DNA of 64,000 nt from Leptotrichia sp. oral taxon 223 (GTDB taxonomy: Bacteria; Fusobacteriota; Fusobacteriia; Fusobacteriales; Leptotrichiaceae), in the NCBI RefSeq assembly GCF_013394795.1, contig NZ_JABXYU010000001.1, forward strand, positions 1,364,001-1,428,000, given 5' to 3'. This document shows, piece after piece, positions 1-64,000 of the stretch. The translations under genes were made by a program, and so were the position numbers. How positions within the stretch are numbered: the first letter of the stretch is position 1; the number at the start of each line of letters is the position of its first letter. The notes beneath the pieces were generated by a model. That model saw nothing but the letters and a program-made list of their open reading frames with translations. It was not told where the DNA came from and ran no database searches.

Positions 1-1106
1 ATTGCATCCCCAATAGTGCTTGCTGCTCTTTCCTGTCCTTCGGGTGTCAAGTATTGCGATAAATCGGAATAATTATTCATAAATCCTAATTCTACAAGTA
101 TTGATGGTGAATTACTTCCACGAAGCACCGCAAAATTTGCTCCAAAAACCCCTCTTCTTCTAAGTCCTGTTAAGTTTATAAGTCCGTCTAATACAGATTC
201 TGCTATAGCTTGACTTGTTTTTTGATTTTTTCTATAAAAAATATCATTTAAAATAAAGTCTGAGAATGGTACATCTCCATAGCTTCCATCAACTTTATTT
301 TCAAATTTAGCTACTTGTGCAGCATAACTTCCCTGATCCTTTTTACTAAAGTAAAATACTTCTGTTCCGTTTGCTGATGAGCTTGAACTTGAATTTAAGT
401 GAATACTTATAAAGAAATCTGCATTTGCGTCATTTCCAATTTTAGCTCTTGTATCCAATGGTACAAAGAAATCTGAATCTCTTGTCATGATAACGTTATA
501 ATCTCGTCTTAAATTGTTAGCCAGTCTTGTTGCTACCTGTAATGCTATATCTTTTTCGTTATACCCGTTTCCTCTTGCTCCTGAATCATGTCCGCCATGT
601 CCTGGATCTACAATTATCGTATATTTTTTATTTCCTCTTGTGGAACTGCTTGGCTGTCTTTGAGTTTGTGTTTGTGTTACTTGTGCATTGTTATTTGATT
701 GTCTTTGTGTCGCTGTGTTTCTTGATACTTGTCTTGATGTTGATTGTCCACCACCGAGTGTTACTTGGAATTCTCCATTTTTACTTACGACTTGATAAGT
801 TACAGATGGTTTTAAGTACACATATACTACTACCATTCCATTGCTTTGAACTGTATAAACTTTGCTTATATACTGATCATCTTTATTGATAAGGGTAGGC
901 ACACCGTTTTCCATCTCACTGTTTGGAAAGCTTAACATCAGTATGTCTTCGTTTTCTAGTTTTGTAACTGATGCATTTGGCATAATTTGCTTATTTTCTC
1001 TAAATGTCCCTATAACTTTTCCATTGCTGTATGATACATTTTTTAAAGTGTCAGAAAATGTAACTGCACTTATGAAAAGTAACAAAAATAATAATATTTT
1101 TTTCAT
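1..1106 (-). CDS. N-acetylmuramoyl-L-alanine amidase, AMIN + Amidase_3 (3' end outside window)
   Basis: Zinc-dependent amidase that cuts the bond between N-acetylmuramic acid and the stem peptide of peptidoglycan; it acts in the periplasm or at the septum. Translating the minus strand from the ATG at 1106 gives a signal peptide (MKKILLFLLLFISAVTFS), an AMIN-like region to about residue 118, a Gln/Ser/Thr-rich linker to about 158 and an Amidase_3 domain. The domain shows DPGHGGHDSG (His170), the Glu of GYNEKDIAL (184), SIHLNSS and VELGFMNN, which are the expected zinc-ligand and catalytic motifs. An AGGAGG site lies just before the ATG. The gene runs off the left edge, so the C-terminus is not seen. 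The family assignment is firm. Confidence 0.93.
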   Translation of the reverse strand, partial: MKKILLFLLLFISAVTFSDTLKNVSYSNGKVIGTFRENKQIMPNASVTKLENEDILMLSFPNSEMENGVPTLINKDDQYISKVYTVQSNGMVVVYVYLKPSVTYQVVSKNGEFQVTLGGGQSTSRQVSRNTATQRQSNNNAQVTQTQTQRQPSSSTRGNKKYTIIVDPGHGGHDSGARGNGYNEKDIALQVATRLANNLRRDYNVIMTRDSDFFVPLDTRAKIGNDANADFFISIHLNSSSSSSANGTEVFYFSKKDQGSYAAQVAKFENKVDGSYGDVPFSDFILNDIFYRKNQKTSQAIAESVLDGLINLTGLRRRGVFGANFAVLRGSNSPSILVELGFMNNYSDLSQYLTPEGQERAASTIGDA

Positions 1107-1154
1107 TTTTTCCTCCTAATTTTTTTGCTTAAAATTATTATCTAATACCATATT

Positions 1155-1421
1155 TTATTTTTTTTCTAATCTGTCAATTGCAGATTTTAAAACTTCCATT
1201 CTGGCATTTTTATCTATTTTCATTTCCACCGACTGCTCATAGATATTTGTAATGCTGCCTTTAATACCTCCAACTGTTATTATCTTATCTCCAACTTTCA
1301 AACTTTCCAGCAATGCCGCCTTCTGCTGCTTCTTTTTCTTGTTTGAAAAATACGTTGGTAAGATTAGTACTGCCATAAATGCCACATAAATTAATATTAC
1401 TCCTATTGCATTTTTGTCCAT
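1155..1421 (-). CDS. yajC: YajC, preprotein translocase accessory subunit
   Basis: YajC is a small inner-membrane protein that joins SecDF in the Sec translocon. The 88-residue product has one N-terminal transmembrane helix (residues about 6-25), a basic KKKKQQK stretch and the family signature VGDKIITVGGIKGSITN (residues about 43-59), followed by a short charged tail. Length and motif order match YajC. The start at 1421 has only a weak upstream purine tract. It lies directly upstream of the amidase gene on the same strand with about 50 bp between them, so they may be co-transcribed. Confidence 0.92.
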   Translation of the reverse strand: MDKNAIGVILIYVAFMAVLILPTYFSNKKKKQQKAALLESLKVGDKIITVGGIKGSITNIYEQSVEMKIDKNARMEVLKSAIDRLEKK

Positions 1422-1612
1422 CTTTATTTTGTATAATGAAATTTATAATTTTTGAAATTACAAATTTAACTTTATACTTTCCTCCTTCTTTAATTTTAAA
1501 ATCAATTTTAATTATAGCATAATTTAAGTTATGTTTCAATTTTTAAAAAAATTATTTTTTAGTTTTTTTTGAAATTATAGAAAAACTTTTCTAAAATTAA
1601 ACCTAAAAAAAA

Positions 1613-1646
1613 TAGCTGCCTCAAAAAATTAATTTCAAGACAGCCA
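1613..1646 (-). terminator. rho-independent terminator downstream of pgk
   Basis: On the minus strand an imperfect hairpin (GGCTGTC...GAGGCAGC, arms at about 1615-1621 and 1638-1644) is followed by a T-rich run, TATTTTTTTT. It sits about 70 bp after the pgk stop codon. Confidence 0.6.
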
Positions 1647-1711
1647 TTTCGTGATTAAAATGAAAAAATTATTTTTAGTTAACTAAGTTAATAGTTATTT
1701 TAAGTTAGTTA

Positions 1712-2914
1712 TTATTTTTCTGAAATTGCATCTACTCCTGGCAATACTTTTCCTTCCAAGTATTCAAGTGATGCTCCTCCTCCAGTTGAGATATGTGAGA
1801 ATTTGTCTGCAAATCCTAACTGGATAGCTGCTGCTGCTGAATCTCCACCACCGATGATTGTTTTAGCTCCAGATAATTCTGCGATTGCTTTACATACACC
1901 GATTGTCCCTTTTGCGAAGTTTTCCATTTCGAATACTCCCATTGGTCCATTCCATACTACAGTTTTAGCACCTTTTAAAGCTTTTTTGAATAATTCTACA
2001 GATTTTTCACCTATGTCTAATCCCATCCATCCATCTTCAATATTATCTACAGAAACTGTTTTAAATTCTGTATCATTTTTGAATTCTTTTGCTACAACTG
2101 TATCAATTGGCAATAACAGTTCAACATTTTTTTCTTTAGCTTTTTTGATTAATGAAGCGGCTAATTCCACTTTGTCAGCTTCTAGTAATGAAGAACCTGT
2201 GTTTTTACCTTCAGCTTTTAAGAAAGTGAACATCATTCCTCCACCGATAATTACTTTATCAGCTTTATCCAATAAGTTTTCGATTACACCAATTTTATCA
2301 GAAACTTTTGCTCCACCTAAAATAGCGACTAATGGTCTTTCAGGATTGTCAACTGCTCCGCCGATAAATTTGATTTCTTTTTCTACAAGGAATCCTACTG
2401 CTGATTCTTTGATGTTTGAAGCAATTCCTACGTTTGAAGCGTGCGCTCTATGTGCAGTTCCAAATGCGTCATTTACGAAAACATCTCCAAGTGATGCCCA
2501 GTATTTTCCTAATTCAGGATCATTTTTAGATTCTTTTTTACCGTCCAAGTCTTCAAATCTAGTGTTTTCAAACATTAAGATTTCTCCGTCTTTTAATTCA
2601 GCAACTGCTTTTTCTAATGCTGCTCCTCTTGTTTCAGGAACGAATTTAACAGGCTTTCCTAAAAGTTCTTCCAATCTTTTTGCAACTGGTGCTAAAGTTT
2701 TTGAGGCTTTGTCTGCTTCTTCCTTAACTTTTCCTAAGTGAGAAAATGCGATTACTCTTCCGCCATTTTCCAAAATATATTTTAAAGTTGGAAGCGCTGC
2801 TGTAATTCTATTATCATTTGTAATAACTCCATCTTTTATTGGTACATTGAAGTCAACTCTTACTAATACTTTTTTTCCTTTTACATCCAAGTCTTTTAAA
2901 GTTTTTTTAGCCAT
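1712..2914 (-). CDS. pgk: phosphoglycerate kinase
   Basis: Glycolytic enzyme transferring a phosphate from 1,3-bisphosphoglycerate to ADP in the cytoplasm. The 400-residue product matches the usual monomeric length. It carries RVDFNVP (19-25), the substrate-loop stretch [35 protein letters not shown], and the nucleotide-binding GGGDSAAA at about 355 with [13 protein letters not shown] near the C-terminus. The start is supported by AGGAGG 8-9 nt upstream, and a near-consensus promoter lies about 50 bp upstream. It appears to be a single-gene transcript ending at the 1.6 kb terminator. Confidence 0.98.
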
Positions 2915-2966
2915 TCCGTTATATCCTCCTAAATTTATTAATTAAAAATCATTTCTTTCTACTTGA

Positions 2967-2995
2967 ATTATACCACTCTTTAAGCTGATTTTCAA
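2967..2995 (-). promoter_or_regulatory. sigma70-type promoter of pgk
   Basis: On the minus strand TTGAAA (2990-2995) and TATAAT (2967-2972) are separated by exactly 17 bp and face pgk, whose ATG is about 50 bp downstream. Confidence 0.75.
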
Positions 2996-3174
2996 GTTAT
3001 TTAATATACAAACTTAAAATATTCTCAAATCCCCTGAAATAAGCCATAAACAACCTTTTAAATTTATATTTTAATTATAGACAAACCTTAATTTGGCTGT
3101 ACATTTGAGTTCTTTCAAAAAAAATTAATTTATTTAATTTTTTGGGCAGAATAGTCATAATTTTTAAAATAGTT

Positions 3175-3771
3175 TTAATTTTTTTGTGATTCTAAAATCT
3201 TCTTTATTTTTAATTTGTCAATTTCTGATATTTTTTTAACTGGCTCAGGATTTTTGGAATAAAGATTTATGTCCTTTTCAAACCAGGTAACGCCAATCCA
3301 TTGTCCAAATTTATATCCAGTTTTCTCAAAAAACGCAACCTTTTTAAATCCAAAATAATTATGAAGATTTTCGCTATTCTCGTTAGGATAAGTTACGAGT
3401 CCATAAACATTTACAATATTCTGCAATTTCAATATTTCAATTAAGATTTTATACAGGTGTTTCCCGATTCCATTTCCGGCAAACTTCCCATCTGTATAAA
3501 CCGAAAGCTCCGCATCCCACTGATAAGCAGCTCTAGTCCAGATCCTATGGGCATAGGCATACCCAGCAATCTCATTTTCATATTCACACACAATATATGG
3601 ATATTCCTTTAAAATTTCACTTATTCTTTCTTTAAATTCCTCAACCGAAGGCACTTCATACTCAAATGTAATCGTAGTATTTTCAATATATGGCTTATAA
3701 ATTTTTAAAATTTTGCTGGCATCTTCTATACCTGCAAATCTAAAAATCAGCCTCTCTTTTTTTAATTTCAT
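3175..3771 (-). CDS. GNAT N-acetyltransferase, phosphinothricin-acetyltransferase-like
   Basis: GNAT-fold acetyltransferase using acetyl-CoA; the closest recognisable subfamily is PAT/YncA, which acetylates phosphinothricin, methionine sulfone or similar small amines. Supporting stretches are the N-terminal IRxAxxxDAxxI-like region, YIENTTITFEYEVPS, AGYAYAHRIWTRAAYQWDAE (typical of this subfamily), the acetyl-CoA loop GKFAGNGIGKHLY and the C-terminal NLHNYFGFKKVAFFEKTGYKFGQW. I place the start at the ATG at 3771 (MKLKKERL), because an upstream in-frame GTG overlaps its GAGGTG ribosome-binding site. The true substrate cannot be read from sequence. Confidence 0.85.
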   Translation of the reverse strand: MKLKKERLIFRFAGIEDASKILKIYKPYIENTTITFEYEVPSVEEFKERISEILKEYPYIVCEYENEIAGYAYAHRIWTRAAYQWDAELSVYTDGKFAGNGIGKHLYKILIEILKLQNIVNVYGLVTYPNENSENLHNYFGFKKVAFFEKTGYKFGQWIGVTWFEKDINLYSKNPEPVKKISEIDKLKIKKILESQKN

Positions 3772-3901
3772 TTTTAACACCTCAATATTTTCAGCTTTTT
3801 TTTTGAATTTTTTATGATTAATTATAATTTTTTTACAGTTACATGAAATATATTAACACTTTTTCAGATTAGTTTCAATAAAATAGATTTTTTATTTGCT
3901 C

Positions 3902-3929
3902 TTGACATGTATTAAAAACACGGTATAAT
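3902..3929 (+). promoter_or_regulatory. sigma70-type promoter of the acid phosphatase gene
   Basis: TTGACA (3902-3907) and TATAAT (3924-3929) with a 16-bp spacer, about 40 bp upstream of the ATG at 3971. Confidence 0.75.
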
Positions 3930-3970
3930 TTTATTAAGAAATATTTATTATGGGAAAAGGAGGTTCAGAT

Positions 3971-4717
3971 ATGAAAAAAACATTATTAATTAGTGCATTT
4001 TTATTTGCAAATTTAGTTTCATTTTCTGCAGGAAAAGGAAATGATGTAACGACAAAACCGGCTGTCTATTTTTTGAAAAGTTCACAAGTTGTAAGCAGCT
4101 ATGATTTATTGCCGCCTCCACCAGCAGTTGACAGTATTGCTTTTTTAAATGACAAGGCTCAGTATGAAAAAGGAAAATTGCTTAGAAATACTGAAAGAGG
4201 AAAACAGGCATATAATGATGCGCAAGTAGAGGGGGATGGAGTGCCTCGTGCCTTTTCTGAAGCATTTGGATACACAATTTCAGCTCAGACAACACCTGAA
4301 ATTTTCAAATTGGTTACAAAATTACGTGAAGATGCAGGAGATTTGGCAACAAGATCTGCAAAACAGACATATATGAGAATACGTCCATTTGCATACTTTA
4401 AAGAGTCAACTTGTCGTCCAGAAGACGAAGCAACTCTTTCAACAAACGGTTCTTACCCATCAGGGCATACTTCGATTGGTTGGGCTACTGCATTAGTTCT
4501 GGCTGAAGTAAATCCTGCAAGACAAAGTGAAATTATAAAACGTGGTTATGAAATGGGGCAAAGCCGTGTAATTTGCGGTTACCACTGGCAAAGCGACGTC
4601 GATGCAGCCCGTGTAGTAGCAAGTACAGTTGTTGCAACACTTCATTCAAACAGTGAATTTAACGCCCAGCTAGCTAAGGCAAAAGCAGAATTTCAAAGAT
4701 TAAGCAAAAGAAGATAG
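3971..4717 (+). CDS. class A (PhoN-type) secreted acid phosphatase
   Basis: Periplasmic non-specific acid phosphatase of the PAP2 superfamily, hydrolysing organic phosphomonoesters. The 248-residue product begins with a signal peptide ([20 protein letters not shown]). All three active-site motifs are present: KX6RP (K131-P139, KQTYMRIRP), the PSGH box in GSYPSGHTS (163-166) and SRX5HX3D (S198, R199, H205, D209). The start at 3971 is preferred over an in-frame ATG at 3950 because AAAGGAGG lies just before it. It has its own promoter and terminator, so it is monocistronic. Confidence 0.94.
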
Positions 4718-4807
4718 CATAGAAATAAAAAAAATATTTCTTAACTTGTAAAAATGTCTTGTTATAAAAAGATATTTTTAAAATAAATTTAAATTGAACA
4801 GGAATTA

Positions 4808-4846
4808 AAAAAGGGCATCAAATGTGATGTCCTTATGTTTTTTTAT
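4808..4846 (+). terminator. rho-independent terminator of the acid phosphatase gene
   Basis: Hairpin GGGCATCA/TGATGTCC with a four-base loop (4813-4832) followed by TTATGTTTTTTTA. Confidence 0.75.
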
Positions 4847-4870
4847 TTAGTTGAATAATTTTTATAAGAA

Positions 4871-4947
4871 TGGCGTACCCGTGAGGAATCGAACCCCAAG
4901 CCTTCTGATCCGAAGTCAGACGCTCTATCCAGTTGAGCTACGGGTAC
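4871..4947 (-). tRNA. tRNA-Arg (anticodon UCG)
   Basis: The minus strand folds as a complete cloverleaf. The acceptor stem is GTACCCG/CGGGTAC, the D-arm GCTC...GAGC, the anticodon stem TCTGA/TCAGA around the loop CTTCGGA (anticodon TCG, reading CGA), and the T-arm TGGGG/CCTCA with TTCGATT in the loop. The 3' CCA is encoded. It lies 25 bp downstream of rpmB on the same strand. Confidence 0.96.
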
Positions 4948-4972
4948 ACACAAAAAAGTAAGTTATAAAAAC

Positions 4973-5230
4973 TTACTTTGCTAATGCTTTTAATATTTTA
5001 GGGCTTAATGTTTCCTTGTTTTTTAACAAGATTTTTTTAACTTGATCGTTATTTTTCCCTTTTAATGTTTTCATTGCTTTTGTACAAACTCTTACTCTAA
5101 CTTCTTCGTTGTTGATAGTTAAAAGCATTGTTTGTAAATTAGGTCTCCAAATTCTTTTTGTAGCTTTATGAGAGTGACTTACTCTATTTCCATGGCTTAC
5201 TGTTTTTCCAAAAACTTCACATCTTTGCAT
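4973..5230 (-). CDS. rpmB: 50S ribosomal protein L28
   Basis: Large-subunit ribosomal protein L28. The product of 85 residues starts MQRCEVFGKTVSHGNRVSHSH and contains RIWRPNLQT and the VRVCTKAMKTLKG stretch typical of the family. The chosen start is the ATG at 5230; an in-frame GTG at 5239 belongs to the GAGGTG ribosome-binding site. Upstream is a short leader with a hairpin and a 13-codon open frame that ends one base before this ATG. The tRNA-Arg gene follows directly downstream. Confidence 0.96.
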   Translation of the reverse strand: MQRCEVFGKTVSHGNRVSHSHKATKRIWRPNLQTMLLTINNEEVRVRVCTKAMKTLKGKNNDQVKKILLKNKETLSPKILKALAK

Positions 5231-5273
5231 TTTATTCACCTCTACTAAATAATCTTAGTAGTTCTCCTTTCAT
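5231..5273 (-). promoter_or_regulatory. rpmB leader: hairpin and possible 13-codon leader ORF
   Basis: On the minus strand a short open frame (ATG at 5273, reading MKGELLRLFSRGE) stops at 5232-5234, one base before the rpmB ATG. It contains the hairpin CTACTAA/TTAGTAG (5242-5261), which lies between an AAAGGAG and the GAGGTG used by rpmB. It could couple or regulate rpmB translation. This is inference from layout only. Confidence 0.3.
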
Positions 5274-5549
5274 CTTTATTTTTTTAAACAGCCATTTACT
5301 GTTTTTTATTATAATATATTAACTTAACTATTTTAGAAAAATCGTTATTCAGTTAAAATTATTTTTACATATCGAAATTTATTTTATCATATTTTGCAAA
5401 TTTTTACAAGTTATTATCAGCATTTTTTCCTTTCTAATAAAAAAACTTTAAAAGTAAACTCAAAAATTGTGATTATTTTACTTAAATTTTAAATTTATAT
5501 AGTTATCAGGCAAGTCTAATAAAAAAAATAAACAAGTATTGCAATATTT
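5274..5549. other. AT-rich intergenic region upstream of rpmB
   Basis: No coding signal was seen. A TATAAT hexamer on the minus strand at about 5310 could be the -10 box of rpmB, but no convincing -35 box accompanies it. Confidence 0.4.
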
Positions 5550-5936
5550 TTATTTTTGAAAAAATTGTTTTAAATTTGGTGGAAAATAATTTGGCCCTTT
5601 TATTACCTTCCCATCTTCACGGTAAATTGGCTTCCCGTTTTCATCCAGTTTACTCAAATTGCTTCTATGAATCTCCTCAAACACATCCTCAATAACATCC
5701 TGCATCCCATGCTCAATTATCGTCCCGCAAAGGATATAAAGCATGTCCCCGAGAGCATCCGCAACTTCCACAATATCCCCTTTTTTAGCCGCTTCCAGAT
5801 ATTCCTCGTTCTCTTCCTTCATCAAGTCAAATCTTAATTTTTCCAGCCCATTTTCCAATTTTCCGATTGGCTTGTCAGAATTTCCAAGTTTATAAATTCT
5901 ATGAAATTCCTCGACACATTCTATTTTTCTTTTCAT
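5550..5936 (-). CDS. MazG-superfamily nucleotide pyrophosphohydrolase-like protein
   Basis: All-alpha NTP pyrophosphohydrolase of the MazG/phosphoribosyl-ATP pyrophosphohydrolase-like clan; such enzymes remove pyrophosphate from nucleoside triphosphates, often for house-cleaning. In 128 residues it shows the metal-binding signature EENEEYLEAAKKGDIVEVADALGD..., with the conserved E-x-x-E and a following E-x-x-D on the next helix. The tail NLSKLDENGKPIYREDGKVIKGPNYFPPNL is typical of the short stand-alone family. The ATG at 5936 is preceded by AAAGGAAG. The open frame extends 57 codons further upstream, but that part is low-complexity and is not counted. The substrate is unknown. Confidence 0.8.
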   Translation of the reverse strand: MKRKIECVEEFHRIYKLGNSDKPIGKLENGLEKLRFDLMKEENEEYLEAAKKGDIVEVADALGDMLYILCGTIIEHGMQDVIEDVFEEIHRSNLSKLDENGKPIYREDGKVIKGPNYFPPNLKQFFQK

Positions 5937-6136
5937 CAATTTCTTCCTTTCTAAATATTTAAATTTTTTATTCTTAAATTCTAAATTATTTTGATTAATA
6001 ATTATTTTTCCTTTTATAATTTTTAGTTTTTTTAACGCAGAAGTACCAAACGCCGTATCTTTGCCTCCCGCTTTACGTATAAAAAAAAGAGAGAAAATAT
6101 AAAGCATAGAAAAATATCTATTAATAAAAAATTAGT

Positions 6137-6736
6137 CTATTTTATTATCAATATCAATAAAAGATATAAAACCACGACTTTTACAATATCAGAATACAGC
6201 ATAACTACTGAAAGGAATCTTGTTTTTTCCAGAATTTCTGTATCGTCTGATTCTACTTTTTCAAATATTTTTACCTGTATATTTCTTATGTCTTTTTTTA
6301 TTAGGAAAACTGCCAATATTAGTGTCAATACAAGCATTATTCCAGCGATAACAGGTTTTTGCCTGACAAAAAATGAAAGTTTGCTATAAAAAATTGCTAG
6401 GATTAGTCCCATTATTAGCGACAGGACTGTTAAGGCAGATTTCATATTTTTCTTTGGTTTGTTTATCAGTATTTTTGGAAAGATGAATGAGAACAGGATT
6501 TCCAATGCAAAGAGGACGATCAGGAATATTCCTTTTACATCGGGCAGTTCTAATTTTCTTATGGGCTGAACTATATTATCCAGTTCAAAAATCATGTAGT
6601 CCTTTAGTAGCGTGCACAATAAAATCGAAATTGCTATTCCTGAAAATATCCATATTCTGCCTGCTAAGATTTCGTCACTTATAAAATCTTGTATTTCTTT
6701 TGCTGTTTTATTGTCAATTTTTTTATTAGTTTTCAA
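6137..6736 (-). CDS. multi-pass membrane protein of unknown function
   Basis: No family recognised. The 199-residue product has a charged N-terminus (MKTNKKIDNKTAKEIQDF) and about five hydrophobic segments: roughly residues 27-45, 70-92, 100-120, 130-148 and 178-198. Charged loops are rich in Lys and Glu. An AAAGGGGA purine tract precedes the ATG. It lies between the MazG-like gene and the BI-1 gene on the same strand, about 115 bp from the latter, with no obvious terminator between them. A transport or stress role cannot be inferred from sequence alone. Confidence 0.6.
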   Translation of the reverse strand: MKTNKKIDNKTAKEIQDFISDEILAGRIWIFSGIAISILLCTLLKDYMIFELDNIVQPIRKLELPDVKGIFLIVLFALEILFSFIFPKILINKPKKNMKSALTVLSLIMGLILAIFYSKLSFFVRQKPVIAGIMLVLTLILAVFLIKKDIRNIQVKIFEKVESDDTEILEKTRFLSVVMLYSDIVKVVVLYLLLILIIK

Positions 6737-6850
6737 AGTTTTCCCCTTTAATAAATAGAATAAGAGTTATTTCAGGATTGTGTGAACAGTTTTAATGTCA
6801 ATAATCCAAAAATAACCCTTTATATTTTTATTAAATTATAATATTTGTTA

Positions 6851-7618
6851 TTATCTTCTTCTTCCTAAAATTCTTAAAATGTATAGGAATAAATTTATAA
6901 AGTCCAGATATAAATTTAATGCACCGACAATTTCGATTTTGTTCAAAATTTCTGAATCTTCCTGAACTGCGTAAGTGATGATGTTATTTCTTATTCTGTT
7001 TACATCAACTGCAATGAAAATTGTAAAGATAATTACACCTATTACTGATATAAACAAATCAACTCCGCTACTTTGAAGGAAAATATTTATAATACTAACT
7101 AAAATTAATGTTATTAACCCAGCAATTAATATTGGTGTAAATTTTGTCAAATTTTCTTTAGTAAAATAACCATAAACTGCTAAAACGACAAATAATGTCA
7201 ATGTTCCTAAAAATGCTGAAAATATAATTTCCGGAGCATAAATAAGCCCAATAACTGAAAGTGTCAGTCCATTTAATATCGAATATGCAACAAACATCAT
7301 TCTTAATGTGCCTGAATTAGCTCTGTAAAGCAATGCTGTAAATCCGAATACCATAACTACTTCCAGAACAGCAAATACCCAATACATATTCAAAATTCCA
7401 TAAGCAATCGGGCTTCCTGATTCCAGTCCGCTGTAAACGAGAAAACCTGCCCCTCCTGTCAGAAGAAGTCCCAGCACCATCCACAACATGCTTCCACGAA
7501 CCTTTGAACTTACAAGTTTGTTTAAATCATCATAAGTCATCGTCATTTGTCCGTTATATTCGTTGTAATCGTCATTGTTGTGATTATAAGTTTCCAATTC
7601 ATCATAATCATTTCTCAT
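6851..7618 (-). CDS. Bax inhibitor-1 / YccA family membrane protein
   Basis: Member of the BI-1 (TMBIM) superfamily, integral membrane proteins linked to membrane-protein quality control or ion leak. The 255-residue product has an acidic, Asn/Tyr-rich cytoplasmic N-terminus and seven hydrophobic segments. The last part (IFIAVDVNRIRN...ALNLYLDFINLFLYILRILG) is the family's characteristic C-terminal stretch with conserved Asp residues. The ATG at 7618 is used, because the GTG three codons upstream is part of the GAGGTG ribosome-binding site. Confidence 0.9.
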   Translation of the reverse strand: MRNDYDELETYNHNNDDYNEYNGQMTMTYDDLNKLVSSKVRGSMLWMVLGLLLTGGAGFLVYSGLESGSPIAYGILNMYWVFAVLEVVMVFGFTALLYRANSGTLRMMFVAYSILNGLTLSVIGLIYAPEIIFSAFLGTLTLFVVLAVYGYFTKENLTKFTPILIAGLITLILVSIINIFLQSSGVDLFISVIGVIIFTIFIAVDVNRIRNNIITYAVQEDSEILNKIEIVGALNLYLDFINLFLYILRILGRRR

Positions 7619-7868
7619 AAAAATCACCTCATTAGTTTAATCTTTTTTATTTTTAAAAATTAAATTTCTAAAAACTGTTTTATTTCAAGCAACTTGAATA
7701 ATTTGTTATCAATTTTTGTAATATTTCAGATTAAAATTTTATATCCAAGCTATCATAGTATTATAACAATAAAATTTTAAAAAAGACTTTTATTTATCAG
7801 TTAAATCGCTTATTTTCGTTTTTTTGTTTGTTTAAAAACATAAATCTAAATTTAACATTTATATATTT

Positions 7869-9779
7869 TTATTTTGAAAACGGAACAACTGATTCCTGTT
7901 TCAATGTTTCGATAATTTCGTTAACTGATATATTTTTACTGTCTTGTGAACCAAATCTTCTTACATTTACTTCGTTGTTTGCAACTTCATTTTTACCGAT
8001 TATTAATTGAACTGGTATTTTCTGATCTCCGTTTGCTTCCCTAATTTTGTATCCGATTTTTTCCACTCTTGTGTCAAGTTCCACTCTGATTCCTGCGTCT
8101 TGAAGTTTTGTAAACAATTCTTTTGCGAAAGGTGCCTGCTCGTCAGAGATTGTCAAGATTCTCGCTTGTACTGGTGCCAGCCAAGTTGGGAATGCCCCTG
8201 CGTAATGCTCGATTAAGATTCCGATAAATCTTTCCATACTTCCATACATTGCCCTGTGAATCATTACTGGCTCGTGTTTTTCCCCGTCTGCACCGATATA
8301 GCTCATTTCAAATCTTGCTGGAAGGTTAAAGTCTAACTGGATTGTTCCACATTGCCAGATTCTTCCGATTGAGTCTTTCATCTTAAAGTCGATTTTTGGT
8401 CCGTAGAATGCTCCATCTCCAGGATTTAGCTTGTAATTAATTCCTTTATGTTCCAAAGCTGATTTCAAGTTTGCTTCAGCCATTTCCCATATTTCGTCTG
8501 AACCTATTGCTTTATCAGGTTTTGTTGACAATTCAATGTGGTATTCAAATCCGAATACAGTATAGAATTTATCATATAAATCAATAATTTCGATAATTTG
8601 TTCCTCAATTTGTTCTTTCGTACAGAAAACATGGGCATCATCCTGTGTAAATGCTCTAACTCTCATGAGTCCATGTAAAGCTCCACTAAATTCGTGTCTG
8701 TGAACAAGTCCCATTTCTCCATATTTCAATGGCAAATCCTTGTATGAATGTAAATTATTCTTGTAGGCAATTATTGAACCCGGACAGTTCATAGGCTTTA
8801 TTGCGTATTCTTTTTCATCAATTGTCGATGTATACATATTTTCACGGTAATTGAACCAGTGTCCAGAAATTTCCCACAGTTCCTTATCTAACATAATAGG
8901 AGTTTTTATTTCCTGATAACCTCTTTTTTTATGCTCAATTCTCCAGATTTCCTGCAATTTATTAAATAATTCCACACCTTTTGGCATAAAGAACGGGAAT
9001 CCTGGTCCATGTTCGTCCACAAAGAACAAGTCAAGCTGTTTTCCTAATTTTCTGTGGTCTCTCTTTTCAGCCTCTTCCATCATTGTCAAATAGTCATCCA
9101 GCTCTTTTTTTGTCGCAAAAGCCACTCCGTAAATTCTTTGAAGCATTTTATTGTTTGAATCTCCACGCCAGTAAGCTCCAGCAGTTGACATTAACTTAAA
9201 TGCTTTTAGGTAGCCAGTAGATGGAATGTGTGTTCCACGGCATAAGTCTATAAATTCACCTTGCTGATAGATGCTAACTTTATCTGCACCCAAATCTTCA
9301 ATTATTTCAACTTTGTAAGTTTCACCTTTTTCAGCAAAGAATTTTTTTGCTTCTTCGGCAGTCATTTCACTTCTTTTAAATTCATAGTTTTCTTTTACAA
9401 TTTTTGTCATTTCCTCTTCAATTTTTGCTAAATCTTCCTCAGTAAACGGTTTTTCAGGGTCAAAATCATAAAAAAATCCATTTTCAATAACAGGCCCTAT
9501 CGTAACCTTTGTATTTGGGAAAAGTCTTTGCACAGCCTGAGCCATAATATGTGCCGCACTATGTCTTATAATTTCTATCCCTTTTTCACTTGTATTAGTA
9601 ATTATTTCAATTGTTCCAGATTTATCAATAATATGAGATGGATCAACTTGCACACCGTCAATTATCGCCCCAACGGTTGCCTTTCCAAGACTGCTCCCAA
9701 TACTTTTTGCAAATTCTACAACAGTCATAGGATTTTCCAACTGTCTTTTACTACCATCAGGCAAAATCATTTCTATCAT
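7869..9779 (-). CDS. thrS: threonyl-tRNA synthetase
   Basis: Class II synthetase charging tRNA-Thr in the cytoplasm. From the ATG at 9779 the product is 636 residues. It has an N-terminal TGS domain (about 1-62), an editing domain with HSAAH (73-77) and the later CRGTHI metal motif, a catalytic core with GPGFPFFMPKG, MNCPGS and FTQDDAHVFC, and an HGTP anticodon-binding domain at the C-terminus. The open frame extends 32 codons further, but the promoter at 9847-9875 lies inside that extension and AGAAGGAATCG precedes 9779, so 9779 is the start. This marks the chromosomal backbone next to the BREX island. Confidence 0.97.
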   Translation of the reverse strand: MIEMILPDGSKRQLENPMTVVEFAKSIGSSLGKATVGAIIDGVQVDPSHIIDKSGTIEIITNTSEKGIEIIRHSAAHIMAQAVQRLFPNTKVTIGPVIENGFFYDFDPEKPFTEEDLAKIEEEMTKIVKENYEFKRSEMTAEEAKKFFAEKGETYKVEIIEDLGADKVSIYQQGEFIDLCRGTHIPSTGYLKAFKLMSTAGAYWRGDSNNKMLQRIYGVAFATKKELDDYLTMMEEAEKRDHRKLGKQLDLFFVDEHGPGFPFFMPKGVELFNKLQEIWRIEHKKRGYQEIKTPIMLDKELWEISGHWFNYRENMYTSTIDEKEYAIKPMNCPGSIIAYKNNLHSYKDLPLKYGEMGLVHRHEFSGALHGLMRVRAFTQDDAHVFCTKEQIEEQIIEIIDLYDKFYTVFGFEYHIELSTKPDKAIGSDEIWEMAEANLKSALEHKGINYKLNPGDGAFYGPKIDFKMKDSIGRIWQCGTIQLDFNLPARFEMSYIGADGEKHEPVMIHRAMYGSMERFIGILIEHYAGAFPTWLAPVQARILTISDEQAPFAKELFTKLQDAGIRVELDTRVEKIGYKIREANGDQKIPVQLIIGKNEVANNEVNVRRFGSQDSKNISVNEIIETLKQESVVPFSK

Positions 9780-9815
9780 TTCGATTCCTTCTTTCTCTCT
9801 TTTGTCAAATAAAAT

Positions 9816-9831
9816 TAGGCTAGCAAGCCTA
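9816..9831 (-). promoter_or_regulatory. hairpin in the short thrS leader
   Basis: TAGGCT/AGCCTA with a four-base loop lies just downstream of the predicted thrS transcription start and is followed by ATTTTATTTG. The leader (about 60 nt) is too short for a T-box. The hairpin could stabilise the mRNA end or weakly attenuate. Confidence 0.35.
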
Positions 9832-9846
9832 GTCGCATAATTATTT

Positions 9847-9875
9847 ATTATAGTATAATTCTTGCTTTTTTTCAA
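9847..9875 (-). promoter_or_regulatory. sigma70-type promoter of thrS
   Basis: On the minus strand TTGAAA (9870-9875), a 17-bp spacer and TATAAT (9847-9852), about 70 bp upstream of the thrS ATG. Confidence 0.75.
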
Positions 9876-10052
9876 CCTAAAAATTTAAAACAGTGTAAAT
9901 AAGTATTTGGAAACTTATTAGGTATGTTCGATAACTATGTGTAATTAGAACTTAATAAAACAAATATTTTGAAGAAAAGGATCTTGACCTCTTGCGGAAA
10001 TAAAAAACTTAGGTTATTAAACAACATCTATTGTTAATTCTTTAAAAACTGA

Positions 10053-12134
10053 TTATTCTACTCCTAAAGCTTTAAATACAGCATCTTCTGCCGTGGAATA
10101 GAATATCAGGTTGAAAGCTACGATTAAATCTGATGGTACAGATGCCAAATCTGATGCTGAAGTTATTGGTAGCAGTATCTTTTTTGCTCCTGAATCCAGA
10201 CATACCTGTAATATATTTGCAAGTTCAGATACTTTTATTATCGTTCCACCTATACTTAAATTTCCTAAAATTACTGCACTTGAAACAACAGGTTTATTCA
10301 ATGCAGCTGAACAGATGGCAACTAAAGTAGCTAATGTTAAATCTGAAGTCATTCCTATACCTTTCATGTCTTGATAGTTAACCACATAGTCATTATTCAC
10401 TGTGCTTATACTTCCGCTTATGGATCTTCCATTAGCTTTTAAATATTTAAATGCTGTTTCAGCCGATTCTTTAGCATCCCTATTATTTCCCAATCCTGTT
10501 TTTTCAAATTTTCCTGTTCCTTTTGTTATCTGTGTTTCAATTTTAAACACTCCTATCATCCCATTTTTTCCATGAGAAACAGTATATAGGTGTCCTGCCT
10601 TTCCAATTCCTTCCGGAATAAGGCTTCCACTGCTCTGTTCAGGAACAGATACATATTCTTCATTAAAGTTATCATTACTGATATAGGAGAAATTTACATC
10701 ATAAAATTCCATTCCTCCTATTTTTTTAAGCTGCTCTTTTACTCTTCTTCTCATTTCAAGCGAAAATCTTAAAATTTTCTCAACATCTCTCTTTTCAAAT
10801 TTTCCATGAGGATAAATTAATTTTATCATTCCTGAAACTGTTCTTTTTACAGCTATAACATCCCTCTGATTTAACTGATTTCCAAGTCTAAAATATTTAT
10901 CATGAGCATCTGAATATGAAATTTTACGTAATTCCCGCATTATTTCAGCATAGTAGTCTGTTATAAATCCATAATTGTCAGTAAAAAATTCAGGTCGGTA
11001 TTTTGGAATTTCCCATCCTGGTAAGTAGCAATGCATTCTGTCTAAAAATGCCATATCTTGTCCCATTACATCTGGAAATGGATCAAATAAATGGGAAGTT
11101 TTTAAAAGAATATCTACACGCTGATTTATATTTCCAACAAAAACCATTCCTGCAGTAGCATTCTTTTCTTCCTTTCCTCTGGCAAATGAACCTGAAGCCA
11201 TATAATCCTTCATTATCTGAACTCCATCCTGATCCTTGAATTTTATTCCAGCAACTTCATCAAATGCAACACAATCCCACAATCCTACCAGACCCATTGT
11301 TCCTTTTCCCATATTATAGAATAAATTTGCTACCGTTGTCTGTCCTCCAGATACAAGTATACTATTAGGGCTTATTTCCTTATATACATGTGATTTTCCA
11401 GTTCCACGAGGCCCTAATTCACAAAAGTTATAATTATTTTCTACTAATGGAATTAATCTTGCCAAGTGAAGCCATTTAACCCTTTCATTGAATTTATCAG
11501 GTTCCATTCCTGTACTTCTTAAAATAATGTCTATCCATTCCTCATCAGTAAAGTTTTCCCTCATCTGCTTAAATTCTTCAAAGTCAATTTCAGGCATCTG
11601 TACTGGTGTTAATTTTCTTATTGTGACTGGATTTCTATTCTTGTCTCCTTCATCATAAAAATATTCCATCTGGACTATACTCCAGATACCTCCTCCAAGC
11701 AGTCTTTCATATTTTGATGGATAAGCATCAGATATTGGTATCCCTTTTAATGCCAGATTTGAAAATTCCGCTTCGTATCTATTCTCTCTTAAGTTAAGTT
11801 TTACCGTAACTTTGTCTATTACAGTATAAGATGCATTTTCTCTTAATTTTGATTTTATTTTTTCTGATTCATCTGGTCTGACATAATTTTCAGCCAGTAT
11901 TTTTTTAACTGTCTTCAATCCCTCTTCTATATCTTCATCATTTGTAGAAGAACAGTACATCCCTAGCAGATATTCCAATACATAAACTGGAACATTTGCT
12001 CCTTCTTTTATTTTCTTTGTCAAATCCTTTCTGACAATTTTTCCAGAAAAATATTTATATAATTTTGTATTTATTTCCTCTATGTTTTCATTTTGTTTTT
12101 CATCTGTCACTTTTCTATTATTTAGATCTTCCAT
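10053..12134 (-). CDS. brxL: BREX protein BrxL, AAA+ / Lon-like
   Basis: BrxL is the Lon-related AAA+ protein of type I BREX phage-defence systems. The 693-residue product has an N-terminal BrxL-specific domain (about 1-200). It then has an AAA+ core with Walker A GPRGTGKSH (241-249) and the acidic WDCVAFDEVAGIKF. A Lon-protease-like C-terminal domain follows, ending SGAKKILLPITSASDL and retaining a plausible Ser/Lys pair (GMTSDL...IGGTIIKV). It is the last gene of the operon, 42 bp after pglZ, with TTTTTCTCC (SD AGGAG-like) upstream of the ATG. The role is known from the BREX family; DNA-binding activity is described for homologues, not shown here. Confidence 0.95.
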   Translation of the reverse strand: MEDLNNRKVTDEKQNENIEEINTKLYKYFSGKIVRKDLTKKIKEGANVPVYVLEYLLGMYCSSTNDEDIEEGLKTVKKILAENYVRPDESEKIKSKLRENASYTVIDKVTVKLNLRENRYEAEFSNLALKGIPISDAYPSKYERLLGGGIWSIVQMEYFYDEGDKNRNPVTIRKLTPVQMPEIDFEEFKQMRENFTDEEWIDIILRSTGMEPDKFNERVKWLHLARLIPLVENNYNFCELGPRGTGKSHVYKEISPNSILVSGGQTTVANLFYNMGKGTMGLVGLWDCVAFDEVAGIKFKDQDGVQIMKDYMASGSFARGKEEKNATAGMVFVGNINQRVDILLKTSHLFDPFPDVMGQDMAFLDRMHCYLPGWEIPKYRPEFFTDNYGFITDYYAEIMRELRKISYSDAHDKYFRLGNQLNQRDVIAVKRTVSGMIKLIYPHGKFEKRDVEKILRFSLEMRRRVKEQLKKIGGMEFYDVNFSYISNDNFNEEYVSVPEQSSGSLIPEGIGKAGHLYTVSHGKNGMIGVFKIETQITKGTGKFEKTGLGNNRDAKESAETAFKYLKANGRSISGSISTVNNDYVVNYQDMKGIGMTSDLTLATLVAICSAALNKPVVSSAVILGNLSIGGTIIKVSELANILQVCLDSGAKKILLPITSASDLASVPSDLIVAFNLIFYSTAEDAVFKALGVE

Positions 12135-12176
12135 CTTTTATTTTTCTCCTTATAGAAATTCTCAGAAAATTATATG

Positions 12177-14708
12177 CTAAAAGCCAAAATCATCTGCAAA
12201 TAATACATCTATTATCATATTTTCCCTGATTTCTTCAATTTCAGATTCTTTATCCTTTACAATTAGATAATAGTCTTCATTTTTATTATATTTCTGATTT
12301 TTCAAGGTAAATTTAAACTTCTTTATTCTTTTTTTAGTCTCTCCTTCTTCACTGTCTGCCTTATAGCTTTCTATATTTGAAATTATATTATCATTGCCAT
12401 CAGTAAAGAAAATTGCAAATTCTGAAGGTTTTATAATATCTGTAACAGCTTCCTTCTGTAAAAATTCCAATGAAATTGCAAGACTTGTTATTTTTCTTAC
12501 TTCAGATATTAGACTTACCTTCACCTTTTCAGTATCTACCGCTCCTTTGGCAGTTCTAACTTTTACAACAGGAACTAACATTTCCTGCAATGAAATTCCT
12601 CCGTGATAGTAGTTCTGTCCGCCACCGCTTACTTTAAATATATTTGAAGTATTAGGAGAAAGTACTTTTAAAGTTTCTTTTTCATCGTTTAAAATTTCGG
12701 AAAGACCAATTTCATTTACTCCTATAATATCATAATCCTTTTCAGTAATTACATACCTCTTATTTATAATGTCATTTTCATCGAAAGAATTTTCTATTTT
12801 ATCAAATTCCTCTATTTTTCTTCTTTTATAAATAAACCCATGATCTGAAGTAACTATTATATTGTTAATTGATTCTACTCTCAATTTTTTTATGAGGTTC
12901 ATAATTCCATCCAAAGCCTCATGACATGCATCAAACACTTCATCTTCAGTATTTGCCTTATCACCTCTGGCATCTATCTGATTATGATATATATATACCT
13001 TCTTTTTATTCCTGAACATTTCCCTTACTTCATCTTTTGTAGCTTTAAAAACTTTATCAAAATCAAGTGCTACCGAATCTTCATCATATTCCTTCAGTAT
13101 CTTTTCCCTTTTTACTCTATCGTTACATGCTTTTCCATCTACAAGTACTGTAAAATCCTTTTCAGCTGTTTTTATTTCAATTTTTTCATGTGGGAGCAGT
13201 GAAGCCATACCTAACTTCGTAATTGAAGGAAGTATGCTTATCTGACTTTCCAACTCAGCACTCATTTTTTCATCTTTGTTCATTTTTCCGACTAATTCTT
13301 TTGCTATTTCATATCTAAAAGCATCTGAAATTATTACTACAATTCTATTTTTATTTGTTTCCACATAATTCTTATAAAAATTTTTCTGTAATTTTATTTC
13401 TTCTGGAAGATTATTATAATCTAGAAGCTCATTAAACTTTATATTTAATGGATTCAGAAAATTATCTGTATATTTCAGTTCAATTATTTTTGCCAGTTTT
13501 TCATATTTTTCACTTTTTTCTACCAGCTTATCATAGTAATAATAAAACTTTCTGTAATATGTATCAATCCAATAATATTCATTGTCATATGTTTTTATTA
13601 ATTCGTGTAGATTCCCAGAAAAATTAAATCCTGTATTTTTTATACTGTTATATGCATATTTTAATACTTTATATTCTATTTTTAGCTTGTCATTGCCATT
13701 ATTATTTTCCTGTCGTAATTTTATTATCTCCATGATGGATTTATCCTGCAATTTTGCTGAAAAATTTTCATCACATATTCTTTCAGCTATCCATTCTGTT
13801 ATCTTTTCATCAGGAAAATCAAAAATATCAAGCTCAAGAATATGTTCAGGTAAAATATTTTTAAAATATTTATCCTGTTTTATGTGTGAATATACTTCTG
13901 AAACAAGATTTTCAAAATCATTTTTATATTCAGAAATTTTTCGTAACTTGTTCAAAAATATTATAACTGTACTTTTTACATTTAATTTATTATATTTTTT
14001 TGGCATTTCCTTCGTAATTTTTTCAAATGTATAAGTCAAAAATATTCCAAGTAACAGTTTAGTTAAATTAGGTTCATCATCAATGTATCCAAACTGCAAT
14101 CTGCACATATCCCAGAATTTTTCTTCAAGATTATATTTTCTAAATTCTGCAAGATATTTGTTTTCCTTTCTGTTGGCATCTGTAATTAAAATTCTTGTAA
14201 TATCTTCAAAACCGTCAAATATTTCAGCTTTTGAACCAGTAATTGCCCTCATTAGGATGATTTCCATATCTTCTCTTATTGATGGTTTACTGTCATTAAC
14301 CAGTTTTTCAAACTTTTCCCTTCGGTCCTTCGCTTCAAAAAACTTTCTATGCTCTTCCATTACTCCCTTGAGTTCATCGTCTATTTGAAAATTCTGAGCC
14401 ATTATGGAAATCCAGTCTGTTAAAAACACCTTTGAATACATTATTGTATCAGCAAGATGATTTTCCCTATTTTCACTTCGTTTAAATGGAGCATATATTA
14501 AATAATTTGTTTCCTTTTCCTGTCTTTCAAGAAGCATTTTTGTTTTGAAAAGCTCATCCTGACGTAATACAAGCAGTTTTGCATTTTCCAGCTGCAATTC
14601 TTCAATTTCTGACAGAAATTCCTGTTTTTCATCATACCAGAAGACAAGTCTCCTTCCTTCTTTCTTAAATTCACTGTTAAGTGTATCTGTAATTTGTTCT
14701 AAATTCAA
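12177..14708 (-). CDS. pglZ: BREX protein PglZ, alkaline-phosphatase-superfamily
   Basis: Signature core protein of BREX. The 843-residue product starts MNLEQITDTLNSEF, followed by RRLVFWYDEK, the usual PglZ N-terminus. Metal-binding alkaline-phosphatase motifs are ISDAFRYE (about 460-467) and TSDHGF (about 620-625), then GGGQNYYHGGISLQEMLVP. I prefer the TTG at 14708: GGAG ends 8 nt before it, whereas the in-frame GTG at 14717 overlaps that site. A strong terminator lies directly upstream (14738-14779), so either read-through or a nearby promoter must supply transcription. In BREX, PglZ works with PglX, BrxB and BrxC. Confidence 0.95.
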   Translation of the reverse strand: MNLEQITDTLNSEFKKEGRRLVFWYDEKQEFLSEIEELQLENAKLLVLRQDELFKTKMLLERQEKETNYLIYAPFKRSENRENHLADTIMYSKVFLTDWISIMAQNFQIDDELKGVMEEHRKFFEAKDRREKFEKLVNDSKPSIREDMEIILMRAITGSKAEIFDGFEDITRILITDANRKENKYLAEFRKYNLEEKFWDMCRLQFGYIDDEPNLTKLLLGIFLTYTFEKITKEMPKKYNKLNVKSTVIIFLNKLRKISEYKNDFENLVSEVYSHIKQDKYFKNILPEHILELDIFDFPDEKITEWIAERICDENFSAKLQDKSIMEIIKLRQENNNGNDKLKIEYKVLKYAYNSIKNTGFNFSGNLHELIKTYDNEYYWIDTYYRKFYYYYDKLVEKSEKYEKLAKIIELKYTDNFLNPLNIKFNELLDYNNLPEEIKLQKNFYKNYVETNKNRIVVIISDAFRYEIAKELVGKMNKDEKMSAELESQISILPSITKLGMASLLPHEKIEIKTAEKDFTVLVDGKACNDRVKREKILKEYDEDSVALDFDKVFKATKDEVREMFRNKKKVYIYHNQIDARGDKANTEDEVFDACHEALDGIMNLIKKLRVESINNIIVTSDHGFIYKRRKIEEFDKIENSFDENDIINKRYVITEKDYDIIGVNEIGLSEILNDEKETLKVLSPNTSNIFKVSGGGQNYYHGGISLQEMLVPVVKVRTAKGAVDTEKVKVSLISEVRKITSLAISLEFLQKEAVTDIIKPSEFAIFFTDGNDNIISNIESYKADSEEGETKKRIKKFKFTLKNQKYNKNEDYYLIVKDKESEIEEIRENMIIDVLFADDFGF

Positions 14709-14737
14709 TTTTCTCACTCCATAATTTTTATATTTTT

Positions 14738-14779
14738 AAATAAAAAAGCCTCAATTATCTTTTTTGATAAAAGAGACTT
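14738..14779 (-). terminator. rho-independent terminator inside the BREX region, after the GNAT gene
   Basis: The minus strand reads AAGTCTC-TT-TTATC, a six-base loop, GATAA-TT-GAGGCTT and then TTTTTATTT. This long stem with a U-run lies 16 bp after the GNAT gene stop and about 30 bp before pglZ. Confidence 0.8.
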
Positions 14780-14794
14780 ATAAAACCTTTATTT

Positions 14795-15397
14795 TTAAAA
14801 ATTATCTAACCTTAGTATCATTGTTCTTAATTTATTTTCTGAACTAAATTCTTTTATCAGATTAAATCCATAATTTGAATAAAATCTTATTAGTGAACTA
14901 TTGTCTTCACATTCTAACCATAAATATTTCGTATTTATAATTTTTTTCACAATTAATAATAATTCATGTGCCAATGATATTATTTCATTACCTGTTATCA
15001 TATTTTTATCAGAAATATTATAATTTTTCCCTATTTGTGCCAGCAAAAAACTATTCACAACATAACTTCCATCTTTCAATCTTCTTCCACTCTGTGAAAA
15101 TCTTTTCTGTTGTGTCTTACTAAGATTAAGAAAATTTTCTTTTTCAATAATTAAACTTTTATTTGCAAATGTAAAATACTCCAATATTTCCGTTCCCTCT
15201 TTATTGTAAATAATATGTGTCGCAGAAAGTGATTTTTTCTCAAAATCTATAGCTTTATTATGTAGAAAATCCTCAATACTATTTCTATTTCTACTTTTAA
15301 AAGTCTTTAAAATTTTTTCTTTTATAAAGTCATCGTCTTTCAATTTTTCTCTTAATTTCTGCAACGATATAGTTTCACTCTTTTTCCTTATATCCAA
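14795..15397 (-). CDS. GNAT-fold acetyltransferase, possible toxin of a two-gene module
   Basis: The 200-residue protein has a variable N-terminal half and a GNAT-like C-terminal half. LSATHIIYNKEGTEILEYFT and NSFLLAQIGKNYN correspond to the central sheet and acetyl-CoA region, and YLWLECEDNSSLIRFYSNYGF is the GNAT closing motif. The start appears to be a TTG at 15397, because no ATG occurs for more than 130 codons. It overlaps the upstream 60-residue gene by 23 bp. This arrangement, a small protein followed by an overlapping GNAT, is that of GNAT toxin-antitoxin pairs such as TacAT; a toxin role is inference. A terminator follows immediately. Confidence 0.7.
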   Translation of the reverse strand: MDIRKKSETISLQKLREKLKDDDFIKEKILKTFKSRNRNSIEDFLHNKAIDFEKKSLSATHIIYNKEGTEILEYFTFANKSLIIEKENFLNLSKTQQKRFSQSGRRLKDGSYVVNSFLLAQIGKNYNISDKNMITGNEIISLAHELLLIVKKIINTKYLWLECEDNSSLIRFYSNYGFNLIKEFSSENKLRTMILRLDNF

Positions 15398-15557
15398 AAT
15401 TCTTTGCTATCCTCAAAATTTCTTCTGGGTCATCTACAATTTCAAAATCAACATCAAGTTTTTTAACTTTCTTTTTACTCTCCATTGCTTCCAGTACTTC
15501 ATCTGCATATCTTGCAGGAATTCTCAAAGCATCAAGTAATATACTTTCTGTAGCCAT
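15375..15557 (-). CDS. small protein paired with the GNAT gene, possible antitoxin
   Basis: Sixty residues, MATESILLDALRIPARYADE..., rich in Glu and Lys with a probable N-terminal helical segment and an acidic middle (VDFEIVDDPEEILRIAKN). No known antitoxin family is certain. The ATG at 15557 follows AGGGAGAG; an upstream in-frame GTG at 15566 overlaps that site. It overlaps the GNAT gene, so the two are translationally coupled. The antitoxin label rests only on size, order and overlap. Confidence 0.6.
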   Translation of the reverse strand: MATESILLDALRIPARYADEVLEAMESKKKVKKLDVDFEIVDDPEEILRIAKNFGYKEKE

Positions 15558-15655
15558 AATTACCACTCTCCCTTTTTTAACTCTATTTTCATTTTTATGA
15601 TACCATATCTATTTTAGAGTGTCAATTAGATTTCAATTTTTTTCCAAATAACCTC

Positions 15656-16057
15656 TTATTTAATACACTTATACACAATAACATTAATAATACAAAATAT
15701 CACTAATATTAAATAAAGTAAAAATCTATTTTTATCAAAAAATCTCGTATCTCCACCTGTTTTCTTTATATTTTCTGACATTCCAATTTTAGAAAATTCA
15801 AAATAAATCCAGCTACCTAATGTTGACCAGTAAAAAGAAATAATTCCTTCCGATTCAAGCATTATGTAAAACCAAAACTGATATATCATATAAATTATTA
15901 AACCTAAAGTAAGAAACAACATCTCATTTTCTTTTCCTGTATCCTCTTTCGTTTTCTTTCTAAAGTATTCCATAATATAAATTATGCCTAAACCCAGACC
16001 ACCTGTAAGAAATACAGAAGCCATTAAAATTAATCCCATAATTAAATTTATAATCAT
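15656..16057 (-). CDS. small membrane protein of unknown function
   Basis: 133 residues with four likely membrane segments: about 4-29, 46-64, a weaker one at 72-88, and 110-130. Polar loops include EYFRKKTKEDTGKENE and KKTGGDTRFFDKNR. AAGGAAATTAAAA precedes the ATG. It lies between the S-4TM effector gene and the GNAT pair inside the BREX locus on the same strand. No family recognised. It might be an accessory of the CBASS-like pair or an independent passenger. Confidence 0.6.
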   Translation of the reverse strand: MIINLIMGLILMASVFLTGGLGLGIIYIMEYFRKKTKEDTGKENEMLFLTLGLIIYMIYQFWFYIMLESEGIISFYWSTLGSWIYFEFSKIGMSENIKKTGGDTRFFDKNRFLLYLILVIFCIINVIVYKCIK

Positions 16058-16177
16058 TTTTAATTTCCTTTTCTTTAATAATAATTTAATATTTTTTTAT
16101 GTCTCTTTTATTTAATTGCCATTGTCCTTTTTATCTCCAATGTTGCATAATTTCTTAGATAAATTTTTAAGTACTAA

Positions 16178-17053
16178 TCATTGATTTATATTTTTGGCAA
16201 CATTATCTTCTCTTTCTTGATTTTTTATATGATTTATTTTATAAAACCAATTTGGAATTTTATATATTTTTTTTCTTAATTCAAAAATTTTATTTTGTAA
16301 ATCTATTAATTTATCATAATTTTTTATTTCTATTAGCTCTTCTTCTATTATTCTACTCATTTTATTTATGATTTCAATTTTTTGTATATCATCATTTAAG
16401 TTATTTACAATGCTATGTAAATAATTTAAAAAACTTGGAATCCAAAGAATCAGCTTTAAAAAATTCTCATCTAATAAATTATTTATAAATATTGCTATTA
16501 AAATCAGAATTATATATACGCCATAAAGTGCTATATTACAAAGCATTTTATAATTTTTTATTTGCTCTAAATTCCAACTAATATTTTCTTTTTGAGAATA
16601 AAATATTTGTAAAATAGCCTCTTTTTTAGAATAATCACTATACCAATTTTTTACTTTTTCTTTTTCGATTTTTTTTTTGTCTATTTTACTAATTTCTTTT
16701 GATATTTCAGTTTTTCCTAAAAGTTTTCCCCATTTTTTTAAATTCTCATTTGTTACAGTACTATATAATTTTACATCAATATATTGTTGTATTTCTGCAG
16801 CTCTATTTTTTAATTTATTTGACATATTATTTATAAAACTATTAATAAGCGGTATAGATAATACCAAAACAACGTATAGTTTAAACATAATTATATTATT
16901 TTTAAATATACTAAATAAAGGAATAAGTATGATTGTAAATATAAATTTTACCATTCCCCATTGTTCTGATATACCATACAACTCTCTTTGTCTAACCAAA
17001 CATTTTAATATTTCACCTTCATTTTGTAATTCATATATACTTTTATTATTCAT
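16178..17053 (-). CDS. S-4TM (SMODS-associated 4TM) pore-forming effector-like protein
   Basis: The 291-residue product has the architecture of S-4TM effectors. There is an N-terminal helical region, a pair of transmembrane helices (about 38-50 and 56-75), a long Lys/Glu-rich cytoplasmic segment with KNWYSDYSKKEAILQIFYSQKENISWN (read in two parts), a second pair (about 175-195 and 203-222) and a coiled C-terminus. In CBASS such proteins open in the membrane on binding a cyclic nucleotide and kill the infected cell. The chosen ATG at 17053 overlaps the upstream CD-NTase gene by 8 bp (TATGAATAA), which implies coupling. The family call comes from the topology and the adjacent CD-NTase; ligand and activity are inferred. 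Confidence 0.78.
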   Translation of the reverse strand: MNNKSIYELQNEGEILKCLVRQRELYGISEQWGMVKFIFTIILIPLFSIFKNNIIMFKLYVVLVLSIPLINSFINNMSNKLKNRAAEIQQYIDVKLYSTVTNENLKKWGKLLGKTEISKEISKIDKKKIEKEKVKNWYSDYSKKEAILQIFYSQKENISWNLEQIKNYKMLCNIALYGVYIILILIAIFINNLLDENFLKLILWIPSFLNYLHSIVNNLNDDIQKIEIINKMSRIIEEELIEIKNYDKLIDLQNKIFELRKKIYKIPNWFYKINHIKNQEREDNVAKNINQ

Positions 17054-18032
17054 AATCAGGAAAATCCTCTCCAAAAATCTCTTTCCATTTTTTTATTGAT
17101 TTTTCATATTCTTTATTCCGTTCATATTCTATTGCTTCTGTAGCTTTTTCATAATGTTTTAAAGTTTTCTCTTTAATTATCTCTTTTTCATCATTTGATA
17201 AAGTATTTATATCTTCTTGTATTTCTTTCATATCTTTAACTATAAAAAAAATATTGTTTGAAATATATTGTAACAAATTCCTAAAATCTAAATCAACAAA
17301 ACCTTCTAATCTTCCTTGTTTTTCACAAAAATTAATAATCATAGTTTCTAAAAGATACGAGGATATTTTATGACCATTTTCCTTATTCCATTTTTTAGCT
17401 AATCTTATTAATTCAAGAACTTTCCCATTAAACTTCTGATTAACTTCCGTAACTTTTTCCTTATCTTTTCTTGGATCTGTTTTTTTCCAATTTCCACCTC
17501 CATTTGGAATTAAATAATAATTTTTTCCATTACTTTCTTCTACTGTAATAAAACATGGAACTATATCAAAAGACCAATCTTTCGATATTAAATTCAATAC
17601 TACAGCTTCAGAACGTCTATTTATTTCTGATTTTTTATACTCTCTAACATCTTTTAATTTGGTTTTAAATTTTTCTATAACTTTTATACTATTTAGAGTT
17701 CCATCAAGATTACTGCATTCTTTTTGATATTCATAAGACATATTTGCATTTATTTTAACATTATCCCAATTATCATTTGAATAATAAGTTGCTCCTGCTC
17801 CCATTAAACCTATCATTAAATCAATATCATCTAATTCTCTACATTTCGTTTTTCTTGCAAAAGAACCGAATTGTATATTTATATCTTTGTATAAATCAAA
17901 AAAATTATTTCCACTAAATTCTTGTATATTATCCAATAAATTATCTCTACTCTTTCTAGCTTTTTTTACCAATTCAGAATCTAAATTAACTTTTTCTTTC
18001 ATGAATTTATCAAATGCTTCACTTACTGTCAT
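17046..18032 (-). CDS. CD-NTase (SMODS) cyclic-oligonucleotide synthase, CBASS-like
   Basis: Nucleotidyltransferase of the CD-NTase/SMODS type, expected to make a cyclic di- or trinucleotide alarm signal on phage infection. In 328 residues it has GSFAR (56-60) followed by DDIDLM (Asp69 and Asp71) and a third acidic position in WSFDIVPCF (Asp156). This is the complete GS-x-DxD-x-D catalytic set. GGGNWKKTDPRKD at about 174-186 is typical of the SMODS group. It is directly followed by an S-4TM effector, giving a minimal two-gene (type I-like) CBASS. It sits 20 bp after pglX on the same strand, embedded in BREX. The specific product nucleotide is unknown. Confidence 0.88.
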   Translation of the reverse strand: MTVSEAFDKFMKEKVNLDSELVKKARKSRDNLLDNIQEFSGNNFFDLYKDINIQFGSFARKTKCRELDDIDLMIGLMGAGATYYSNDNWDNVKINANMSYEYQKECSNLDGTLNSIKVIEKFKTKLKDVREYKKSEINRRSEAVVLNLISKDWSFDIVPCFITVEESNGKNYYLIPNGGGNWKKTDPRKDKEKVTEVNQKFNGKVLELIRLAKKWNKENGHKISSYLLETMIINFCEKQGRLEGFVDLDFRNLLQYISNNIFFIVKDMKEIQEDINTLSNDEKEIIKEKTLKHYEKATEAIEYERNKEYEKSIKKWKEIFGEDFPDYE

Positions 18033-18052
18033 TTATTAATCCTCCTATAATT

Positions 18053-21000
18053 TTATTTTACCTTCCCCAATATCTCATACTTCTTCCCATCACGGCCAGT
18101 CTGCACTTTTTCATAATTGACCTTCACTCCGTCATCCAAATCAATCGAAATATATTCTGAAGACAAGTGATTCATCTTCTCATCAAATTGTTTACATTCA
18201 TCAAGCTGTAATTTTATCTTTTTCAGCTCCTGCTCAGCTTTTTTTCTGTTGTTATTACTTTCAATTTCATCCTTCAGAAAACTTGCCCTTCTTTCATAAT
18301 GTTTCTGTAGCTCATGTAAATATCCAATTCTAACTTTTGCTGTAGTCTGTTCATTATAACGGTGCATATAAATCAATGCCTTAAATCCATTTTTCTTCCC
18401 TGCATCATAAAGCCAGTAAATTGGTCTTTTTTTGTATCTTTTCAGATGATCGTCATAAAAACTTTTCAAGAAATATTCTCTTATAATATCTTTTGGAACA
18501 TCATTTTTATTAGACAAGGCCTGTGCGATAAATTTAAGATTTTCTTCAAGCGTTTCTTCTCCATAGACTGTTTTTACAAATTCTACAAATCTTGTAACAA
18601 TATCATCACTAAAATATTCACTGTCTGTAATTGGAATACAGTTATCTTCATCAGGGATAAATTTGATATATTTATTTTTATCAAATTCTCCTCCTGCAAA
18701 TGCAAGTCCTTCCTCATCAGGTGAATAACGCCCGAACATACATCCAAAAGCATAGGAAATAAATTGTTTTACAACATCTGCTTTTGTCAGAACATAGTTA
18801 TTCCCTTTAATTTCATCATTTATTTCATCATCTGTATCAAATATTTTAGCTATTGTTATATCTTTATCACTTACATCTGAAGTCAGTTCATCCTGCAGTC
18901 TATAAATATCAATAAAAATTCTATTTAATTCCTCTTCATTTTCCTTCAATTTTAAAAACTGATTATTTGTAAATTCTTTATATTGACTATATGCTTCTTC
19001 TATTAATGTTATTTGTGTTTTATCAATTTTCTTATTTTCAACATTCCCATTTTCTCCTATTTTTACATTATCAAATTCTTCCACATATCTTTCAATATTA
19101 ACCAATGGACTTACTTTAAAATCCCATGCCGTCTCAAATGTATTCCAGTCATATTTTGAGATTTTGATACAGTCATCAACTATTGAAATTACTTTTGGTT
19201 TTATTTTTTCGTTTTCTATAACTGGGAAATTAGAAAAATTACCAATTTGTAAATGAATAGTTGGATTTAAAATTTTAAATATGTAATCTGAAATTTTTGT
19301 AGACAATAATCCCAATACATATTTTAGTTTAAAAGTACTATCTGAAAATGCTGACATTCCTGTTACATCATGTATACTTCCTTCTTCTCTGTATCGTATT
19401 GCAAATCCTCCACTTGTTATATCAGACCAAGTAACTGCTTCTTTAAAATAATATTCTGTATTTTGTGGTCTTGATCTTAACTTCCCATTACCATCCTTAA
19501 AATTCCTTATTTCATTACCATTATTTTTCCAATTCACTAAATAATCGTAGTTTCCATACCATTGTCGTCTTTCTCCACCTTTATTATATGGATACCATTT
19601 ATATTCATTATTTTCTGTTTCAGTTATTGATTTTGTATTATAGCTTATTTTCTCTTCTTCCACTTCATACCACTGTCTTAAAAATCTATCATTATCTGCT
19701 GTCGCTAATCCTTGTTTTGGCTCTATTAGTTCAGAAGTTTTTATTCCTTTTTCAAAATCTTCCAACAAATTTTCACTAGCCCAATATCCTATTGGCATTC
19801 CTGGTATTTTTTCAAAGTTTTCTTTTGCTTTTCTAAAATAATATTTTTTATCTTTATTTTCTATCGTTTCTAAAAACTTATTTCTTTTATTTTTTTCTCC
19901 TGGAAAATCAACTAATCTTATATAGCTTCCCTTGAAGTTATTTATTTTATTTTTTCTTTGAATCCATATAGTTGTCTGTACTACTTCACCGCTTATTTCA
20001 TCGAAAGCTCTTGTTCCTAGATGTACCATATTCAGTGTTTCTATTAATGTCATTTTTTCCCTTAGTTTCTCATAACTTGATAAAAACATCCACCCATGCA
20101 TTGTAATCATTGAACAAAATCCATTTTTATCAGTTAAACTATTACATTTCTCAATAAACACAGCAAACATATCCATCTTACTATCTGGATAATTCTTTTT
20201 TGTATACTTTGATAGCTTGGAGTCCATTATTGAACTCCCCATATATGGTGGATTTGTTGCAACTACTTCATATTTTTTTGATAGTATTTCTGATGTTTTT
20301 ATTACATAATAAAATTTATTTTTTATTTCTTCTTTTTTTAATTCATCAAATAAATTATAGAAATCTGTATTTTCTATTTCTGATAATCTATTTTTTATTT
20401 CATTATAATCTATTTTTGGTGCTTCTATTAAGCTCCCATATTCTCTTGCATCTAAAAATGAATTATAAATTAAATCAAGTTCTTCTTTTATTTTATTATT
20501 TCCATTTGAAATAAAATCTATTATTTCTTTATTAATATCCTTACTTTCTTTTGTATAACAGATATTTAATTCCAATTTTTTAGAAAAAATTCTTTTATAA
20601 TATTCTCTTGCCTTCATCATTAAAGCAAAATATGCCAACTGATATGCTCTTTTATCTATATCAAGACCATAAATATTATTTTCCAGTATTGACTGAACAG
20701 CATCTCTGTTGGAATAACCTAAATTTGAATAAATATCCATTAATACATCAAAAGCGTAGACAAGTATATGTCCACTTCCCATACATGGATCTATTATTTT
20801 TATTTCTTCTAATTTCATTTTCTTATAATTTTCATTCAGTTTTTCCAGTTTACTTTCAATTTCTTCTTCCTGTTTTTCTCTTTTTACAAGAAATTTCCAT
20901 TTTTCCTCTAAATTTTCATTTGGATGTCCTTCCAGCCATAAATTCCCTAAACTATTTTCCACCATATATTTTACTATCCATTTTGGTGTAAATAACTGTG

Positions 21001-21769
21001 TCTTTGCAGGGATATCATCCTGTTCCACTTTTTTTCCTTTTTTAGTTTTTTGGTCTACTTCCTTTTTCTTTTCTTCATTATAATACTGATAAAGCCACCC
21101 AATAACCTCAATCTGTCCCTCTTTTTCCACATCAAAGCTCTCTTCAGGTACTTCATCCACTAACTTTCTCAAAATCCCCTCTTCATCATTTATCGAAATT
21201 GGCAAAAGCAACTCTGAATAATCTTCAGTTTCTTCAAATAATTCAGGCAATATTTCATTAAGTTTATTACATTTTTTTATAAATAAAAATTTGAAAAGCT
21301 CTTCTATTTTGTTCTCTTCTTTTAACTTATATACATAATTTTTTTCATCATTTGAAAATTCCAGGTCTGTATCAAATACTTCCCTTATTATTTGAGGTTC
21401 CCTGTCATTTTCCCTGTCAGAAGATAAAATTCTTATTCCATCAGGAATATAATCATTCACTTCCATAAATCTAATAGCAATAATTCTGTTAAACCAGGTA
21501 TATGCTATTTCCTCAACCAATTCATCAAAACATTTCTTAAAATCTTCATCTTTCTCTCTTGCTTTTAATACCTCAATTATTTTTTCCCTCTGTTTGACTT
21601 CCTTTTCATTAAATTCCTGTCCATTAATCTTCAGATAGTCGTCTTCTTTTACAGTTTCTTCTCCTGTCCCTTTTTCAGTAATCCCCATCAATTCCAATTT
21701 TCTTTTTATATCATCTTCCATTTTTTCTTTTGCATTTACTGCAAAATTTCTTAATGCGACTTTGTCCAT
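18053..21769 (-). CDS. pglX: BREX DNA methyltransferase PglX (N6-adenine)
   Basis: PglX methylates a non-palindromic adenine site on host DNA so that BREX can tell self from phage. The 1238-residue product has motif I DPCMGSGH (327-334) and catalytic motif IV NPPY (506-509), followed by a target-recognition region and a long helical C-terminus, the usual length for type I BREX. The ATG at 21769 begins MDKVALRNFAVNAKEK, like other PglX proteins. Oddly, the only good Shine-Dalgarno (AAGGAGG, 21811-21817) is about 41 nt upstream, with an 8-bp hairpin in between. That site directly serves an in-frame TTG followed at once by TAG. The frame is otherwise intact. Confidence 0.95.
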   Translation of the reverse strand: MDKVALRNFAVNAKEKMEDDIKRKLELMGITEKGTGEETVKEDDYLKINGQEFNEKEVKQREKIIEVLKAREKDEDFKKCFDELVEEIAYTWFNRIIAIRFMEVNDYIPDGIRILSSDRENDREPQIIREVFDTDLEFSNDEKNYVYKLKEENKIEELFKFLFIKKCNKLNEILPELFEETEDYSELLLPISINDEEGILRKLVDEVPEESFDVEKEGQIEVIGWLYQYYNEEKKKEVDQKTKKGKKVEQDDIPAKTQLFTPKWIVKYMVENSLGNLWLEGHPNENLEEKWKFLVKREKQEEEIESKLEKLNENYKKMKLEEIKIIDPCMGSGHILVYAFDVLMDIYSNLGYSNRDAVQSILENNIYGLDIDKRAYQLAYFALMMKAREYYKRIFSKKLELNICYTKESKDINKEIIDFISNGNNKIKEELDLIYNSFLDAREYGSLIEAPKIDYNEIKNRLSEIENTDFYNLFDELKKEEIKNKFYYVIKTSEILSKKYEVVATNPPYMGSSIMDSKLSKYTKKNYPDSKMDMFAVFIEKCNSLTDKNGFCSMITMHGWMFLSSYEKLREKMTLIETLNMVHLGTRAFDEISGEVVQTTIWIQRKNKINNFKGSYIRLVDFPGEKNKRNKFLETIENKDKKYYFRKAKENFEKIPGMPIGYWASENLLEDFEKGIKTSELIEPKQGLATADNDRFLRQWYEVEEEKISYNTKSITETENNEYKWYPYNKGGERRQWYGNYDYLVNWKNNGNEIRNFKDGNGKLRSRPQNTEYYFKEAVTWSDITSGGFAIRYREEGSIHDVTGMSAFSDSTFKLKYVLGLLSTKISDYIFKILNPTIHLQIGNFSNFPVIENEKIKPKVISIVDDCIKISKYDWNTFETAWDFKVSPLVNIERYVEEFDNVKIGENGNVENKKIDKTQITLIEEAYSQYKEFTNNQFLKLKENEEELNRIFIDIYRLQDELTSDVSDKDITIAKIFDTDDEINDEIKGNNYVLTKADVVKQFISYAFGCMFGRYSPDEEGLAFAGGEFDKNKYIKFIPDEDNCIPITDSEYFSDDIVTRFVEFVKTVYGEETLEENLKFIAQALSNKNDVPKDIIREYFLKSFYDDHLKRYKKRPIYWLYDAGKKNGFKALIYMHRYNEQTTAKVRIGYLHELQKHYERRASFLKDEIESNNNRKKAEQELKKIKLQLDECKQFDEKMNHLSSEYISIDLDDGVKVNYEKVQTGRDGKKYEILGKVK

Positions 21770-21780
21770 ATATTTTATAT

Positions 21781-21817
21781 ATTGTAGTAAAATAAAAAAC
21801 TACAATTTTTCCTCCTT
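21781..21817 (-). promoter_or_regulatory. hairpin between Shine-Dalgarno and start codon of pglX
   Basis: On the minus strand AAGGAGGAAAA is followed by the perfect 8-bp hairpin ATTGTAGT/ACTACAAT (10-base loop), then 11 nt and the pglX ATG. Folding would cut the effective spacing from about 41 to about 15 nt. The TTG-TAG start-stop pair lies at the foot of the hairpin. Confidence 0.5.
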
Positions 21818-21833
21818 GTTATTATTTTCAAAA

Positions 21834-22037
21834 TGAACTTAGGTTAGCAGAATAGTTTTTTCTACTATTAAATCAATAACTATTTCCAAATATTTTTCTT
21901 TTATTTTGTCCATACACATCACTCCTGTCTTATGAAAAAAGTATTCAAAAACTTTTACAATAAGTATTAAAAACAATAATGTACATAAAAATACTATATC
22001 ATTACTTGCTAACCCTAGCTCTGCTAGCCTAAGTTCA
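21834..22037. repeat. 204-bp element with 18-bp inverted-repeat ends between brxC and pglX
   Basis: The ends, 21834-21851 (TGAACTTAGGTTAGCAGA) and 22020-22037, are inverted copies with one mismatch that is a G-U pair if read as plus-strand RNA. The 168-bp interior contains the 24-codon ORF and a weak extended -10-like TATAGT on the minus strand. No clear target-site duplication flanks it. Confidence 0.7.
21839..21913 (-). CDS. 24-residue small ORF upstream of pglX
   Basis: Reads MDKIKEKYLEIVIDLIVEKT plus four residues (ILLT), with a well-spaced AGGAGT 7 nt before the ATG. The stop codon falls in the left arm of the inverted repeat. It could be a leader peptide controlling pglX or a small regulatory protein. 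Its first residues (MDK) resemble those of PglX, but nothing more is recognisable. Confidence 0.45.
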   Translation of the reverse strand: MDKIKEKYLEIVIDLIVEKTILLT

Positions 22038-22068
22038 CTTTATTAAAATAACCCCCCACCTTATTTAA

Positions 22069-25000
22069 CTAAAATTCCACTTCCACAATCTCACTCTCTT
22101 CCAGTTCTTTTTCCAGTTTTTTTCTCAATTTTTCAAGATAACTTTCTATATCTTCTTTGCTTTGTATTTTCCATACTCTATCTTTATTTATTTTAGCAAT
22201 TCCTATTACTTTTGGTTTCTTTATTCTTATTGGAATTGCTGGACTTTCTTCTACTGCATCATCTGTTTTTAAGTTTACTCTTATTTCCTCTTCCTGTTTT
22301 TCAAATTCATCAAGAAGTTTACTTTTCAAATTTGAAGCTTCTTTGTCAAAAGTTTCTATTTCCCTTATATTTTCTGACTTTTCAGCATTTCTCAAAATTT
22401 CAGAAAAGCTTTCTTCAACTTTTTTAGTAAACTTTTCTTTTAATTCTTCATTTTCCGTATACAGTCTATCCAATGTTATTTCTTTTGTCTCTTTTATTTT
22501 CTCTAAAATGGGATTTCTTCTTTCAGATAAAATCTGATTATAATTTTCAGTAAATTTTTTATTTAATTCATTCAAATCCTTAATTTTATTGTATGGCTTT
22601 TTATCATTCAATATTTTATTTATATCTCTTACAATTTGTTCAATCTCTTCATCTGAAAAATAATTTTTAGAAACAGTATACTTTTCATACAGTTTAACAG
22701 ACTCATCCCATATATTTTTCTGTTCTCCGGCAAAAAACTTATCTATAGGTTCCACATCTTCAACATAATCACAGTAGTCATCTTCATGACCTAAAATCTC
22801 ATCGAATATTTCTCTTGTATCTTTCAATACAAGTATTCTTTTTAAAAGTCTTTCTCCATTTTCCAATACATCCTTGCCTGGATAATTTTTATTCTTATAA
22901 TTTCTTTCCAAATCTTCTATTTCAGTAAGTTTTGCCCTTGTCAGCTCTTTAAAATCCCTCACCATTTTATCTGTGTCTTCTGAATCAATACTTTTTCCAA
23001 ACAGTTCATCTGCTACAGTTTTCATTGCTCTTATGCTCTTGTTATCTATCTTTTCCTTTATTTCAAGATAAACTCTTTCTCCACTGTCTTTTTTTACAAT
23101 ACTTTCTATAATATTCTCAGAAGTTTCATTTAACAGGCTTAAGTTATTTCCATTTCTTTTAAGCTCTATTTCTCCATCTTTAAATGCTCTTGCAACTATC
23201 CATTCAATGTCTCTATCATTCCAACCAAAAGGAGCTTTTGAAAAGTAATCCTTTACTTCCTTTATATTTATTTTCAGTCCCTTGTCCTTTTTAAGTTTTA
23301 TATGATTTACAACTTCCTGTATTGCATTTACATTATCTTTTTTTCTTTCAGCAGTAATTAACGTATCTTCCCTATCTTCAAAAATTTCCCTTATATCGCT
23401 TTCTCCCATAGACTTTGTAATATAGTCCAGTTTGTTATATACTTTGTTTACTAATTTCCCTAATGCTTCTGTTATCTTGGTTTTATAGTCCTTTGCATTA
23501 AGAGAGAGGTTATTTCCTCCTACATAGTATTTCGCATTTCTAAGGGCCTCTTCCAGCATTCTTTCTGAACGTTCTATATGTTCCTTACGCTCTGTACTCT
23601 TTTTTTCCTTTATGATACTTCCTTGCGGTAAATCATCAGCCTCTCCTGATTTTAAGAATTTCTCTATTTTTATATCCATCTCTATTGCATTTATATAGAA
23701 ACTATTTTCTCCTAAATCAATAAATACTGAATTTTCCTGTGTACTTTTCATTAACAGGGAACTTTCATTTCCACTGTAATCAGAATTTGGAGTAACTATA
23801 TTTATTCCTATATCATATGTATCTTTCCCTCTTGCATTGTCATCAACTTTCTGATTAAAGGAGAAAGTATAATCTTTAAATTTAGGTGACTGATATTTTT
23901 TCTCTGAATAGAATTTATCAAATATTTTTTCTGAAATTTTTCTCAATATTTCATTCATATCCACATCAATTTTATCAATCATTTTCTCTACTTCCTGCTC
24001 TTCATTTGTCAGGAATATATACACATCTCCAGATTTTTGTACAAGTGTCTGTTTTATAAGTACATCTAGTGCTTCCTTAACCTTTTCCTTTAACACTATT
24101 CTATCTTCATTTATATCTTCAACCATTAATGTAGTAATATTTTCCAGTGTCCCCTTTATTTCCTTAACATACTTAATCATAAAAAGAACTTTAAGTACAT
24201 TCACATTAAAGCAGTTTTCTTTATTTTCAGAATTGATATAGCTGTTTTTCATAGCTCCTGTTATGATAACCGAATGTGAGTGATCCAGAAAACTTTGAAG
24301 TCCATCATAAAATTTATCGAAGGAAACAAGTACTCCTGTTTCATCTTCCTTATATTTTTCTGCTCCTTCCTTAAACATCGCAAGCATCGAACGCTCTCCT
24401 TCAGATAAATGTTTTCCGCTTGAGCTATGTTCACGAATAGAAGTCAGAACATGTGAAAGTATCTTAAACTGATAAGGAATAAAAGGATAAACTTTCTGAA
24501 AATCTTTTATATCTGAATAAATCTTCTTTTCAACTGTATCATCAAATAGAATAAGATTTCTTATTACTGATTCCTTTTCAGAATAAACTAAAGAAAGTTC
24601 CTTTTCAGCATATTCATTTTTTTCTAAAATTCTCTTTTTTATAACTTCTGACACATCTGTAGACGTTAAGCTGATTCTAGTTTTAAATCTACCCTGTATT
24701 TTAGAAAAATCATTTCCTTTTACTTTTGTAATAGAGTCTATAGCCTGCTGAGATGTTACTACTACCCATGCTTTTCCTTTACAATATACTCCTAAATCTT
24801 CTGTTACAGTTTGCAGATTCAGCATCAAATCAGTATTTTCTCCTATATACTGTCCAACTTCATCTACAAAAAATATTACATGATGATTATTTCCTTTTTT
24901 CTTAATATATTTATCAATCATTTTTGCAAAATCTTCTATCGAAATGGAATAGTCCTTTCTAGAAGATTCAATCCAGTTATTTGCTTCTTCTTCTGTCATA

Positions 25001-25650
25001 AATCCTATTTCTGCCAAGGCTTTTTTAACTTTGGAAGTTTCAAAGTTAAAATTATTTCTTCTCTCTTCCCAATTTTTTCTGGAAATTTCTTCAAATTTTT
25101 CTTTAAACTCCTCATATTTTCCAGCTGAAACCAGTTCCCTCTCTAAATCTGCCACATGTGGTTTTGGAGAGAATCCCTGCATTTCATTAAATACTTTCAA
25201 AAATACTTTCAGAATATCATCTTTCCCTTTATTTCCAGTACTTTCACTTTTAGAATCAATATTAAATAAAATAGAGTCTGTCGAAGTTTGACAAGCTCTT
25301 TTCATATCTGCAATAACCATTTCATCTTTTACTTTATTATCTTCCAAAAAATAATCAATTGCTTTTTTCCCATTAATTTCTTTATTTGAAAGCAGATAAG
25401 ATAGTATTTTCAACAAATGTGACTTCCCGCTTCCAAAAAAACCGCTTATCCAAACTCCCATATCATCTGTATTTCCACTAATTCCCTTACCATATGCTGA
25501 AAAAAAATCCCTAAAATGTTTCTGCAATTCATTTGTTACTACATATTCTTCCAGTTCCTGCTTTATATTTTCCTCTTCCTTCTGTCCTACTTTTATTACT
25601 CCTTTAATATCTCTGTCAATAGGTTTTTTAAACATCTCTCTTATTTTCAT
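22069..25650 (-). CDS. brxC: BREX P-loop ATPase BrxC
   Basis: Large ATPase essential to type I BREX. The 1193-residue product has Walker A GFFGSGKSH (70-78) near the N-terminus and a Walker B-like HHVIFFVDEVGQYI near residue 275. Long charged helical regions follow, consistent with the 1,200-residue BrxC family. The start MKIREMFKKPIDRDIKGVIKVGQ is characteristic. Its ribosome-binding site is weak (GAAGAG). It follows brxB with a gap of about 130 bp and precedes pglX by 300 bp. Confidence 0.95.
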   Translation of the reverse strand: MKIREMFKKPIDRDIKGVIKVGQKEEENIKQELEEYVVTNELQKHFRDFFSAYGKGISGNTDDMGVWISGFFGSGKSHLLKILSYLLSNKEINGKKAIDYFLEDNKVKDEMVIADMKRACQTSTDSILFNIDSKSESTGNKGKDDILKVFLKVFNEMQGFSPKPHVADLERELVSAGKYEEFKEKFEEISRKNWEERRNNFNFETSKVKKALAEIGFMTEEEANNWIESSRKDYSISIEDFAKMIDKYIKKKGNNHHVIFFVDEVGQYIGENTDLMLNLQTVTEDLGVYCKGKAWVVVTSQQAIDSITKVKGNDFSKIQGRFKTRISLTSTDVSEVIKKRILEKNEYAEKELSLVYSEKESVIRNLILFDDTVEKKIYSDIKDFQKVYPFIPYQFKILSHVLTSIREHSSSGKHLSEGERSMLAMFKEGAEKYKEDETGVLVSFDKFYDGLQSFLDHSHSVIITGAMKNSYINSENKENCFNVNVLKVLFMIKYVKEIKGTLENITTLMVEDINEDRIVLKEKVKEALDVLIKQTLVQKSGDVYIFLTNEEQEVEKMIDKIDVDMNEILRKISEKIFDKFYSEKKYQSPKFKDYTFSFNQKVDDNARGKDTYDIGINIVTPNSDYSGNESSLLMKSTQENSVFIDLGENSFYINAIEMDIKIEKFLKSGEADDLPQGSIIKEKKSTERKEHIERSERMLEEALRNAKYYVGGNNLSLNAKDYKTKITEALGKLVNKVYNKLDYITKSMGESDIREIFEDREDTLITAERKKDNVNAIQEVVNHIKLKKDKGLKINIKEVKDYFSKAPFGWNDRDIEWIVARAFKDGEIELKRNGNNLSLLNETSENIIESIVKKDSGERVYLEIKEKIDNKSIRAMKTVADELFGKSIDSEDTDKMVRDFKELTRAKLTEIEDLERNYKNKNYPGKDVLENGERLLKRILVLKDTREIFDEILGHEDDYCDYVEDVEPIDKFFAGEQKNIWDESVKLYEKYTVSKNYFSDEEIEQIVRDINKILNDKKPYNKIKDLNELNKKFTENYNQILSERRNPILEKIKETKEITLDRLYTENEELKEKFTKKVEESFSEILRNAEKSENIREIETFDKEASNLKSKLLDEFEKQEEEIRVNLKTDDAVEESPAIPIRIKKPKVIGIAKINKDRVWKIQSKEDIESYLEKLRKKLEKELEESEIVEVEF

Positions 25651-25778
25651 AAACTCTTCTGAAGCTATATTTTAAAAAGCTCCATACACTCCTCTCTATT
25701 CATATATTATCGTTTTATGATTTTTATAAAATTGTTTAACCCCCAACCTATTTTCCTATCCTAAATTATTTTCTCAGA

Positions 25779-26357
25779 TTACTTTATCAATGGAAAAGCC
25801 CTGTAATAATTATCATCTTTAAATTCTCCAAATAATTCCAGTGACTGTCCATCATATTTTCCTGGATAAAACATCACTACTGGAGCTCTGTCAAAAATTT
25901 GATGCAGATTATTTAATATTTTATGCGAACGCACAAATGGAAATATTTTTCCAACTCCTGTTAAAAAGACAATAGCTTTTTCAGGTGTATTTTCTTCTAT
26001 ATATTCTGCAAAGTAATTGCTATCATCATTCATTCGAAGTAAATCATTTACAGACTCCAAAAGATAGTTCATTCCATCATTTTTTTCCATTTCAAAGCAG
26101 TCTTCCAGATAGCATTCAGATTCCAGCAGTTCAATCATCAGGTCATACACATCATAAACTTTCAGTTTATATCCATCTCCAAATTCCTTATCCTTTTTTA
26201 CTAACTTATCTATATATTCCCTTACAAGAATTTCATCTTTAGGATCATAATCGAAAACATAATATGCAACTTCATTTCCAAGTCCTTTACCATTTAAAAA
26301 AGAAGTCTTTCCTATTTCACTTTCTATTTTCCCTAAATCTATTTCTGTTTTTGTCAT
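25779..26357 (-). CDS. brxB: BREX protein BrxB (DUF1788)
   Basis: BrxB is a small core BREX protein; homologues contact PglZ and are required for defence and methylation. The 192-residue product matches DUF1788 in length and in the stretches NEVAYYVFDYDPKDE, KAIVFLTGVGKIFPFVRSH and APVVMFYPGKYDGQSLELFG near the C-terminus. The ATG overlaps the brxA stop codon as TAATG, with AAGGAGAAG upstream, so the two are translationally coupled. Confidence 0.94.
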   Translation of the reverse strand: MTKTEIDLGKIESEIGKTSFLNGKGLGNEVAYYVFDYDPKDEILVREYIDKLVKKDKEFGDGYKLKVYDVYDLMIELLESECYLEDCFEMEKNDGMNYLLESVNDLLRMNDDSNYFAEYIEENTPEKAIVFLTGVGKIFPFVRSHKILNNLHQIFDRAPVVMFYPGKYDGQSLELFGEFKDDNYYRAFPLIK

Positions 26358-26959
26358 TACACTTCTCCTTTTAATGTTTTTATGTACATTTCCATATTAT
26401 TTTCCCTTAATAATTTTTCCAGCTCATAATCCAAATAAACTTTTCTATATAATATCTCTTTGTTTTTTTCCTCAAGTAAACCTGCTTCTTTTAAATAATT
26501 TCCATATGTGCCTTGCATTCTTTTCAGTGTTTTTTCACTAAACTTTGCTACGTCTTCATTTTGCTCTGCTTTTTCCTTCAGAAACTTCATAACGATACCC
26601 GGATTATATTCCTTTGTTCCAAGCAACAGTTCATTTCTGTATGAATTGTATACATATTCAAAAAATAATTTATCAGTTCCCATTATAGATAAAAGATTTA
26701 TTACTTTTTGAGTTCCCGTATCACTTTCAAAAAATAGTTCCTTTATTTCTTTTGGAAGTACTTTTATTCTTTTATTTATCTCGCTTATAATTCTTTTTCC
26801 ATAATCTTTTGACGGTGCAGAAAAAATATTTTCTTCATCTTGTAATTCTTTAATTTCACTTTCGCTTTTTCCCTCTATCAAAAGTTCCAAAAATTTCTTA
26901 AATTCCAAAAACCAAAATCCCTTACTTACAATTCCTGCACTATATTCTTTTTTTCTCAT
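26357..26959 (-). CDS. brxA: BREX protein BrxA (DUF1819)
   Basis: First gene of the BREX operon. BrxA is a small helical DNA-binding-type protein (DUF1819). The 200-residue product contains YSAGIVSKGFWFLEFKKFLEL at the N-terminus (quoted here only to show the family signature), TGTQKVINLLSIMGTDKLFFEY and QGTYGNYLKEAGLL. GAAAGGATAAAA precedes the ATG. Its upstream region is the segment flanked by 22-bp inverted repeats. In the orientation given I see no strong promoter pointing at brxA, which suggests a low-expression state. Confidence 0.93.
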   Translation of the reverse strand: MRKKEYSAGIVSKGFWFLEFKKFLELLIEGKSESEIKELQDEENIFSAPSKDYGKRIISEINKRIKVLPKEIKELFFESDTGTQKVINLLSIMGTDKLFFEYVYNSYRNELLLGTKEYNPGIVMKFLKEKAEQNEDVAKFSEKTLKRMQGTYGNYLKEAGLLEEKNKEILYRKVYLDYELEKLLRENNMEMYIKTLKGEV

Positions 26960-27086
26960 TTTTATCCTTTCAGATTATTAATTTTCAACAAAGTTTGTTA
27001 CTTAATTCTTTATGTAAGGATATTCAATTACTAGACTTTTACAATTTTGTTTAATATTTGTTTTTATTAAATTATTTTTTAGGAAC

Positions 27087-27218
27087 GTCGTGATTTTTTG
27101 GAAATAAAATTGACTGTTTGAGCGAAGTTTAACGTAGCGAGTTTCAATTTTGTTTTCAAAAAATGCTTAGACAAGCGGGGATTGTAAAGGGGATGGCGAT
27201 TGATCCCCTTTACTTTAT
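27087..27218 (+). repeat. structured dispersed repeat, copy 1
   Basis: Copy of an element also present at 47785-47908. It has a 20-bp stem (GGAAATAAAATTGA / TCAATTTTGTTTTC core), a small hairpin GCTT-AGAC-AAGC and an 11-bp hairpin GTAAAGGGGAT/ATCCCCTTTAC. It differs from copy 2 by an extra TTTAACGTA in loop 1 and by paired substitutions in the stems. Confidence 0.8.
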
Positions 27219-27343
27219 AAAAAAGAAAAAATATAAAAATTATAGGAAGAATATTTATTAACAATAAAAAATAAGATTTAGTAGAAAAGACTATTAATTT
27301 CATTTGTATAGTATGAAAAAAATAACAAAAATATATGATTTTA

Positions 27344-27352
27344 TGGTATAAT
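27344..27352 (+). promoter_or_regulatory. extended -10 promoter inside the invertible segment
   Basis: TGGTATAAT, 22 bp inside the right inverted-repeat arm and pointing at the recombinase gene; the -35 region is weak. After inversion it would lie about 70 bp upstream of brxA and point at it. Confidence 0.6.
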
Positions 27353-27459
27353 ACTTAGTGAAATAAATTTTATGAATTAAGTAACAAACTTTGTTAAATT
27401 TACTAAACATTTTTCCAATAATTTAGTAAAATATAAAAAACTAAATTTAGGAGGAAAAT

Positions 27460-28431
27460 ATGACTGCAAAAAAACATTTAAACAAGAATTTGAAGTACGG
27501 GGAATGGCTGGATGTTTGGCTTGAAAGAGAAAAAAGTTTTATTAAGGAGTCAACTTATGCGGCTTATACAAATATTATTGAAAATCATTTAAAGCCTGTA
27601 TTTGGGAAAAGGAGAATTGGTGATATTACAAATGAAGATTTACAAAATTTTATTCTTTTAAAATTAAATGCCAATAAAAAAGATTTAGAAAAAGGACTTG
27701 CGCTAAAAACGGTCAAGGATATGGCGTCGCTTGCAAAAAGCACCTTAAATGCGGCAATTCAAAATAAATTAATACCATTTCAGAATTTTCACTATAAATT
27801 TCCTGTTTCTTCCACAAAATTATATTTAAAGACTTTTACTAATTCTGAACAGAAAATACTTTTTAATTATCTTATTTCCCATCAGAATTCAAAGAATCTA
27901 GGAATCTTACTCTGTTTGCAGACAGGGTTACGGCTAGGGGAAATATGCGGGTTACAGTGGAAGGACATAGATTTTGAAAAGCGTACCCTGACAGTTTGCA
28001 GAACTTTACAAAAAATTTATATAAAGAAAAAAGATAAATCCTGTTCAAAAGTCATTATTAGCACGCCAAAAACTAAATATTCAAATCGTCAAATCCCTCT
28101 TAGTAACGAATTTATAAATTTAATAAAATCATTTCAGCAAAACGAAAATTACTATTTTATAACGAACGGCAAAAATTATCTAAAACCTCACTGTTATCGA
28201 TATTATTATCAAAAACTCCTCCATTTCCTGACTCTCCCGAAACTTACATTTCACAGCCTTCGCCACACTTTTGCCACTCAAGCCATCGAACTTGGAATCG
28301 ACTGCAAGACTGTTTCAGAAATTTTAGGGCATTCCAGCGTAAACACCACTTTAAATTTATACGTCCATCCCAAAACCGAACATAAACGTAAATGTCTTGA
28401 CTTAATTTACCAAAATCTTAAAGGCAGGTAA
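27460..28431 (+). CDS. tyrosine recombinase (integrase family)
   Basis: Site-specific tyrosine recombinase of 323 residues. There is an N-terminal SAM-like DNA-binding domain (residues about 10-110), then the catalytic domain with the full set: Arg in TGLRLGEI, Lys in STPKTKYSNRQIPL, HSLRHTFATQ (HxxR), LGHSSVNTTLNLYVHP (His and nucleophile Tyr). The start has AGGAGGAAAAT upstream. It is divergent from brxA across the 22-bp inverted repeats and is a clear paralogue of the 60.4-kb recombinase. A phage-like excisionase or other mobile-element genes are absent, so a local DNA-inversion role fits better than prophage integration. Confidence 0.92.
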   Translation: MTAKKHLNKNLKYGEWLDVWLEREKSFIKESTYAAYTNIIENHLKPVFGKRRIGDITNEDLQNFILLKLNANKKDLEKGLALKTVKDMASLAKSTLNAAIQNKLIPFQNFHYKFPVSSTKLYLKTFTNSEQKILFNYLISHQNSKNLGILLCLQTGLRLGEICGLQWKDIDFEKRTLTVCRTLQKIYIKKKDKSCSKVIISTPKTKYSNRQIPLSNEFINLIKSFQQNENYYFITNGKNYLKPHCYRYYYQKLLHFLTLPKLTFHSLRHTFATQAIELGIDCKTVSEILGHSSVNTTLNLYVHPKTEHKRKCLDLIYQNLKGR

Positions 28432-28542
28432 CCAAATCTTTCCAATCATCTTGTTTTTTCCCCCATAATATGTTATCCTATAATCACGAAAATTAAAAAA
28501 ATATACAAGTAAAAATATATAAAATAAGGAGAAAAATCAATA

Positions 28543-29880
28543 ATGTTTAATAATTTAGGAGACAGATTTAAGGATATATTTAAAAAAGTCAGTGGACAGG
28601 GGAAATTGACTGAGAGCAATATGAAGGATGCTTTGAGGGAAGTGAGGCTGGCACTGCTTGAGGCGGATGTAAATTATAGCGTGGCTAAGAACTTTGTGGC
28701 AAAGATTCGGGAAAAGGCGTTGGGAGAGCAGGTTATTAGCGGGGTTAATCCTACGCAGCAATTTGTTAAGATTGTAAATGATGAACTGGTGGAGGTACTT
28801 GGAGGTTCAAATGTTTCGATTGTCAAGGCTGATAAAAATCCTACTGTTGTAATGCTTTCTGGGCTTCAAGGGGCTGGGAAGACTACGTTTGCCGGGAAAT
28901 TGGCAAAGCATCTAAAATCGAAAGGGGAAAAGCCGTTTCTGATTGGGGCGGATGTTTACAGGCCTGCTGCGAAAAAGCAATTGAAGGTATTAGGAGAGCA
29001 AGTGAAAGTTCCAGTGTTTACGATTGACGAGAGCACAGATCCGCTGGAAATTGTAAAGCAGGGGATTGAGGCTTCAAAGGTGGAACATGCGACTTATGTG
29101 ATTATTGACACGGCGGGAAGACTGCATATCGATGAGCAGCTTATGGGGGAGCTTCAAGATATAAAGGACAGTTTTAATCCAAATGAGATTTTGCTTGTGG
29201 TTGATGGAATGACTGGACAGGATGCGGTTAATGTGGCAAAAGAGTTTAATGAGCAGCTTGATATTACTGGGGTTGTGCTTACAAAGCTGGATGGGGATAC
29301 TCGTGGAGGAGCTGCCCTTTCGGTAAAGGAAGTTGCAGGAAAGCCAATTAAATTCATAAGTGAAGGGGAAAAACTGGACGATATAGCACCATTTCACCCT
29401 GACAGGCTTGCTTCACGTATTCTTGGAATGGGGGACGTTGTTTCACTTGTGGAAAAGGCGCAGGAAGCTATTGATGAAAAAGAAGCCAAGAAAATGGAGG
29501 AAAAATTTAGAAAAAACCAGTTTGACTTTGAAGATTTTTTAAAGCAGTTTAAAATGATAAGAAAAATGGGATCAATTGCGGGAATTATGAAAATGATACC
29601 AGGAGTTGACACAAGCATGATTGACATGGGAATGGCTGAAAAGGAAATGAAAAAAGTTGAAGCGATTATTTTTTCAATGACAGTTCAGGAAAGACGTGAT
29701 CCGAAACTTCTAAAAAATGGAAGCCGTAAAATGAGAATTGCCAAAGGAAGCGGAGTTCAGGTAAATGACGTAAATAAATTGATAAAACAGTTTGAGCAAA
29801 TGAAACAAATGATGAAAATGTTTAACAGTGGCGGTATTCCAGGACTTAGTGGAGGATTTATGAAGGGAAGAAGAAGATAG
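28543..29880 (+). CDS. ffh: signal recognition particle GTPase Ffh
   Basis: SRP54 homologue that, with the SRP RNA, brings membrane-protein ribosomes to FtsY. The 445-residue product has a helical N domain, the G domain with GLQGAGKTT (107-115), DTAGR and TKLDGDTRGGAA, and a Met-rich M domain (FEQMKQMMKMFNSGGIPGLSGG) at the C-terminus. AAGGAGAAAAA precedes the ATG. It lies between the recombinase and a small secreted protein gene, and returns the map to core chromosome. Confidence 0.97.
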   Translation: MFNNLGDRFKDIFKKVSGQGKLTESNMKDALREVRLALLEADVNYSVAKNFVAKIREKALGEQVISGVNPTQQFVKIVNDELVEVLGGSNVSIVKADKNPTVVMLSGLQGAGKTTFAGKLAKHLKSKGEKPFLIGADVYRPAAKKQLKVLGEQVKVPVFTIDESTDPLEIVKQGIEASKVEHATYVIIDTAGRLHIDEQLMGELQDIKDSFNPNEILLVVDGMTGQDAVNVAKEFNEQLDITGVVLTKLDGDTRGGAALSVKEVAGKPIKFISEGEKLDDIAPFHPDRLASRILGMGDVVSLVEKAQEAIDEKEAKKMEEKFRKNQFDFEDFLKQFKMIRKMGSIAGIMKMIPGVDTSMIDMGMAEKEMKKVEAIIFSMTVQERRDPKLLKNGSRKMRIAKGSGVQVNDVNKLIKQFEQMKQMMKMFNSGGIPGLSGGFMKGRRR

Positions 29881-30023
29881 GGATATATTAATTAATATTG
29901 TAGTTAATTATAATTTTTTGTAAATACTGGAAAAATAGTAAGAATGAAAGTTTTAAAAATATTGTAATTAATAAAAAATTTAAACTTTTGAAAATAGTAA
30001 AAGATAAAAAAGGAGGAATACAG

Positions 30024-30515
30024 ATGAAAAAATTAATTTTAGTATTATTTATTATTTTTGGAACTCTTTCGTTTTCAGCTTTAGACAAAGTTGTAATCGG
30101 AGTTGTTAATGACAATTATGAAAATCCGATAATAAGCGGAACAGCAAATCGTGGAGGGCTTGCAAATCTTCTTTCTAAGCTGAAAAAGGATGGAGATTTT
30201 GCAAAACAGATGTATAAAAATCTTTCAGATGCAAATAAAGTTGAGTTTATTATTGAAAAACACGATGAGTCTGCACTTTTGAGCCTTTTAAAAGTATTTG
30301 AAAAAAATAAATACAAAGGGCAGGTGGAAGTTACAGAAGTAGCCGCATCAGAAAACAAGAATATTCGTCAAATCACCACAAAAAACGGCTGGACTTACAA
30401 CATCTATCCTTATACAAGCGGGATACCGGGAACTGTAACAATTTCAGGAACTGATACTGACAAGGGAGAATTTATACAGGATTTATTCCAAAAGGCAAAA
30501 GCGGCGTTAAAATAG
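30024..30515 (+). CDS. small secreted protein of unknown function
   Basis: 163 residues with a signal peptide (MKKLILVLFIIFGTLSFSA) and a mature part with no recognised domain. It contains a conserved-looking VIGVVNDNYENPIISGTANR at the start and TKNGWTYNIYPYTSGIPGTV near the end. The start is the ATG at 30024 after AGGAGGAATAC; the frame extends 12 codons further upstream without a better site. It follows ffh with no strong terminator between them and ends at a clear terminator. Confidence 0.75.
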   Translation: MKKLILVLFIIFGTLSFSALDKVVIGVVNDNYENPIISGTANRGGLANLLSKLKKDGDFAKQMYKNLSDANKVEFIIEKHDESALLSLLKVFEKNKYKGQVEVTEVAASENKNIRQITTKNGWTYNIYPYTSGIPGTVTISGTDTDKGEFIQDLFQKAKAALK

Positions 30516-30528
30516 GCTAGTTACGATT

Positions 30529-30562
30529 TAAAGAGGGCAGGATTTTTATGAATGCTCTTTTT
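30529..30562 (+). terminator. rho-independent terminator
   Basis: AAAGAGGGCA ... TGCTCTTTTTT with a single bulged G in the stem, 14-50 bp downstream of the secreted-protein gene. Confidence 0.7.
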
Positions 30563-30609
30563 TATTCATAAATCAAAGTGTTTGACTTATAATAGTTTTA
30601 AATTATAGA

Positions 30610-30712
30610 ATACGTTTGAATTCTTATAAAATTGAACTGATAAAAATAAAAAAAGATAAAGTTTAAGTAAAATAGTCAAAATTTTTAAGTTTGGTTTTAA
30701 AGTGTTGTTATC
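30610..30712 (+). repeat. AT-rich dispersed repeat, copy A
   Basis: Shares AGTTTAAGTAAAATAGTCA and flanking AAAATTGAACT and GGTTTTAAAGTG blocks with copies at 37.8 and 43.5 kb. It lies directly upstream of the glycosyltransferase gene. Confidence 0.65.
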
Positions 30713-30746
30713 AAAAAAAGAGATTTTATTTTAGAAGAGGAAAAAT

Positions 30747-31790
30747 ATGAAGATATTAATAATAAGATTTAGTTCATTTGGAGATGTGGTGCTTACAACT
30801 CCGGTGATAAGAGCGATTAAGGAAAGGTATCCAGAGGCTGTGATAGATTTTATAGTTTACAATACTTTTTCTGAGGCAATTTCATTGAATCCTGAAATTA
30901 GGAATTTGATAATTTTTGATAAAAAGAAGAGCAAGGATAGAAATTATATAAAAAATATGGTAAATAGGCTGAAAACAGAGAATTATGATTATGTTATTGA
31001 TTTACATTCTAAATTTTTGTCCAGAATTATTGGAAAAAGTCTTGAAGCTAGACACACTCAGTATTTCCGGTATAAAAAGAGAAAATGGTGGAAAACTATA
31101 CTTGTAAAAGCGAAACTTATTACATATAATGCAGATTGTACAATTGTTGAGAGTTATTTTACAGCATTGAAAAAACTGGGAATAAGTTTTTCTGATAAAA
31201 ATATGAAAAATGGATTTGGAGATAATCTAGAATTTTATATTGATAAAGAAATGGAAGAAGAATTTGTACAAAAATATGATTTGAAAGATAGAAATTATTT
31301 TGTGCTAGCTCCAGGAGCCTCCAAATTTACGAAAAAATGGCCTTATTATGATGAACTGGCAAAAAAAATTCTGGAAAATGAAAGTAAGTTTGTAAAAAAT
31401 AATGAAAAATTGAGAATTTTTGTGATAGGTGGAAAAGAAGATGCAAATGTTGTAAAAGCCGATGGAGATGGACGATTAATTGATTTGTGTGGAAAAATAT
31501 CTTTTAAGGAAAGCGGAATATTGCTAAAATATGCCAAAGCAGCAATTGTAAATGATTCAGGCCCTTTCCATATAGCTAGAGCCGTAAAAGCCAAAACTTT
31601 TGTATTTTTTGGACCAACTGATCCAAAATTATTTTCCTTTGAAAAAAGCACATTTTTGCTAAATAATCCAAGCTGTCCGCCACATTCACTTTATGGAGAA
31701 GACAAATTTCCTAAGAAATATGCAGATTGTATGACTGGGATTTCGGTAGAAACTGTATTTGACAAAATTGTTAAGGAATATGACAATTAA
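30747..31790 (+). CDS. family 9 glycosyltransferase (ADP-heptose:LPS heptosyltransferase type)
   Basis: GT9 enzyme adding a heptose-like sugar to the lipopolysaccharide inner core at the cytoplasmic face of the membrane. The 347-residue product begins MKILIIRFSSFGDVVLTTPV, the classic GT9 nucleotide-sugar start. It contains YVIDLHSKFLSR, LAPGASKFTKKWP, FVIGGKED, NDSGPFHIARA and VFFGPTDPKLF. It is consistent with the KdsC and LpxL-type genes elsewhere in the window. The exact acceptor is unknown. tsaD follows 48 bp downstream. Confidence 0.9.
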   Translation: MKILIIRFSSFGDVVLTTPVIRAIKERYPEAVIDFIVYNTFSEAISLNPEIRNLIIFDKKKSKDRNYIKNMVNRLKTENYDYVIDLHSKFLSRIIGKSLEARHTQYFRYKKRKWWKTILVKAKLITYNADCTIVESYFTALKKLGISFSDKNMKNGFGDNLEFYIDKEMEEEFVQKYDLKDRNYFVLAPGASKFTKKWPYYDELAKKILENESKFVKNNEKLRIFVIGGKEDANVVKADGDGRLIDLCGKISFKESGILLKYAKAAIVNDSGPFHIARAVKAKTFVFFGPTDPKLFSFEKSTFLLNNPSCPPHSLYGEDKFPKKYADCMTGISVETVFDKIVKEYDN

Positions 31791-31837
31791 AAATTAAAGA
31801 AAAAATGAAAAACGAAAAGAAGAAAGAGAGAAAAACT

Positions 31838-32860
31838 ATGAAAATACTTGCATTTGAAACATCCTGTGATGAAACATCCGTTGCAGTTGTTGAAGATGGG
31901 AAAAAGATTTTAAGCAATATTATTTCCACTCAGATTGACATTCACAAGGAATTTGGCGGCGTAGTGCCTGAAATAGCCTCACGGCACCACATTGAGAACA
32001 TTTTACCAGTATTTACCGAAGCTCTGGAAAAAGCAAACTGTCAATTAAGCGATATTGATTATATCGCTGTAACAAATACTCCTGGGCTTATCGGTTCCCT
32101 GCTTGTAGGCTTAATGTTCGCAAAATCCTTGAGTTATGCCAACAACATTCCATTAATTCCAGTAAATCACATTAATGGGCATATCTTCTCAAGTTTCATT
32201 GATAACGATGTAAAATTACCCGCAATATCGCTAGTTGTATCAGGTGGACATACAAACTTGTATTATATTTATGAAGAAAATGGGAAAATAATAACTGATT
32301 TGCTTGGCGAAACATTGGATGATGCTGTTGGAGAAACTTATGACAAAATTGCAAGAATATTGGGGCTGGAATATCCAGGAGGACCACATATTGATAGACT
32401 ATCAGTAAACGGAGAAGATATTTTAAAAATAAAAAAACCAAAAGTTGACGGCTATAATTTCAGTTTTAGTGGGATAAAGACTTTTATAACTAATTATGTA
32501 AATAACCAAAAGATGAAAGGCAATGCTATTTCAAAAGAAGATATTGCAAAATCTCTTCAGGAAATTATTGTAAATGTTTTGTATGATAAAATATTGACGG
32601 CTGTGAAGGAAAAGGATGTGAAAACGATACTTGTTGCAGGTGGCGTTTCTGCTAACAGACGGCTTCGTGAGAAATTTTCAGAATTTAAAAATATTCAGAC
32701 TAATGAAGGTGAACAAATCAAAGTTCATTTTCCAAAAATGGAATATTGCACTGATAATGCAGCAATGATAGGCGTTGCGGCTTATTATGACTTAAAGAAT
32801 AATTCTCAACTTGAGCTGGGAAAACAGTATGATGTGGATGCGATTTCTACTAAAAATTAA
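31838..32860 (+). CDS. tsaD: tRNA N6-adenosine threonylcarbamoyltransferase TsaD
   Basis: Catalytic subunit of the complex that installs t6A at position 37 of ANN-decoding tRNAs. The 340-residue product has ETSCDETSVAVV at the N-terminus, the metal-binding ASRHH and NHINGH regions, SGGHTNLYY, GPHIDRL and CTDNAAMIG near the end. Length fits the family from the ATG at 31838; a longer frame from 31805 adds a Lys-rich stretch lacking a ribosome-binding site. Its partners TsaB, TsaC and TsaE are not in the window. Confidence 0.96.
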   Translation: MKILAFETSCDETSVAVVEDGKKILSNIISTQIDIHKEFGGVVPEIASRHHIENILPVFTEALEKANCQLSDIDYIAVTNTPGLIGSLLVGLMFAKSLSYANNIPLIPVNHINGHIFSSFIDNDVKLPAISLVVSGGHTNLYYIYEENGKIITDLLGETLDDAVGETYDKIARILGLEYPGGPHIDRLSVNGEDILKIKKPKVDGYNFSFSGIKTFITNYVNNQKMKGNAISKEDIAKSLQEIIVNVLYDKILTAVKEKDVKTILVAGGVSANRRLREKFSEFKNIQTNEGEQIKVHFPKMEYCTDNAAMIGVAAYYDLKNNSQLELGKQYDVDAISTKN

Positions 32861-32906
32861 TATAAGCTATATTTAATTTTAATTTATAGTATAAACTAAT
32901 AAATTA

Positions 32907-32915
32907 TGTTATAAT
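32907..32915 (+). promoter_or_regulatory. extended -10 promoter of the ImmA/cyclase module
   Basis: TGTTATAAT about 40 bp upstream of the ImmA-like ATG (32955), with no clear -35 box. GAGGTG precedes the ATG. Confidence 0.5.
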
Positions 32916-32954
32916 ATTAGTGTAGTTTTAATTATATAAAAGAGGTGTTAATAA

Positions 32955-33473
32955 ATGGAAAAAGAATTGATATGGGATATAGCAGAATCAATTGCAGAAC
33001 AAATTAGACCAGATAGAGGAATGACTATGAGAAATTTAATTACGAATATTGGCGGTGAAATTTTAGATACAAGTAATATATTTGAATTGTCAGATGGCTC
33101 TATTGAAAAGTTACCAAACAATAATTTTAGAATCTTACTTTATAATGGTAATGCAACATTAGAAAGAGAAAATTTTACAATTGCACATGAATTAGGACAT
33201 TTATTTTTACATATGGGATTTGGTACTGAAAGATGGGAAAATACTCCAGTTGGAAAAATTTTTAATAGAAATGGAAATTATGATGAAATAGAAATGGAAG
33301 CAAATCAATTTGCAGCTGCTTTTTTGATGCCTAAAGAAGAATATAGAAATATTTTGTATAAAAATGTAGATAATAATAACATAATTGATACTCGTATAAT
33401 TGCAGAACATTTTGAAGTTTCAAGAGAGGCTGCATCAAATAGAGGGAAATGGTTAGGATATTTAAAATGGTAA
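32955..33473 (+). CDS. ImmA/IrrE-family metallo-endopeptidase
   Basis: Stand-alone zinc peptidase of 172 residues. HELGH (78-82) and the downstream acidic EIEMEANQFAAAFLMP supply the HExxH...E ligand set of the ImmA/IrrE family. Members of this family cleave a repressor or partner protein to switch genes on. There is no N-terminal helix-turn-helix. The gene overlaps the cyclase-Nudix gene by a few bases, so the two are co-translated. In this setting it could sense infection, or release or restrain the module; that is inference. Confidence 0.85.
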   Translation: MEKELIWDIAESIAEQIRPDRGMTMRNLITNIGGEILDTSNIFELSDGSIEKLPNNNFRILLYNGNATLERENFTIAHELGHLFLHMGFGTERWENTPVGKIFNRNGNYDEIEMEANQFAAAFLMPKEEYRNILYKNVDNNNIIDTRIIAEHFEVSREAASNRGKWLGYLKW

Positions 33474-34993
33474 TGAAAATAAATGAAGCTACAGAAGAAT
33501 TAATAAATGAATATGAAAAAACTAAAAAAGAGCAAAAAGAAATAAAAAATTTGAAACAAAGTGCTGTTTTATTTTTTTCTTTTGACATTACTGATTCATC
33601 AAAATATAAAACTATGAATTACCTATACTGGCCAATAATAATTAATAGACTTCTTAAATATATAGAAAGAGAAGTATTAGAAAATTTAGAAGAATGTCAA
33701 TTATGGAGAATTTTAGGCGATGAAATAATTTTTATAAAGCAGGTAAGTAGTTTAGAAGAATTGTGGAATGATATAAAGATAATAAATGATAGAAAAGATT
33801 TTATTATAAATTCTTTGAAAAATGGAAATTTTTTTGAAAAAGATTTAGATATAATAAATAATGAAAACTTAAAAAAATCAATGCATTTAAATAATACTCT
33901 TTCATTGAAATCAGCTGCTTGGATAGGTTTAATTATCGATCAAACTAAAAAAAATGATTATTTTTCTCATCCCTATGGAAATATTGAAATAATTTATAAA
34001 AGCCAAAAATTAGGAGAAAATTATCAAATTTATGAGTTTTTAGGTAATGATATAGATGCAGGATTTAGGATATCTAAAGCTGTTACGTCTCAGAATTTTG
34101 TTATAAGTTTTGAACTCGCTTACTTTTTATATAAATATATGAAAAATATAAGTGAGCAAAAATTAGAAAAAGATATCACTAAAGAAAATAATAATTTAAT
34201 GCATGTAATTACGTATAAAAAATTTAAAGGCATTTGGGATGAAAAATTATATCCTGTAATTTGGTATTATAAGGGTAAAGCAGAAAAACTTGAAGAAAAT
34301 TTTCATTATAACGATTATTTAAATAATGAAATAATAAAAGAATTTATAGACAATCGAGATAAATTAGAAAAGTCTAAAATTATAAATGGAATAAAAAAAG
34401 AAATGTTTACAATTAATGATTATTTTTTTGAAAAGATAATTAATGATAACAATTTATCTAAAAAAATTAACGAAATAGAAAAAAATATAATAGACACTCC
34501 AAAGAATGAATTGGTTAATACTCCAACAAAGTTAGAATTACATTGTGCAGTTATGTGTTATAAAAATAAAGAAGAACCTGAGATTTTAATAGCCAAAAGA
34601 AGTAAGGATAGAGAATACGAACCTGAAAAATGGGAATTTGGATGTGCTAAAGCAGAAATTACACAAAAATTGAGTGACAAAATTAAAGATGAGTACAAAA
34701 AGGATTTTAATATTGACATAGAACTAGAACTTGAAACTGATAGAGAAGATCAGCAACCTAAACCATTAACAATATACACAGTAAATAAAAGAGGAGATTA
34801 TCATCAAGGGATAATTTTTATAGCAAAAATAAAAAATGATAAAGATTTTAATTATGATCATTCAAAATTTTCAGATGCTAAGTTTGTTAAAGAAAGTGAG
34901 ATAGATTCAATAAGTGGTAAAAAAGTTAAAGATTTTAAAAACTCATTACAAAAAGGATTCGATTACATAAAAAAGAAAGGAGAAAATGAATAA
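33467..34993 (+). CDS. class III nucleotide cyclase-like / Nudix-like fusion (Pycsar-like synthase)
   Basis: 508 residues in two domains. The N-terminal part looks like a class III adenylate/guanylate cyclase as found in Pycsar. FFSFDITDSSKYK supplies the first metal Asp, and LWRILGDEIIF supplies the second, about 45 residues later. The C-terminal 140 residues read as a Nudix fold (LHCAVMCYKNKEEPEILIAKR, KWEFGCAKAEI, then KDEYKKDFNI), but the Nudix box is degenerate. It may therefore bind rather than hydrolyse its ligand. Start at the ATG 33467 after TTAGGATA; another ATG at 33473 overlaps the ImmA stop as TAATG. Expected to make a cyclic pyrimidine or purine nucleotide signal for the next gene. 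This is inferred from family resemblance. Confidence 0.7.
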   Translation: MVMKINEATEELINEYEKTKKEQKEIKNLKQSAVLFFSFDITDSSKYKTMNYLYWPIIINRLLKYIEREVLENLEECQLWRILGDEIIFIKQVSSLEELWNDIKIINDRKDFIINSLKNGNFFEKDLDIINNENLKKSMHLNNTLSLKSAAWIGLIIDQTKKNDYFSHPYGNIEIIYKSQKLGENYQIYEFLGNDIDAGFRISKAVTSQNFVISFELAYFLYKYMKNISEQKLEKDITKENNNLMHVITYKKFKGIWDEKLYPVIWYYKGKAEKLEENFHYNDYLNNEIIKEFIDNRDKLEKSKIINGIKKEMFTINDYFFEKIINDNNLSKKINEIEKNIIDTPKNELVNTPTKLELHCAVMCYKNKEEPEILIAKRSKDREYEPEKWEFGCAKAEITQKLSDKIKDEYKKDFNIDIELELETDREDQQPKPLTIYTVNKRGDYHQGIIFIAKIKNDKDFNYDHSKFSDAKFVKESEIDSISGKKVKDFKNSLQKGFDYIKKKGENE

Positions 34994-35493
34994 TGGACGA
35001 AAAATTGACAAATAAATTAGAAAAAATATTTGAAAATATAAATAGTTGGTTATTATTTGCTGAAGCGAAACATGGAGTTTTAATTGGAGGAATATTAGTT
35101 TTGATTTCTTGTTTAAAAGACATACCTCATAATAATTTTGTGATAATAGGGTTAGGCTTATCCTTAATAATTTCATTAATTTCTTTTTTTCCCATAATTA
35201 GATTCATGCCTAAATTACAAATGAATACTAGAAATAATAATTTGTGTTTTTATTCAGATATAGCTAATTTTACAACTAAAGAAGAATATTTATCTGCTGT
35301 TATGTTAAAATATTTCCTTAGTAAAAATTTAGATAACATAAGTAAATATAATTTTGATCTTTCAGAAGAAATATTAATAAATTCAAAAATAACTACTAAC
35401 AAATATACTTTATTTAAATTTTCATTAACATTTTTTATTATTGCATTAATAACTATTTTTATATCTTATTTTAAGATATGTCTAAAAATTTAA
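34993..35493 (+). CDS. Pycsar-effector-type (DUF5706-like) membrane protein
   Basis: 166 residues. The N-terminal helix NSWLLFAEAKHGVLIGGILV matches the 'F-A-x-x-K-x-G/A' start of Pycsar TM effectors. Two membrane helices (about 30-47 and 55-72) follow, then CFYSDIANFTTKEEYLS, a further family-like stretch, and a C-terminal membrane helix (about 143-162). In Pycsar, such proteins are activated by cCMP or cUMP and disrupt the membrane. The ATG overlaps the cyclase stop codon as TAATG, so synthase and effector are coupled. Confidence 0.72.
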   Translation: MDEKLTNKLEKIFENINSWLLFAEAKHGVLIGGILVLISCLKDIPHNNFVIIGLGLSLIISLISFFPIIRFMPKLQMNTRNNNLCFYSDIANFTTKEEYLSAVMLKYFLSKNLDNISKYNFDLSEEILINSKITTNKYTLFKFSLTFFIIALITIFISYFKICLKI

Positions 35494-35571
35494 GATATCT
35501 AATATTTTATATACTGTCTTTATGGTTAATAAAAATTAAATGTTTAAATAATTAAAATAAAGAGGTTGTAG

Positions 35572-35684
35572 TCACAAAGTAATAAGTTTATCAAATCATA
35601 AATATTATATATTTCTTTATAAAATTTCTAAAAATATATAATATTTTCGTAAGTAAAGTTATTCATGACTTATGAAACAACCTC
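35572..35684. repeat. 113-bp nested inverted repeat closing the cyclase module
   Basis: Outer arms GAGGTTGT (35572-35579) and ACAACCTC (35677-35684) enclose a perfect 15-bp inner inverted repeat (35600-35614 and 35632-35646). It lies between the convergent effector and HAD genes. Minus-strand read-out ends in CTCTTTATTTT, so it may double as a terminator. Confidence 0.6.
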
Positions 35685-35693
35685 ATTTAAAAA

Positions 35694-36518
35694 TCAAATA
35701 TTTTTTGCTCTTTCCAAAAACAATTCCTGCAATTTCACAGCTTCCCCATCTTCCGTATTTTCTCCAACAAATTCAAAATCTTTTGGCAGCAGTTTTCTTA
35801 GTCTGTCGATGGAATTTCCCATTGCATAGCCTTTTCCAACCATTGTAAGCATTTCAAAGTCATTTTCACCATCGCCAAAGGCTACTGCATCCTTTAATTC
35901 CAAGCCTTCCCTTTCTAGCAGGAATTTTGCCGCCGCTCCTTTGTTTGCACCTTTTGCCATAACTTCCATACAATAATCGCTGACAAAGATGACATTTACA
36001 TCGTCTGTTATTTTTAGGATGGCTTTTTCCAAGTTTGTAAGCTGTTCATGCTCTCCGATATAAAATATTTTTAATATATCCAAATTTTTTAGTTCATTTT
36101 TTGGAACTTCCTTAAAATTGACTTTTACATCTCTTGGAATTCTGTCATACACTTTTTGAGCCGTTCCCTTTGTGATAATCCAGTCATTTCCTGAAAAAAT
36201 GTTTAGATGTGAACCTTCGGCAATATGTTCGTAATCCAGTCCCAATATTGCTTTTGCCGCTTTGCTTGATAATCCTTTTTCATAAATCATATTTCCGTCT
36301 GCATCAAAAATTCTTGCCCCATTTGCCGCTATAATCGGAATTTTTACTTCAAGCTGCTCAGTTACGTATCCAATCTGATCGTAACTTCTGCCTGAGGCGA
36401 TATAAAACTTTATTCCGTTTTTTATTATTTTTTTTATTACATTCTTAGTAAATTTAGTAACGTGATGCCCTCTGCTTAGCAAAGTTCCGTCCAAATCGCT
36501 GATAACTGCTTTATACAT
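35694..36518 (-). CDS. Cof-type HAD phosphatase
   Basis: HAD-superfamily class IIB sugar or phosphate-ester phosphatase of 274 residues. SDLDGTLLS provides the Asp-x-Asp nucleophile at the N-terminus, the C2-type cap is in the middle, and FGDGENDFEML carries the motif IV acidic pair. The start ATG at 36518 follows AGGAAAGGAAAAA. It is the last of four minus-strand genes (two further Cof genes and a receiver gene). Its substrate is not predictable. Confidence 0.9.
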   Translation of the reverse strand: MYKAVISDLDGTLLSRGHHVTKFTKNVIKKIIKNGIKFYIASGRSYDQIGYVTEQLEVKIPIIAANGARIFDADGNMIYEKGLSSKAAKAILGLDYEHIAEGSHLNIFSGNDWIITKGTAQKVYDRIPRDVKVNFKEVPKNELKNLDILKIFYIGEHEQLTNLEKAILKITDDVNVIFVSDYCMEVMAKGANKGAAAKFLLEREGLELKDAVAFGDGENDFEMLTMVGKGYAMGNSIDRLRKLLPKDFEFVGENTEDGEAVKLQELFLERAKNI

Positions 36519-36546
36519 AAATTTTTCCTTTCCTGTTCCTTTATTT

Positions 36547-37359
36547 TTATAAATCAAATAATTCTCTTACTTTTTTTGCCATCCCATCATTTGCATTGCT
36601 GTCAATAACTTCCGTATCTGTCAATTTTTCAAGCAATAAATAAATCGAATTTCCCATTGCAAATCCAAGCCCAGTTTCTGCTATCAAGCCATAGTCATTC
36701 AATCCATCTCCAAATGAAACAGCCTCCTTCAGTGTCAATCCATCTCTTTCCAGTACTATTTTTGCCGCCTTTACTTTGCTGCAATCCACAGGAAAAATTT
36801 CCAGACTTCCTTCACTTGCAAATAAAATACTTATATTTTTCTCTCCGACTGCTTTTTTTATTTCATTTTCCAAGTTCAGCAATTCATCGTGCTTTTCTCC
36901 AATAAAAAATATTTTTGTAAAATCATTTCTCTTAAACTCTTCAAAAGTAATCTGTTTCGGATATCTAGTTCTGTCAGGCTTCTTATTATAAAAATATTCT
37001 CTCAGATCTTCAGTAACAAACCAGTTTGAGCCAGAATATCCAGTTATAATAATATTTTGTCCAAATGACTTGTAATCAATATCTAGAATTTTATCCAAAT
37101 ATTCCCTTTTCAGGTTGTTTGAAAAAATTTCATTCCCATTTTCATCTATAATTCTGGCACCATTTGATGTAATTAAAGGGATTTTTACGCCAAGCTCATT
37201 CATAGCCTCCTTTGCTCCTGAATAATTTCTTCCAGTTGCAATATAAAATTTTATGCCCTTTTGCAATAATAGCTCCACTGTTTCCCTAGTAAATTCACTT
37301 ACTTTATGCTCTGCATTTAGAAGTGTGCCATCCAGATCAGTTACAACAGCTTTAAACAT
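36547..37359 (-). CDS. Cof-type HAD phosphatase, close paralogue of the 37.9 kb gene
   Basis: 270-residue HAD IIB phosphatase: TDLDGTLLNAEHKVSEFT at the start, FYIATGRNY, SNGARIIDENG, and FGDGLNDYGL. It is far more similar to the protein at 37909-38715 than to the third Cof gene, both in protein and in DNA (for example the C-terminal ANDGMAKKVRELF). This points to a recent duplication. GAAGGGGA precedes the ATG. Confidence 0.9.
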   Translation of the reverse strand: MFKAVVTDLDGTLLNAEHKVSEFTRETVELLLQKGIKFYIATGRNYSGAKEAMNELGVKIPLITSNGARIIDENGNEIFSNNLKREYLDKILDIDYKSFGQNIIITGYSGSNWFVTEDLREYFYNKKPDRTRYPKQITFEEFKRNDFTKIFFIGEKHDELLNLENEIKKAVGEKNISILFASEGSLEIFPVDCSKVKAAKIVLERDGLTLKEAVSFGDGLNDYGLIAETGLGFAMGNSIYLLLEKLTDTEVIDSNANDGMAKKVRELFDL

Positions 37360-37395
37360 CTGATTTATCCCCTTCTTTTACTGTTTTGATAATTT

Positions 37396-37758
37396 TTATA
37401 AAAATAATTTTGAAAATTCATTCATAAATTCCTGTTCATTAAAAGGTTTTGATAAAAATGCCTTTGCTCCAGCTTCCTTTCCCATTTTCATATAGTTTGG
37501 GAACATAACCATTGTACTGCAAATCATAATTTTAGCGTCCTTGTCAAAATCAGTAATGACTTGTGTGGCTTTTAGCCCGTGCATTCTTGGCATATTTATG
37601 TCCATTGTAACAATTGTGGGTTTTACCTTTTTATACATTTCCACTGCCTCCAAGCCATCACTTGCCTCATATACCTTGTATCCTTGATCTTCCAGAATGT
37701 CCTTTATATCGTCCCTAATATATGGCGTATCGTCTACAACCAATGCAATTTTACTCAT
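37396..37758 (-). CDS. stand-alone response-regulator receiver (CheY-like)
   Basis: 120 residues made only of a receiver domain. The acidic pair is Asp9-Asp10 (VVDD), the phospho-acceptor Asp53 is in TMDINMP, Ser81-Thr82 lie in ICSTMV, and Lys104 is in LSKPF. There is no output domain and no adjacent histidine kinase. It sits between the two duplicated Cof phosphatase genes in the same direction. The partner kinase and target are unknown; chemotaxis genes are not seen in the window. Confidence 0.92.
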   Translation of the reverse strand: MSKIALVVDDTPYIRDDIKDILEDQGYKVYEASDGLEAVEMYKKVKPTIVTMDINMPRMHGLKATQVITDFDKDAKIMICSTMVMFPNYMKMGKEAGAKAFLSKPFNEQEFMNEFSKLFL

Positions 37759-37808
37759 TATTTCCCTTCACTTTCTAATATTTATATTTTAAAGATTTAA
37801 TTTTTTTA

Positions 37809-37912
37809 AATATACTCAAACCCTTTCAAAATTGAACTAATTTAAATTAAACAAAATTAGAGTTTAAGTAAAATAGTCATAGCTTTGAAGTTTAGTTTTA
37901 AAGTGGTTTTAT
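37809..37912 (+). repeat. AT-rich dispersed repeat, copy B
   Basis: Contains AAAATTGAACTAAT and AGTTTAAGTAAAATAGTCA with AGTTTTAAAGTGGTTTTAT; best match to copy A at 30.6 kb. It fills the gap between the receiver and Cof genes. Confidence 0.65.
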
Positions 37913-38715
37913 AAATTAAATAGTTCTCGCACTTTCTTTGCCATCCCATCATTTGCATTACTTTCGATAATTTCAGTATCCGTCAGTTTTTCAAGCAACC
38001 TGTAAATCGAATTTTTCATTGCAAATCCAAGTCCTGTCTGAGTTATTAAGTCATAATCGTTAAATCCATCTCCAAATGAAACAGCATCTTTTAATGCAAG
38101 TCCATCTCTTAGCAGTAAAAAACCTGCAGCCACAGCCTTATCGCAGTCTTTTGAAAAAATTTCCAGACTTCTTTCATTTACAAATACGATATTAACTTCT
38201 CCATTCGTAACTTTTCGGACTTCCTTTTCTATTTCCAGTAATTTTTCGTGTTCACCCAGAAAAAATATTTTTGTAAAAGCAAGTTTTTCAAAGTCATTCC
38301 ACTCAATTTGCTCCGGATACTGCTTTCTGTTTGGCTTTTGTGTATAAAAATAATCTCTGGCATCTTCTGTTACGTACCAATGATTACCTGAGAATCCATT
38401 TAAAATTATTTCTTTATCGAATGATTTGTAATTAATTGAAAAAATTTTATCCACATATTTCTGCTCAATATTGTTGACGTAAATTTCTACTCCATTTTCA
38501 TCTACAATTCTGGCACCGTTTGACGTAATCAAAGGAATCTTCAATCCAATTTCGTCCATTATTTCCTTTGCTCCAACATAACCCCGTCCAGTCGCAATAT
38601 AAAATTTTATCCCTTTTTCTAGCAGCAATTCAATTGTTTCCTTTGTGAATGGACTAACTTTATGCTCTTCATTTAAAAGCGTCCCGTCCAGATCACTTAC
38701 AACAGCCTTATACAT
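37909..38715 (-). CDS. Cof-type HAD phosphatase, duplicate of the 36.5 kb gene
   Basis: 268-residue HAD IIB phosphatase with SDLDGTLLNEEHKVSPFT, FYIATGRGY, SNGARIVDENG and FGDGFNDYDL, colinear throughout with the 36547-37359 product. GTAGGAGGAAATTTT precedes the ATG. With the dispersed repeat and receiver gene between them, the pair looks like a tandem duplication. Confidence 0.9.
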   Translation of the reverse strand: MYKAVVSDLDGTLLNEEHKVSPFTKETIELLLEKGIKFYIATGRGYVGAKEIMDEIGLKIPLITSNGARIVDENGVEIYVNNIEQKYVDKIFSINYKSFDKEIILNGFSGNHWYVTEDARDYFYTQKPNRKQYPEQIEWNDFEKLAFTKIFFLGEHEKLLEIEKEVRKVTNGEVNIVFVNERSLEIFSKDCDKAVAAGFLLLRDGLALKDAVSFGDGFNDYDLITQTGLGFAMKNSIYRLLEKLTDTEIIESNANDGMAKKVRELFNL

Positions 38716-38846
38716 AAAATTTCCTCCTACAATGATTTTAGCACATTACCCCCAAAATTTGAATTAAAAATTTTTTAAACTTGCAAAAACTTGCCTAATA
38801 ATGATACAATATCAAAAAGAGAAATAAAATTTATGAGGTGAAAGCA

Positions 38847-39323
38847 ATGGGAACATTTGAAGATTATTTAAAATTTGAAGTGACTGAAGCACAAGAAGAC
38901 AAAAAGCAGCTAAGAATTATAGAAAAAATTTCTTTATCAGAAGAAACTGAAAAGGCTATAAAAGGTATAGACAAGGATATTACAATTATCGCCGTAGCAC
39001 AAGTTTATTGTCCAGATTGCCGTGCAACTGTCCCTTTCCTAAAAAAATTCAGCGACTTGAATAATAAAATAAAAATCGACTACCGTTCAAGAGAAACTGC
39101 CAAAGAATTTTTTCCAAATATAGATGAAAAAATAAAAATACCTACATTAATTTCGTATGTTGATGGAAAATATAATACTTTTTGGAATGAATTTCCAGCT
39201 GTAGTAAAAAATGAAATGGATAAAAATCCAGAAAATTTTGAAGACATTAAGTACAATTTCAGAATTGGAAAATTTAATGCACAAATTGAAAAGGAACTGG
39301 TTGACTATTTAACTTCTTTATAA
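38847..39323 (+). CDS. thioredoxin-like protein
   Basis: 158-residue cytoplasmic thioredoxin-fold protein with the redox motif CPDC (Cys55, Cys58), followed by RATVPFLKKF and a cis-Pro-like KIPTLISYVDG. The CPDC motif and the C-terminal extension distinguish it from ordinary thioredoxin (CGPC); it may serve a specialised reductase. The start is the ATG at 38847, because the upstream GTG in frame is within GAGGTG. It is monocistronic with a terminator downstream. Confidence 0.82.
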   Translation: MGTFEDYLKFEVTEAQEDKKQLRIIEKISLSEETEKAIKGIDKDITIIAVAQVYCPDCRATVPFLKKFSDLNNKIKIDYRSRETAKEFFPNIDEKIKIPTLISYVDGKYNTFWNEFPAVVKNEMDKNPENFEDIKYNFRIGKFNAQIEKELVDYLTSL

Positions 39324-39336
39324 AATAAAAAAATAA

Positions 39337-39378
39337 AAAGCAGGGAATAAGAATTTTTTACATTTTTTTCCTTGCTTT
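39337..39378. terminator. bidirectional terminator
   Basis: AAAGCAGGGAA / TTCCTTGCTTT, an 11-bp stem with one G-T pair, A-rich on the left and T-rich on the right. It lies between a plus-strand thioredoxin-like gene and a minus-strand TraX-like gene. Confidence 0.65.
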
Positions 39379-39451
39379 ATTTTATAGACTTCCCCTTTTT
39401 CAAAGTCAAGCCGATAAAAGCTAAATAAATAAAAATTATTGTAACTTAACT

Positions 39452-40231
39452 TTAACTTCTTATTTTCAAAAAGAATGCAAGAATATTCAAAATCCAAAAT
39501 TGTAAAGGGTAAAAAATATAGAAAAACCATTTGTGAATTGGTGCCTTGCTTCCTTTTTTTCCATTGTACAAAAATATGAATGGTAAAAATAAAAATGTTA
39601 AACCGTCGCTGTTATAGCAAAAACTATCAAACCATGCTCTTAAATTAGGGTATTTGGCAGGATTTAACGATGGCGTAAATAATGGAATGTATAACATATT
39701 CAAAATTAAAAATGTTATTACTTGCTTTTTTCTATTTCCATAAAATGCCCAAAAACTAATCATTGTAAACAAAGTCTGTATTCCACCTTCAAGCCCCATG
39801 ATATAATTTCCAATCACAATTGGAACAAAAGAAAATGCCAATCCCAAAATAAAAAGAAAAATTCCTAAAATATTATAAATTACTTTTTTACTACTTCTCC
39901 CTTTTTGCAAGAAATAAATTATTGTAAATCCAATCGCAAGACTTAAAAAAATATTATCTACTATTTGATATCTTTCTCCTAGTATAATAAATGAAATTAC
40001 ATTTCCAAATTGCATCAAAATAGCGGCTATCCACAATCTTGCCATATATTTTTTACGATTTCTTGTATGATAAAAGCCTTCCACTGTAAAAAATGCAAAT
40101 AATGGTGCCACAAATCTTGTGATTAAATGAATCCAAGATGGTAAAAATCCTGAAAATGCAAAAAATACTGAGTCTAAAAACATAAAAAATAAAGCAATAT
40201 ATTTCAACTGATTTGTATTTAATTTTTTCAT
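39452..40231 (-). CDS. TraX-family membrane protein
   Basis: 259-residue polytopic membrane protein of the TraX family (first known as the F-pilin acetyltransferase; chromosomal members have unknown roles). It begins MKKLNTNQLKYIALFFMFLD and has about eight hydrophobic segments. The family's RFVAPLFAFFTVEGFYHTRNR stretch is at about residues 38-58. No conjugation genes are nearby, so a pilin role is unlikely. AGGAGGATTTT precedes the ATG. Confidence 0.8.
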   Translation of the reverse strand: MKKLNTNQLKYIALFFMFLDSVFFAFSGFLPSWIHLITRFVAPLFAFFTVEGFYHTRNRKKYMARLWIAAILMQFGNVISFIILGERYQIVDNIFLSLAIGFTIIYFLQKGRSSKKVIYNILGIFLFILGLAFSFVPIVIGNYIMGLEGGIQTLFTMISFWAFYGNRKKQVITFLILNMLYIPLFTPSLNPAKYPNLRAWFDSFCYNSDGLTFLFLPFIFLYNGKKGSKAPIHKWFFYIFYPLQFWILNILAFFLKIRS

Positions 40232-40441
40232 AAAATCCTCCTAAAATATTATTTTTGTAAAAAATTATAACACTTTTATCAGATAAATTTATAATATTTT
40301 ATATAAAATAATCTTTATTATTAAAAATAAATAAAATATTTTTAAAAAATTGAACTAATAAATATAAAATTTTTATATTTGAAAAAATAAGCACATTATT
40401 TTAATATATTTAGGTGTTGCATTTTGATTATAAAATCCATA

Positions 40442-41386
40442 TTACAAATTCCAAAGCAAAAATTCCCAATCCTCATCCTTAGTTTCTTCATTATTTTTAC
40501 AATTACAAATTTTCTCATAAAAAACCCTATACATCTTGCTCTTGTACTTAAAAACCTTCATTTTATTCAAATTTTTCTCCAAAAACGAGTTTTCATAACT
40601 CCCAATCATAAAAAAATCACAGCTATAACCTTTATTTTGAATAAATTTTACAGCTTTTCTAAACTTTTTTTTATTTTTTTCCATATCTACATTTTTATCC
40701 TTTAAAACAAAATTTGCATACAAAAAATTTGAAATTTTATTAATTTCAGGCATTTCTGGATATCCAAAAAATGCTATCACTTTTCTAAATTTATACAAAA
40801 ATTTATAAATTTTTTTATAGTCCATCACAACATATTTTTTATTGGCCTTATTTTTCAAGTGAATTTCAAAATTTCCATAATTTAAAATTTCTTCATCGTT
40901 TACTGCCAAATCACCTTTTCTATTATTTTTCAAACTAAAAAATACAATGTTTTTATAAAATTCATAAATTGGCATACTTTTTCGCCTTTTTGTCAAGATT
41001 CTTTGTGCTATTTTATTTTCTTCAAGAATAGTCGTAATTACGGTTTTTACTCCACATTTTTTGGCTTCTGTTATTAACATTTTGTAAGCCTTGCCAAAAT
41101 TGACTTTATTTCTATATTCTTTTTTTATTCTAAATGAATTTAAATACCCAATATTATTTTTAAAAATAGAACAAGCTCCAACACCTACAAGATTGTCATT
41201 TTCAGTATCAATTCCTACCACGATAATCGGTGTCTTTTCACTATCTTTTTGCAATGATTCAAATAAATTCGGCACTTTCTCATATTTTACCTGTATAAGC
41301 GATTCCATTTCCTCTTCATCCAGAATATTTCTTATTTCATCGCTGTAATCACTATTTTGAATAATTTTAAATTCTATTTTTTTCAT
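40442..41386 (-). CDS. GNAT-family acetyltransferase
   Basis: 314 residues with a GNAT domain in the first half: LVGVGACSIFKNNIGYLNSF, a degenerate acetyl-CoA loop (IKKEYRNKVNFGKAY) and ENKIAQRILTKRRKSMP. The C-terminal half is Lys-rich and not recognised. It overlaps the MBL hydrolase gene by 20 bp and follows it on the same strand, so both are in one operon. The substrate is unknown. The last 140 residues may form a separate helical domain. Confidence 0.65.
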   Translation of the reverse strand: MKKIEFKIIQNSDYSDEIRNILDEEEMESLIQVKYEKVPNLFESLQKDSEKTPIIVVGIDTENDNLVGVGACSIFKNNIGYLNSFRIKKEYRNKVNFGKAYKMLITEAKKCGVKTVITTILEENKIAQRILTKRRKSMPIYEFYKNIVFFSLKNNRKGDLAVNDEEILNYGNFEIHLKNKANKKYVVMDYKKIYKFLYKFRKVIAFFGYPEMPEINKISNFLYANFVLKDKNVDMEKNKKKFRKAVKFIQNKGYSCDFFMIGSYENSFLEKNLNKMKVFKYKSKMYRVFYEKICNCKNNEETKDEDWEFLLWNL

Positions 41387-42107
41387 CTTTCCCCAGTCTC
41401 CTAATCAAATCTGGTGCCATAATCTCTTTTCCCGTCGCAGGAAAAATTTTATCATAGCCATTCAGAATAATCTTTTTCCAATTTTCAATCAACTCTTCCT
41501 TATTCTCCCCAAATAGCGGAATTAATGGAAATTTAAAACATAAGTTCTGAACCATATCCCCACAAAACAAATATTTCTCATTATTTTTTTCATCAAAAAC
41601 TGCAAGAGAAACCGAATCATCTGAATGTCCCTTTGTTTCAATAATTTCCATATTTCCAAAACCACATTCTGAAAGCAAAATCCTTTTCTGTTGTAAAAAA
41701 TCAATAAAAATCACTTTTTCCATATCAGTTTTCTCCAATTTTGGAAAGATATTTTTACTAAAATTCTTTTTACTTTTCAATTTTTTAGAAACCTTTTCTG
41801 TAAATGGATAAAATCCATTTGGAATAACACTTCTTCCTGTTTCTAATACATTTTCAGAATTTTTATGTGCAATAACTCTAACATCTCCAATTGCATCAAT
41901 AAGAATTTTCAAATTTCCCACATGATCAGCGTGAGAATGGCTTAGAACTATCACTTTTATCTTTTTTACCTCTCCAATTTTCTGAATTATTCTCTTCAAA
42001 ATTTTTTTCTTTTTTACATGTACCCCCGTATCTAGCAATAAATATTCATCATTTTTATTTTTAAATAAATACAAATTATTTAACCCAATTTTTATTTTTT
42101 CTATCAT
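41367..42107 (-). CDS. metallo-beta-lactamase-fold hydrolase
   Basis: 246-residue MBL-fold hydrolase, cytoplasmic (no signal peptide), with the dinuclear zinc motif HSHADH (57-62), a later His in ETKGHSDD and a C-terminal ATGKE. The start ATG at 42107 follows AAGGAGC. A longer frame would run through the peptide-gene terminator at 42134-42170 and is rejected. The enzyme could be a lactonase or glyoxalase-like thioesterase; the sequence does not decide. Confidence 0.85.
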   Translation of the reverse strand: MIEKIKIGLNNLYLFKNKNDEYLLLDTGVHVKKKKILKRIIQKIGEVKKIKVIVLSHSHADHVGNLKILIDAIGDVRVIAHKNSENVLETGRSVIPNGFYPFTEKVSKKLKSKKNFSKNIFPKLEKTDMEKVIFIDFLQQKRILLSECGFGNMEIIETKGHSDDSVSLAVFDEKNNEKYLFCGDMVQNLCFKFPLIPLFGENKEELIENWKKIILNGYDKIFPATGKEIMAPDLIRRLGKDEKNRI

Positions 42108-42133
42108 TTTTAGAAAGCTCCTTGATATTTTAA

Positions 42134-42170
42134 TGAAAAACCTGCCAGTCCAGTAAATAGAACTGACAGG
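42134..42170 (-). terminator. terminator of the small hydrophobic peptide gene
   Basis: Minus strand CCTGTCAGT / ACTGGCAGG (nine pairs with one G-U) followed by TTTTT. Confidence 0.75.
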
Positions 42171-42204
42171 CATAAGGTGGGAAGAACAATGGGAATTTAC
42201 TTAA

Positions 42205-42276
42205 TTATTTTTGACTGCTAAAAAATAAAAAAGCAGCGATTATAACTGCTAAAACAGTCAAATCCCAGTTCATCAT
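42205..42276 (-). CDS. 23-residue hydrophobic peptide, type I toxin-like
   Basis: MMNWDLTVLAVIIAAFLFFS plus SQK: a single membrane segment with a short polar tail. It has an unusually strong AGGAGG eight bases before the ATG, its own promoter (42335-42363) and its own terminator (42134-42170), giving an mRNA of about 190 nt. This is the profile of holin-like or Fst-type membrane toxins of type I toxin-antitoxin loci. The matching antisense RNA was not identified with confidence. It is too short for ordinary ORF callers. Confidence 0.6.
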   Translation of the reverse strand: MMNWDLTVLAVIIAAFLFFSSQK

Positions 42277-42334
42277 TGAGACCACCTCCTAACTTTATAA
42301 CATGGCATCAAGGTTTGTGAAGCCTTGACAAATG

Positions 42335-42363
42335 ATTATAACATAAAAAAAAGCCCCATTCAA
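42335..42363 (-). promoter_or_regulatory. promoter of the small hydrophobic peptide gene
   Basis: Minus strand TTGAAT (42358-42363), 17 bp, TATAAT (42335-42340). A hairpin (42351-42378) with U-runs on both sides overlaps the -35 region. Confidence 0.65.
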
Positions 42364-42485
42364 TAATGAACAAGACTTTTTTTTTCACAATTTGCCATAT
42401 TATAACCGTTAGGTTTTTATCCGTAAATATTATAACATTTCTAAAGATAAATTTCAATATTAAAAATTAATTTTTTTATTTTTTG

Positions 42486-42494
42486 TGGTATAAT
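42486..42494 (+). promoter_or_regulatory. extended -10 promoter of the acyltransferase gene
   Basis: TGGTATAAT about 34 bp upstream of the ATG at 42528; -35 region poor. Confidence 0.5.
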
Positions 42495-42527
42495 TTATTA
42501 AATAGATTATGTTTAAAGGAGCATTTT

Positions 42528-43391
42528 ATGAAAACAACCATAGATTTTATAATATTCTCAATTTTTTATATTTTTATAAAAATCTTTAACTTTTTTCCAC
42601 CGAAAATTCGTCTAAAAATATCTGAATTTATTGGAGTTCTGCTTTTTTATCTCATTCCAAAAGGGAGAAAATTGTCGTATCGTAACTTAAATTTGATTTT
42701 AAATGAGCAAAATGGGTTTAATTACTCAAAAAAAGAAATCAAGTCAATTGCGATAAAATCTTATAAAAATACAGCAAAGTCGTTTTTACTGCCCTTCTGG
42801 ATTTATGAATATTTTGAGAATTTTCCGCCAAAAATATATAATTCTGAATTACTGGAAAAATTAAAGAGTGAAAATGAACGGATTATTCTTGTTACTTCAC
42901 ATTTTGGATTTTTTCACGCCAGCCTTTTTCCAACGGGAAATGATAGGATGTTTATCCCAATTAGAATTATTCCAAATAAATTTATTGAATCCTATATGGA
43001 TAAAATTCGTTTTAGAAACAATATGACTTATTTTCCGGAGCAGAACTACAAGTCTTTTTTGAAAAATAAAAATTCAAAGGGCGTTTTTGTGCTTTTAAGT
43101 GATGTAAGAAAACCAGGTGGCGATAAAATCAAATTTTTTGGCTTACCTACCACTAATTCAGGCTTTCCTGCCTATTTTTCCAAGAAAGAGAATATTCCGA
43201 TTGTTATTATTCACAATGAAGTTGATAAAAACAATATTTGCCACATTTTTATAGACAAAGTTATCCATCCTGAAAATTACAAAAATAGACACGAAATAAT
43301 GAAATCTATTTTAGCTGAATACGAAAAAATTATCTTAAAACTGCCGGAACAATGGTTCTGGTTTCAGGACAGATGGCAGGATGGAATCTAA
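42528..43391 (+). CDS. LpxL/HtrB-type lysophospholipid (lipid A) acyltransferase
   Basis: Inner-membrane acyltransferase of the LpxL/LpxM/LPLAT family that adds a secondary acyl chain to a lipid A precursor. The 287-residue product has an N-terminal membrane anchor. It also has the acyltransferase motif as VTSHFGFFHA, a PxRxxxN-like IPIRIIPN, SDVRKPGGDKIKFFGLPTTNSGFPA and the C-terminal PEQWFWFQDRWQ typical of this family. The canonical HX4D motif is modified (HFGFFH), so activity or substrate may differ. AAAGGAGCATTTT precedes the ATG at 42528. It may act with the neighbouring radical-SAM/GH3 cluster. Confidence 0.85.
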   Translation: MKTTIDFIIFSIFYIFIKIFNFFPPKIRLKISEFIGVLLFYLIPKGRKLSYRNLNLILNEQNGFNYSKKEIKSIAIKSYKNTAKSFLLPFWIYEYFENFPPKIYNSELLEKLKSENERIILVTSHFGFFHASLFPTGNDRMFIPIRIIPNKFIESYMDKIRFRNNMTYFPEQNYKSFLKNKNSKGVFVLLSDVRKPGGDKIKFFGLPTTNSGFPAYFSKKENIPIVIIHNEVDKNNICHIFIDKVIHPENYKNRHEIMKSILAEYEKIILKLPEQWFWFQDRWQDGI

Positions 43392-43677
43392 CTTTTATTT
43401 TTCCTGTCCTTGATTTTCAATATATCTTTTATAAACTTACTGAATCTGTTAAATAAAATAAGATTTTTTTATTTTCACAAGGGGTCAATACCCCTTGCTT
43501 CAGAACATTTGTTTTATCAAATTCTAAATATAGTCGAACCCGTTTAAAACTAAACTGTTAAAAATTATATAAATTTAGTATTTGAGTAAAATAGTTATAA
43601 CTTTTTATTTCGGTTTTAAAGCAGTTTTACTGTATCTTTGAAATTATCACAATACTTACGACTTATTTTACTGAAAA
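43392..43677. other. intergenic region with a palindromic hairpin and repeat copy C
   Basis: Holds a perfect hairpin CAAGGGGT-CAAT-ACCCCTTG (43478-43497) and the third dispersed-repeat copy (43524-43630). No gene is evident. Confidence 0.6.
43524..43630 (+). repeat. AT-rich dispersed repeat, copy C
   Basis: Diverged copy of the 30.6/37.8-kb family: TATTTGAGTAAAATAGTTATAA and CGGTTTTAAAGCAGTTTTAC align with AGTTTAAGTAAAATAGTCAT and GGTTTTAAAGTGGTTTTAT. Confidence 0.55.
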
Positions 43678-45012
43678 TTATTTTGGAGCTTCATCCAAGT
43701 TTTGTGCATACGGCAAATCATATTTTCCCATAACTTCTTTTTTTAAATTAAAGTTTTGTGCAAAAAATATTGCAAACATTCCCAAATCATGGTTTCGTTT
43801 TAGCTGCATAAATCCCCTTTTAAATATTGAAGCCCATCCAAAAAAACTTTTTCTTGCATTGGCACATTTTTTGGAAAGTTCATCGGGAGTTTGATCGGTT
43901 GGAAGAAAGGAAATCCGTCCATAAGGATAATTTTCATCTAGCCACCATTTTTCACTAAGAAGCCGCTTTTCTTCTCTTAATTTTCTGTAAACGCCTGTTT
44001 TTGGGAATGGTACGAGATGGTTAAAGGCCGCAAAGTAAAATCCATGTTTTTTGGCAAATTTTACCGTTTCATCAAAAGTTTCCTTCGTATCATTTCCATA
44101 ACCGAATACAAAAGTAGCATAAATTCCGATTCCATAACTATGAATTTTTTCCGTCAGTTCATTTATTTCCCCAACGCCACTTCTCCAGCCTTTCCCCATA
44201 TCCTTTAAAATATTTGGATTCATCGACTCGTACCCAATCAAAATCATTTTACATCCGCTTTTTTTCATCCAGTAAAGCAATTCATCATTTTTCGCAATGG
44301 TAATAGCTCCTTGCGTTACCCATTTTATATTTAATGGAGCAATCGCTTTGCAAATCTCAATTGCATGTTTATGATCCGCCACAAAATTATCATCAATAAA
44401 AAAAACATACTTCTTCCCAGAATTTTTTATATCCTGCACAATTTCCTCAATAGGACGCCTAAAATACTTTTTCTTATAATAGGAATGAATCGCACAGAAA
44501 TCACACCCAAAATTACACCCACGCCCTGTTTCAATCAGTGCAAGCGGTGAATATTTCCTATCTTTGTAAATACTCCTGTCAGGCATTGCAAAAGACGTAG
44601 TTACACCATAATACCGTTTTTCCAGCTTATTCTTGCTCAAATCGTTCAACATCTTTGTCCACACGCTTTCCGCATTTCCCAAAATAATCGAATCAAAATG
44701 TTCCAGACACTCGTCAGGCTCTACAGTTGGATGATACCCCCCTGCAAGTACCTTTATCCCTCTTTTCTGAAATTTTTTTGCTATTTCGTAAGCTCTTTTG
44801 GCAGTATAAGTTTCCACAGAAATCACAACCAAATCTGTATTTTCCTCATAATTTATAAACTCATTCCTGTCATCCATAAAATTCGTTTCAATATCCTCAG
44901 GAGTTAAAGATTTTAAAACTGCAATCATAAGTGGCTCCATATTTTTCCATGTTTTTATATATTTCTGCCCTTTTTTCTTCCCAATGGCAGGCAGTATAAA
45001 TGTTATTTTCAC
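43678..45012 (-). CDS. B12-binding radical SAM protein (cluster member 5)
   Basis: 444 residues. The N-terminal 140 residues look like a cobalamin-binding Rossmann domain (GGYHPTVEPDECLEH, FDSIILGNAE), without the classical DxHxxG. The radical SAM core has Cys166, Cys170 and Cys173 in GRGCNFGCDFC for the 4Fe-4S cluster and SAM. The start is a GTG at 45012 after AAGGAGAAAA. Very similar in layout to four other genes up to 52.5 kb. It is the last gene of the run. Members of this class methylate unactivated carbons or form C-C bonds; the substrate here is unknown. Confidence 0.9.
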   Translation of the reverse strand: MKITFILPAIGKKKGQKYIKTWKNMEPLMIAVLKSLTPEDIETNFMDDRNEFINYEENTDLVVISVETYTAKRAYEIAKKFQKRGIKVLAGGYHPTVEPDECLEHFDSIILGNAESVWTKMLNDLSKNKLEKRYYGVTTSFAMPDRSIYKDRKYSPLALIETGRGCNFGCDFCAIHSYYKKKYFRRPIEEIVQDIKNSGKKYVFFIDDNFVADHKHAIEICKAIAPLNIKWVTQGAITIAKNDELLYWMKKSGCKMILIGYESMNPNILKDMGKGWRSGVGEINELTEKIHSYGIGIYATFVFGYGNDTKETFDETVKFAKKHGFYFAAFNHLVPFPKTGVYRKLREEKRLLSEKWWLDENYPYGRISFLPTDQTPDELSKKCANARKSFFGWASIFKRGFMQLKRNHDLGMFAIFFAQNFNLKKEVMGKYDLPYAQNLDEAPK

Positions 45013-45037
45013 TGTTTTTCTCCTTTTTTCTCAACGT

Positions 45038-46360
45038 CTATTTATCAAATTTAATCTTCCCATACTTCCTAAATTTCCGTGCATGCTGCCTAGAAAACAC
45101 CTCCAAAATAAATTTCAGCCCCTTATTCCTAGAAGTTTTCACTCTTCTTAAAATTCGCTTGAAAGTGAAAGTATCAAGCCACAATTTATAAAATTCCTTT
45201 TGTAATGTGTCGTAACTCATATTTTTAGGCTTGAATACAACTGTTTCGGTGTCGTAGTAATACCAGTCCTCTGTAAGCAATCTGCCTTCTTCTTTTAACT
45301 GATTAAAAAAAGGTGTTCCTGGATACGGAGTAATTATGTTATATCTTGGTACATCTACCCCAATTTCCTCAATAATATCAGGAATTTGGCGAATTGACTC
45401 CACTGTGTCAGTTTCCATTCCTATCATAAGTGTGGAAAGGACTGATATTCCATAAGATTGAATCGTTTTTACGAGTTTTTTGTATTCTGCGACATTGTTA
45501 AATTTTTTATTTACTCCGTCAAGATTTTCCTGAACAAAACTTTCTAAGCCAATAACCAAGCCTATACAGCCAGATTCTTTCATTAATTGCAAAATTTTTT
45601 TATCATTACCAATATTTATTGTTGCAGAAGCAGTCCATTTTATTTTTAATTTTTTCAATTCTTCCATTAGCTGAATGGCGTAATTTCTGTTGCCTAAAAA
45701 GTTTGGATCAAGGAATATCCATTTTTTGGGCTTATTCGTTTTTATTTCATTTATCACGTAGTCTATGTTTTTTATCTGATTTTTTCCAGAATACATCTTT
45801 GTGATGGAGCAGTAGGAGCATTTATTGGGACAGCCGTTGTTTGCGACGATTGTGCCATAATTTTTGAAATATTTTTTATTTTTCAAAAGTTTTCGGTTTA
45901 ATGGCTTCGGTTCATAATCATTTCCAACGAGGTTAAAATATTCTCTTTTTGGAGTTCCATTTGTAAAATCTTCAAGAAACATCGGAAATGAAATTTCAGC
46001 AGCTCCCGTAATTACTGTGTCAAAATATTGTAACGCCTCTTCTTTCAAAGCTGTCGCATAATGCCCGCCAATTAATGTATACGCTCCTTTACTTTTCCAA
46101 AACTTGGCAATTTCTTTTGCCCTTTTCGATCCTGAAATTACCGAAGAAATACAAATTAAGTCAAATTTTTCATTTTCATATTTTTTAGAAGTAGCATCCC
46201 ATTTTTCCACACCTTCGTCGACAATAACAACATCAGCGTTATACTTTCTGTCAATTAGTGATTCCAGCGTTATTAACGTGATTTGCGGATAATATTTTCT
46301 TTTGTGAATCGAGTTGTATTTGTAAATGTTATCCTTTGCTAAAACAAGCATTATTCTCAT
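45038..46360 (-). CDS. B12-binding radical SAM protein (cluster member 4)
   Basis: 440 residues. Cobalamin-binding-like N-terminus (IGGHYATALKEEALQY), then the radical SAM cluster site NGCPNKCSYC (Cys177, 181, 184). The C-terminal part (EEGRLLTEDWYYYDTETVVF) parallels the other members. The ATG overlaps the stop of the preceding cluster gene as ATGA, so translation is coupled. The N-terminal domain is the most divergent in the set. Confidence 0.9.
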   Translation of the reverse strand: MRIMLVLAKDNIYKYNSIHKRKYYPQITLITLESLIDRKYNADVVIVDEGVEKWDATSKKYENEKFDLICISSVISGSKRAKEIAKFWKSKGAYTLIGGHYATALKEEALQYFDTVITGAAEISFPMFLEDFTNGTPKREYFNLVGNDYEPKPLNRKLLKNKKYFKNYGTIVANNGCPNKCSYCSITKMYSGKNQIKNIDYVINEIKTNKPKKWIFLDPNFLGNRNYAIQLMEELKKLKIKWTASATINIGNDKKILQLMKESGCIGLVIGLESFVQENLDGVNKKFNNVAEYKKLVKTIQSYGISVLSTLMIGMETDTVESIRQIPDIIEEIGVDVPRYNIITPYPGTPFFNQLKEEGRLLTEDWYYYDTETVVFKPKNMSYDTLQKEFYKLWLDTFTFKRILRRVKTSRNKGLKFILEVFSRQHARKFRKYGKIKFDK

Positions 46361-47661
46361 AATTTTATTCCTTTTTTGTTATAAACTTCTTTTCGGTTGA
46401 TGTAATTTACAGCAAGAAATACAAGGGCATGTTTAAAATTGGCAGCACCGTCAAGCAGCCTTTTCCAGATACTCGAATGTCTGTTATATTCCACCTTGCA
46501 CTTCAAAATTCCCGCCTCAAATTCCTCAATCGTCATATTATATGGCTCAAAGCACGCTTTCCCATAACGAAAGTTCTCATCCAGCCACCATCTTTCATAA
46601 AGAAGTCTTCCTTCTTTTTTTAATCTTTCATAAAAAGGAGTTCCTGGTATCGGCAATGCCGGGTTAAAGCCTGCAAGGAAAAATTTATGCTTTTTAGAAA
46701 ATTCCAGAATCTCATCAAAGCAGTTTTTATCATCATAATCATACCCAATTACATAGCTTGCGTGTACAAGTATCCTGTATTTTTTATAGATATCAATGAT
46801 TTTTTCATAGTCAAACTTATAATTTGCAACCTTTTTCATCTTCTTAATATTTTTTATATTTATATTTTCAAATCCCAGAAGCATTTCAATGCACCCCGCT
46901 TCTGACATCAATTTTATCAATTTCTCATCTCTTGCAATATCAATGCTGCCTTGACAAGCCCATTTTATTTTCAGTTTCTTCAAATCTTCAAACAGCTGCA
47001 AAGCCTTTTTCTTATTGGCAAAAATATTATCATCCACAAAATAAACAATTTTCGCCCTTTTATTCGTTCTAAAGATTTCCTTTACCTCGTTTATCACATT
47101 TTCAATGCTCCTATGCTGAAAATCTCCTTTGTGAACCGCTCCAATTGTACAAAATTCACATTGATGCATACACCCTCGCCCAAACTGAACTGGCACAACA
47201 AAAGAATATTTTTTCCCCTTGTAAATACTTCTGTCGTAGACAACATCATTAATATCAGGTAACTTTGTGCACCCATATCTCTTTTTTGCTACTCCATTTT
47301 CCAAATCACGCAAAAATTCATTCCAGGTAATCTCACCACTTCCCACACAAACCGTATCAGCATGTTCCTGCACCTCATCAGGCATAAGCGAAGCGTGATA
47401 CCCTCCAATCATCACATAAACCCCACGTTTCCTATAATTATCCGCCAGTTCATAAGCCCGTCTAGCCGTCATTGTAAACGTAGAAATTACAATTAAATCA
47501 ACCTCAAGATCCATCGGAATATCCTCAATCCTGTCATCAAACAGCATAAGCTCATGTCTAGTCTTATCCGTAAGCCCCGAAAGCACCGCAAAAGCAAGCG
47601 GCTCTATCGCATCATTGGAACGTTTTCCCCCCATATTTGGACGTAAAAAAGCTATTTTCAT
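46357..47661 (-). CDS. B12-binding radical SAM protein (cluster member 3)
   Basis: 434 residues starting MKIAFLRPNMGGKRSND. It has the B12-binding-like IGGYHASLMPDEVQEH, the 4Fe-4S site GRGCMHQCEFC (Cys164, 168, 171), and a C-terminal stretch with EGRLLYERWWLDENFRYG shared with the other members. I use the ATG at 47661, which follows AAGGAGAAGAAAA; an in-frame ATG six codons earlier lacks a site. Its stop overlaps the next gene. Confidence 0.9.
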   Translation of the reverse strand: MKIAFLRPNMGGKRSNDAIEPLAFAVLSGLTDKTRHELMLFDDRIEDIPMDLEVDLIVISTFTMTARRAYELADNYRKRGVYVMIGGYHASLMPDEVQEHADTVCVGSGEITWNEFLRDLENGVAKKRYGCTKLPDINDVVYDRSIYKGKKYSFVVPVQFGRGCMHQCEFCTIGAVHKGDFQHRSIENVINEVKEIFRTNKRAKIVYFVDDNIFANKKKALQLFEDLKKLKIKWACQGSIDIARDEKLIKLMSEAGCIEMLLGFENINIKNIKKMKKVANYKFDYEKIIDIYKKYRILVHASYVIGYDYDDKNCFDEILEFSKKHKFFLAGFNPALPIPGTPFYERLKKEGRLLYERWWLDENFRYGKACFEPYNMTIEEFEAGILKCKVEYNRHSSIWKRLLDGAANFKHALVFLAVNYINRKEVYNKKGIKL

Positions 47662-47784
47662 TTTTCTTCTCCTTATCATAATTTAATTTATTATCTTAAA
47701 CATTATAATTAAATTTAAAATCTTATTTATATAAAGTTTTTTAACTATTTTTTTTGTATCACAATTGGTATTATTGAATTAAAA
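47662..47784. other. intergenic sequence upstream of the distal cluster genes
   Basis: AT-rich, no gene. Together with the structured repeat at 47785-47908 it separates the upstream trio (radical SAM, GH3, radical SAM) from the downstream trio of radical SAM genes. It probably contains the latter's promoter. Confidence 0.4.
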
Positions 47785-47908
47785 TGTCGTGATTTTTTGG
47801 AAATAAAAATTACTGTCTGAGCGAAGCGAGTTTAATTTTTGTTTTCAAAAAATGCTTAGACAAGCCGGGTTTGCAAAGGGGATGGCGACTGTTCCCCTTT
47901 GCTTTATA
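47785..47908 (+). repeat. structured dispersed repeat, copy 2
   Basis: Second copy of the 27.1-kb element: a 20-bp stem (GGAAATAAAAATTA / TAATTTTTGTTTTC core), the mini-hairpin GCTT-AGAC-AAGC, and GCAAAGGGGA/TCCCCTTTGC. Relative to copy 1, at least three stem pairs have changed on both sides at once. Confidence 0.8.
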
Positions 47909-47995
47909 TCATAAATATAAATGAAAAAACTATTATTAATCAAAATTTCTTAATAAAAAAATAATTTATATGATTATTTATTTAAAATTAACTAA

Positions 47996-49318
47996 TTAAT
48001 CCACATTTGGAATATCAGAATTATCTGTCATTTTTTCAAAAGTAAATTCCTCCAATTTATCGGCATAATGCCTGTATCCCAAATTTGTATTTAGAAGAAT
48101 TGGTGCAATAATGCTAAATCTTGCAATTCTTTTTAAAATTGAGCTTACTTTATAAGTTTCCCTCCAAGCGTAAATTCCACCTTCCTGAAGTTCCTGTGCT
48201 GTCATTTTTTTGGGATGGAATACAGCGTGCTGAACGTCATACATTGTCCAGTTTTTTTCAAAAATTCTGCCTTGCTTTTGCAAATCATTGTAAAGTTTTG
48301 TTTTAGGAAATGGAGTTAATATAGAATATCTTGGCAAGTCAACTTTCATTTTTATTACTTCCTCCACAGTTCGCTTGAATATATCCTTGTCATCGCCATC
48401 TGCACCGAATGTAAAAGTTCCGTTTACAGCAATATCATAATGATGCAGCTTTTTCATAAGCAAATGGTAATCAGCCATAACATTTACACCTTTATTCATA
48501 GCCCGCAATGATTCCTTCGAAACAGCTTCAAATCCAATAAGCAAGCCTTTACAGCCACTTTTTGCCATTAGCCTTATCATTTCGTCATCGTGAACAAGGT
48601 TGGAAGTTGCCAGTCCAAACCACCATTTTTTTAATGGTGTTAATTCAATAAACAGTTTTTTCGCATAATTTTTGTCAGCAATCAAATTTAAGTCTATAAA
48701 CAAAACTTCCTTTTTTTTAAAAGTCTCAATTTCCGCAATAATTTCATTAATCGGTCTTTTTAAAAATGTTGGATATAAAGCCTTTCCAACGCAGAAAGAA
48801 CAGTCAAAAGAGCAGCCTTTGGTTGCCTCAATGCTGTTTATCGAAACATATCTTTCCTTTTTCAGAAGTTCCCTTTTTGGTAATTTTAAATTTTCAAGAC
48901 TATTTTCCTTCTGGACATAAAATTTCTTTAACCTGTTATTTCTCGCATCTTCCATTATTTCCGTAAAAAGCCATTCAGAACGCCCAATTACAACAGAATC
49001 ACAATGCTGTATCGCCTCTTCTGGACAAAGTGTGGGATGAGGCCCTCCCAAAATTACTTTTTTTCCTTTACTTTTAAAGTATCTTGCGTATTTATATACT
49101 CTTTCGGAGGTTCCTGTAATCGAAGTCATAACCACAATATCCGCATCCAGTTCAAGCGGTATTTTTTCAATTGTTTCATCATGAATTACAACTTCGATGT
49201 CTTCTGGAATATATGCCGCAAGTGTCGATAATGTGAGCGGTGCATAGTGAATCGCCTTCTTAAATGTTCCGTTAAACCTGTACATTGCCCCTGCTGGTGC
49301 CAGTAATGCCACTTTCAT
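47996..49318 (-). CDS. B12-binding radical SAM protein (cluster member 2)
   Basis: 440 residues: LGGPHPTLCPEEAIQH (cobalamin-binding-like), 4Fe-4S site TKGCSFDCSFC (Cys169, 173, 176) and EGRIFEKNWTMYDVQHAVFHP-like C-terminal region (here QGRIFEKNW). The GRG before the first Cys in three of the other members is TKG here, suggesting subfunction. The ATG overlaps the stop of the GH3-like gene as ATGA, with GGAGGATTTGGAG upstream, so the two proteins are likely made together. Confidence 0.9.
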   Translation of the reverse strand: MKVALLAPAGAMYRFNGTFKKAIHYAPLTLSTLAAYIPEDIEVVIHDETIEKIPLELDADIVVMTSITGTSERVYKYARYFKSKGKKVILGGPHPTLCPEEAIQHCDSVVIGRSEWLFTEIMEDARNNRLKKFYVQKENSLENLKLPKRELLKKERYVSINSIEATKGCSFDCSFCVGKALYPTFLKRPINEIIAEIETFKKKEVLFIDLNLIADKNYAKKLFIELTPLKKWWFGLATSNLVHDDEMIRLMAKSGCKGLLIGFEAVSKESLRAMNKGVNVMADYHLLMKKLHHYDIAVNGTFTFGADGDDKDIFKRTVEEVIKMKVDLPRYSILTPFPKTKLYNDLQKQGRIFEKNWTMYDVQHAVFHPKKMTAQELQEGGIYAWRETYKVSSILKRIARFSIIAPILLNTNLGYRHYADKLEEFTFEKMTDNSDIPNVD

Positions 49319-51231
49319 TCTCCAAATCCTCCTGCAAATTTATTTTCCCAGCCAAAATTTTTATCTAGCAGCCGATATTTTATATCGCCTATTTTCTGCT
49401 TTTTCGATTTTTCAGCCGTATAAGTCTTTAATCCATTCTTTTCTATTAAAAATACTCTTACTTTCCCCAACTGCCCCAATTTATACGCATATTCATAATG
49501 AAATGCCTTGCATAAACTGCTATTAATTTCATTTTCAATTTGTTTCCAATTAAATTTTCTGCCATCTTTTTTGATTTCTAAAAATAAAGTATAAAAAATT
49601 TCCCCTGTTTCATTTTTTACTGGTGCAAACAGCAAAAATTCTCCCTCTATATTATTTTTTTCCAATGTTGTTAAAACCTGTTTTTCCACAAACGAATTTT
49701 TTAATTTTTCCCCCACAATGTCAGAAAAATTGTTTATTCTTCCAACAAATTTTACAATTGGAATTTTATGATAAAATCCTGTAACTTCCACAATATCATT
49801 CGTATTATACCTGTAAAGCCCAGCATTTGTCGTAACAACAACGCAATAACGCTCTCCCATCTCCAATTCATCCAAAAGTTTTGGACTGCTGTTTTCCAGC
49901 TTATCATCAGAAACCTGAATAAATTCATAAAAAAATGAGTTATGGGCAGCAACGCTCCCATTTTTCACATTTTCCAGTGGAAAACTTGCGATACATTCTG
50001 TTGACATAAGTCCTTTTCCCTGAAATTTCAAATTTATGTTTTTTTTATTGGGATTCAATTTTTCCTTCAATTTTATAAAAATTTCATAGGAATCACTATC
50101 CGCCCAGCAGCTCACAAGCGAAAGCTTTTCCCAAATCATAGAGTAATCCACAAAGTTTTCCACAATTTTATTTCCTAATTTAGTTTCCAAATTCTTATTT
50201 TCAGCTACGATTTCATTCTCGTTATTTTTTTCCGTAATTTCCAAATTCTGAGTTTTATCATTTTTACTTAAAATATTTTTTTCATATTTCTCAAAATAAT
50301 TTATCAAAAATTTACTTCTATTTTTTTCCCACAATTTCCTATATTTTTTCTTAATGATCTGAAAATACTTTTTATTTCCCAAATTTTTATCAACAAAAAA
50401 CTCAGCACCTAAATCCTCGCTTTTTACAATTTGACAAATCACTTTATGATTTTTTTCAATAAAATCAAGCAAAATCATAAGAAACGATGGACTCCAGACA
50501 GAAATCATCGCAAGATTTTCTGACAAAAGCAGAAACACCGCTGTAATCAGCAAAAAATCCTCCATATTCTGGATATTTTTTATTTCTTTCGGAACTGTAA
50601 ACAGTTTATTTAAAAAAAATGCAGAAACTTTATCAAAATATGAAGTATCATCTTCGATTCCCACACGGATTCCTCCACTAGTTACAGCTTCTCGCTTTAA
50701 AATTGGAGAAACAGACCAGTAGGAACTTCCAAGAAAAAGTCTTTTATTATTTTTATATAAATTGTAAATCCATGCAAAAACGCCATTCATATAGCTTTTC
50801 AAAAATTTCTCTGTGTATGGAATATATTTCACATCGGATGTACTCCCGCTCGTAAGTTCAAATAGCTTGATTTTATCACTCAAAAGAACATTGTTTTCCC
50901 CACTTTTCTCCTTTTCCACAAACTCCTTAATATCCTCATAATTCACAATCAGAATTTTATTCTGAAACTTTTCTATTAATTCTTTTTCATTTTCTGCATT
51001 TAAAATTTGGCTTCCTGTTTCAAAAATTTTTAAATATTCTGTATTTTTATTAGTTTTCAATATTTCCAAAAGTATTTTTACTTGCGTTTCCCGAATTTTA
51101 CTTTTGCTTTTTATGTTGGAAACAAAATTTTTGTAGGATTTTTTACAAAAAAATATAAATAATTTATTCAAAATCACATATTTTAAATTTTTTACTTCAT
51201 AAAATTTACTTTTTTTACCGAATTTTTTCAT
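49315..51231 (-). CDS. GH3-family acyl-adenylating enzyme
   Basis: GH3 proteins (named from plants) activate a carboxylic acid with ATP and join it to an amine, usually an amino acid. The 638-residue product has the ATP-binding LFELTSGSTSDVKYIPYT (TSGSTSDVK from residue 127), a central region and the GH3-type YRYNTNDIVEV with VKFVGRINNFSDIVGEKL before the C-terminal domain. It overlaps the upstream radical SAM gene by 17 bp and the downstream one by 4 bp, so it is an integral step of the cluster. It is longer than a minimal GH3 because of an insertion of about 60 residues rich in Lys, Asn and Glu (about 325-390). The substrate is unknown. Confidence 0.85.
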   Translation of the reverse strand: MKKFGKKSKFYEVKNLKYVILNKLFIFFCKKSYKNFVSNIKSKSKIRETQVKILLEILKTNKNTEYLKIFETGSQILNAENEKELIEKFQNKILIVNYEDIKEFVEKEKSGENNVLLSDKIKLFELTSGSTSDVKYIPYTEKFLKSYMNGVFAWIYNLYKNNKRLFLGSSYWSVSPILKREAVTSGGIRVGIEDDTSYFDKVSAFFLNKLFTVPKEIKNIQNMEDFLLITAVFLLLSENLAMISVWSPSFLMILLDFIEKNHKVICQIVKSEDLGAEFFVDKNLGNKKYFQIIKKKYRKLWEKNRSKFLINYFEKYEKNILSKNDKTQNLEITEKNNENEIVAENKNLETKLGNKIVENFVDYSMIWEKLSLVSCWADSDSYEIFIKLKEKLNPNKKNINLKFQGKGLMSTECIASFPLENVKNGSVAAHNSFFYEFIQVSDDKLENSSPKLLDELEMGERYCVVVTTNAGLYRYNTNDIVEVTGFYHKIPIVKFVGRINNFSDIVGEKLKNSFVEKQVLTTLEKNNIEGEFLLFAPVKNETGEIFYTLFLEIKKDGRKFNWKQIENEINSSLCKAFHYEYAYKLGQLGKVRVFLIEKNGLKTYTAEKSKKQKIGDIKYRLLDKNFGWENKFAGGFGE

Positions 51232-52543
51232 CTAAATTATCTCCAATTGGCAAATCCTGAAATTTCTTTATAACAGCTTTCTGCCCAAAGCTCAAAAACA
51301 AATACATAATGGAAAATGGTATATTTTTTGTCCTTTTTAACACATCAAAAGTTCTTCCCAAAATATTTTTTACAGAATGATATGCATATCTTACTGCAAT
51401 ACACCTGTCACGAAACTCATTTGCAGAAATATCATAAGGTTCAAAAAATAAATATGAATATTTTTGCGGCTCCAGCCACCACTTTTTGTACAAAAGCCTT
51501 CCTTCCTTTTCCATTTTAAAATAAAGTTCGGTATTTGGGAAAGGTACAAGATAGTTAAACTGGACAAATTCCAGATGGTTTTTCTGTGCAAATTTTACAG
51601 TATCTTCAAACGTAGTACCGATTTTTTCCTCAAACCCAAAAACGAATGTGGCATAAATTCCAATGTTATATTTATGTATAATCCGTGTTGATTCCTCAAT
51701 ATCTCCCAGCTTGTAGCTCCATTCCTTTTTCATATTGTCAAGAGCCTCTTTATTTATTGACTCATATCCGATTAAAATAAAAAGACATCCACTATCTCGC
51801 ATAGTCGCAAGCAGTTTCTCATTTTTTGCCATCGTTATCGCCCCTTGCGAAATCCATTTTTTCTTTAACGGCTTTATTTTCTCACAAAGCTCCAACGCAT
51901 ATTTCGGATCTGCAACAAAGTTATCATCAGCAAAAAATATATATTTTGACTTTATATGCTTCAATTCCTCAATTACACTATCAACGGGTCTTTTAGCATA
52001 CCGTTTCTTATTAACTGCCGAAATTGCACAAAATTCACAGTGATGAGGACACCCACGCCCAGTTTCCACAACTGAAATTAAATATTTTTTCTTAAAAATA
52101 CTTCTGTCTGGTATTAAAAATTTGTTGCTAAGTCCCCCAATATACAGTTCCTTTTCCGTTCCATTCCTATAATCTTCAATAATTTTGCTCCAAATATCAT
52201 CAGCATATCCTGTAACTACAGAATCTGCATACTTCATAGCCTCATCTGGTACAAGCGAAGCATGTGTTCCCCCAACAATAACCTTTTTTCCTTTTTCCCT
52301 AAATCTTTTAGCAATCTCATATCCGTGCCGTGCCGTATAAGTTTCCAAAGTAATTACAACAACATCTGCATCATTATCATAATCAATCGCCTCAATCCTC
52401 TCATCAATCAGCTCGCACTCAATGTCATAAGGAGTCAATGCCCGCAAATAAGCAAACGTAAGCGGCTCAAACGTCCTCAACTGAAAAATATATTTCTGTC
52501 CCTTTTTCTTCCCAAATCCAGGATAAACAAACAACATCTTCAT
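51215..52543 (-). CDS. B12-binding radical SAM protein (cluster member 1)
   Basis: 442 residues beginning MKMLFVYPGFGKKKGQKYIF, with VGGTHASLVPDEAMKY and the cluster site GRGCPHHCEFC (Cys165, 169, 172). It is closest to the 43.7-kb member (both start with PxxGKKKGQKYI and share KWISQGAITMAKN / KWVTQGAITIAKN). The start is the ATG at 52543, since the GTG three codons earlier lies in its GGTG site. It begins the tightly overlapping trio with GH3 and the next radical SAM gene. Confidence 0.9.
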   Translation of the reverse strand: MKMLFVYPGFGKKKGQKYIFQLRTFEPLTFAYLRALTPYDIECELIDERIEAIDYDNDADVVVITLETYTARHGYEIAKRFREKGKKVIVGGTHASLVPDEAMKYADSVVTGYADDIWSKIIEDYRNGTEKELYIGGLSNKFLIPDRSIFKKKYLISVVETGRGCPHHCEFCAISAVNKKRYAKRPVDSVIEELKHIKSKYIFFADDNFVADPKYALELCEKIKPLKKKWISQGAITMAKNEKLLATMRDSGCLFILIGYESINKEALDNMKKEWSYKLGDIEESTRIIHKYNIGIYATFVFGFEEKIGTTFEDTVKFAQKNHLEFVQFNYLVPFPNTELYFKMEKEGRLLYKKWWLEPQKYSYLFFEPYDISANEFRDRCIAVRYAYHSVKNILGRTFDVLKRTKNIPFSIMYLFLSFGQKAVIKKFQDLPIGDNLDEKIR

Positions 52544-52659
52544 AAAATTCACCTTTTTTATTTATTTAGCTTCCAATATTTTATCATAAAAATCATTGAA
52601 ATTTATTTTTTTAAAAAATCAAATTTTACTTTTTCAATCAAACTATTTAATTTCAAAAA

Positions 52660-53406
52660 TTAAAAAATTTCCTTCAAAACCCGTTTTCCCAAATTTGTTA
52701 AATTATCAAAAGAAATTTCGGCAAGGCACACCAGCTCATCGCCTTTCTGATAGTTGGGATTTTTTTCTAAAAAAAACTGTATATTTTTATTTTTAAACTG
52801 TTTTTCTGACAGTACAACGACATTTTCCCGCAAAAAGTCATTTGTTCCATCATTTTTTACAATTCCGCTTTCCTTGCAGTATCTGCTGCCGTATATTTTT
52901 TCAGCATAAATATCTTTTATTTTTTTCTCCATCTCATTTTCAATATAATCCGCTTTTGGGCAAAAATTTTTAAAATATGTCGGTAAATACATATACGTTT
53001 TTATCCCTTTAGAAATCAAGAACCAATAAGTTTTCACACCATTTCTCATATTTTTTTCACTTTCCAGAAGACAGTATTTTATCCATTCCTTCTGAAATTC
53101 AAGTCCCCACGAAAATCCCTTTTCAATAATAGTGTCCCCAGAAAAAAATCCGACTATTTTCTTGCTAACTGTTTTTTCCTCATCCTCTTTTTTATTCTCA
53201 ATATTTAGCTCCATTTTTTTTATTGTAGAAAATCCCTTTAATTCATTATTTTCAAACAACAGAAAGACATCATTTTTATCATACAAATCTTTTAAAAATT
53301 TATCTTTTTTCATATTTTCATAATGTTTTTTCATAAGTAAAAACATATTTTCCACAATATTATTATTATTTTTTATATCTTTTACAGCAAAAACCTTACA
53401 TTCCAT
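52660..53406 (-). CDS. acyltransferase-like protein of unknown function, first gene of the radical SAM cluster
   Basis: 248 residues; no certain family. The N-terminal half has a GNAT-like outline (FLLFENNELKGFSTIKKMEL, IVGFFSGDTIIEK, RNGVKTYWFLISKGIKTYMYL). The second half has YFKNFCPKADY and ends with LVCLAEISFDNLTNLGKR. Similar stretches (TYWFLISKGxKTY) occur, as I recall, in uncharacterised proteins beside GH3-type genes. It is upstream of and collinear with the radical SAM/GH3 genes. AAGGAGTTTTTA precedes a GTG-ATG pair; the ATG is used. Confidence 0.55.
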   Translation of the reverse strand: MECKVFAVKDIKNNNNIVENMFLLMKKHYENMKKDKFLKDLYDKNDVFLLFENNELKGFSTIKKMELNIENKKEDEEKTVSKKIVGFFSGDTIIEKGFSWGLEFQKEWIKYCLLESEKNMRNGVKTYWFLISKGIKTYMYLPTYFKNFCPKADYIENEMEKKIKDIYAEKIYGSRYCKESGIVKNDGTNDFLRENVVVLSEKQFKNKNIQFFLEKNPNYQKGDELVCLAEISFDNLTNLGKRVLKEIF

Positions 53407-53409
53407 CAC

Positions 53410-53808
53410 TAAAAACTCCTTTTTTCTTTATAGTAAAATCAAATTAATTTTGATAAAAATTTAAACATTCTACACAATTAATATAAATTATACCCCATAT
53501 TTTATAAATATTATTTAATCATTTAATTAAATCATTCTTTTAAGTTTATATTTTGGATTATTTTGTTTAATAATTGTTTTTTCTTAATTTTATTTATATT
53601 CAAAATTTATTTTAAATAGAGAGATTAGACGCCATTTCCCTGCACCCACGCTTCTCGAATTTCAATTTTAATTATCAGGATAAACCTTTACTGCAAGATA
53701 ATAATTTGCGGCAATGAGAAATCCTGCAAAAATATAAAAAGAAAAAACATAATAAAAATAGTAAAAACTGCTATTAAACAAAATAACCTAATACTAAATT
53801 TCAAAAAT
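53410..53808. other. gene-poor region with a degenerate repeat and possible gene remnant
   Basis: A minus-strand frame at about 53669-53788 without a normal start reads ...YIFAGFLIAANYYLAVKVYP, like the tail of a membrane protein. At about 53625-53665 a GC-richer piece (minus strand AAGCGTGGGTGCAGGGAAAT then GGCG) resembles the last hairpin of the structured repeat. The rest is AT-rich with no feature. Confidence 0.35.
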
Positions 53809-53841
53809 AAAAATACCCTAACATAAATTTAGAGTATTTTT
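53809..53841 (-). terminator. terminator of htrA
   Basis: AAAAATACTCTAA / TTAGGGTATTTTT, a 13-bp stem with one mismatch, then ATTTTTG, about 57 bp after the htrA stop codon. Confidence 0.75.
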
Positions 53842-53897
53842 CTTATTTTCAATATAAATATTTGTATTTTCAAAATTTATAACAAATTAACGAGAGC

Positions 53898-55106
53898 CTA
53901 TCTTCCAAGCTGTTGCTGTCTTTGCTGTATAATACGTTGCTGTTCAATGGCGCTAGGAGTTTTTACAAGGGTTGTTGTCACTTCTGACGGCTTTCCGTTT
54001 CTATATACAGTCAATTTTACAGTTTGTCCGACTTTTTTCGCTGCAATTTCTCCAACGAATGCACCGGCAGAATTTACTTCCTTTCCGTCAACGGCTGTTA
54101 TAACGTCATTTTTGGCTATTCCTGCCACTGCGGCTGGGCCATTTGGCACAACATCGGCTATGAACACTCCGTTTGAAGATTTTAGGTTAAGTGCTTTTAC
54201 TTTATTTTCGTCTAAATTGTTTAAATATACACCAATATATGGTTTTTCAAATTTACCGTTTGCAATAATTGAATCTTTTACAGTCATTGTCAAGTTTGCC
54301 GGGATTGCAAATCCGATTCCTACGCTTCCTCCACTTTGTGAATAAATCGCAGTATTTACCCCAATAACTTTACCTGTTATGTCAATTAGCGGACCTCCGC
54401 TGTTTCCCTGATTGATAGCGGCGTCAGTCTGGATAAAGTTTTCTATTTCTTCAATTCCTAATGAGCTACGTCCAGCGGCACTTACAATTCCCACTGTCAT
54501 TGAGTCATTTAGTCCTAATGGATTTCCAAAGGCGATTGACCATTGTCCGATTTGGACTTGATCTGAGTTTGCAAATTCCAGTGGTTTGAAAGTTTCGTTT
54601 GAGTCAATTTTTAATACAGCGATGTCAACTTCAGGTGATGTTCCCACAAGTTTTGTGCGGTATTCACGTCCATTTGAGAATTTTACATAAATTTCATCTG
54701 CACCGTCAATAACGTGGTTATTTGTAACAATATATCCATCCTTTGAAACAACAAATCCAGATCCAAGTGAACCTGACTCACGCTTTTCCTGCCCGCCAGA
54801 ACGTCCATATAACAGTTCCTCCAGCGGATTGTAAGTATTTACTGTAACAGTCTTTTTAGTCCTTATATTTACAATTGAATCCTTAACGCTGTTATGCACA
54901 CTCACAAAGGCATCTTGCGTTTGTACCGCATTTTTAGTATATTTTTGCAAATCCTCCTGAGAAATGCTTTTTTGCTGCTCAACATTTGCAGTATTGTTTG
55001 CATTGCCTGAATTATTTTCAGTTTTATTGGAACAGCTTAAAAGCAGGAACAACATTGAAAATAAAGCAAATTTTTTATTTCCCTTTTTTAAATTTATTTT
55101 TTTCAT
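53898..55106 (-). CDS. htrA: HtrA/DegP-type periplasmic serine protease (lipoprotein)
   Basis: Envelope quality-control protease of 402 residues. It has a lipoprotein signal peptide with lipobox LLLSCSN and a linker rich in Asn and Glu. The trypsin-like domain has His in NNHVIDG, Asp in EVDIAVLKI and Ser in GNSGGPL, and a single PDZ domain follows (KPYIGVYLNNLDENKVKALN ... AVDGKEVNSAGAFVG). One PDZ rather than two resembles DegS or many Gram-positive HtrA proteins. The protein is anchored to a membrane. It has its own terminator. Confidence 0.95.
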   Translation of the reverse strand: MKKINLKKGNKKFALFSMLFLLLSCSNKTENNSGNANNTANVEQQKSISQEDLQKYTKNAVQTQDAFVSVHNSVKDSIVNIRTKKTVTVNTYNPLEELLYGRSGGQEKRESGSLGSGFVVSKDGYIVTNNHVIDGADEIYVKFSNGREYRTKLVGTSPEVDIAVLKIDSNETFKPLEFANSDQVQIGQWSIAFGNPLGLNDSMTVGIVSAAGRSSLGIEEIENFIQTDAAINQGNSGGPLIDITGKVIGVNTAIYSQSGGSVGIGFAIPANLTMTVKDSIIANGKFEKPYIGVYLNNLDENKVKALNLKSSNGVFIADVVPNGPAAVAGIAKNDVITAVDGKEVNSAGAFVGEIAAKKVGQTVKLTVYRNGKPSEVTTTLVKTPSAIEQQRIIQQRQQQLGR

Positions 55107-55410
55107 ATCTATTACCTCGATTCTTCCTATTTTTTGATTGTACTTATTTTAGAAAATAAAAATTTATTATCCTTATGAGTTTTATTTGAATTTCATTTAA
55201 TTAATTATTTTTATTGCTGTCATTTTTTCAAAATTAAATATATTTAAGCATTTCATATCACACTTATCCATTCAAGAAGAGAACTGGTAAAAACTAGGAA
55301 AATACCAGGCTTGACTGCAATAATTACAACTTTTCAATTTTATTTTTAAGCGGTGTTACTAAAATATATCATATTTTTTAGTTTTTTCAAAACTTCATTA
55401 TAAAATAAAT
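55107..55410. other. divergent intergenic region htrA/kdsC with repeat copy D
   Basis: A diverged match to the dispersed AT-rich repeat occurs at about 55280-55360 (GAACTGGTAAAAA and TTTTTAAGCGGTGTTAC). No gene is seen. The htrA promoter is probably here, but no strong box was found. Confidence 0.35.
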
Positions 55411-55440
55411 TTGAACAATAAGGCTATGTTATGGTATAAT
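55411..55440 (+). promoter_or_regulatory. promoter of kdsC
   Basis: TTGAAC (55411-55416), 18 bp, TATAAT (55435-55440) with an extended TGG just before the -10 box, 34 bp upstream of the kdsC ATG. Confidence 0.75.
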
Positions 55441-55473
55441 AATGATAAGCTGTAAATAAAAAATGGAGAGAAA

Positions 55474-55968
55474 ATGATAAAATTAATTTTACTGGATGTA
55501 GATGGAACGCTTACCGATGGTGGAATTTACCGTGGGAATAATGGTGAGGAACTGAAAAAGTTTAACGTAAAGGATGGCTATGCCATTGTAAATGCACAAA
55601 AATTGGGCATTGAATTTGGAATAATTACAGGAAGGGAATCTGAACTTGTAAGAACTCGTGCAAATGAACTGAACATAAAGTATCTGTATCAGGGCATATC
55701 TGAAAAAATCGTTATTTTAGACGAAATAATGAGAATTACCGGCTTACAGAAGGAAGAAATTGCCTATATGGGCGATGATCTGAATGATATAAAAATCATG
55801 AAAAAATTAGGATTTTCTGGGACGCCTCTAGATGGAGCAAATGAAGTAAAAATAATTGCTGACTTTATTTCCGCTAAAAACGGCGGAGAAGGAGCGGTGC
55901 GAGAATTTATAGAAGCTGTCTTAAAAAAAGATAACTTGTTTCAAAAATTTTTGACAAATGTTAAATAA
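55474..55968 (+). CDS. kdsC: 3-deoxy-D-manno-octulosonate 8-phosphate phosphatase
   Basis: HAD phosphatase that makes Kdo for the lipopolysaccharide core. The 164-residue product is the usual KdsC length with no cap domain. LLDVDGTLTDG (Asp8, Asp10), GIITGRES and GDDLNDIKIM give the HAD motifs. A GGAGAGAAA site precedes the ATG. It implies that this organism makes Kdo-containing LPS. The FakA-FakB fusion gene follows 61 bp downstream. Confidence 0.92.
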   Translation: MIKLILLDVDGTLTDGGIYRGNNGEELKKFNVKDGYAIVNAQKLGIEFGIITGRESELVRTRANELNIKYLYQGISEKIVILDEIMRITGLQKEEIAYMGDDLNDIKIMKKLGFSGTPLDGANEVKIIADFISAKNGGEGAVREFIEAVLKKDNLFQKFLTNVK

Positions 55969-56029
55969 CAGAAATGAAAAATTAATAAAAAAAATAAAAA
56001 AATATAAAATTGTTTTTTAGGAGGAAATA

Positions 56030-58534
56030 ATGGCAATAAAATATTTAGACGCCAAAAGGCTAAAATTGGTATTCATTGGCGGAGGAAAATGGGTTACAAA
56101 ACACGAGGACCTATTAAATGAATTAAATGTTTACCCGGTGCCTGATGGAGATACTGGGAGCAATATGTCAATGACATTAAATTCGATGATAAATGATTTG
56201 GAAGAAAAAACAGACGATAAAATAAAAATGCCTGAATTAATAGAAGTAGTTGAGGAAGCTGTATTAATGGGTGCTAGAGGAAATTCTGGCACAATTTTGT
56301 CCCAAGTGATTACAGGATTTTTAAAAGGTATTGGTGAAAAAGTTAAGCTTCTGCCAAAAGATGTTGCCCAAGCTCTTTTAAGTGCCAAGGAAACTGCTTA
56401 CAGCGCTGTAAGCGAGCCGATAGAGGGGACAATTTTGACAGTTATCAGGAAGATTTCTGAAAAAGCTGAAGAATGTGCAGATAAATTCGATGATTTAGTT
56501 GAATTCCTGAGAGAAATTGTTAAGGCTGGAGAAAAAGCGGTGGAGGAAACGCCTGAACTGCTGCCGAAATTAAAGGAAGCTGGAGTAGTTGACGCTGGCG
56601 GAAAAGGGCTGTTTTTCTTTTTTGAGGGATTCTATAAAGTTACAACGGAACTGAACCTGCTGGCTGAACTGCAAAAGGCTCAAGTAAAGGAAAATGAATT
56701 TGATAAGACGATCGCAAATATTAATCACGATCCTGAAAGCATACATTTCCAATATTGTACAGAATATATCATTTTAAATGGGGATTTTGATATGGAAGAA
56801 TACAAAAAGCGTGTACTTGAGCTGGGAGATTCAGCAGTATTTGCCCAAACTTCCAAAAAGTTCAAGACACATATTCATACAAACCATCCTGGAAAGGCAA
56901 TAGAAATTGCTTTGGAATACGGGCCGCTTGAAAAAATGAAAATAGAAAATATGAGATTGCAGCACGACAATTTACAAATTTTCAGTGAAAAGGACGAAGC
57001 AAAAATTTTTGCAAACAAAAAAATTGACAAGACAAGATCAGCATTTGTAATTTTGGCAGACTCTGAAAACTTAAAGGATGAGTTTTTAAAACTTGGCGCA
57101 GATGTGGTAATTCTGGGAGGGCAAAGTAAAAATCCGAGCGTTCAGGAAATATTGAATGCCATTGGAAAAACTGAAAAAGAAGATATTTATATCCTTCCAA
57201 ATAATAAAAATGTTATTACAACAGCAAAAATGGCAGCCGAAAAATCTCAAAAAACCGTAGTAGTTCTGAATACAAGAACAATGCTTGATGGATACTATTT
57301 TCTAAAAAATAAGGATGCTGACATTGATGAACTTAAGGAAGCCGCTGCAAGAAATTATTCTGTGGAAATTACAAAGGCTGTAAGAGATACAAAAGTTGAA
57401 GACCTGTCAATAGAAAAAGATGACTTTATCGGGCTTGTGAATGGAAAAATAAAATATGCAAAAAAATCATTGACAGAAATTGCAGACGCTGTGCTAAGAG
57501 ATCTGGTTACTAAAAATACGATAACCGCAGTTGTTGTAAGTGGAAATGAAAAAGATGAAACTTCGCAAAAAACCATTGAAGACAGATTGGCAGGAGTGAA
57601 AACTGCAATTATTAACGGAAATCAAGAAAATTACTACTATTATTTATACATTGAAAATAAAGATCCGAATATGCCTGAAGTTGCTATTTTAACTGATTCC
57701 GTATCAGATTTGACAAGTGAAGACATTGAAGGGCTTCCAATAAGAATAGTACCTTTAAGAATTGATATAAATGGAGAGCTTTACAAAGATGGAGTGGAAA
57801 TTACAAAATCAGAATTCTGGCATGAAATGCTTGACAATGATGCGACAATAAAAACATCTCAGCCATCACCACAGGACTTTTTGAATGCCTACAATAAATT
57901 ATTTGAAAAAGGATACAAAAAAATAATTTCTATTCATCCATCATCAAAACTAAGTGGAACAATACAAGCTGCAAAAGTTGGAAGAAGCTTGACAAACAGG
58001 GAAAACGATATTGAGCTGATTGATAGTTTAGGAGCTTCGTTATCACAAGGGTTCCTTGTGCTGGGAGCGGCAGGAAAATCAGTAAGAGGTGAAAGTTTTA
58101 CAGAAATTATCAACTGGGTAAACAACTTTAGGACAAAAGGCAAACTGCTTATGATTATTCCAGATTTGAAGTATCTTGAAAAAGGCGGAAGAATTGGAAA
58201 GGCAAGTTCGACAATAGCGGGGGCATTAAATATGAAACCTATTCTAACTGTAAATCAGGGGGAAGTTACAGTTGAGAAAAAAGTTCTGGGTGAACGTAAT
58301 GCGCAAAAATACATTGAAAAATACATTGAGCGTGAAAGCAAGAAACAAAGCGTCGTTCTTATGAGCGGCTGGGGCGGAACACCAACAGAGCTTGAAAATG
58401 TAGTGAGAATTTATTCAGAAGTGGAAAATAATCCAAAAATAAATTCGCTAATATTAAACAGAGAAATTGGAGCAGTAATTGGGGCTCATACAGGGCCTGT
58501 TTACGGAGTATTCATATTTCCAAGATTAAGTTAA
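56030..58534 (+). CDS. fatty acid kinase fusion, FakA (DAK2/YloV) + FakB (DegV)
   Basis: 834 residues uniting two proteins that are normally separate. Residues 1 to about 545 are a FakA-like kinase: the Dhal/DAK2 ATP domain has PVPDGDTGSNMS (36-47), followed by the central region and the YloV C-terminal part. Residues 548-834 are a complete DegV/FakB-type fatty-acid-binding domain (MPEVAILTDSVSDLTSEDIE, HPSSKLSGTIQAAK, GGRIGKASSTI). FakA-FakB phosphorylates exogenous fatty acids for phospholipid synthesis. AGGAGG precedes the ATG. A fusion fixes the kinase to one carrier. It appears intact. Confidence 0.9.
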   Translation: MAIKYLDAKRLKLVFIGGGKWVTKHEDLLNELNVYPVPDGDTGSNMSMTLNSMINDLEEKTDDKIKMPELIEVVEEAVLMGARGNSGTILSQVITGFLKGIGEKVKLLPKDVAQALLSAKETAYSAVSEPIEGTILTVIRKISEKAEECADKFDDLVEFLREIVKAGEKAVEETPELLPKLKEAGVVDAGGKGLFFFFEGFYKVTTELNLLAELQKAQVKENEFDKTIANINHDPESIHFQYCTEYIILNGDFDMEEYKKRVLELGDSAVFAQTSKKFKTHIHTNHPGKAIEIALEYGPLEKMKIENMRLQHDNLQIFSEKDEAKIFANKKIDKTRSAFVILADSENLKDEFLKLGADVVILGGQSKNPSVQEILNAIGKTEKEDIYILPNNKNVITTAKMAAEKSQKTVVVLNTRTMLDGYYFLKNKDADIDELKEAAARNYSVEITKAVRDTKVEDLSIEKDDFIGLVNGKIKYAKKSLTEIADAVLRDLVTKNTITAVVVSGNEKDETSQKTIEDRLAGVKTAIINGNQENYYYYLYIENKDPNMPEVAILTDSVSDLTSEDIEGLPIRIVPLRIDINGELYKDGVEITKSEFWHEMLDNDATIKTSQPSPQDFLNAYNKLFEKGYKKIISIHPSSKLSGTIQAAKVGRSLTNRENDIELIDSLGASLSQGFLVLGAAGKSVRGESFTEIINWVNNFRTKGKLLMIIPDLKYLEKGGRIGKASSTIAGALNMKPILTVNQGEVTVEKKVLGERNAQKYIEKYIERESKKQSVVLMSGWGGTPTELENVVRIYSEVENNPKINSLILNREIGAVIGAHTGPVYGVFIFPRLS

Positions 58535-58590
58535 TGAATTGATGAAATTAAATTTTATTTTAAAGTTATCAGGCAGAAAGAGGTACATCT

Positions 58591-59298
58591 TTGAAATTTA
58601 AATTTTTTGATGAAATAAATTCAACAAATACATATTTAAGAAGGCAATTGAAATTAGAAGAATTTGAAGTTATAGTTGCAAAAAAACAAACGGATGGAAA
58701 AGGTAGGAGGGATAGCGTATGGGTTTCAAATGAGGGGGCGGCGCTGTTCTCCTTTGCTGTTGAAGATAATACTGAGCTGGATGAGAAAATAACAATTTTT
58801 ACAGGCTACATTGTCTATGAAGTATTAAAAAAATATATAGGCAATCAGGATAAACTGACTTTCAAATGGCCAAACGATATTTATTACGAAGATAAAAAGA
58901 TATGCGGAATTGTATGCGAAAAGGTAAGAAAGCACATAATAATAGGAATCGGAATAAATATTAACAACACCGATTTTGGAATGTTTCGCAAAAAAGCCAT
59001 TTCCCTTGTGGAAATCACTGGAAAAATTCATCCAGTGCAGCAAATAATAGAAGAAGTCGTATCAAATTTTGAAAATCAATTTCACAGCTTAAATAAAGAT
59101 TGGGAACATATATTAAAAGTTATAAATGAAAATAACTATTTAAAAGGTAGAAAAATAAGAATAAAACAGCGAAATGGAAAATTTTCAGAAAAGGAATACA
59201 GATTTCTCCGTGTAGATAGAAAAGGTAAAATTTCACTGATTTCTAAAGGAGATAGAGATGAGTTAAAATTTGCTTCACTAGAATTTAAAATTGTATAA
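58591..59298 (+). CDS. birA: biotin--[acetyl-CoA-carboxylase] ligase
   Basis: BirA-type ligase attaching biotin to acetyl-CoA carboxylase. The 235-residue product lacks the DNA-binding domain of E. coli BirA and so is a single-function ligase. It has the biotinyl-AMP motif KKQTDGKGRRDSVWVS, FKWPNDIYYEDKKICGI and IGIGININN. Translation starts at TTG 58591, six bases after AGAGGT. It is downstream of the FakA-FakB fusion, in keeping with a lipid-synthesis group. Confidence 0.92.
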   Translation: MKFKFFDEINSTNTYLRRQLKLEEFEVIVAKKQTDGKGRRDSVWVSNEGAALFSFAVEDNTELDEKITIFTGYIVYEVLKKYIGNQDKLTFKWPNDIYYEDKKICGIVCEKVRKHIIIGIGININNTDFGMFRKKAISLVEITGKIHPVQQIIEEVVSNFENQFHSLNKDWEHILKVINENNYLKGRKIRIKQRNGKFSEKEYRFLRVDRKGKISLISKGDRDELKFASLEFKIV

Positions 59299-59304
59299 AA
59301 AAAT

Positions 59305-59349
59305 AAAAGGAATATTTATTTCTAAGCTATAGAGTAATATTCCTTTTTT
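59305..59349. terminator. bidirectional terminator between birA and rfbD
   Basis: AAAAGGAATATT / AATATTCCTTTTTT, a 12-bp perfect stem with A- and T-runs on its sides, between convergent genes. Confidence 0.8.
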
Positions 59350-59353
59350 AGTG

Positions 59354-60208
59354 CTATTTTTTTATTATCCCCATTTCTATCAAATATCTGTCAATCCCGC
59401 TTTTCCAATCTGGAATTTTTTCCCCTAACAGCTTTTCAATTTTTTTAGAAGATAACTTTGAAAAATGAGGCCTTTTGGCTGAAAGGTTAAAATCTTCTGT
59501 TTTTGCAGGTTTAATTTTTCCTTGCCATCCTATTTTTTCCAGTACATATTTTGCCTGCTCATACTTGCTTGCAGTCCCGTTATTTGTAATATGATACAAT
59601 CCAAATTTCCCTGTCTGTATCAATTTCCATGAAAATTCTGCCAAATCTTTTGAGTATGTAGGTACAGAAACCTGATCATCAACAATATTCAATTCATTTC
59701 TTGTCTTACTCCAGTTGATGACTTGCGTATTAAAATTATTATTAGCTTTTCCAAAAACCCACGAGGTTCGTATTACAAAAGATTTTTCATAAGCATTTAA
59801 AGTCAATTTTTCCCCATTTGCTTTTGAAAGCCCATAATTAGATAAAGGAGCAGGAATATCATCTTCTGTATAGTTTTTTCCTTTTTTTCCATCAAATACG
59901 AAATCAGTTGAATAAGTTATAAAAATTGCGCCTAATTTTTTAGAAAGTTCTGCCAATTTTTTTGGTGCCTGTTCATTTAATAAAAAAACTTTATCATCAT
60001 TTTGAGCTTTGTCTACATCGTTATAAGCGGCACAGTTTATTATGTGTGTGAAGTCGTTGTTCTTATCAAAAAATTTTTTCAAATTTTTACTGTCAGCTAT
60101 ATCTAAATCCTGATAATCAGTTGCTATATATTTTATATTCAGATTGTCAAACAGCTTTTGGAAATCATGTCCTAGTTGGCCATTGGAGCCAGTTAATAGT
60201 ATTTTCAT
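59354..60208 (-). CDS. rfbD: dTDP-4-dehydrorhamnose reductase
   Basis: NADPH-dependent short-chain reductase, last step in making dTDP-L-rhamnose for surface polysaccharide. The 284-residue product has the Rossmann motif TGSNGQLGHDF (residues 6-16), YSTDFVFDGKKG and the catalytic YGLSKAN (YxxxK). It is divergent from a tyrosine recombinase gene and lies on the opposite strand from rfbA at 63.3 kb, so the rhamnose pathway is split here. rfbB and rfbC are not in the window. Confidence 0.94.
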   Translation of the reverse strand: MKILLTGSNGQLGHDFQKLFDNLNIKYIATDYQDLDIADSKNLKKFFDKNNDFTHIINCAAYNDVDKAQNDDKVFLLNEQAPKKLAELSKKLGAIFITYSTDFVFDGKKGKNYTEDDIPAPLSNYGLSKANGEKLTLNAYEKSFVIRTSWVFGKANNNFNTQVINWSKTRNELNIVDDQVSVPTYSKDLAEFSWKLIQTGKFGLYHITNNGTASKYEQAKYVLEKIGWQGKIKPAKTEDFNLSAKRPHFSKLSSKKIEKLLGEKIPDWKSGIDRYLIEMGIIKK

Positions 60209-60295
60209 TGTTTTATCCTTAAATCGTAATATTTAACTTAAATTTTTATATAATAAACTAGTATTATTAAATATTTTATCAAAATATTAATTATC

Positions 60296-60324
60296 TTGCA
60301 AATATAAAATTTTAATTTTAAAAT
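60296..60324 (+). promoter_or_regulatory. promoter of the second tyrosine recombinase
   Basis: TTGCAA (60296-60301), 17 bp, TAAAAT (60319-60324), about 70 bp upstream of the ATG. Confidence 0.5.
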
Positions 60325-60396
60325 TATAAAAAAATATGAAGTTGTTTAATACATGGGACTAAAAAGATTTTATTTAACATTCAGGAGGATAATAAA

Positions 60397-61380
60397 ATGG
60401 ATAAAAAACAGATGACTATAGCCAAATGTATGGATATCTGGATAAAAAACGAACATAACTATATAAAGGAATCCACCTATGCCTTATATTTGACAATTAT
60501 TGAAAAACATTTAAAAGTTTATTTTAAGAATAGAAAAGCTGGTACAATTTCCAATAAGGATTTCGAGTCTTTCATATTAAATAAATTGAAGTACGGAAGG
60601 CTAGACGGGAAAGGAGGCTTGTCAAGAAAAACTGTAAAAGATATGGTAATTATCCTGAAAGCCGTTCTAAATTTTGCAATGAAGCAAAAAATAATAAAAA
60701 GAAAAGATTTTGATTATAAAATTCCCCAGGAGAAAATATTAAAAAAAGTAGAAGTGTTCACCTCTGAAGAAAGATTGAAAATATTTAAGTATATAGAAAA
60801 TAATTTAAACAGCCGAACATTGGGAATCTTAATATGTTTATGTACGGGTCTTAGAATAGGTGAAATATGTGCATTAAAATGGGAAGATATAGATTTAAAA
60901 AATGGATTTGTTAATATAAATCACACGATTCAGAGAATTTACGCAAGCACAGTAAAGAAAAGCAGAATAATTATTTCTTCTCCAAAAACGGAAAATTCCA
61001 GACGTACAATTCCAATTGCATCCAGCTTGGTTGTGCTTCTAGAAAAATTCCAAATGGATAAAAATTTTTATGTTATTTCTGGAAATAAAAAATATATTGA
61101 GCCTAGAACATATCGAAAATTTTTTAAAAAAATATTAACTGTTTTAAATATATCAAAATTAAAATTTCATTCATTAAGGCATACCTTTGCTACTCAGGCA
61201 ATAGAAAATAATATAGATTACAAGACTGTTTCTGAAATACTTGGACATTCTTCTGTTAATACAACCTTAAATTTGTACATACATCCAAATTTAGAATATA
61301 AGAAAAAATGCATGAATATAATTTTTAGTAAAATATCAGATATAGCTGCAAATAATAATAATAAATTAAAAAAAATATAA
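60397..61380 (+). CDS. tyrosine recombinase, paralogue of the 27.5-kb enzyme
   Basis: 327 residues, colinear with the BREX-linked recombinase. The N-terminal SAM-like domain is followed by Arg in TGLRIGEI, Lys in SSPKTENSRRTIP, HSLRHTFATQ and LGHSSVNTTLNLYIHP (His, Tyr). CAGGAGGATAAT precedes the ATG. It is divergent from rfbD and 342 bp upstream of the sugar transferase, a placement suggestive of a surface-polysaccharide switch. I found no long inverted repeats beside it, so this remains an inference from its paralogue's context. Confidence 0.9.
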   Translation: MDKKQMTIAKCMDIWIKNEHNYIKESTYALYLTIIEKHLKVYFKNRKAGTISNKDFESFILNKLKYGRLDGKGGLSRKTVKDMVIILKAVLNFAMKQKIIKRKDFDYKIPQEKILKKVEVFTSEERLKIFKYIENNLNSRTLGILICLCTGLRIGEICALKWEDIDLKNGFVNINHTIQRIYASTVKKSRIIISSPKTENSRRTIPIASSLVVLLEKFQMDKNFYVISGNKKYIEPRTYRKFFKKILTVLNISKLKFHSLRHTFATQAIENNIDYKTVSEILGHSSVNTTLNLYIHPNLEYKKKCMNIIFSKISDIAANNNNKLKKI

Positions 61381-61722
61381 ACAAAAAATCATTTTTAAAG
61401 TATAGTAATACAACTTTCAAAACTAGTTCTAAGCCATATTTTTCTTGATTTATTGCCACTTGAATTTCAAAATAAAATATGTTATACTCATATTGTAATT
61501 ATTTATAAAAAATCGAGAATAAGCTTCTATTTACACAAAAATTTAGATAAATTTTTTCATCTTTTTTCTCATTTGAAATTATTTAATACAAGTTATAATT
61601 TTTTGTCTTAGAAAATATTATTCTTTGCTTAAAATTAGCAGAAAATTAAGATAAAAGACTTTAATAAATATTTCTTATATTAAAGTTCATATAAATGATT
61701 TGTTAAGTGAGGATGAATAATT
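61381..61722. other. long leader region of the sugar transferase gene
   Basis: A good promoter at 61460-61488 would give a leader of about 230 nt. It contains an imperfect dyad GACTTTAATA-11 bp-TATTAAAGTT (61657-61687), a possible regulator or recombinase site. No gene was seen. Confidence 0.45.
61460..61488 (+). promoter_or_regulatory. promoter of the sugar transferase gene
   Basis: TTGAAT (61460-61465), 17 bp, TATACT (61483-61488), with TGT before the -10 box. Confidence 0.65.
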
Positions 61723-63018
61723 ATGAAACTAAATAAAGATATACGCATACGTATATTATATATTTTTATTTTGTATATGATTTATAGTCTTTTATTAGAT
61801 AAATATGACTATGTAATAAAATATTTAACAAGTTTTATATTCATTTTATTTATTTTTGTAAAATTTGTATTTGGACAGCTGGACTTTTACGCAGAACGTT
61901 TCAGGCTCAAGGATGTTTTTATAAATTTGGGAATCGACATTGCTTTTTCTGTTATATTATATGCCTTTTGGAAACGTTTTGATGTATTTTATATGTTCGG
62001 ATTGATATTTGTATTTCAAGTGGCTTTTAGAAAAATTGTATGTTCAATTTATATGAAAAAGCAAAATGTATTAATATTTGGCTCAAATCATATAAAAAAC
62101 AACATTCAGGAAGATATTATAAACACGCTTGACTACAATTACATCGGATATATTTCAAACAATAAAAGCAGGGCGACAAAATATCTAATTGGAAGATACG
62201 ATGAAATGGAAACAATCATTGCTAAAAATAATGTTGATATTCTAGTAATTGTAAAAAATATAAAAAGTCCTGATTTCAAAAAATATTTAAAGCGTATTTT
62301 TGATTTAAAAATTAACGGGCTAAAAATAATGACTTATGAAGAATTCAACGAAGATATCCAAAAAAAAATTGATATAAATCAAATAAATGAAGAATGGCTT
62401 TTGGAATCAAACGGGTTTGATATTCTAAACAATGAAATGCAAAGAAATATAAAACGGGGAATGGACTTGATACTGGCATTAATTTTGATGGTTATTCTTT
62501 CTCCTCTGGCACTAATTACTGCAATAATTATTAAATTTGAATCTAAAGGACCGGTTATATTTAAACAGACAAGAATAGGTGAAAATATGAAGCCTTTTAA
62601 AGTCTATAAATTTAGAAGTATGAGGCTGCATGATCCTAACAAATATTCGAAATACACTTTAGATAATGACGCAAGAGTTACAAAGTTTGGAAAATTTATG
62701 AGAAAAACAAGAATTGACGAATTGCCGCAACTCTGGAATATTTTAAAAGGTACAATGAGTTTTGTTGGCCCACGGCCAGAATGGAATATACTTGCTAAGG
62801 AATATGCAGAGCAAATAAATTATTACAACTTAAGACATCTTATAAAGCCTGGAATAACAGGATGGGCTCAAGTAATGTTCCCATATGGCGAAAGTTTAGA
62901 TGATGCAAGAAAAAAACTTGAATATGATCTGTATTATTTAAAACATCAGGACTTGATACTGGATGTACTGATTGTTGCAAAAACGGCTAAGGCTGTTTTA
63001 TTTGGAAAAGGGAAATAA
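61723..63018 (+). CDS. polyprenyl-phosphate sugar-1-phosphate transferase (exopolysaccharide initiation)
   Basis: 431-residue membrane enzyme that starts repeat-unit synthesis by moving a sugar-1-phosphate to undecaprenyl phosphate. It has four or five N-terminal membrane helices (about 10-110), a nucleotide-binding-like middle (NVLIFGSNHIKNN) and the C-terminal bacterial sugar transferase domain. That domain shows KRGMDLILALILMVILSPL, KFRSMRLHDP and RIDELPQLWNILKGTMSFVG with PRPEW. TAAGTGAGGATGAATAATT precedes the ATG, a modest site. It begins the polysaccharide genes to its right. Confidence 0.92.
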   Translation: MKLNKDIRIRILYIFILYMIYSLLLDKYDYVIKYLTSFIFILFIFVKFVFGQLDFYAERFRLKDVFINLGIDIAFSVILYAFWKRFDVFYMFGLIFVFQVAFRKIVCSIYMKKQNVLIFGSNHIKNNIQEDIINTLDYNYIGYISNNKSRATKYLIGRYDEMETIIAKNNVDILVIVKNIKSPDFKKYLKRIFDLKINGLKIMTYEEFNEDIQKKIDINQINEEWLLESNGFDILNNEMQRNIKRGMDLILALILMVILSPLALITAIIIKFESKGPVIFKQTRIGENMKPFKVYKFRSMRLHDPNKYSKYTLDNDARVTKFGKFMRKTRIDELPQLWNILKGTMSFVGPRPEWNILAKEYAEQINYYNLRHLIKPGITGWAQVMFPYGESLDDARKKLEYDLYYLKHQDLILDVLIVAKTAKAVLFGKGK

Positions 63019-63105
63019 AAAATAACAAATAAAATCGAGTTCTACACTAAAAGTTATTTATAATGTAATAGCGCCTGTATAATTCAAGGAAAAAGATGAT
63101 TATAG

Positions 63106-63234
63106 ATGAATAAGCAAAAAACATTGATTTTTTTTGATAAAATAATGAAAGAAACAGATGAAATGCCAGCAGAAGTAAGAGAAAGACTAAGTAAAGAATT
63201 AAAAGACGAAATTGAAATAAAGGTTGGAAACTAA
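63106..63234 (+). CDS. 42-residue hypothetical protein
   Basis: Short frame (MNKQKTLIFFDKIMKETDEM... ending KVGN), charged and probably helical, with AAGGA about 15 nt upstream. It overlaps a second short frame starting TTG at about 63224 (METKLVIRENDANVYV... to 63334). The pair could be a small coupled module or gene debris between the sugar transferase and rfbA. No family was recognised. Confidence 0.35.
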   Translation: MNKQKTLIFFDKIMKETDEMPAEVRERLSKELKDEIEIKVGN

Positions 63235-63348
63235 GTTAGTTATAAGAGAAAATGATGCCAATGTTTATGTTATTCTGAAAATAATAAGTGATAATTTGTT
63301 GTTTTTAGATTTAAGAAAAAAAATAATTAAATGAAAGCAGGTATTTAA

Positions 63349-64000
63349 ATGAAAGGAATTGTTTTGGCTGGCGGTTCTGGTACAAGGCTTTTTCCGTTAA
63401 CAAAATCTATTTCCAAACAAATATTGCCAGTTTATGACAAACCTATGATTTATTATCCCATATCTGTTCTTATGCTCGCAAATATAAAGGACATCTTAAT
63501 AATTTCCACTCCAAGGGACATTTTTTTATTTGAGGGGCTTCTTGGAAATGGGAAGCAATTGGGAATAAATATTGAATATAAGATTCAAAATAAACCAAAT
63601 GGGATTGCTGAATGTTTTTTGATTGGAGAAGATTTTATTAATCGTGATAATGTTACGTTGATTTTAGGAGATAATATATTTTATGGAAATGGATTTTCGA
63701 AAACTCTTGAAGATGCGGTTAACTATTTTGAAAATTGTAAAGGAAATGAATTAAATAGCAATGGTGCGATGATATTTGGCTATCCAGTGAAAAATCCCAG
63801 CGATTATGGCGTTGTTGAATTTGATAAACATGGAAATGTTATTTCCCTAGAAGAAAAACCGCAAGCAGCCAAATCAAATTTTGCAATTCCGGGATTGTAT
63901 TTTTATGATAATACAGTTATAAAAAAAGCTAAAGCATTAAAACCGTCAGAACGTAAGGAATTAGAAATAACCTCAATTAATGAATTTTATTTACTTGAAA
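63349..64000 (+). CDS. rfbA: glucose-1-phosphate thymidylyltransferase (3' end outside window)
   Basis: First step of dTDP-rhamnose synthesis: glucose-1-phosphate plus dTTP to dTDP-glucose. The visible 217 residues start [18 protein letters not shown] (nucleotide-binding loop) and contain [37 protein letters not shown] and [20 protein letters not shown], all typical of RmlA. The ATG at 63349 follows a weak AAAGCAGG site. The gene runs off the right edge. Confidence 0.96.

What the first reader, a model, noticed from the sequence alone, without database searches (positions are those of the whole stretch)
26960..28431. Likely invertible promoter controlling a BREX operon, next to its recombinase
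A perfect 22-bp inverted repeat (26987-27008 / 27374-27395) lies between divergent brxA and a tyrosine recombinase. The only good promoter inside (TGGTATAAT, 27344-27352) points away from brxA in this orientation. Flipping the segment would place it about 70 bp upstream of brxA and facing it. The layout matches recombinase-driven phase switches known for surface genes and restriction systems. A whole BREX operon switched this way would make phage defence a bet-hedged trait. The sequence given may be the OFF state.
Basis: partly seen in the sequence, partly recalled or inferred. Interest (0 to 1): 0.88.

Follow-up and report, generated by a model that had tools for sequence, protein, structure and literature searches.

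The report
Flippable promoter switch for phage defence
In this oral bacterium (Leptotrichia) a 365-base DNA segment carrying a promoter sits between a phage-defence gene cluster and a DNA-flipping enzyme, and related species carry the same segment in the opposite orientation or attached to other defence systems, so the defence appears to be switched on and off by flipping DNA.

Summary
A perfect 22-bp inverted repeat, unique in the genome, bounds a 365-bp segment between brxA (type 1 BREX, with an embedded CBASS pair) and an intact tyrosine recombinase. Relatives strongly support the interpretation. In another Leptotrichia (G007) the same segment beside an orthologous brxA lies in the opposite orientation: both outer flanks are collinear, the promoter faces brxA at 70 bp, and the recombinase is reduced to a remnant. 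The same recombinase-repeat-promoter module also sits beside a type I R-M system (G006) and a type III-like methylase/helicase system (G009; G005 with promoter end flipped and recombinase truncated). Of 71 more distant relatives, 48 have inverted repeats spanning their gene (0 of 21 control recombinases). So the enzyme belongs to a DNA-invertase family and the module is a portable defence inverton. The window shows the promoter pointing at the recombinase, probably defence OFF. Not shown: inversion within one population, expression in either orientation, any phage phenotype. pglZ-brxL probably have their own promoter, so the switch likely controls brxABC-pglX plus CBASS, not the entire operon. 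No report of BREX under an invertible promoter was found in the papers searched.

The parts
26987..27008 (+). left inverted-repeat arm (brxA side), AACAAAGTTTGTTACTTAATTC; core AAGTTTGTTACTTA
   Evidence: core conserved in G006 and G009
27374..27395 (-). right inverted-repeat arm (recombinase side), perfect reverse complement of the left arm
27009..27373 (.). 365-bp invertible segment; opposite orientation relative to brxA in G007
27344..27352 (+). extended -10 promoter TGGTATAAT, here pointing at the recombinase; faces brxA in G007
   Evidence: sequence; identical in all five module copies; weak -35
27087..27267 (.). copy of a dispersed intergenic repeat forming two hairpins; plausible transcriptional insulator between the two sides
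   Evidence: 27 matches of the query in this genome, most to this part, and similar numbers in relatives; folds z = -4.4 on both strands; insulator role is inference
27460..28431 (+). tyrosine recombinase, 323 aa, conserved R158, K204, H265, R268, H291, Y301
   Evidence: Pfam, alignment, dN 0.11 vs dS 0.99 against G006
26357..26959 (-). brxA, first gene of the controlled operon
   Evidence: BrxA 1.1e-46
25779..26357 (-). brxB
   Evidence: BrxB 6.9e-43
22069..25650 (-). brxC
   Evidence: NF033441 1239.7 bits
18053..21769 (-). pglX (BREX-1 methyltransferase)
   Evidence: NF033452 1384.8 bits
17046..18032 (-). CBASS-type nucleotide cyclase (SMODS) inside the BREX cluster
   Evidence: SMODS, PADLOC Cyclase 1.3e-130
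16178..17074 (-). CBASS 4TM membrane effector (S_4TM)
   Evidence: PF18159 6.8e-36
15576..15630 (-). approximate site of a second strong promoter (TTGACA-17-TGnTATCAT) upstream of 14795/pglZ/brxL; coordinates rounded
   Evidence: highest score of the operon gaps, 14.4
12177..14717 (-). pglZ (BREX-1 type A)
   Evidence: TIGR02687
10053..12134 (-). brxL
   Evidence: BrxL_ATPase 3.6e-144

Best explanation
This is a recombinase-driven invertible-promoter switch (a defence inverton). The tyrosine recombinase at 27460-28431 recombines the two repeat arms and flips the 365-bp segment between them. In one orientation the extended -10 promoter transcribes brxA-brxB-brxC-pglX and the embedded CBASS pair (defence ON); in the other, seen here, it points at the recombinase gene and the defence genes lack a good promoter (defence OFF or low). 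Shown: the repeat, the genes, the module shared with other defence systems, and the opposite orientation in a relative with an orthologous BREX. Inferred: that this recombinase does the flipping, that promoter direction sets expression, that both states coexist in a population, and any bet-hedging role.
For: (1) G007: flipping 26987-27395 of the window in silico raises alignment to G007 from score 133 to 758 (464/553 columns identical), with brxA leader and recombinase 5' flank both collinear. (2) The same module, 92% identical over 477 bp, lies beside a type I R-M (G006) and a type III-like system (G009). (3) G005, same type III-like operon as G009, has the promoter end facing the defence gene and only a C-terminal recombinase remnant. 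(4) G017 (55% identical recombinase) has its own 23-bp repeat around 126 bp with ATGGTATAAT pointing at the recombinase, and G020 (53%) has a 29-bp repeat enclosing the recombinase with TTGACA-16-TATAAT facing hsdR. (5) 48 of 71 relatives at 33-45% identity have exact repeats spanning the recombinase, against 0 of 21 control tyrosine recombinases. (6) The 14-bp core matches between arms within each intact locus, and its one variable base (TTGTT or TTATT) changes in both arms together; in G007, where the recombinase is lost, the brxA-side arm has lost 4 nt. (7) BREX operons without the module (G006, G015) have a fixed TGATATAAT promoter facing brxA at a similar spacing. (8) The recombinase is under purifying selection with all catalytic residues.
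Against: No reads were available, so inversion within a population is not shown. G007 and G000 are different species, so the flip could be a rare ancestral event. All four loci with an intact recombinase outside the segment (G000, G006, G009, G017) show the same orientation, and the two flipped ones have lost it (4:0 vs 0:2, one-sided exact p = 1/15). The promoter has a poor -35 and a weak leftward candidate of similar score faces brxA now. pglZ and brxL probably have their own promoter.
Confidence: 0.83

Rival explanations
1. The segment was once invertible but is now fixed. The recombinase flipped it in ancestors, and current strains hold one state, so it is not an active phase switch.
For: Same orientation in all four loci with an intact outside recombinase; flipped copies only where the recombinase is lost.
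Against: In the window the arms are perfect and the recombinase has low dN/dS and a complete active site; the arms decay where the recombinase is gone.
Confidence: 0.1
2. The recombinase is the integrase of a small mobile element and the repeats are its ends or attachment sites; the promoter is incidental.
For: The nearest solved structures by sequence are integrases such as chain 6emy_A 'Int protein'; the module occurs beside different cargo in different genomes.
Against: No other mobile-element genes next to it; repeats are inverted, not direct; both outer flanks are retained in G007 while only the inner segment is reversed; the wider family carries its repeats around its own gene.
Confidence: 0.03
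3. Inversion occurs, but it mainly regulates the recombinase itself, and brxA has adequate transcription in both orientations.
For: In this orientation the promoter drives the recombinase; a weak leftward TTGTAA-16-TATCCT candidate faces brxA.
Against: The same arrangement recurs beside divergent defence operons of three kinds and, in G007 and G005, the promoter end faces the defence gene after loss of the recombinase; the hairpin-rich repeat would hinder read-through.
Confidence: 0.04

Closest known systems
Invertible-promoter phase switches (invertons), e.g. fim of E. coli and mad of Photorhabdus
   Same: Short promoter-bearing segment between inverted repeats (296 and 266 bp for fim and mad, PMC5903667) with a recombinase nearby.
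   Different: Controls an intracellular phage-defence operon, not a surface structure.
Inversion-controlled restriction-modification systems (hsdS inversions such as those of PsrA in S. pneumoniae; hsd inversion of Mycoplasma pulmonis, cited in PMC11892184)
   Same: Site-specific recombinase rearranges a defence locus.
   Different: Those mostly change target specificity by moving hsdS coding parts; here a promoter flips and no coding sequence is touched.
Phase variation of pglX in Pgl/BREX systems (PMC9122589)
   Same: BREX-type defence expected to be phase variable.
   Different: Reported for the PglX coding sequence; here the promoter of the brxABC-pglX unit.
Recombinase-enclosing invertible segments of Ruminococcus, Bacteroidales and Bacilli found here
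   Same: Same recombinase family; many repeats with internal dyads.
   Different: Repeats enclose the recombinase; sampled neighbours are glycosyltransferases, TonB receptors, pilus and sensor genes.

Membership tests
Invertible promoter (inverton) | inverted repeats bounding a promoter | tested here: met
   22/22-bp arms, conserved TGGTATAAT; promoter activity itself not assayed
Invertible promoter (inverton) | both orientations exist at an orthologous locus | tested here: met
   G000 vs G007 beside orthologous brxA; between species, not within one strain
Invertible promoter (inverton) | both orientations within a clonal population | not testable with these tools
   no reads available
Invertible promoter (inverton) | expression depends on orientation | not testable with these tools
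   no RNA data
Tyrosine-recombinase DNA invertase | catalytic R-K-H-R-H-Y set | tested here: met
   R158, K204, H265, R268, H291, Y301 invariant in seven sequences
Tyrosine-recombinase DNA invertase | acts on the adjacent inverted repeats | tested here: inconclusive
   co-conservation with the repeats and arm decay when lost, no biochemical test
Type 1 BREX | brxA, brxB, brxC, pglX, pglZ, brxL | tested here: met
CBASS | CD-NTase plus effector | tested here: met
   SMODS and S_4TM

The most novel reading that the evidence does not exclude
A portable defence inverton: one recombinase-repeat-promoter module that has been attached to at least three unrelated defence systems (BREX+CBASS, type I R-M, type III-like methylase/helicase) in Leptotrichia. 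The promoter alternates between driving the recombinase and driving the defence operon, and lineages can lock defence ON by losing the recombinase.
Probability: 0.72. Interest if true: 0.82.

Novelty: new variant of a known kind. Interest (0 to 1): 0.74.

Why it matters
Invertible promoters are known mainly for surface structures, and R-M inversions mainly swap specificity. Here an on/off expression switch is joined to BREX and CBASS, and the same module is reused on unrelated defence systems. This makes it directly testable whether costly defences are kept as a heterogeneous trait in a population. It also means that a genome listing a defence system may come from cells not expressing it.

Tried and rejected
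Chance repeat: rejected. Phage or viral origin: no match to the region in phage records and none of the module DNA in viral contigs; viral relatives of the recombinase are at most 33% identical. Known RNA family: none. Inner hairpins as a module-specific RNA: rejected, since they belong to a genus-wide dispersed repeat. The built-in promoter scan missed the extended -10 because it requires a -35 match. Looking for defence homologs beside the distant relatives: few hits, so the defence link seems particular to the Leptotrichiaceae members. Repeats at other brxA loci of the phylum: none in 9 of 10 loci by an exact 15-bp test; G007 is one of the nine because one of its arms has decayed.

Full report
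What is there. brxA, brxB, brxC, pglX, a CBASS cyclase and 4TM effector, two small genes, pglZ and brxL run leftward from 26959 to 10053. A tyrosine recombinase runs rightward from 27460, followed by ffh. Between brxA and the recombinase a perfect 22-bp inverted repeat bounds 365 bp. It is unique in the genome and longer than any exact repeat in 100 Markov versions of the window.

The same module elsewhere. Recombinases 81% and 78% identical occur in G006 and G009. In G006 the neighbour is a divergent type I R-M operon (HsdM, HsdS, HsdR); in G009 it is a type III-like operon of an HKD/SNF2 helicase, DUF4391 and a Mod-type methyltransferase. The non-coding module aligns at 92% over 477 bp, more than the recombinase coding sequence (78-81% nt against G000, dN/dS about 0.1). 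The repeat arms are imperfect outside but share an exact 14-bp core in each locus: AAGTTTGTTACTTA in both arms of G000 and G006, AAGTTTATTACTTA in both arms of G009. A matching change in both arms is what recombination between them requires. G017 (55%) has a separate 23-bp repeat around 126 bp beside a type III-like system, again with ATGGTATAAT facing the recombinase. G020 (53%) has a 29-bp repeat enclosing the recombinase, with TTGACA-16-TATAAT facing hsdR.

Flipped copies. A DNA search of the family and a second one with the module-specific part found two more copies. In G007, beside an orthologous BREX (brxA 93% identical), the segment is reversed. The brxA leader is collinear, TGGTATAAT faces brxA 70 bp away, and beyond the far arm come the recombinase leader and then a remnant of its C-terminus. 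Reversing the window's segment in silico raises the alignment score with G007 from 133 to 758. The brxA-side arm of G007 has lost 4 nt, so it is probably locked. In G005 the type III-like operon shared with G009 has the promoter end facing it, with the recombinase reduced to its C-terminal end next to ffh.

The recombinase family. Of 71 relatives at 33-45% identity with enough flank, 48 have exact repeats of at least 15 bp spanning the recombinase gene, against 0 of 21 other tyrosine recombinases of the Leptotrichiaceae. Many arms contain a dyad with a 5-7 bp centre, as expected of a tyrosine-recombinase crossover site. Sampled neighbours are glycosyltransferases, a polysialyltransferase-like protein, TonB receptors on both sides, pilus and sensor genes. 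So the family looks like one of DNA invertases, and the defence cargo appears to be a Leptotrichiaceae feature.

How it most likely works. The recombinase flips the segment. In the present orientation the promoter reads into the recombinase and the defence operon has no good promoter; in the other it reads into brxA. BREX operons without the module (G006, G015) have a fixed TGATATAAT promoter facing brxA at a similar distance, which fits the need for a promoter there. The inner 180 bp is a dispersed repeat with two hairpins, which may insulate the two sides; this is inference. A strong promoter near 15602 suggests that 14795, pglZ and brxL form a second unit, as for the two-operon B. cereus BREX (PMC9122589), so the switch probably controls brxABC-pglX and CBASS.

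Limits. Orientation pattern: four loci with an intact outside recombinase all point at it, two with a lost recombinase point at the defence operon (exact p = 1/15). G020, of different build, is ON with the recombinase intact. Whether OFF is favoured, or ON loci tend to lose the enzyme, cannot be told from these few. No reads or RNA were available. The promoter's -35 is weak and a leftward candidate of similar score exists.

Literature. Searches of 5.39 million open papers found no BREX system under an invertible promoter. Precedents are promoter invertons of surface genes, hsdS inversions, M. pulmonis hsd inversion, and pglX phase variation. Subscription papers, including the original BREX and inverton papers, were not held, so earlier mention cannot be excluded.

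Noticed in passing
window 60397-61380: A second recombinase of the same family (47% identical), conserved in at least seven Leptotrichia genomes beside a bacterial sugar transferase gene, with no inverted repeat found just upstream; may act on a surface-polysaccharide locus.
   Followed up: partly
window 17046-18032 and 16178-17074: A CBASS cyclase and 4TM effector are inserted inside the BREX cluster between pglX and the pglZ-brxL end; no cyclase match was seen in the fetched parts of the BREX loci of G006, G007 and G015.
   Followed up: partly
window 27087-27267: A ~180-nt intergenic repeat with two strong hairpins occurs many times in most Leptotrichia genomes searched; function unknown.
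   Followed up: no
L073 (G014) 3347-7391: The thrS-ffh interval that holds BREX here holds a HamA/helicase (Hachiman-like) pair in G014, and G005 has its type III-like system next to ffh: a likely defence hotspot.
   Followed up: partly
window 15656-16057 and 14795-15397: A small membrane protein and a possible acetyltransferase-like protein, with no family match, also sit near the type III-like systems of G005 and G009; 14795 also near that of G017 and 15656 also next to pglX in G015.
   Followed up: partly
L062 (G010) 9497-18140: A recombinase enclosed by a 20-bp inverted repeat lies beside a double-GTPase / HSP70 / HSP70-VWA operon, a possible further switched system.
   Followed up: no
L128 5642-7089: In a Muribaculaceae genome the repeat-bounded recombinase segment lies between two divergent TonB-receptor genes, a likely either/or promoter switch.
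   Followed up: no
L060 (G017) 2330-3622: A reverse transcriptase gene follows the type III-like methyltransferase in the probably switched operon.
   Followed up: no
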